A DNA stretch of 21,403 bases. It comes from Bordetella parapertussis. GTDB lineage: Bacteria > Pseudomonadota > Gammaproteobacteria > Burkholderiales > SG8-39. The notes under the pieces are model-generated. The model saw only the letters and a list, made by a program, of their open reading frames with translations. It did no database searches and was not told where the DNA came from. Shown here in pieces: positions 1 through 21,403 of this stretch (position 1 is its first letter; the number at the start of each line of letters is the position of its first letter). The DNA lies in assembly GCA_945906975.1 (NCBI GenBank), contig CAMDRY010000015.1, positions 1 to 21,403 of the forward strand, read 5' to 3'. Made by a program: the position numbers and the translations under genes.

Positions 1-112
1 AACCGGCGACCCCTGCCAGGGTGGCGAAGCAGGCCATTGCGGCCACGAACCTTGATACGCGCATGGGTTTCGGCGCCGCCTTGCCGCCCTTGCCGTCGCT
101 GCTCTTTTTCAA
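1..112 (-). CDS. N-terminus of an exported protein (partial)
   Basis: Only the first ~37 codons lie in the window. The reading frame gives a basic, lysine-rich start followed by MRVSRFVAAMACFATLAGVAG, which looks like a signal peptide (positive n-region, Ala/Leu-rich core). The preferred start is the TTG at 110-112, because a GGGAG Shine-Dalgarno-like sequence sits six bases before it. The ATG at 62-64 is in the same frame but has no ribosome site. It lies 55 bp downstream of the Bug receptor gene on the same strand, so it may belong to the same transcript. The function cannot be told from this fragment. Confidence 0.5.
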   Translation of the reverse strand, partial: MKKSSDGKGGKAAPKPMRVSRFVAAMACFATLAGVAG

Positions 113-167
113 TTCAATCTCCCGAATGAGGATTATTTTTCAAGCGATCGCACACTGGCCGACGCCC

Positions 168-1187
168 TTATTTTTGTTCGAGGCGGATGTTGGCGCGATT
201 AATCACCTCGCCCCAGCGCACCACCTCGGTCGATACGAACTGCCGGAACTCATCCTGCGACAGCGGGAATGCCTCAACACCGGCTGCGCGCAACTGCGCC
301 TGGACCTCGGGCGACTTCACCACGGCGACGATGTCCTCAACGAGGCGTTGCACCACGGCCGCCGGCGTCTTCGCCGGCACCATGATGCCGAACCAGTTGG
401 CGACATCCATGCGCTGAAAGCCTTCGTTCTGCAGCGTCGGGACATCATCGAGCAGATTCGACTTGGAGGCGGTCATCATGCCGTAGATCTGGATTTTTCC
501 GGTTTTGCGCAAGGCCAGCACACGACCGACCGGCAGCACCATGAGGTCGATCTGGCCACCGAGCAGCGCCGTCTCGGCCGGTGCGGTTCCCTGGAAGGGC
601 ACATGCAGGAAGTCGATGCCCGCCTGTCCCTTGAACATTTCCATTGCAACCTGGCCGGTGCTGCCTATGCCCCAGGTGCCGTAGGTGAGCTTGCCCGGGT
701 TGGCCTTGGCGAAAGCCACCAGCTCAGCCGTGCTCTTGGCTGACAGTGTCGCCCGACCGACCAGCACAAACGGATTCTTGGCAAAGGTGGTGATAGGGAT
801 GAAATCGCCAATCGGGTCATAGGGCGGCTTGCGCCCGGCGCCCATGCCGATCGAGTGCGTCTCCGCGCTCGCCACCAGCAGCGTATAGCCGTCAGCCGCA
901 GAACGCGCCGCCGCGTCGGCACCGATCATGCCGTTGGCGCCACCGCGGTTCTCGACAATCACTGAAGCGGCGAGTTTCTCCGAAAGGCGTAGTGCGATGA
1001 TGCGCGACACCGCGTCAGTGGTGCCGCCCGCCGGCCACGGCACAATGAGCTTGACCGGCCGTTCGGGATAGGCGGCTGCGGCTGATGCGGCCAGAAAAAC
1101 CAGGGCTGCGCCCATCATCCCGCGCCGAAAAAATGAACGGCATACCGATGTGATCCGCGCAAGAAAGCAATGACTTGTTTGATGCAT
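168..1187 (-). CDS. Bug/TctC-family periplasmic solute-binding receptor
   Basis: This 339-residue protein is a tripartite-tricarboxylate-transporter (TctC, 'Bug') receptor, expected to bind a small carboxylate or similar solute in the periplasm. It has a signal peptide ending near FLAASAAAA (about residue 39). It then shows the family hallmarks: YPERPVKLIVPWPAGG, a VIVENRGGANG segment, DGYTLL, and a C-terminal region with APAKTPAAVV-like and RWGEVI segments. The start is well supported: AAGGAGG (1192-1198) lies four bases before the ATG. No TctA or TctB membrane gene lies beside it, as is common for the expanded Bug families of beta-proteobacteria, so its membrane partner is unknown. It follows the OYE-type reductase on the same strand after 186 bp and may bind a substrate of that cluster. 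The family call is firm; the ligand is unknown. Confidence 0.93.
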   Translation of the reverse strand: MHQTSHCFLARITSVCRSFFRRGMMGAALVFLAASAAAAYPERPVKLIVPWPAGGTTDAVSRIIALRLSEKLAASVIVENRGGANGMIGADAAARSAADGYTLLVASAETHSIGMGAGRKPPYDPIGDFIPITTFAKNPFVLVGRATLSAKSTAELVAFAKANPGKLTYGTWGIGSTGQVAMEMFKGQAGIDFLHVPFQGTAPAETALLGGQIDLMVLPVGRVLALRKTGKIQIYGMMTASKSNLLDDVPTLQNEGFQRMDVANWFGIMVPAKTPAAVVQRLVEDIVAVVKSPEVQAQLRAAGVEAFPLSQDEFRQFVSTEVVRWGEVINRANIRLEQK

Positions 1188-1191
1188 GACG

Positions 1192-1228
1192 CCTCCTTTT
1201 ATTACCGCCGGTTTTCCGGCTTTGTTTT
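1192..1228 (-). promoter_or_regulatory. Shine-Dalgarno and leader hairpin before the Bug gene
   Basis: On the minus strand a perfect 5-bp hairpin, GCCGG-AAAA-CCGGC (1207-1220), lies nine bases before a strong AAGGAGG ribosome site (1192-1198) for the Bug receptor. The hairpin is flanked on the plus strand by TTTGTTTT (1221-1228). It would therefore act as an intrinsic terminator for transcription in the plus direction, although no plus-strand gene precedes it. In the minus-strand leader it may stabilise or modulate the mRNA; that role is a guess. Confidence 0.4.
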
Positions 1229-1373
1229 AACTATTCACTGAACATGGGGGCAAGCCACCTTGTATATCCCTCACTGCAAAGAGAAACTTGTCGAAGCGGG
1301 CTCATTTTCAGGACTTGATCAGCGCTGCCTTAATCTTAAGTACGAACACCGTTTCGCCACCGCTTCGGCCGGC

Positions 1374-3386
1374 TCAAATACTGTTCCCGGCAGCATGACC
1401 CTCGGCGGTCGCGCTAAGCACATCGCGCGCACATTGGCTGTCGCCGATGCAATACACCTCCATGCCCGCGGCGCGAAGCGGCGCGCACAACGAATCGTTC
1501 GGCGCGCGCGGCGTCGACCAGGCCAGAAAGGCGACCTCGTCGATCTCTGCAACATCACCATTGTATAGGTTCGCGTACTCAAGTCGGCCCTGCTCGAAAC
1601 TGTCGGTGAGGCGCGGCTCGGACAGCACTTTAATGCTGACGCGCAGCTCGCTCATGCGCCGCAGGATGCCCTGGCGCGTCACCAGCGAGGTGAAGGTCGC
1701 AATGGTGTCGCGCGGCGTGATGATGACGACGCGCTCGAACAAGGCGTGCAACCACTCCGCCGCGGCGTAGGTTCCCTCGGTGTGATCCGTGTCATAGATG
1801 ACCGCCGTGCCCGGCTGCCTCGTCGTAAAACGCAGCAACTGGGCCATCGCCGCACGCAGATCGGGCACCAGACCGTCTTGGCGCAACGCTGCCGGCAGCC
1901 ATTCCGGGGCGAGCATATGGGCGCCGGCGGCGATCACCACCGCGTCGGGCTTGAGCGCAGACACATCAGCCAGCGAGGCCGTCACACCGAACTCGAAGAC
2001 AACGCCCCCGCGCAGCGCCGCGGCATGCTGGTAATCGTAAATACTGCTGAGCGACTCGCCGCCGGGCAGCAGCGCGTGCAGGCGCGTCTTGCCCCCCACC
2101 TGGGCTGATGCACCCAGCACCGTGACCTGGTGGCCGCGCGCCGCCGCCACCCAGGCGGCCTCCAGGCCGGCGATACCGGCGCCAACCACCACCACGCGTT
2201 TTTTTTGCCTCGCGGGCGCCGGCCGCCAGGCCAGCTCATCGGCTTCGCCGACGCGCGGATTGTTGTCGCAGGCAAGCGGCAGGCGCAGGCCGGTGACACG
2301 CTCCCAGCAGGTGTTGCATGACACGCAGTAACGAATGTCGTGGGCGCGCCCGGCAACCGCCTTGTTGAGCCAGGCGGCATCGGCGATCAAGGGCCGCCCA
2401 AGGCCGATCAACTCCGCGTCGCCGCGCGCGATCAGGCCCTCCGCCTCGGCCGGATCGGTGATGCGCCCGAGTGCCATCACCGGCACGCCGTTGACGGCGC
2501 GGCGCAATTCGCGCATCAGCGGCACGTAGGGCATGCGCGGCGCATGGCCGTCCGGCACATGCTGCTCCAGCGAATGCGCATGACTGCCGTGCGCAAAGCC
2601 GACATAGTCGACATTGCCCAATGCGGTGAGTTGCGCGGCGATGGCCGCCGCCTCCGCCGGGCCGACGCTGCCGGCCACACCATCGTTGCCCGGCAGCTTC
2701 AAGCCGATGATGAAACCTGCGCCACAGGCGGCGCGGATGGCGGCGACCAGTTCGGCGACAATGCGCGTGCGGCCCGCCACATCACCGCCATAGCGATCCG
2801 TGCGCAGATTGGAGCGCGGCGACAGGAACTGGTTAAACAGGTGACCGTGCCCGGCGGATATTTCCACGCCGCTGAAACCGCAACGCTGCATTCTGGCGGA
2901 GGAGCCGGACATTTCCACAAGCAGCTGCTCGATGTCGGCAATAGAGAGCGCACGCGGCACGCTCCAGCTCAGGTCGTCGGGCAGCACCGAGGCGCTGGTC
3001 GCATCCGTAACCCGTCCCGGAATATTGCGACCCCGACCGCGATCGACAATCTGGGCCAGCAAACGGCAATCCTGCGACTCGACCGCATCAGCCCAGCGAC
3101 TGAGCCCGTCAAGGTTGTCGTCATTCCAGGCGCGCACGCGGCTGGGCACATCGAAACCACGCCACATGCCCAAAGGCTCGGCCACGATCATGGCCGCGCC
3201 GCCACGGGCACGGCTGGCGTGGTAATTCACCAGCCTATCGGTGACACGCGCCGCCGCGGCGAACTGGGTCGATATTGATGCGTGCACGATGCGGTTGCGC
3301 AACAGCCGGCCGGCGAGCGAAAACGGCGCCATCATCGCCGGGTAGGCTGCGGCGTCGGGGATGCCTCCCGGTGACTCCGGCCCCAT
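1374..3386 (-). CDS. Old yellow enzyme / [4Fe-4S] / FAD-NAD(P) fusion oxidoreductase
   Basis: A 670-residue flavoenzyme of the 2,4-dienoyl-CoA reductase / trimethylamine dehydrogenase family. The N-terminal ~345 residues form the FMN-binding TIM barrel (SAGHGHLFNQF, SPRSNLRTDRYGG near 177-201). The cysteines C354, C357, C360 and C373 (C-x2-C-x2-C-x12-C) fit the trimethylamine-dehydrogenase-type [4Fe-4S] site. The rest is an FAD/NAD(P) domain with VGAGIAGLEA near 401-410. Such enzymes reduce conjugated C=C bonds or oxidise amines. The active-site stretch reads S177-x-x-H180 where many homologues have H-x-x-H, so the substrate may be atypical. I place the start at the ATG 3384-3386, because residues further upstream overlap the aldolase gene and show no homology. 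M18 of this product (ATG at 3333-3335) is an alternative. It lies 58 bp after the aldolase and is probably co-transcribed with it. Confidence 0.88.
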   Translation of the reverse strand: MGPESPGGIPDAAAYPAMMAPFSLAGRLLRNRIVHASISTQFAAAARVTDRLVNYHASRARGGAAMIVAEPLGMWRGFDVPSRVRAWNDDNLDGLSRWADAVESQDCRLLAQIVDRGRGRNIPGRVTDATSASVLPDDLSWSVPRALSIADIEQLLVEMSGSSARMQRCGFSGVEISAGHGHLFNQFLSPRSNLRTDRYGGDVAGRTRIVAELVAAIRAACGAGFIIGLKLPGNDGVAGSVGPAEAAAIAAQLTALGNVDYVGFAHGSHAHSLEQHVPDGHAPRMPYVPLMRELRRAVNGVPVMALGRITDPAEAEGLIARGDAELIGLGRPLIADAAWLNKAVAGRAHDIRYCVSCNTCWERVTGLRLPLACDNNPRVGEADELAWRPAPARQKKRVVVVGAGIAGLEAAWVAAARGHQVTVLGASAQVGGKTRLHALLPGGESLSSIYDYQHAAALRGGVVFEFGVTASLADVSALKPDAVVIAAGAHMLAPEWLPAALRQDGLVPDLRAAMAQLLRFTTRQPGTAVIYDTDHTEGTYAAAEWLHALFERVVIITPRDTIATFTSLVTRQGILRRMSELRVSIKVLSEPRLTDSFEQGRLEYANLYNGDVAEIDEVAFLAWSTPRAPNDSLCAPLRAAGMEVYCIGDSQCARDVLSATAEGHAAGNSI

Positions 3387-3444
3387 GCTTATCCCGGCGC
3401 GCCGCGCCGCGGCGTCACCCGCGCAATCGTTTTGAACCGCAGGA

Positions 3445-4170
3445 TCAAGCGAACACCTTGGCGTCGCCGCGCGTGTGCGCGAGCCAGTCGAGCTTGCGAC
3501 TGAAGTAATTCCAGGAGTGCTCGATGTGCACCGGCGCCATGATCTGCCCGCGGCGCTTGAGCCTGGTGGCGGCATCCGGGAAAATTGGCGTGAGGTTCGC
3601 GCTGCTGCCAAGGATATGAATGCGCGCTGCGCGCTCAAGAAAAATGCCCATGCACACGGCGTGTTCGATGGACGTGCCGCAAAAGGTCACGCCGTGATTG
3701 GCCATCAGCACGGCAAACTGAGAACCGAGCGAGGCGGCCAGCGCGGCCCCCTGCGCTTTGGTCTTGAGCAGCGCGGCATCATCGCGATGACAGGGCAGGC
3801 ATTCAAAATAATCGGCATCCAGCGTGAAAGGCGCCAACGGCGCGGCAAACGCGGACAGCACACTCGCATGCAGGGGGTGGGTGTGCGCCACCACCCGGAC
3901 ATCGGGACGCACGCGCAGGATTTCCGAGTGGATCGGCCACTCGGAATGGCGCCCGCCCTCGCCTTCGAGCTTGTTGCCCTCGCCGTCGACCAGCACAAAA
4001 TCGGCGGCCGAGGTGATTTCCCCCAAGCCATAGGCGTTACGCTTGAGCCAGTATCCGCGGCCCTGCGGGTCGCGCAATGAAAGATGCCCCAGCGTCATGT
4101 CGCCGTGGCCTTCCATCTCAAGGATGCGGCAGGCGCGGGCGAGTTTATCGAGGTCTTCGGTTAGCTGCAT
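3445..4170 (-). CDS. Class II aldolase/adducin-family protein
   Basis: A 241-residue zinc-dependent class II aldolase-fold protein (fuculose-phosphate aldolase / adducin head family). Metal ligands are recognisable as H96 and H98 in VVAHTHPLH and H159 in LMANHGV. The usual acidic residue lies in WPIHSEI (E83), and an early GHGDMTLGHLSLRD segment corresponds to the family's N-terminal substrate loop. Members cleave or decarboxylate hydroxy-keto compounds or sugar phosphates, and the specificity here is unknown. It is the first gene of the minus-strand unit aldolase - OYE reductase - Bug receptor. No clear Shine-Dalgarno precedes the ATG, so the start is chosen by homology of the N-terminal helix. 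Confidence 0.9.
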   Translation of the reverse strand: MQLTEDLDKLARACRILEMEGHGDMTLGHLSLRDPQGRGYWLKRNAYGLGEITSAADFVLVDGEGNKLEGEGGRHSEWPIHSEILRVRPDVRVVAHTHPLHASVLSAFAAPLAPFTLDADYFECLPCHRDDAALLKTKAQGAALAASLGSQFAVLMANHGVTFCGTSIEHAVCMGIFLERAARIHILGSSANLTPIFPDAATRLKRRGQIMAPVHIEHSWNYFSRKLDWLAHTRGDAKVFA

Positions 4171-4223
4171 GGCTGGAAATGCGCTTTCACGTTCAGGAAG
4201 TCGGATGCCGTTGCCTCAATCGC

Positions 4224-4255
4224 CTTACTTGTCTTATTCGTCTTACGTCTTACTC
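4224..4255. repeat. Degenerate CTTA-n-GT short tandem repeat
   Basis: On the plus strand, four imperfect units follow each other: CTTACTTGT, CTTATTCGT, CTTACGT and CTTACTC. They lie in the gap between the class II aldolase start and the methyltransferase remnant. Function is unknown; it may be a slippage-derived repeat in the aldolase promoter region. Confidence 0.55.
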
Positions 4256-4290
4256 AGCACGGCACGAAGGCAGTACGCGGGTAAACCCTC

Positions 4291-4314
4291 ATTGTAAAGG
4301 TGTAAGGGTGTAAG
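4291..4314. repeat. Three 8-bp tandem units (GGTGTAAG-type)
   Basis: The plus strand reads ATTGTAAA, GGTGTAAG, GGTGTAAG. The last two are identical and the first is degenerate. They could be a regulator-binding array upstream of the aldolase unit or simple slippage. The rest of the 4171-4378 gap shows no coding signal. Confidence 0.5.
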
Positions 4315-4347
4315 CGCCCATCAGTCGCACCGCCACATTCGGAAGGA

Positions 4348-4372
4348 GACGCAAGCGGGCTGCGCTTGCGTC
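4348..4372 (-). terminator. Terminator-like hairpin after the methyltransferase remnant
   Basis: A perfect 10-bp inverted repeat, GACGCAAGCG with loop GGCTG and CGCTTGCGTC, begins six bases beyond the stop codon of the methyltransferase fragment. There is no uridine tract, so efficient intrinsic termination is uncertain. The position fits an old 3' end of that gene. Confidence 0.5.
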
Positions 4373-4378
4373 ACCGCT

Positions 4379-4808
4379 TCAGACTGGCAAGCGGGCCACC
4401 ACGTGCAGACCCGCCACCGGCTTGCCAAGCTCGCTGCGCATCACCATCTCATGCACCTGCGTCAACACAAAGCCGTGCGGCTGCAAGGCTTTTTCAAGCA
4501 ATGCGAGCGAATGGGTATAGCGCCCGCTGACGTGAAAGCCGGACGTCATACCCTCGCCTTTTTCGACGTCAAAAACAAACCGGCCACCACGGCGCAAGCT
4601 ACGCGCAACGCCCGCGACAAGCGCGTCCAGGCTGCCAAAGTACATGAGCACGTTGGCGCAAACCACGACGTCGGCCACGCCCGCGGCGCGCCCGAGGTAC
4701 TCCAGAATCTCGCCCTGCACCAGTTCGTCATAGACGCGTTTTTCAGTTGCCAGCGCCAGCATGCGCGGCGAGAGATCGACGCCGAGCAGACGGCGGGAGA
4801 AGGGACGC
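4379..4808 (-). pseudogene. SAM-dependent methyltransferase remnant, N-terminus lost
   Basis: The frame encodes the C-terminal ~143 residues of a class I methyltransferase, similar to the ones fused to TPR repeats. Visible parts are RRLLGVDLSPRML (start of motif II), an acidic segment ADVVVCANVLMYFG (motif IV region), LRRGGRFVFDVE, and a C-terminal SGRYTHS...GLHVVARLPV. Motif I, the glycine-rich SAM loop that should stand just before RPFSRRL, is missing, as is everything upstream. Homology stops at about 4803-4808, where the opposite strand begins to encode a truncated Bug receptor. A TTG codon could start translation at the edge, but the product would lack the cofactor loop. I therefore call it a remnant; an assembly chimera is the alternative. 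Confidence 0.72.
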
Positions 4809-5192
4809 AATTGTCGAGAACCGTCCAGGCGGCAATTTTGTGATCGCAGCCGAGGCTGTGGCCAAATCCCCGCCCGACGGTTACACGCTGTTCCTCGCGG
4901 TGGACTCGACCATGTCGGTCAATCCGATGCTCTACTCAAAGTTGGTTTCCGCTCGCTGGAGTTCAGCAACTGGACCGGGCTGTTCGCCCCGGCCGGAACG
5001 CCCGACGCAATCATCGAAAAGCGCAACGCCGAAGTCAAAAAAGCAATGAATGATCCGTCGGTGGCCGCCCGGCTCACGCCGACCGGCATTTACCCTAGCA
5101 CCGGCACACCGGAACAATTGCGCACGCTGCGCAAGGGTGATGTCGAACGCTGGAGCGGCGTCATCAAGGCGGCCGGAATCAAACTCGACTGA
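4801..5192 (+). pseudogene. Bug/TctC receptor remnant with lost N-terminus and internal deletion
   Basis: Two pieces of a Bug-family receptor lie in different frames. The first (about 4803-4944) reads DAIVENRPGGN...PPDGYTLFLAVDS...NPMLYSKL, the N-proximal third without signal peptide or first strand. The second (about 4959-5192) reads FSNWTGLFAPAGTPDAIIEK and ends GVIKAAGIKLD before TGA, the normal C-terminus. Compared with a ~300-residue mature receptor, roughly half of the middle is missing and the join shifts the frame, so no functional protein can be made. It begins exactly where the divergent methyltransferase remnant ends. Confidence 0.8.
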
Positions 5193-5224
5193 GGCGGGAG
5201 ACGACACTACCGCTGGGAAAAGGC

Positions 5225-5254
5225 TGAAAACCCGCTCCTGGCGGGGCTTTCCAG
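5225..5254 (-). terminator. Intrinsic terminator after lolD (hairpin cassette copy 1)
   Basis: On the minus strand CCCGC-CAGGA-GCGGG is followed by TTTTC, 15 bases past the lolD stop. The outer bases extend the stem (GGCTG on one side, CAGCC on the other), so the signal is probably bidirectional and could also serve the plus-strand Bug remnant. The plus strand fits the pattern TGAAAA-N17-TTTCCAG, which also occurs at 7284-7313 and 8420-8449. Confidence 0.75.
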
Positions 5255-5269
5255 CCATCGTGCCGGCGA

Positions 5270-5954
<685 letters not shown>

Positions 5955-5962
<8 letters not shown>

Positions 5963-7199
5963 AGCGCAGCGCCTCGGCCGGGTTGACGCGCGAGGCGCTC
6001 CAGCTCGGATAGATGGTAGCAAGCAGCGACAGCACCAGCGAAACGATGGCGACGGTGAGCACATCGCGCACCTGCAGGTCGGAGGGCAGCTCGCTGATGT
6101 AGTAGATCTCCTTGGCAAGAAACTGCATACCGACCACGCGCTCTATGAAAGGCACCACGACGTCGATATTCCAGGCCAGCAGCACGCCACCGGCCACGCC
6201 GATCAGCGTACCAATGACGCCTATCAGCACACCCTGCACGATGAAAATTTTCATGATGCCGCCGGGGCTCGCGCCAAGGGTGCGCAGGATGGCGATATCG
6301 GGCTGCTTGTCGGTCACCGCCATCACCAGCGTCGAAACAATATTGAATGCCGCCACCGCCACGATCAGCGTCAGGATGATGAACATGACGTTCTTTTCTA
6401 TCTGCACGGCGCGAAAGAAATTGGCGTGGCTGCGCGTCCAGTCGCTGACATACACATCGCCCAGTGCGCGGTCCAGCATCAGCTCGCGCGTCACCTGGCG
6501 CGACTGAAAGAGGTCGGTCAGGCGCAGACGCACGCCCGACACGCGCGCCCCCATCTGGTAAAGCCGCTGCGCGTCCTCGATGTGAACGAGGGCAAGGCCG
6601 GAGTCATATTCGAACATGCCGACCTCGAAAATGCCCGACACGGTGAATTGCTTCAGGCGCGGCACCACGCCGGCCGGGGTCACCAGGCCCTGCGGCGCGA
6701 TCAGCGTAACTTTCTCACCCACGCGCGCACCAAGGGCGCGCGCCAGCTCTGAGCCAAGCACAATATTGAAACCACCCGAGGCGAGGCTGTCGAGCCGGCC
6801 CGCGCGCATATGCTTGCCGATCTCGGCGACGCGCCCCTCGGCCTCGGGTATCACGCCACGGATGACCGAGCCGCGCACCGCGCCGTCAAAGGACAGCATG
6901 CCCTGGGCGTTGACGTAAGGCGCGGCCGCCACCACCAGCGGGTTTTTTACCACCCGCTGCACCACGGCTGGCCAGTCGGCCAGCTGGTTGTCTGCGCCGG
7001 TGATCTGCACGTGAGAGGCGACGCCGAGGATGCGCGAGCGCAGTTCCTCCTGGAAGCCGTTCATCACCGACAACACCACGATCAGCGCCGCCACGCCCAG
7101 CGCGATGCCCAACATGGAGGTGAGCGAAATGAACGATACAAAGCGATTGCGCCGCTTTGCGCGCGTGTAGCGCAGTCCGATAAAAAGTTCGTATTTCAC
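5955..7199 (-). CDS. lolC: LolC/LolE-type lipoprotein-releasing permease
   Basis: A 414-residue inner-membrane permease of the MacB/FtsX superfamily that works with LolD. It starts [20 protein letters not shown], typical of the family. A first membrane helix lies near residues 23-45 and a periplasmic domain from about 46 to 268. Three further helices lie near 270-294, 318-342 and 378-398, with the conserved [11 protein letters not shown] cytoplasmic loop between the second and third helices. Only one permease gene accompanies lolD, so it may act as a homodimer (LolF-like), unlike the LolC/LolE pair of E. coli. The start codon is GTG (7197-7199). No Shine-Dalgarno is visible, and a TACACT box lies close upstream. 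Confidence 0.95.
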
Positions 7200-7351
7200 A
7201 GGGGACGTAGTGTAACAGGCCGGATCACCCCGACGCCCCCCGCATCCGCCTTCCGAATGCCCCGGCCAGGCTAAACCCTTGCCTGAAAAGCGCCGCCAGA
7301 CGGCGATTTCCAGTCATCTCGCTATGATCTTCAGCCTTGTATACTGGGGGC
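7200..7351. promoter_or_regulatory. Divergent promoter region lolC / rpfE-like
   Basis: On the minus strand TACACT (7209-7214) lies nine bases before the lolC GTG. On the plus strand TATACT (7340-7345) lies six bases before the ATG of the rpfE-like gene. If these are -10 boxes, both transcripts would start at or within a few bases of their start codons, which fits the lack of a Shine-Dalgarno before lolC (the plus-strand gene has only a weak G-run). No convincing -35 boxes were found. A hairpin cassette (7284-7313) sits between them. Confidence 0.35.
7284..7313. repeat. TGAAAA-N17-TTTCCAG hairpin cassette copy 2
   Basis: The core is the perfect stem CGCCG-CCAGA-CGGCG (7291-7305) flanked by AAAA and TTT. 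It lies between two divergent promoters, where a terminator for the neighbouring genes makes no sense. The adjoining AAACCCTTGCCTGAA (7273-7287) recurs exactly, inverted, at 8431-8445 on the other side of the rpfE-like gene. Confidence 0.6.
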
Positions 7352-8407
7352 ATGCACCTGCAACTTCTCATTCCGGGGCTGGTCTGGCCCGAGGCCATGG
7401 CCTCCTGCCCCCAGCTCCCATCACTGGAAATACTGCTCGCGCGTGGCCGCCGCGCCAGGTCCGTGGCCGCCGACGGAAGGGCATGGCTATACGCCGCCCA
7501 CGACGTGACGCCAGCCGAGGCAACCCGGGCAAGCGACCCAGAACAGCGCGACTGGCCGGCGGCGCCCTTCTCGCTACTCGCCGACGGTGGCGCGCCCGAC
7601 GGCGCCTGTTGGATCTGCGCCGACCCGGTGCACCTCAGGTTGCAGCGCGATGCCTTGCTGCTCGCCGACGCAAGCCTGCTCGGACTCAGGCGCGAGGAAG
7701 CCGACGCGCTGGTCGCGAGCCTCAACGCCCACTTCGCCGTGGACGGCTTTGAATTGCAGGCGCTGTATCCGGATCGCTGGTACGCAAAACTGCAGGCGAT
7801 GCCCGAGCTTGCGACCACGCCGCTGGCCCTCGCCGCCGGACAATCGGTCGATCCCAACCTGCCGCGTGGCGCCGACGCGGCGATCTGGCATGCGCGCATG
7901 AATGAAGTGCAAATGCTGCTGCACAACCACCCGGTCAATGAAGCGCGCGAGGCGCGCAACCAGATGCCGGTCAACAGCCTGTGGTTCTGGGGGGCTGGCG
8001 CGCTGCCTGTACGCGACGAAGACTCCCCCGTAGCGTTTTCGCACGTCTGGGCGACCAACCCGCTAGCACGCGGTCTTGGCCTCTGGAGTGGCGCCCTTGC
8101 GCTCGATGTGCCCACATCCGCTTCCATCCTGCTCGAGGCCGCGCCAGCCACGGGCGTCGGCCTGGTGGTGCTGGACGGGCTCGAAGCGGCGCGCGCCTAC
8201 GGCGATATCGGCGCATGGGAGTCGCGACTGCGCGAAATTGAGTCCGTCTGGCTGGCGCCGCTGGTGGCCGCCTTGCGCGAGGAGCGCATCGGCATGCTCA
8301 GCGTGCACGGCTTTGGCGATGACAAACCCTTCAGCGTGGAGGCCGTGCGCCACGACCTCAAGCGCTTCTGGCGCCGGGTAAAACCTTTGTCCAGGCAACT
8401 GGGCTAG
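7352..8407 (+). CDS. RpfE-type / phosphoglycerate-mutase-like conserved protein
   Basis: A 351-residue cytoplasmic protein resembling the RpfE-type 'regulatory' proteins of Xanthomonas and beta-proteobacteria, often annotated as cofactor-independent phosphoglycerate mutase-like. Visible conserved stretches are LIPGLVWP at the start, LLARGR (28-33), SLLADGG...WICADPVHL (74-95), FAVDGFELQALYPDRWY (128-144), HARMNEVQMLLHNHPVN (180-196) and NSLWFWGAG (208-216). Biochemical function is not established as far as I know. The ATG at 7352 is preferred over an in-frame TTG 15 bases upstream because it follows a -10-like TATACT. It lies 167 bp before recJ on the same strand, a neighbourhood I recall from other beta-proteobacteria. 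Confidence 0.8.
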   Translation: MHLQLLIPGLVWPEAMASCPQLPSLEILLARGRRARSVAADGRAWLYAAHDVTPAEATRASDPEQRDWPAAPFSLLADGGAPDGACWICADPVHLRLQRDALLLADASLLGLRREEADALVASLNAHFAVDGFELQALYPDRWYAKLQAMPELATTPLALAAGQSVDPNLPRGADAAIWHARMNEVQMLLHNHPVNEAREARNQMPVNSLWFWGAGALPVRDEDSPVAFSHVWATNPLARGLGLWSGALALDVPTSASILLEAAPATGVGLVVLDGLEAARAYGDIGAWESRLREIESVWLAPLVAALREERIGMLSVHGFGDDKPFSVEAVRHDLKRFWRRVKPLSRQLG

Positions 8408-8419
8408 CGCAAGCCTAAC

Positions 8420-8449
8420 TGAAAAGCCGCTTCAGGCAAGGGTTTCCAG
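8420..8449 (+). terminator. TGAAAA-N17-TTTCCAG cassette copy 3, possible terminator
   Basis: It starts 12 bases after the stop of the rpfE-like gene. An imperfect stem forms between CTGAA and TTCAG, with a short TTT run at the end. It has the same outer hexamer and heptamer spaced by 17 bases as at 5225 and 7284. The position suggests transcription termination between the rpfE-like gene and recJ, though the stem is weak. Confidence 0.4.
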
Positions 8450-8574
8450 TCGATATCAGGCGCAAAAGCAGATTCTGCGCTGCGCCCGGCATGGCAATAC
8501 GGCAACAATCCAACAACGATGCGACAGCGATACGGCAGCGCTGGGCATTGATGAACTGAGATCGGCGGTAGCGA

Positions 8575-10422
8575 ATGACTGAAAGACCGATAATGCCCGC
8601 CATGCCGACTTCAAAAATAACCACCCGCCCCGTTCCCGGACGCGCCCGCGACATGCTGGTCGAACAGGGCGTGCATCCGGTGCTCGCCGCCATTTATGCA
8701 TCGCGCGGCGTGCGCTCGCGCGACGAGCTGGAGCGCGAACTGGGCGCGCTGCTGCCGCTCGACCTGTTACTACATGCGGACGATGCGGCCGTGCTGCTTG
8801 CCGATGCCATACGCGACAAAAAGCGCCTGCTCATCGTCGCCGACTACGACTGCGACGGCGCGACCGCCTGCGCCGTGGGCATGCGCGCGCTGCGCGCCTT
8901 TGGCGCCAGCGTGGGCTACCTCGTGCCCGACCGCTTCAAGCTCGGTTACGGACTCACGCCCGAGCTCTCGCGCATGGCCGCGCAAAGCGCGGCCGGCAAG
9001 CCGGACATCCTCATCACCGTCGACAACGGCATCGCCAGCGTCGAGGGCGTTGCCGAGGCCAACCGTCTGGGCATGCAGGTGCTGGTGACCGATCACCACC
9101 TGCCCGGCGCCACGCTTCCCGATGCCGCGGCCATCGTCAATCCGAACCAGCCGGGCTGCCCCTTTCCGAGCAAGTCGATCGCCGGTGTGGGCGTGATGTT
9201 TTACGTCATGCTGGCGCTGCGCGCGGAGTTGCGCAAGCGCGGGTGGTTTGCGGCTGCGGGATCTTCTGGAGCGACGACTTCGGCCACCGCCCCCTCTCCC
9301 CCGGCCCCTCCCCCGCGGGGAGGGGAGGGGAAGTTTGTGACGGCCGATGGCCGTTCCAGTCCTATGGTACGGGAACCGAATCTGGCCGAATTGCTCGATC
9401 TTGTGGCCCTTGGCACCGTCGCCGACGTGGTCAAGCTTGATCCGAACAACCGCATCCTCGTTACCCAGGGTATCAAGCGCATACGCGCCGGGCGCATGCA
9501 GGCCGGGCTCAAGGCCTTGTTCAGCGCATCGGGCCGCGAGTCATCGCGCGCATCGGGCTTTGACCTTGGCTTCATGCTCGGGCCGCGCCTCAACGCCGCC
9601 GGCCGGCTGGCCGACATGAGCCTCGGCGTGGAGTGCCTTGTCACCGATGATCCGGGACGCGCCCTCAACATCGCGCGCGAGCTCGACGCGCTCAACCGCG
9701 AGCGCCGCGGCATCGAGGGGGACATGCAGGCGCAGGCGGAAACCCTGCTACGCGACTTTGTCGCCGCGGACAATTCCAGCATCTGCGTCTACGACCCGGC
9801 CTGGCACCAGGGCGTGATCGGCATTCTCGCCTCGCGCGTCAAGGACAAGCTGCACCGCCCGACGATCGCGTTCGCACGCGGGGAAAACGGCGAACTCAAG
9901 GGTTCGGGACGGTCGATTTCCGCGCTGCACCTGCGCGATGCCCTTGACCTGGTGACCAAGCGCGAACCGGGCATCCTGATCCGCTTCGGTGGCCACGCCG
10001 CAGCGGCGGGCCTGACGCTGCTCGAGGCCGACTACGCGCGCTTCGTGAAAAGCTTCGAGGCCGTGGTGCGCGAAATGGTCGGCCCGGCGCAACTGGTGCG
10101 CACCATCGAAACGGACGGCACGCTGGACACGGGCGACTTCAACCTGGACCTGGCGCAGAAACTGGACCAGGAGGTGTGGGGGCAGGGTTTTCCGCAGCCG
10201 CTATTCTGCGATGAGTTCAAGGTCACCAGCCAGCGCATCGTCGGCGAAAAACATCTCAAACTCAAACTCGCGCGCGGTGGCAAGACCATGGAGGGCATAC
10301 GCTTCAACGCCGCAGAACCCTGCCCGGCATCCGTGCGCGCCGCCTACCGCCTGTCGATCAACGACTACAACGGCGTGCGCAGCGTGCAGGTGATTGTCGA
10401 GGACTGGGAAGCACTGAGCTGA
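8575..10422 (+). CDS. recJ: RecJ single-stranded-DNA exonuclease, with in-frame insertion
   Basis: A 615-residue DHH-family 5'-3' exonuclease acting in recombination and mismatch repair. Motifs in order: ADYDCDG (89-95), TVDNG (148-152), TDHHLPG (172-178), SIAGVGVMFY (201-210), LLDLVALGTVADVV (273-286), GPRLNAAGRL (336-345), a DHHA1 region with GFGGHAA-like RFGGHAAAAG, and a C-terminal OB-like domain. Family members are usually about 560-580 residues. The surplus is residues ~228-265, a Pro/Gly/Ser-rich stretch absent from my recollection of the family, lying between the RGWFA and EPNLAELLDL segments. Outside it all motifs are intact, so the enzyme is probably active. The first ATG has only a weak upstream G-rich site; M10 (ATG at 8602) would also fit homology. 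Confidence 0.93.
   Translation: MTERPIMPAMPTSKITTRPVPGRARDMLVEQGVHPVLAAIYASRGVRSRDELERELGALLPLDLLLHADDAAVLLADAIRDKKRLLIVADYDCDGATACAVGMRALRAFGASVGYLVPDRFKLGYGLTPELSRMAAQSAAGKPDILITVDNGIASVEGVAEANRLGMQVLVTDHHLPGATLPDAAAIVNPNQPGCPFPSKSIAGVGVMFYVMLALRAELRKRGWFAAAGSSGATTSATAPSPPAPPPRGGEGKFVTADGRSSPMVREPNLAELLDLVALGTVADVVKLDPNNRILVTQGIKRIRAGRMQAGLKALFSASGRESSRASGFDLGFMLGPRLNAAGRLADMSLGVECLVTDDPGRALNIARELDALNRERRGIEGDMQAQAETLLRDFVAADNSSICVYDPAWHQGVIGILASRVKDKLHRPTIAFARGENGELKGSGRSISALHLRDALDLVTKREPGILIRFGGHAAAAGLTLLEADYARFVKSFEAVVREMVGPAQLVRTIETDGTLDTGDFNLDLAQKLDQEVWGQGFPQPLFCDEFKVTSQRIVGEKHLKLKLARGGKTMEGIRFNAAEPCPASVRAAYRLSINDYNGVRSVQVIVEDWEALS
9256..9369 (+). repeat. Putative in-frame palindromic insertion within recJ
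   Basis: About 114 bases (38 codons, a multiple of three) separate two segments that are adjacent in ordinary RecJ proteins. The insert contains an exact inverted repeat, CCCCTCCCC-CGC-GGGGAGGGG (9305-9325), preceded by more C/T-rich sequence (9291-9302). Its base pattern is unlike the surrounding coding DNA, and it encodes SPPAPPPRGGEG. The borders are estimated by eye from family knowledge and may be off by a few codons. Confidence 0.6.
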
Positions 10423-10428
10423 GCAGCC

Positions 10429-11283
10429 TCACGAGGCGGCATCGCCATTCGCCAGCCGTCTGACCATTTCGCAGAGCGTGCCGTCAGGCCGTTCAAGCTG
10501 CTCGAGAATACTGAAGTGGTCCGCGCCGGGAATTTCGGTGAATCCACCCGGCAACGCAGCCTTCTCCCTGGCGCCGGCGAATTCAGACGACTGGCGCCGC
10601 AACTCAGGGAGTTCCGCCCCGCCCACAACCACCCGCACCGGAGGACACGTTGCGGGCAGATGAAGCAGGGGCGAGTTGCGTTCCGCCATCGCCGCATCAA
10701 GACCGAGCTTGTCATTGACATAACAATGGCGCACCGGCTCCAAATCGTAGACACCGCTGATGAGTAAGGCTCCGACCACCCCGGGAGAATCGAGCAACAT
10801 CGCGGCAAGCTGCGCCCCTGCCGACCAGCCGCACAAGATCATACTTTCGCGCTTCGCGCCAAGAGCCGGCAATTGCAGCGACAAAAAGGCCATCGCGGCG
10901 CGTGTCTCGGCAACAATCGCGTCCAGGCTCACCTCGGGTGCAAGCGTGTAACCGACCAGGGCGACATTCAGGCCGCGCGCCAGCGGCCCGACAGCAAAAC
11001 AGCTGAAAGCCTCTTTCGCGCGCGTCTGCCAATAACCGCCATGAAAAAAAACAAGTGTCGGCGCCCCCTGCCCCGCCTTGAAAAAGTCGATACGATTTCG
11101 CGGCTGACTGCCATAGCGAAGATCAAGGTGCGCGGGCATGCTCGCGCGCAGCGCAGCACCGCGCTGCTCCCACCCCGCGACGGTTACGCCGCTGTGCGCC
11201 ACTGCCGCCGCGTTGTTATAAGCGGCGTCGAGCTCGGCACGTGAGAGCTCATGCCAGGAACGTGAAGCCGGGCTGGCCATCAT
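10429..11283 (-). CDS. Alpha/beta hydrolase, arylformamidase-like
   Basis: A 284-residue serine hydrolase of the carboxylesterase/kynurenine-formamidase type. It shows the oxyanion motif HGGYWQ (81-86), the nucleophile elbow GWSAG with S154 (152-156), a likely acidic residue in GGAELPELRRQS (around 224-227), and the catalytic histidine in GADHFSIL (H256). Such enzymes hydrolyse N-formyl amides, esters or lactones. It is the last gene of the operon: its ATG overlaps the stop of the reductase gene by four bases (ATGA). It converges with recJ, the stop codons being six bases apart. A second ATG immediately follows the first, so either may be used. No kynurenine-pathway gene lies nearby, so tryptophan breakdown is not implied. 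Confidence 0.88.
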   Translation of the reverse strand: MMASPASRSWHELSRAELDAAYNNAAAVAHSGVTVAGWEQRGAALRASMPAHLDLRYGSQPRNRIDFFKAGQGAPTLVFFHGGYWQTRAKEAFSCFAVGPLARGLNVALVGYTLAPEVSLDAIVAETRAAMAFLSLQLPALGAKRESMILCGWSAGAQLAAMLLDSPGVVGALLISGVYDLEPVRHCYVNDKLGLDAAMAERNSPLLHLPATCPPVRVVVGGAELPELRRQSSEFAGAREKAALPGGFTEIPGADHFSILEQLERPDGTLCEMVRRLANGDAAS

Positions 11284-13193
11284 TCGATGCGGCAGGCCAT
11301 GCGATGACCGCTGTGCGTCGCGCCAATGATGCCCTGCATGCCGGCGCTCTCTCCGACGTTAAAACTTACCGGAGCGCATTCCCGCCAGGCCGCCAGAACC
11401 TCGGGTGCCGGCGGCACCGCGCCCTGAGCGATGATAAGGCTATCGACTCGCAGCGCCGTCTGCGTGCCGCCCGAACGCAGGCACACGCCACCACCATCCC
11501 CTACAACCACTTCACAACCAAAGCGCACATCAACGCCAAGCCTTGTCAGCGCTGGTGGAATGACGATGCGATCGACGATATTGACGTCCTCGCCGAAACT
11601 TGACGCAACATCGGCGAGTATGATCGTGCGTCCGGACATGGCGAGATGCCAAGCCGCTTCAGCGCCGCGCTTTTGCGCGCCAACAATCAGCACTCGCCGA
11701 CCCAGCCGATCGGGCTGCGACAACGCGGATAGCACGTCCATGACGGGTGAAGTTAATCCGGAAAACGGTGTCAGCGGCCACCGCGAACCGAGCGCGAGCA
11801 CCAGGGCATCGGCACGCACTTCAGAGGGAGAAACCTCGCATCCCAGCCGTAGCTGCACACCGGCACGCTGCAGGGCGTTCTCGTAAAAGCGCAACAGGCG
11901 CGGCAGCGTGCGCTTGAACGGCAACGCTGCGGCAACGCGCAGCTGGCCTCCAATTTGCGCGCCACGGTCATAAAGAACAACGCGATGACCGCGCTCGGCC
12001 GCACTCAGCGCAGCCTGAATACCGGCAGGGCCGGCGCCGACAACGGCCACCTCTCGCTTGCGACGCGGCGGCGGGACATACTCGTCCTCGCGTCCGGTCC
12101 GCGGATTGATCGCACACAGTGCCCGCGCGCCGCTTTGTTCGCGCTGAAGGCAGGTATTGCAACGTATGCAGGGTCGAATTTCATCCGTTCTTCCCCCGAG
12201 CAGTTTCTCCGGCAAGTCCGGGTCGGCAAACAAGGGGCGCGCCTGCGATATAAAATCCGCGTCACCATCGCGCACAATAGATTCGGCAAGGTCCGGGTCG
12301 TGAATGCCGCAGGAGGCGATGACGGGTACGCCACTCCCCTCGCGGATGGGCCTTGCGTAGGATACGAACGGGCCCTCTTCCAGGTACATCGGAAGAACAC
12401 GTTTCTCCATCGCACGGTAGGTGCCGGCCGAAATGTGGAATAAATCGACGCCCGCCGCAGCAAGCGCCTTGGCCACGACAGCATAGGCTTTGATATCCAG
12501 ACCGCCCGGGAGTAGATCCTCGCCGTTGATTCGGAAACTGAGCAGCCGATTCGGGCCCAGTTGCTCTCGAACAGCCCGTATGGCCTCGATCGGAAATTTC
12601 AGTCTTGCATCGAAGGAACCACCGTATTCGTCAGTACGCAGGTTGGTCGCGGGCGACAAAAAAGTGTTGAGCAGATAACCATGGGCGCCGTGCAGCTCCA
12701 CCAGATCAAAACCCGCCTGAACCAGACGGCGCGTAGCCTCACCATGGTCGACAACCAGCTGCCTGATCTCCGCAACGGTGATCTCCTGTGGTACGCGTTT
12801 GCCCTCCATCCACGGTATGGGCGAGGGCGCGAGCATCGGCGGATCGGGAATGACGCGCTGGCTGCCGCAGTGCCCCAGTTGCAAGCCGGCGACCGCGCCC
12901 TCCGCCTTGATCGCCTCGGCAAGGTCGGAGAGGCCCGGAATCATCAGGTCATTGTGTGCACCCAACTCGGCATGAAAAGCCCTGCTGCCCAAGGCATCCA
13001 TGAACGTAAGTTCGGCGATAACAAGGCCCGCACCGCCGCGCGCCCTCGCGCGATAGTATTCGACCGTCTGTCGCGTGACGCTGCCATCCGCCGCGGCGTA
13101 CATGGCACACATCGGCGCCATGACCATGCGGTTGCGAAAAGCAATGCCACGCAGCGTCAAGGGCTGCGAAAGCGCGGGGAAAGCCACAGACAC
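11280..13193 (-). CDS. Old yellow enzyme / [4Fe-4S] / FAD fusion reductase (second copy)
   Basis: A 637-residue enzyme of the 2,4-dienoyl-CoA reductase / enoate reductase family. The FMN barrel covers about residues 1-335, with RNRMVMAPM (20-28), QLGHCG (105-110), HGAHGYLLNTFLSP (168-181) and NLRTDEYGG (184-192). The iron-sulfur ligands C342, C345, C348 and C360 follow (C-x2-C-x2-C-x11-C). The remainder is an FAD/NAD(P) domain with VVGAGPAG (384-391) and GGQLR. H168/H171 keep the usual H-x-x-H active-site pair, unlike the paralogue at 1374-3386. It probably reduces a conjugated double bond of a pathway intermediate. The start is GTG (13191-13193), four bases after the aldolase stop. It overlaps the hydrolase start by four bases. 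Confidence 0.92.
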   Translation of the reverse strand: MSVAFPALSQPLTLRGIAFRNRMVMAPMCAMYAAADGSVTRQTVEYYRARARGGAGLVIAELTFMDALGSRAFHAELGAHNDLMIPGLSDLAEAIKAEGAVAGLQLGHCGSQRVIPDPPMLAPSPIPWMEGKRVPQEITVAEIRQLVVDHGEATRRLVQAGFDLVELHGAHGYLLNTFLSPATNLRTDEYGGSFDARLKFPIEAIRAVREQLGPNRLLSFRINGEDLLPGGLDIKAYAVVAKALAAAGVDLFHISAGTYRAMEKRVLPMYLEEGPFVSYARPIREGSGVPVIASCGIHDPDLAESIVRDGDADFISQARPLFADPDLPEKLLGGRTDEIRPCIRCNTCLQREQSGARALCAINPRTGREDEYVPPPRRKREVAVVGAGPAGIQAALSAAERGHRVVLYDRGAQIGGQLRVAAALPFKRTLPRLLRFYENALQRAGVQLRLGCEVSPSEVRADALVLALGSRWPLTPFSGLTSPVMDVLSALSQPDRLGRRVLIVGAQKRGAEAAWHLAMSGRTIILADVASSFGEDVNIVDRIVIPPALTRLGVDVRFGCEVVVGDGGGVCLRSGGTQTALRVDSLIIAQGAVPPAPEVLAAWRECAPVSFNVGESAGMQGIIGATHSGHRMACRIE

Positions 13194-13197
13194 GCGG

Positions 13198-14103
13198 CTA
13201 ACCGAGCTTCAGCTCTTCAGCTTGAATCTTGTCCACCACCAGCTTGAGGTCGGCGAGTCTTTGCGGCGAGAGCCCAAGGATGGGCGCACGCGCCGGACCC
13301 GCACTCTGCCCGGCAAGCGTCATTGCCTCCTTGATGACCACCGGGAATGAACCCCAGGCCCAGGCGGCCCGCAAAGGGGCGAGCAGGTCGTTGATACGAC
13401 CGGCCTCTTTCCAGTCGCCTTTTTTTGCTGAATCGTAAAGTCGCAACACCAGCTTGGGAAAAACGTTGGCCGCCGGCGAAATGGTGCCCGTACCGCCGTG
13501 CACCAGCATCGAAAGGAACACCGTGTCTCGCCCCGAGAACAGCAGCGACTTGCGGTCGGTGAGCAGCAGGTATTCGACCGCCTGCGTCAGATCACCGTTG
13601 GAGTCCTTGACGCCGCAGATGTTCTCGGCGGCCTTCATGCAACGAACCAAGGTTGGCGGCAGCACGTTAACACTGGTGCGTGGCGGGTTGTTATAGAGCA
13701 TCACCGGCAGCTTGGTCGCCTTGGCTATCGTGGTGTAGTGAGTCACCAGTTCGTCCTGGCTTGGCTGGGCAAAATACGGCGTGATCACCAGAGCGAGGTC
13801 GACGCCGATGGCTTCGGCAGCCTGCGTCAGCTTGATCGCGCCGCGCGTGGTAACGGCACCGGTGCCGGCGTAAATCGGCACGCGGCCGTTCACCGCCTCG
13901 ACAGTGATCTCAAGCAGCCTGACATGCTCGTCGTATTCGAGCGAGAAAAACTCGCCCTGGCTCCCCGCCACAGAAATACCGTGCAAGCCCTTGCCTATGT
14001 ACCACTCTATCAACTCGACCACGCGTACTTCATCGATACGCTGGTCGGCGGTAAACGGCGTCGCCATCGCGGGAATAACGCCGTGGAATTTTTGCAGGTT
14101 CAT
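13198..14103 (-). CDS. DapA-family (dihydrodipicolinate synthase-like) aldolase
   Basis: A 301-residue class I aldolase of the DHDPS / N-acetylneuraminate lyase superfamily. The Schiff-base lysine is K166 in CGVKDSNGD. Y137 and R142 lie in LYNNPPRT, and the oxoacid-binding loop reads GSQGE (47-51) where many members have GTTGE or GSTGE. These enzymes make or break a bond next to pyruvate. Within this operon a catabolic lyase releasing pyruvate, or a hydratase-aldolase, is more likely than lysine synthesis; that is inference. GAAGGA lies a few bases before the ATG and supports the start. It lies 56 bp after the ABC ATPase gene, with a small hairpin in the gap. Confidence 0.92.
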   Translation of the reverse strand: MNLQKFHGVIPAMATPFTADQRIDEVRVVELIEWYIGKGLHGISVAGSQGEFFSLEYDEHVRLLEITVEAVNGRVPIYAGTGAVTTRGAIKLTQAAEAIGVDLALVITPYFAQPSQDELVTHYTTIAKATKLPVMLYNNPPRTSVNVLPPTLVRCMKAAENICGVKDSNGDLTQAVEYLLLTDRKSLLFSGRDTVFLSMLVHGGTGTISPAANVFPKLVLRLYDSAKKGDWKEAGRINDLLAPLRAAWAWGSFPVVIKEAMTLAGQSAGPARAPILGLSPQRLADLKLVVDKIQAEELKLG

Positions 14104-14126
14104 TGGTCCTTCATCCTCTCAAGGGT

Positions 14127-14140
14127 GGGCCGCGAGGCCC
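14127..14140 (-). other. Intra-operon hairpin
   Basis: A perfect 5-bp stem (GGGCC/GGCCC, four-base loop) lies between the ABC ATPase stop and the DapA-family ATG. It may affect mRNA stability or partial attenuation within the operon. It lacks a uridine tract and is not a convincing terminator. Confidence 0.3.
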
Positions 14141-14159
14141 GAAACAAGGCGAAACCGGC

Positions 14160-14930
14160 TCAGATCACGCCCATCATGCGATTCAACTCCAGTACATGTT
14201 CGGTAAAACCGGGCAATGCGCGCGTAACCTGGGGGTCGCGCGGGTGCGGAAACTCGATGCTGATGTCGGCGACGATGCGACCGGGCCTGTCGCTCATCAC
14301 AAGAATGCGGTCGGACAGGAAAACCGCCTCTGCGATGCTGTGCGTAATCAGGATCACCGTCTGCTTTTCCTGTTCCCACAAACGCAACAGTTCGACATTC
14401 AGCTGGTCGCGCGTCAAGGCATCGAGTGCGCCAAATGGTTCGTCAAGCAACAACACCTGCGGCCGCAGAATCAGGATCTGCCCGAATGCCGCGCGCTGGC
14501 GCATGCCACCGGACAACTGGTGGGGATAGGAATTGCAAAAGGGCGCGAGCTTCAGTACATCGAGAATTTTCGAAGTGCGCACGGCAATATCGGCAGAGGA
14601 GATACCACGGACCTCGGCCGCAAGACGGATGTTAGCCTCCACCGTGAGCCAAGGCAGCATATTGTGCGTCTGGAAGACAATACCAACATCCGGCGAAGGG
14701 GTAAGCTGCCTGCGCCCCAGGACATCTATTTCTCCGCCCACGTCCGGCGTATAGAGCCCGCCAATCATGCGCAGCAGCGTGCTTTTGCCGCAGCCGCTGG
14801 GGCCCAGGACAGAGACAAATTGCGCGCGCGGTACCTCGAAGGAAACCCCCTCCAGCGCCCTGGTACCTTCGTCAAACGTCTTGGCGGCGGTGCGTACCGA
14901 AATCGCCGCCCGCGCTTCTGTCAATGGCAT
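14160..14930 (-). CDS. ABC importer ATPase, SsuB/TauB/NrtD type
   Basis: A 256-residue ATP-binding subunit of a nitrate/sulfonate/taurine-type importer. Walker A is GPSGCGKST (43-51), the Q-loop glutamine is Q87, the signature is LSGGM (139-143), Walker B is LLLDEP (160-165) followed by FGALD, and the switch is THS (H197). The sequence TPSPDVGIVFQTHNMLPWLTV is typical of this subclass. Its ATG shares one base with the TAA of the preceding VOC gene (TAATG), so translation is coupled. Partners are the permease at 15373 and the binding protein at 16696. The subfamily imports small anionic or aromatic solutes; the substrate here is unknown. Confidence 0.94.
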   Translation of the reverse strand: MPLTEARAAISVRTAAKTFDEGTRALEGVSFEVPRAQFVSVLGPSGCGKSTLLRMIGGLYTPDVGGEIDVLGRRQLTPSPDVGIVFQTHNMLPWLTVEANIRLAAEVRGISSADIAVRTSKILDVLKLAPFCNSYPHQLSGGMRQRAAFGQILILRPQVLLLDEPFGALDALTRDQLNVELLRLWEQEKQTVILITHSIAEAVFLSDRILVMSDRPGRIVADISIEFPHPRDPQVTRALPGFTEHVLELNRMMGVI

Positions 14931-15331
14931 TATTTTTTCGAGCCTACCCAGCCGTTGTGGGAGATGTCGAAAATGATGCCGTTGGGATCACGGTATTTCT
15001 TCTCGTAGTAGAGCGATTCCTTCTCGATCGGCAAATCGAGAAAAAAGCTACCGCCGTTGTCTTCTATGGATTTTCCCTGCGCCTCGAGGTCATCGACCCA
15101 AAATCCGACGTGATGAACACCGACATAATCCTTCCCGCGCTCCTTGCCAGCCGCCTCATCGGTTTTGTAGTTGAGCAGCGCCAGACACATGGTACCGTCC
15201 GTGAGGTACACGCCACTGGCGATGGGCGACTCGGTCCTGCCCGCCTCGGTCATGCCGAAGGTTTTCATGTAGAACTTGGCGGCTTCCTCCGGATCGGGTA
15301 CGGCCATTGCGATATGACGAAGCTTTGCCAT
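14930..15331 (-). CDS. VOC-family protein (glyoxalase/dioxygenase fold)
   Basis: A 133-residue single-domain vicinal-oxygen-chelate protein. It has H6 in the first strand (KLRHIAMAVPD), H73/H74 in VGVHHVGFWVDD, and a C-terminal YRDPNGIIFDIS. In that last motif the usual metal-binding glutamate of DPxGNxxE appears as aspartate (D122). The metal site may therefore differ from glyoxalase I or extradiol enzymes, with isomerase or lyase roles also possible. AGGAG eight bases before the ATG supports the start. It sits between the permease and the ATPase genes, and such interleaving of enzyme and transporter genes argues for a common substrate. Confidence 0.88.
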   Translation of the reverse strand: MAKLRHIAMAVPDPEEAAKFYMKTFGMTEAGRTESPIASGVYLTDGTMCLALLNYKTDEAAGKERGKDYVGVHHVGFWVDDLEAQGKSIEDNGGSFFLDLPIEKESLYYEKKYRDPNGIIFDISHNGWVGSKK

Positions 15332-15374
15332 GCGTGTGACTCCTGGTTATAAATATGAACGGCGGACAGCTGTC
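15332..15374 (-). promoter_or_regulatory. Possible internal regulatory element
   Basis: The 41-bp gap between permease and VOC genes contains a perfect 10-bp palindrome, GACAGCTGTC (15365-15374, running into the permease stop), and an AT-rich stretch CATATTTATAAC on the minus strand. CTGACA resembles a -35 box, but spacing to a -10 is not ideal. An internal promoter is possible, not shown. The gap also carries the AGGAG ribosome site of the VOC gene. Confidence 0.25.
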
Positions 15375-16140
15375 AGAATGCGCGCCACCAGACTCTACGC
15401 GCCAAAAGCTCGATCAGCATGTAGAGCACGCCGACAAGAACAGAAATCGCCAGCAAAGCCGCGAATACCAGGTCTGTTTTCGCATTGGCATTGGCGAGCA
15501 GGATCAAATTTCCGAGCCCCTTCTCAGAACCGACAAACTCACCGGCAATTGCTCCTATCACCGCGAGCGGCATCGCCATTTTGCAGCCATCCATGATGAC
15601 CGGCAGCGCACTGGGCACGCGCAGGCGGCGAAACATGGTCCATGGAGAGGCGCCGATGGCGTGAAAGTGTTCGATGAGGTGGGCCGGCGTACCGGCCAGA
15701 CCACCCATGGTTGAAATCACCACGGGGAAGAACGCGAACAGGAAGGCCATGAGCACCTTGGACGAGGTTCCATACCCGAACCACACGACCAGCAATGGCG
15801 CGAGGGCGATTTTCGGCAGTCCCTGAAAGATTACGACCAATGGATAGAACATTCGCCTGAACAAGGGTGAAGTAAAAATAGCCAAGCCCAGCGCAAGCCC
15901 CCCGCCCACGGCCAAGAGATATCCGAGGATGACCTCCCAGGCGGTCACCATCGACTCTCGAAACAGCAGATCGATATTGTTCCAAGCAGTCTGCATTATC
16001 TGCGACAAGGGCGGCAGGAGATATCGCTTGATCTGGAACAGGTCGACCGCCTTCTCCCACAGCAAGGCCACCACGGCGAACGCTACCAGCGGATCGATAA
16101 TGCTGCGCGAAACACCCAGAAACCTTGGCGGTTGCGGCAT
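15373..16140 (-). CDS. ABC importer permease, SsuC/TauC type
   Basis: A 255-residue inner-membrane permease of the binding-protein-dependent (BPD_transp_1) family with about six hydrophobic segments. The cytoplasmic coupling loop is recognisable as EHFHAIGASPWTMFRRLRVPSALP-like sequence near residues 158-180. FYPLVVIFQGLPKIALAPLLVVWFG-like sequence before it matches nitrate/sulfonate/taurine permeases. It pairs with the ATPase at 14160 and the binding protein at 16696. It starts six bases after the stop of the upstream VOC gene, indicating co-transcription and probably coupled translation. Confidence 0.93.
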   Translation of the reverse strand: MPQPPRFLGVSRSIIDPLVAFAVVALLWEKAVDLFQIKRYLLPPLSQIMQTAWNNIDLLFRESMVTAWEVILGYLLAVGGGLALGLAIFTSPLFRRMFYPLVVIFQGLPKIALAPLLVVWFGYGTSSKVLMAFLFAFFPVVISTMGGLAGTPAHLIEHFHAIGASPWTMFRRLRVPSALPVIMDGCKMAMPLAVIGAIAGEFVGSEKGLGNLILLANANAKTDLVFAALLAISVLVGVLYMLIELLARRVWWRAF

Positions 16141-16146
16141 GGCGGC

Positions 16147-16686
16147 CTACTTTTTGCCGTCCGGACGCGGACCCCACTCTGGGGGGGGCACGAGAAAGCG
16201 CTTGAAGTGCCACTGATCGAAGCCCTCAATATCATTGGGCCAGACCTGGGGGGCATGCACCTCCCCCTTTGGAATCTGCACCATGTCGCAATAAAACTCG
16301 ACGTAGTTGCCGTCAGGATCCTTGAACACCAGGAATACGTTCTCACCCGGGCCGTGCTTACCGATGCCGCGGACGATCTCGATATTTTTTTCCTGCAAAA
16401 AGCGCCCCATCACCTCGACCTCGTCCAGGGAGGCCATTTCGTAGGAGAAATGCTCAAGGCCGGGCCGCCAAGGACGGTAGGTGTCATTCGCGGCCGCCTC
16501 GCCCGGCGGTATCTGTGACAGTGCGAGATCGTGGTGATCAACGCTGCTGCGCAGGAATACCATCTGGTCGGAAATCCAGTCCGATACATCCAATCCGACG
16601 ATCTCAGTGTAGAACTTCACCGACTGCTGGATATCCCGCACGTTCAGCACAAGATGGCCTAGCCGACGTGGTTTTGGTCGGTCCAT
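16147..16686 (-). CDS. VOC-family extradiol-dioxygenase-like protein
   Basis: A 179-residue protein with a complete extradiol-type metal triad: H11 (RRLGHLVLNV), H79 (GLEHFSYEM) and E130 (DPDGNYVEFY). It also has HHDLAL (51-56) and KHGPGENVF (110-118), segments common in type I extradiol ring-cleavage dioxygenases. An Fe(II)-dependent cleavage of a catechol-like intermediate is the best guess. Single-domain VOC proteins also include isomerases and lyases, so this is not certain. A C-terminal tail after residue 140 (VHAPQVWPNDIEGF...) is rich in Trp and Pro. An AAGGCG-like ribosome site lies just before the ATG, nine bases after the binding-protein stop. Confidence 0.87.
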   Translation of the reverse strand: MDRPKPRRLGHLVLNVRDIQQSVKFYTEIVGLDVSDWISDQMVFLRSSVDHHDLALSQIPPGEAAANDTYRPWRPGLEHFSYEMASLDEVEVMGRFLQEKNIEIVRGIGKHGPGENVFLVFKDPDGNYVEFYCDMVQIPKGEVHAPQVWPNDIEGFDQWHFKRFLVPPPEWGPRPDGKK

Positions 16687-16695
16687 GGCATCGCC

Positions 16696-17688
16696 TTACT
16701 TGAGGAACTCATTGGAAAACACATCCTCTGCGCGCACCTTGCCTTTGAGGTCATAGGCCTTGTCGACAAAGGAAATGGTGGCGCGAATGCGGTCATCACG
16801 GATAAAGCCGAGGCCGTTTTGCTTGACCTGCGGATCCTGGATCAATTCACCGATCTCCTTGATCTGCTGCAAAGCGATGGCGCGGTCCACAACCGGGAAC
16901 ATTTTCACGAGTATGTCGGCGGCTTGGTCCGGATTTGCGATGGCGAACTCGAATCCGCGGTAAGAACTGCGCAGGAACTTGCGCACCATGTCGGGCTTGG
17001 CCTTGATCAGCGCTTCAGAGGCGGCAAAGCCATTGCCGTAAGCATTGAGGCCGTAGTCGGCGTAATCAAACCACGCAACGTTAAGACCCGCGGCGGCGGC
17101 CGTGCGCTGCGTCACCACGCGATCGCTGCCCTTCCAGCACTCGACCAGGTCAATTTTTCCCTCGACGAGGGAGCCGGAGATCACCGCCGGATCCAGGCGC
17201 ATCAATTTGATGAAATCGCGCGGCTTGTTATTAAGTTCCAGCCATGCCGGTACAACGTTGTGCACAGGCGATGCCGAGCCACCCCCGAGAGCGCGACCCT
17301 TTAGGTCATCAAGCACCTTGGGCTGCATGCGGCTAGTGACCCAGCAAATGGCACCCGGCCATTTGGTGTTGATCGCGCCGATCATCTTGATTTTGCCACC
17401 GTTGGAACGGTTTAGAACCAGGCTGATCGGGTCGACATAACCGAACTCGAACTGGCCCTGATCCAATTCGTTCGCAGTACGATTGCCACCGTAACCACGG
17501 ATGATATTCACCTCCATGCCCACTTCCTTGAACCAGCCACGCTCTTGCGCAACGATCACGCCGATCGAACTGCCCTGCGGCAGCCAGGCCATGTTGTAGG
17601 TGACTTTTTCCTGTGCGAGCGCCTGGCCCGCCAAAAAACCCAAACCAGTCACCAACGAGGCAACAAATCCAACAAGACTACGGTTCAT
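16696..17688 (-). CDS. ABC importer substrate-binding protein, NMT1/SsuA/TauA type
   Basis: A 330-residue periplasmic binding protein. It has a clear signal peptide, MNRSLVGFVASLVTGLGFLA followed by GQALA, cut about residue 25. The NMT1-like core follows: NMAWLPQGSSIGVIVAQERGWF (mature start), a GGNRTANELDQGQFEFGYVDP segment, and the usual two-lobe pattern to the C-terminus. The ATG at 17686-17688 is chosen because GGGAGAAAG precedes it and the signal peptide begins there; the open frame 26 codons upstream has no homology. It delivers the solute to the permease and ATPase encoded further down the operon. The ligand is not predictable; known relatives bind sulfonates, nitrate, pyrimidines or aromatic acids. 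Confidence 0.92.
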   Translation of the reverse strand: MNRSLVGFVASLVTGLGFLAGQALAQEKVTYNMAWLPQGSSIGVIVAQERGWFKEVGMEVNIIRGYGGNRTANELDQGQFEFGYVDPISLVLNRSNGGKIKMIGAINTKWPGAICWVTSRMQPKVLDDLKGRALGGGSASPVHNVVPAWLELNNKPRDFIKLMRLDPAVISGSLVEGKIDLVECWKGSDRVVTQRTAAAAGLNVAWFDYADYGLNAYGNGFAASEALIKAKPDMVRKFLRSSYRGFEFAIANPDQAADILVKMFPVVDRAIALQQIKEIGELIQDPQVKQNGLGFIRDDRIRATISFVDKAYDLKGKVRAEDVFSNEFLK

Positions 17689-17716
17689 TACTTTCTCCCG
17701 AATAAAAAACAGACAG

Positions 17717-18664
17717 TCATATTTTTTCAGCGGCCACCGGATTGCGCAGCGACCCGATTTTCTCAAGTGTAGCCTCCATCACATCGCCATTCTTGAGGTA
17801 AATCCCGCGCCCCATGCCAACACCTGCGGGCGTGCCCGTGGCAATGACATCGCCAGGCTCAAGGGTGACTATGGTCGACAGATAGGCAATCTGCTCGCGC
17901 ACCGTCCAAATCATGTTCTTGGTCGAATCGTCCTGCATGCTCTTGCCGTTCACCGTAAGTTGCATGCGCAGGTCCTGCGGGTCCTTTATCAGCCAGGAGG
18001 GCACGATCCAGGGCCCGAAAGGCGCGAAGGTATCGTGGCATTTGCCCTGAAACCAGTCGAACTTGAACGGATAGTCGGAGCGCATGTTCAGGTCACGCGC
18101 GGACACATCGTTAACAATGGAGTAGCCGGCGACGTAATCGAGGGCCTTTTCCACTGAAACACGACGGGCTCGCTTGCCGATCACCGCCGCCAGCTCCACC
18201 TCCCAGTCGAGCATCTTGGTTTCGGCCGGCTTGCGCACCGTTTCGCGCGGACCAATGACGGTGTTTTGCAGCTTGAGGAACATGTAAGGCTTGCTGTCGC
18301 CCTTGGCCGCGAGCACGGTTGTCATCTCATTGGCATGTTCGATAAAGTTTGAAGCAGCGCAGAATATGCGCGTCGGGCGATAGGGGGCCATGGCGATCTT
18401 GTCGCCCGCCCCGACCGCCTTTAGCTTACCTGACAACGCGAGCTTGGCGATTGCCGGACCAGCCTTACGCAGCACCGGGCCAGCCGCCCTCCAGTCGCTC
18501 ATGATGGCCTCGACGCCACCGGTGAACCACTCGGCCTTCATGCCGGTGGTTTTTGCCGCCTTGGCGGCTGCCTTCAGGTCGTAGAGTTTGCCTTCAACGA
18601 CAACGGCGGGAACAATAGCTCCCTTGCTTTTGTAGGTGGCAAGTGCGAACCAGGTCATAGTCAT
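17717..18664 (-). CDS. Fumarylacetoacetate-hydrolase-family protein
   Basis: A 315-residue FAH-fold enzyme. Metal ligands are E155 and E157 in LDWEVELAAVIG and D186 in NDVSARD. The catalytic-lid segment reads ASNFIEHANE (104-113), with KLQNTVIGP (131-139) and GTPAGVG (277-283). Family members hydrolyse C-C bonds of acylpyruvates or decarboxylate/isomerise ring-fission products. It is the first gene of the nine-gene operon, directly behind the predicted GntR-controlled promoter. Two ATGs (residues 1 and 3) are possible starts; GGAAG upstream serves either one. The family call is firm; the substrate is inferred only as a ring-cleavage product of the pathway. Confidence 0.93.
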   Translation of the reverse strand: MTMTWFALATYKSKGAIVPAVVVEGKLYDLKAAAKAAKTTGMKAEWFTGGVEAIMSDWRAAGPVLRKAGPAIAKLALSGKLKAVGAGDKIAMAPYRPTRIFCAASNFIEHANEMTTVLAAKGDSKPYMFLKLQNTVIGPRETVRKPAETKMLDWEVELAAVIGKRARRVSVEKALDYVAGYSIVNDVSARDLNMRSDYPFKFDWFQGKCHDTFAPFGPWIVPSWLIKDPQDLRMQLTVNGKSMQDDSTKNMIWTVREQIAYLSTIVTLEPGDVIATGTPAGVGMGRGIYLKNGDVMEATLEKIGSLRNPVAAEKI

Positions 18665-18691
18665 TTTCTTCCGTGGTAATGGGACGGAAGA

Positions 18692-18720
18692 AATTTAACG
18701 GCATTTTTTCATGTATGCAA
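18692..18720 (-). promoter_or_regulatory. Predicted promoter of the nine-gene operon
   Basis: On the minus strand TTGCAT (18715-18720) and TAAATT (18692-18697) are spaced by exactly 17 bases. The -10 would lie about 27 bases before the FAH-family start codon. The match to consensus is modest (3 of 6 and 4 of 6). Support comes from the spacing, the AT-rich context and the overlapping operator-like site. Confidence 0.5.
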
Positions 18721-18740
18721 GCTTTTTTCTGTGTATACAC
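18712..18740. promoter_or_regulatory. Twin TGTATnCA operator candidates for the GntR regulator
   Basis: TGTATGCA (18712-18719) and TGTATACA (18732-18739) lie 20 bp apart, about two helical turns. The second is the core of a perfect palindrome, GTGTATACAC (18731-18740). FCD-type GntR regulators typically bind TGTATACA-like sites. The first site overlaps the predicted -35 box, so binding would block RNA polymerase. Confidence 0.6.
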
Positions 18741-18841
18741 GAAACCAAATCACGGCAACGGGCGGCAACGCCCTTCAGGTTGTGCACCACAAAAAATGCA
18801 GCCGTCGGTCAGGGCGCGCCGGGAGACTGGGTCCTTGTTAC

Positions 18842-18857
18842 CCCGGCGTATGCCGGG
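18842..18857 (-). terminator. Hairpin after gntR, weak terminator candidate
   Basis: A perfect 6-bp stem, CCCGGC-GTAT-GCCGGG, begins five bases beyond the gntR stop codon. No uridine tract follows, so rho-independent termination is doubtful. The position fits the 3' end of the regulator transcript. Confidence 0.35.
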
Positions 18858-18862
18858 CCGGC

Positions 18863-19636
18863 CTAGCTGCGCGTACCGCGTACCAAAAGACGCGGCTTGC
18901 CTGTCTTGTTTTTTCTTGCCTGACCAGCAGGGAGACCGCGCAACAGCAAACGCTCGTCAGTCGACCGGCCTTCGTTGCCGGCCATCCCGCCACCATGCTG
19001 TTTTTCGAAATACTCGATAACATTGGTTGCACTGCTTGCCGTGTGCGCGCACATAGCATCGAAAGCGGCGCCGGCATCAGCGCGAAGTATGGCTTTGGTC
19101 ATGATCTCGTGCTCAGCCACAGAAGTCTGCAGCCGGTCGCCCGTATTAAAAAATTCCTGAGACCGGAAAGGCTCGAGCCGCTGCCGCAGATTTGCCGCAA
19201 GGGCATGCAAGTTGCGATTTCGCGCCCCCATGTAAATGGCCTGATGGAAACTTTCGTTGAGCTCCGCGTAACTATCGGCATCGCCATCCAAGACAGCCTT
19301 TCGGGCGCGGCTGTGGATAAGTTCGATCTGCTTCTTTTCCGCCATCCCTGCGCGAAGAGCACATAGTTTGGCGCAAAGCCCCTCGACCTCACTAGCCGCC
19401 TCGAACAAATCGAGCAGCCCGGCAAGATCGATGGTCGCCACAGAAAACCCCCGGCGTGGTTGTGAATCGATCAGCCCGGTGGCAGCCAATTCACGCAAGG
19501 CGTCCCGCACCGGGCTGCGCGAAACTTTGAAACGTTTGGCTAAAACGATCTCCTCGAGTTTGGCGCCCGGCTTCAGGATGCCATCGACAATATCCCTGGC
19601 AAGGCGTTGGGAGATTTTCTGTGAAAGCGTACTCAT
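18863..19636 (-). CDS. GntR-family transcriptional regulator, FCD subfamily
   Basis: A 257-residue DNA-binding regulator. The winged helix-turn-helix covers residues ~5-70, with LAKRFKVSRSPVRDALREL (32-50) as the recognition region. The FCD ligand domain spans ~75-212, and metal-ligand histidines are H131 (NESFHQAI), H176 (VAEHEIM) and H198 (CAHTA); the usual aspartate is replaced by N127. A basic 40-residue tail follows the domain. It most likely controls the operon starting at 18664 from the twin sites at 18712-18740, responding to a carboxylate or pathway intermediate. No ribosome site is visible before the ATG, so the transcript may be leaderless or continue from dsbB, 44 bp upstream. Confidence 0.92.
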   Translation of the reverse strand: MSTLSQKISQRLARDIVDGILKPGAKLEEIVLAKRFKVSRSPVRDALRELAATGLIDSQPRRGFSVATIDLAGLLDLFEAASEVEGLCAKLCALRAGMAEKKQIELIHSRARKAVLDGDADSYAELNESFHQAIYMGARNRNLHALAANLRQRLEPFRSQEFFNTGDRLQTSVAEHEIMTKAILRADAGAAFDAMCAHTASSATNVIEYFEKQHGGGMAGNEGRSTDERLLLRGLPAGQARKNKTGKPRLLVRGTRS

Positions 19637-19680
19637 GGGAAGGATACGGTCCGGATCAATCCAAACTCATTAAAGGCAAC

Positions 19681-20190
19681 TCACTTGCGGCGCATGAAAG
19701 GCGTGGCTATCAGGGTCACCAGCAGGATCGCAAACCACAGCAGCGACCACTCCGGAATCGACAGGGTGAGGAACTTCCAGGGCTTGGGCGTGCACAGGCC
19801 GTCGTATTGCAACAGCGGCGGAATCATCTTGCCGATTTTCGACGCATCAAGAAAGCGCTCGACCGGCGAGCCGGCACATGCCATGGCGCGGACCGGGTCG
19901 CTCTGTATCCAGATATGGTATCCCGCTGCAGCGGCACCGGCGGCCGCGACCAGGCCGCCGAAAAACGCATAAACGGCCGTTCCCACAGGGCCTGGCCGGT
20001 GCAGTGCCGCCACCAGCGCGACGAGACCGATGCCGATGAAGCCCAGCCGTTGCACCACACACCAGGGACAAGGATCGAGGCCATCCAGATGCTGCAGCAC
20101 CAGCGCGTAACCGAGCAAGCCGAGGCAAACCATCAAAATGGTGGTGAATACCGGCGCGCTTGCACCACGTCCTGTCCGTGCGAATGCCAT
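19681..20190 (-). CDS. dsbB: DsbB-family disulfide bond formation protein
   Basis: A 169-residue inner-membrane protein that reoxidises DsbA and passes electrons to quinones. It has four hydrophobic segments, the redox pair C41-P-W-C44 in [13 protein letters not shown], and the second periplasmic pair C105 ([11 protein letters not shown]) and C133 (YDGLC). This is the usual DsbB arrangement and length. It is divergent from prfB and 44 bp upstream of gntR on the same strand. It appears to be housekeeping and not linked to the catabolic operon. Confidence 0.95.
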
Positions 20191-20261
20191 GGTGTTTCGA
20201 GTCCTGCCTCAATGTAAGGTTCCCGCAGGTTAGAGCAAGCCGGGGCATCGCGCAATGCCGG

Positions 20262-20267
20262 TATAAT
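20262..20267 (+). promoter_or_regulatory. -10 box of the prfB promoter
   Basis: A perfect TATAAT lies 80 bases before the prfB ATG, in the divergent gap with dsbB. I see no good -35 hexamer at 16-18 bp, so an activator or other contacts may be needed. Confidence 0.5.
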
Positions 20268-20347
20268 CATCACCTTGGCGCTCACCGCAAGCCCGACGCA
20301 AACCCGCGCGGCGCCCGCCCGAACCTCACCCGGACATACCCAGAAAC

Positions 20348-21403
20348 ATGGAAGCAGAACGCATCAACGCCCTTGCCGGCGCCCTCACCGACCTCAACGC
20401 TCGTTCGCTCGAGTTGCGGAGGTATCTTTGACTACGACGTCAAACAATCCCGTCTCGCTGAAGTAGGCCTCTTTCTCGAAGACCCCGGCGTCTGGAACGA
20501 CGCCAAGCGCGCCCAGGAACTGGGGCGTGAGAAAAAATCCCTTGAAGCCGTGGTGAGCTCGCTCACCGAAATCGACTCGGGCCTGCGCGATGCCAAAGAA
20601 CTGTTCGACATGGCGCGCGCCGAAAACGACGACGACACGCTGGTCGCGGTCGAGTCGGATGTCAAATCCGTGGGCAAGGCCGTGGCGGATCTCGAGTTTC
20701 GCCGCATGTTCGCCGACCCGCTCGACCCAAACAACTGCTTTCTCGACATCCAGGCGGGTTCGGGCGGAACCGAGGCGCAGGACTGGGCGCAGATACTCGA
20801 GCGCATGTATCTCAGGTACACCGAGCGCAAGGGTTTCAAGGTCGAGATACTCGAACACTCGGACGGTGATGTCGCCGGCATCAAGAGCGCCTCGCTCAAG
20901 GTCAGCGGCCCCTACGCCTACGGCCATCTGCGCACCGAGTCGGGCGTGCACCGCCTGGTGAGAAAATCGCCATTCGACTCGAATGCGCGGCGCCACACCT
21001 CGTTTGCCAGCGTGTTCATCTACCCCGAGGTGGATGACTCGGTCGAGATCGACATCAACCCGGCCGACCTGCGCATCGACACCTACCGCGCTTCGGGCGC
21101 CGGCGGCCAGCACATCAACAAAACCGACTCTGCCGTGCGCATAACCCACCTGCCGACCAACATCGTCGTGCAGTGCCAGAGCGACCGCTCGCAGCACCGC
21201 AACCGCGCCGAAGCCATGGCCATGCTCAAATCACGACTGTACGAGCTTGAGATGCGCAAGCGCAACGAGAACAAGCAGGCGATGGAAGACTCCAAGACCG
21301 ACATCGGCTGGGGACACCAGATACGCTCCTACGTGCTAGACCAGTCGCGCATCAAGGACTTGCGCACCAACGTCGAGGTCGGCAACACCCAGGCGGTGCT
21401 CGA
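20348..21403 (+). CDS. prfB: Peptide chain release factor 2 (partial, programmed +1 frameshift)
   Basis: Release factor 2 ends translation at UGA and UAA. The zero frame starts [20 protein letters not shown] and reaches an in-frame TGA at codon 28 (20429-20431). Translation must shift +1 to continue [13 protein letters not shown] to the window edge. The SPF recognition tripeptide is S207-P208-F209 and the GGQ catalytic motif is G252-G253-Q254, both close to the E. coli numbering. About 351 codons are present and roughly 15 are missing beyond the right end. No strong ribosome site precedes the ATG. The start is supported by its typical beta-proteobacterial N-terminus. Confidence 0.96.
20411..20432 (+). 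promoter_or_regulatory. prfB: prfB +1 programmed frameshift site
   Basis: The sequence CGGAGG-TAT-CTT-TGA-C contains the internal Shine-Dalgarno-like AGG block three bases before the slippery CTT, then the UGA stop and a C. This is the classical release-factor-2 autoregulatory site. Low RF2 slows termination at UGA and lets the ribosome slip from CTT to TTT and resume at GAC (20430). Confidence 0.95.

What the first reader, a model, noticed from the sequence alone, without database searches (positions are those of the whole stretch)
10429..18664. Nine-gene GntR-linked uptake and degradation operon with no recognised named pathway
Seen: nine same-strand genes with gaps of 4-56 bp or overlaps (TAATG, ATGA). 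They encode FAH hydrolase, binding protein, VOC, permease, VOC, ABC ATPase, DapA-type aldolase, OYE/FAD reductase and an arylformamidase-like hydrolase. Enzyme and transporter genes are interleaved, so one substrate is likely shared. Known family chemistry suggests ring cleavage (VOC with H11/H79/E130), C-C hydrolysis (FAH), pyruvate-releasing aldol cleavage (DapA), C=C reduction (OYE) and ester/formamide hydrolysis. Inference: import and catabolism of an aromatic or unsaturated cyclic, possibly N-containing, compound. There is no ring hydroxylase or CoA ligase, so either the imported compound is already hydroxylated or activation is encoded elsewhere.
Basis: partly seen in the sequence, partly recalled or inferred. 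Interest (0 to 1): 0.72.

Follow-up and report, generated by a model that had tools for sequence, protein, structure and literature searches.

The report
Kynurenine-linked aromatic acid uptake operon
The nine genes are a real uptake-and-breakdown operon whose counterparts in other bacteria often sit beside, and in a few loci seem to share a switch with, genes for breaking down the tryptophan product kynurenine, so it probably handles a related aromatic acid that has not been identified.

Summary
Nine same-strand genes (10429-18664) lie behind a GntR/FCD regulator gene, with gaps of 4-56 bp or overlaps, between recJ and dsbB/prfB. A capped genome scan gave 43 close relatives of VOC1, the putative ring-cleaving enzyme; most lie among the same FAH, transporter, GntR, VOC2 and DapA genes. 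OYE was found beside none of them; three of seven window-clade loci carry a nitroreductase instead. The 'no recognised pathway' can be narrowed. In 16 of 48 relative loci the module lies among kynurenine/3-hydroxyanthranilate genes. 3-Hydroxyanthranilate dioxygenase occurs in 37 of 39 module-bearing genomes against 19 of 300 drawn from one order. A palindrome TGTATACA occurs 64 times in the 48 loci against 1.3 expected, mostly at module genes and, in three loci, at the 5' end of kynureninase; the window has GTGTATACAC 66 bp before its first gene. My reading: import and oxidative breakdown of a kynurenine-related aromatic acid, perhaps xanthurenate. The link is weaker for the window's own clade (4 of 6 genomes; no kynurenine gene set beside its modules). 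The substrate is unproven; limited paper searches found no characterised counterpart.

The parts
18863..19636 (-). GntR family regulator with FCD domain, putative repressor of the operon
   Evidence: Pfam GntR 64.1 and FCD 75.7 bits; GntR gene near the module in many relatives
18731..18740 (.). Perfect palindrome GTGTATACAC, putative GntR operator, 66 bp before the FAH start codon
   Evidence: its core TGTATACA is expected 0.025 times in the window; 64 sites against 1.3 expected in 48 related loci
17717..18664 (-). FAH-superfamily C-C hydrolase or decarboxylase
   Evidence: Pfam FAA_hydrolase 250.8 bits; H110, E113, E155, E157, D186, K208 conserved in at least 90% of 41 aligned sequences
16696..17688 (-). 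NMT1/SsuA-type periplasmic substrate-binding protein
   Evidence: Pfam NMT1 112.8 bits; start ATG read
16147..16686 (-). VOC1: single-domain extradiol-type dioxygenase candidate
   Evidence: Pfam Glyoxalase 69.4 bits; H11, H52, H79, H111, E130 in 36 of 36 aligned sequences; sequence and Foldseek neighbours include extradiol dioxygenases
15373..16140 (-). ABC transporter permease
   Evidence: Pfam BPD_transp_1 102.3 bits
14930..15331 (-). VOC2: small VOC protein nearest to methylmalonyl-CoA epimerases; isomerase or epimerase candidate
   Evidence: Pfam Glyoxalase 51.2 bits; PDB 1jc4 E 1e-8
14160..14930 (-). ABC transporter ATPase (taurine/nitrate type)
   Evidence: Pfam ABC_tran 94.7 bits; NCBIfam neighbours
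13198..14103 (-). DapA-type class I pyruvate lyase/aldolase with altered dihydrodipicolinate synthase relay residues
   Evidence: Pfam DHDPS 254.6 bits; alignment; subfamily signature
11280..13193 (-). OYE/FadH-type FMN-FAD reductase, not found beside the module in relatives
   Evidence: Pfam Oxidored_FMN 224.9 bits; PDB 1ps9 E 1.1e-81
10429..11283 (-). Alpha/beta serine hydrolase (HGG oxyanion motif, S154, H256)
   Evidence: Pfam Abhydrolase_3 49.3 bits; PDB 9n8r E 1.1e-54, kynurenine formamidase 4e11 E 6.1e-21; conserved in at least 85% of 26 aligned sequences

Best explanation
A GntR-controlled operon for uptake and breakdown of an externally supplied aromatic acid of the kynurenine group, most likely a quinoline-2-carboxylate such as xanthurenate. 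Proposed working: the binding protein, permease and ATPase import the anion; GntR leaves GTGTATACAC when inducer is present; VOC1, a one-domain 2-His-1-Glu metal enzyme, oxidatively opens the (hetero)aromatic ring; FAH cuts a C-C bond next to a 2-oxo acid; the alpha/beta hydrolase and VOC2 process ring-fission intermediates; the DapA-type enzyme and an FMN reductase (OYE here, nitroreductase in several relatives) deal with the small 2-oxo-acid fragment. In relatives the aromatic part probably enters the 3-hydroxyanthranilate meta pathway. Shown by computation: gene set, conservation, recurring palindrome, neighbourhood and genome-level link. Inferred: every chemical step, the substrate, the operator's function, and that the window's host has the lower pathway.
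For: Neighbourhood: 16 of 48 loci carry at least two of the families kynureninase, 3-hydroxyanthranilate dioxygenase (HAO), ACMSD-like amidohydrolase, semialdehyde dehydrogenase, RidA, hydratase/decarboxylase, HOA aldolase, acetaldehyde dehydrogenase (representatives identified). In L040 and L041 FAH, SBP, VOC1 and transporter genes run on the same strand into these genes. Genomes: HAO in 37 of 39 module-bearing genomes against 19 of 300; control PcaH over cut-off 20 of 39 against 38 of 300 (at E 1e-30: 23 of 39, 59 of 300). In the even draw of 399 genomes 4 have VOC1, and these 4 have HAO. HAO is more constant than kynureninase (30 of 39) or tryptophan dioxygenase (32 of 39 at E 1e-30, 26 over cut-off). 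Regulation: TGTATACA 64 sites against 1.3, 45 near module genes, 18 near porin, LVIVD, LysR or kynureninase genes, 1 near none; it lies at the 5' end of kynureninase in L030, L031 and L034 and in the window. Kinship: the VOC1 tree joins the window to L006 (100/92), six more loci (98/90) and then L031, a locus with HAO and kynureninase (96/61); L031 also holds window-like DapA (60%), VOC2 (68%) and FAH (61%).
Against: No kynurenine or 3-hydroxyanthranilate gene was recognised in the window, and the window clade's loci have none beyond one dehydrogenase or hydratase of the same clusters on L011, L048 and L009. HAO is in 4 of its 6 searched genomes, in two of those (G001, G335) away from recognised lower-pathway genes, and the HAO regions of all four have no TGTATACA site. 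One genome (G005) holds both a window-type (L011) and another-type (L047) module, which may mean different substrates. DapA of the window clade is a different subfamily (25-32% identity to the other) and OYE stands where relatives have a nitroreductase. At kynureninase the palindrome lies 17 bp before the called start in L034 but 31 and 44 bp inside the longest open frame in L030 and L031, next to divergent genes, so its target is not certain. VOC1 lacks the usual active-site tyrosine. No chemical route is proven to need all these enzymes. Loci are related, so counts are not independent.
Confidence: 0.5

Rival explanations
1. A catabolic operon for an unrelated mono- or bicyclic aromatic acid; the kynurenine link reflects large, catabolically versatile genomes, and the window clade uses the shared transporter/VOC1/FAH core for another compound.
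For: PcaH, a general aromatic-degradation marker, is also enriched (20 of 39 against 38 of 300 over cut-off); window-clade loci lack a set of adjacent kynurenine genes; G005 carries two module types.
Against: HAO enrichment is much stronger (37 of 39 against 19 of 300), the palindrome lies at the 5' end of kynureninase in three loci, and L031 combines window-like genes with HAO and kynureninase.
Confidence: 0.27
2. The operon is a composite: an inherited GntR-to-ATPase uptake/ring-cleavage unit with a DapA-OYE-hydrolase tail acquired separately, so the substrate or fate in the window's host differs from all relatives.
For: In the closest relative L006 the recognised module genes end after the ATPase; GC is 0.54-0.59 for GntR to ATPase against 0.60-0.63 for DapA to hydrolase; OYE is not found beside the module in relatives.
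Against: DapA of 66-72% identity follows the ATPase in L007, L008, L009, L011 and L082, with a nitroreductase further on in L007, L008 and L082 and a hydrolase (28-38% identity) in L007 and L008, so much of the tail looks ancestral and chiefly OYE is new. L006 may be an incomplete or reduced copy.
Confidence: 0.15
3. A sugar-acid or dicarboxylate pathway: FAH as a 2,4-diketo acid hydrolase and DapA as a keto-deoxy acid aldolase, with VOC proteins as isomerases and no ring cleavage.
For: FAH aligns well with L-2,4-diketo-3-deoxyrhamnonate hydrolase (E 2.9e-48); DapA family members act on keto-deoxy sugar acids (established knowledge). The best structural matches of VOC1 by Z are small VOC proteins of other functions.
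Against: VOC1 keeps the metal triad and two further histidines aligned with extradiol dioxygenases; neighbours in many relatives are aromatic ring-cleavage genes.
Confidence: 0.05

Closest known systems
Kynurenine to 3-hydroxyanthranilate meta-cleavage pathway of bacteria (KynU, HAO/NbaC, ACMSD, semialdehyde dehydrogenase, deaminase, hydratase, aldolase)
   Same: Its genes lie beside, and in L040/L041 apparently in line with, relatives of this module; the palindrome also occurs at the 5' end of kynureninase in three loci
   Different: None of its enzymes was recognised in the window; the module's own enzymes are not part of the textbook route
Type I extradiol dioxygenases (BphC, catechol 2,3-dioxygenase, homoprotocatechuate 2,3-dioxygenase)
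   Same: VOC1 metal triad H11/H79/E130 and further histidines align
   Different: One domain of 179 residues; valine at the position aligned with the usual active-site tyrosine; activity unknown
FAH-superfamily hydrolases/decarboxylases (L-2,4-diketo-3-deoxyrhamnonate hydrolase, HpcE, FAHD1)
   Same: Fold family and conserved lid His-Glu pair and acidic ligands (roles recalled)
   Different: Below the NCBIfam cut-off of each of the seven models matched; substrate unknown
SsuA/TauA/NMT1-type ABC importers
   Same: Binding protein, permease and ATPase of this family
   Different: Below the cut-offs for sulfonate and taurine importers

Membership tests
Type I extradiol dioxygenase (VOC1) | 2-His-1-carboxylate metal triad in a VOC fold | tested here: met
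   H11, H79, E130 invariant in 36 of 36 aligned sequences; model of mean pLDDT 77.7 with VOC-fold PDB matches. Other VOC metal enzymes share this
Type I extradiol dioxygenase (VOC1) | Second-sphere histidines (recalled: H195 and H241 of BphC) and tyrosine (Y250) | tested here: inconclusive
   H52 and H111 align with the two histidines; the tyrosine position is V120 in all 36. Residue numbers of BphC are recalled
Type I extradiol dioxygenase (VOC1) | O2-dependent cleavage of a catechol or aminophenol | not testable with these tools
   needs an enzyme assay
Extradiol equivalogs in NCBIfam (catechol_2_3, HpaD, biphenyl-diol, HsaC) | Score above curated cut-off | tested here: not met
   60.7 bits or less against cut-offs of 320 or more; the models are for longer, two-domain proteins
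4-Hydroxy-tetrahydrodipicolinate synthase (DapA) | NCBIfam dapA cut-off | tested here: met
   233.8 against 206.15 bits
4-Hydroxy-tetrahydrodipicolinate synthase (DapA) | Thr-Thr-Tyr proton relay (recalled T44, T45, Y107) | tested here: not met
   aligned residues are S, Q and F; the same in L007, L008, L009, L011, L048, L082 and L077. Schiff-base Lys and active-site Tyr are kept
Kynurenine/3-hydroxyanthranilate catabolic locus | Adjacent kynureninase/HAO/lower-pathway genes | tested here: not met
   none recognised among the window genes scanned; at least two such families in 16 of 48 related loci
Kynurenine-linked GntR regulon seen in relatives | TGTATACA palindrome upstream of module genes | tested here: met
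   GTGTATACAC at 18731-18740; binding by GntR not tested
Arylformamidase / kynurenine formamidase (last gene) | Best similarity to formamidases | tested here: not met
   9n8r 'Lipase 1' E 1.1e-54 against formamidase 4e11 E 6.1e-21; NCBIfam HaHSL_fam 172.7 of 320

The most novel reading that the evidence does not exclude
The module is the unknown genetic basis of bacterial xanthurenate (or 8-hydroxyquinaldate/kynurenate) catabolism: a GntR regulon with its own porins and importer, in which a one-domain VOC dioxygenase and an FAH hydrolase convert the quinoline acid to 3-hydroxyanthranilate plus a 2-oxo acid, feeding HAO. The window carries a variant with an OYE reductase where relatives have a nitroreductase.
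Probability: 0.2. Interest if true: 0.72.

Novelty: new variant of a known kind. Interest (0 to 1): 0.5.

Why it matters
Xanthurenate and kindred kynurenines are made by animals, insects and plants, but how soil bacteria remove them is poorly assigned to genes (my knowledge). A module found in alpha-, beta- and gammaproteobacteria, with a recurring putative operator also seen at kynureninase and with 3-hydroxyanthranilate dioxygenase in 37 of 39 searched carriers, gives a short, testable substrate list and an operator for inducer screens. It would also give a function to a family of one-domain VOC proteins that sources name only 'catechol 2,3-dioxygenase' or 'VOC family protein'.

Tried and rejected
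Filing VOC1 or FAH under a named equivalog: the NCBIfam scores are below cut-off. DapA as lysine biosynthesis: passes the family cut-off, but the relay residues differ. OYE as a conserved core enzyme: rejected. Arylformamidase for the last gene: a lipase matches better. HAO count as proof for the window clade: weakened, because HAO in G001 lies among Rieske-like, luciferase-like and SDR-like ORFs (my reading of their first residues, no family scan), and HAO in G335 and some others lies away from the recognised lower-pathway genes. Plasmid searches with OYE and DapA gave nothing at 60% identity or above. I first wrote that the nitroreductases of the two clades are 64-68% identical; a recount gives 47-63% between clades and 59-68% within. 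Rfam: no match in the window at gathering scores. tRNA scan: none. The promoter scan found fewer promoter-like sites than shuffles (2 against 3.4), so no promoter is claimed; terminator-like sites were 19 against 10.8 and were not followed up. Structure search: Foldseek TM-scores to the extradiol dioxygenases are low (query TM 0.33-0.37), so the fold alone does not place VOC1 among them. Paper searches (listings only, except passages of PMC9891463) showed no characterised cluster in the rows listed; searches returned no paper. Most subscription journals are not held, so this is a limited negative. The substrate-route arithmetic (xanthurenate + 2 H2O = 3-hydroxyanthranilate + pyruvate) was considered, but it would need neither O2 nor DapA, so it is not claimed.


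Full report
Observation. The window holds nine minus-strand genes at 10429-18664, preceded 198 bp upstream by a GntR/FCD gene (18863-19636) and lying between recJ (8575-10422, + strand) and dsbB and prfB on the other side. The binding-protein gene starts at 17688 (read). No whole genome is held for the window. GC is 0.54-0.59 for GntR to ATPase, 0.60-0.63 for DapA to hydrolase and 0.63-0.68 for the flanking genes tabulated.

Recurrence. A protein search with VOC1 gave 464 homologues (120 listed). It gave 63 loci: 43 (L006-L048, 53-75% identity) are close and 20 (22-31%) were dropped. With five plasmid records this gives 48 loci. By mechanical ORF clustering FAH is found in 39, the binding protein in 37, GntR in 37, VOC1 in 35, ATPase in 32, a DapA in 30, VOC2 in 26 and permease in 24 of 48; these are undercounts where a longer overlapping frame was chosen (compare), and some loci are cut by contig ends. 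Where the binding protein is missing, a TctC-type receptor gene is often present (for example L003, L004, L043). VOC1 is uncommon: 4 of 399 genomes drawn evenly from one order have it.

Kynurenine neighbourhood. The commonest other families were identified from representatives by HMM: kynureninase (TIGR01814, 321.4 bits), 3-hydroxyanthranilate 3,4-dioxygenase (TIGR03037, 256.5), 2-hydroxymuconic semialdehyde dehydrogenase (TIGR03216, 886.4; aminomuconate semialdehyde dehydrogenases are close kin, recalled) and acetaldehyde dehydrogenase (470.2) above cut-off; a 2-keto-4-pentenoate hydratase-like protein just below (333.9 of 350); a DmpG-type HOA aldolase by Pfam; an Amidohydro_2 protein that I take for ACMSD; and a RidA protein that I take for 2-aminomuconate deaminase. 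16 of 48 loci carry two or more of these families, 23 at least one, 6 HAO. In L004 (C. metallidurans CH34) these genes flank the module on both sides; in L040 and L041 FAH, SBP, VOC1 and transporter genes run on one strand into the dehydrogenase, RidA and HAO genes.

Genome association. HAO is present in 37 of 39 module-bearing genomes and in 19 of 300 from a draw of one order. The 39 were chosen for VOC1 and span several classes, so the comparison is not phylogenetically matched. Within the even draw, the four VOC1 genomes G002, G020, G193 and G335 are HAO-positive. As a control, protocatechuate 3,4-dioxygenase beta passes its cut-off in 20 of 39 and 38 of 300: general aromatic capability is enriched, but less. 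Kynureninase is in 30 of 39, tryptophan dioxygenase in 32 of 39 at E 1e-30, 26 over cut-off. For the window's clade alone (G001-G005, G335) HAO is in 4 of 6. In G002 and G005 it sits with a LysR gene and an ACMSD-like or dehydrogenase gene, while in G001 and G335 it sits in other surroundings; G005 also has a second, CH34-type module (L047).

Operator. The window has the perfect palindrome GTGTATACAC at 18731-18740, 66 bp before the FAH start codon; its core TGTATACA is expected 0.025 times in the window. In the 48 loci TGTATACA occurs 64 times in 31 loci against 1.3 expected from dinucleotide shuffles. By nearness to mechanically called 5' ends, 45 of the 64 lie at FAH, 2-hydroxyacid dehydrogenase, VOC2, GntR, hydrolase, nitroreductase, TauE, GST or VOC1 genes, 18 at porin, LVIVD, LysR or kynureninase genes, and 1 at none. 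Kynureninase has one in L030, L031 and L034: 17 bp before the called start in L034, but 31 and 44 bp inside the longest open frame in L030 and L031, whose true starts may be later; a divergent gene lies nearby in each. Loci are related, so the counts show a pattern, not independent events. Within the window clade the site is in the window, L006, L008 and L082; L007, L010 and L011 show TTGCACACAA before FAH instead. The HAO regions fetched from G001, G002, G005 and G335 (L078-L081) have none.

Place of the window. A VOC1 tree of 50 rows joins the window with L006 (100/92), with six more loci (98/90), then L031 on a long branch (96/61; the tool warns that long rows are unsure). L031 combines window-like FAH (61%), VOC2 (68%), DapA (60%) and hydrolase (42%) with HAO, kynureninase and the palindrome. 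The window clade differs from the others by its DapA subfamily. Three of its seven loci, L007, L008 and L082, carry a nitroreductase 47-63% identical to those of 14 other-clade loci. OYE has no counterpart in the 48 loci, and in 19 searched genomes/records its best match by E-value is 37% identical, with 39% the highest in the list.

Mechanism. VOC1: an AlphaFold model of moderate confidence (pLDDT 77.7, 19 sequences) matches VOC folds over residues 9-137. The Foldseek list by E-value is led by 3b59 and homoprotocatechuate 2,3-dioxygenases, with query TM-scores of only 0.33-0.37; the VIA list by Z (14.9 and below) is led by small VOC proteins of various functions, so the fold alone does not show ring cleavage. 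H11, H52, H79, H111 and E130 are invariant in 36 of 36 aligned sequences and align with metal ligands and histidines of BphC (BphC residue roles recalled), but the active-site tyrosine is valine. FAH keeps the lid His-Glu pair and acidic ligands (roles recalled from FAHD1). DapA keeps the Schiff-base lysine but not the dihydrodipicolinate synthase relay. In relatives a TPP enzyme, an aspartate-dehydrogenase-like protein or a 2-hydroxyacid dehydrogenase stands in place of, or beside, DapA, families that act on 2-oxo or amino acids; from this I infer, without proof, that a small 2-oxo acid is released. Xanthurenate is my best specific guess because it would connect kynureninase, HAO and an 8-hydroxyquinoline-like iron-binding substrate. 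PMC9891463 (passages only) describes xanthurenic acid formed from 3-hydroxykynurenine in insects.

Verdict. The best-supported reading is a kynurenine-linked aromatic acid module; the exact substrate and steps are open, and the link is weaker for the window's own clade than for its relatives. My ten paper searches listed no characterised counterpart, within a library that lacks most subscription journals.

Noticed in passing
window 168-4170, - strand: A second small cluster: TctC-type receptor, another OYE/FadH-like FMN-FAD reductase (about 1374-3368) and a class II aldolase; possibly another aromatic or organic acid utilisation set.
   Followed up: partly
window 4379-5192: What look like remnants of a methyltransferase (4379-4810, -) and of a TctC receptor (C-terminal part only, 4761-5192, +) between the aldolase and lolD.
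   Followed up: no
window 7337-8407, + strand: A 356-residue ORF next to recJ with only a weak, sub-threshold match to a phosphoglycerate mutase family; function unknown.
   Followed up: no
L004:7442-9379, L077:10097-11809 and 13156-14955: Proteins of an LVIVD-repeat cluster (Pfam on one member, L002), beside a porin in L004 and with a TGTATACA site at the start of the second one in L077; role unexplained.
   Followed up: partly
L083:1-5464, L085:9453-12598, L086:9205-10761: HAO genes next to DapA-like genes (with TctC-like genes in L083 and L085, and aspartate-dehydrogenase-like and weakly similar aldehyde dehydrogenase genes in L083), without ACMSD-like, RidA or hydratase matches; may be a different 3-hydroxyanthranilate-type pathway.
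   Followed up: partly
L011 and L047 (both in G005): One Pigmentiphaga genome carries two different types of the module, a natural comparison for substrate divergence.
   Followed up: no
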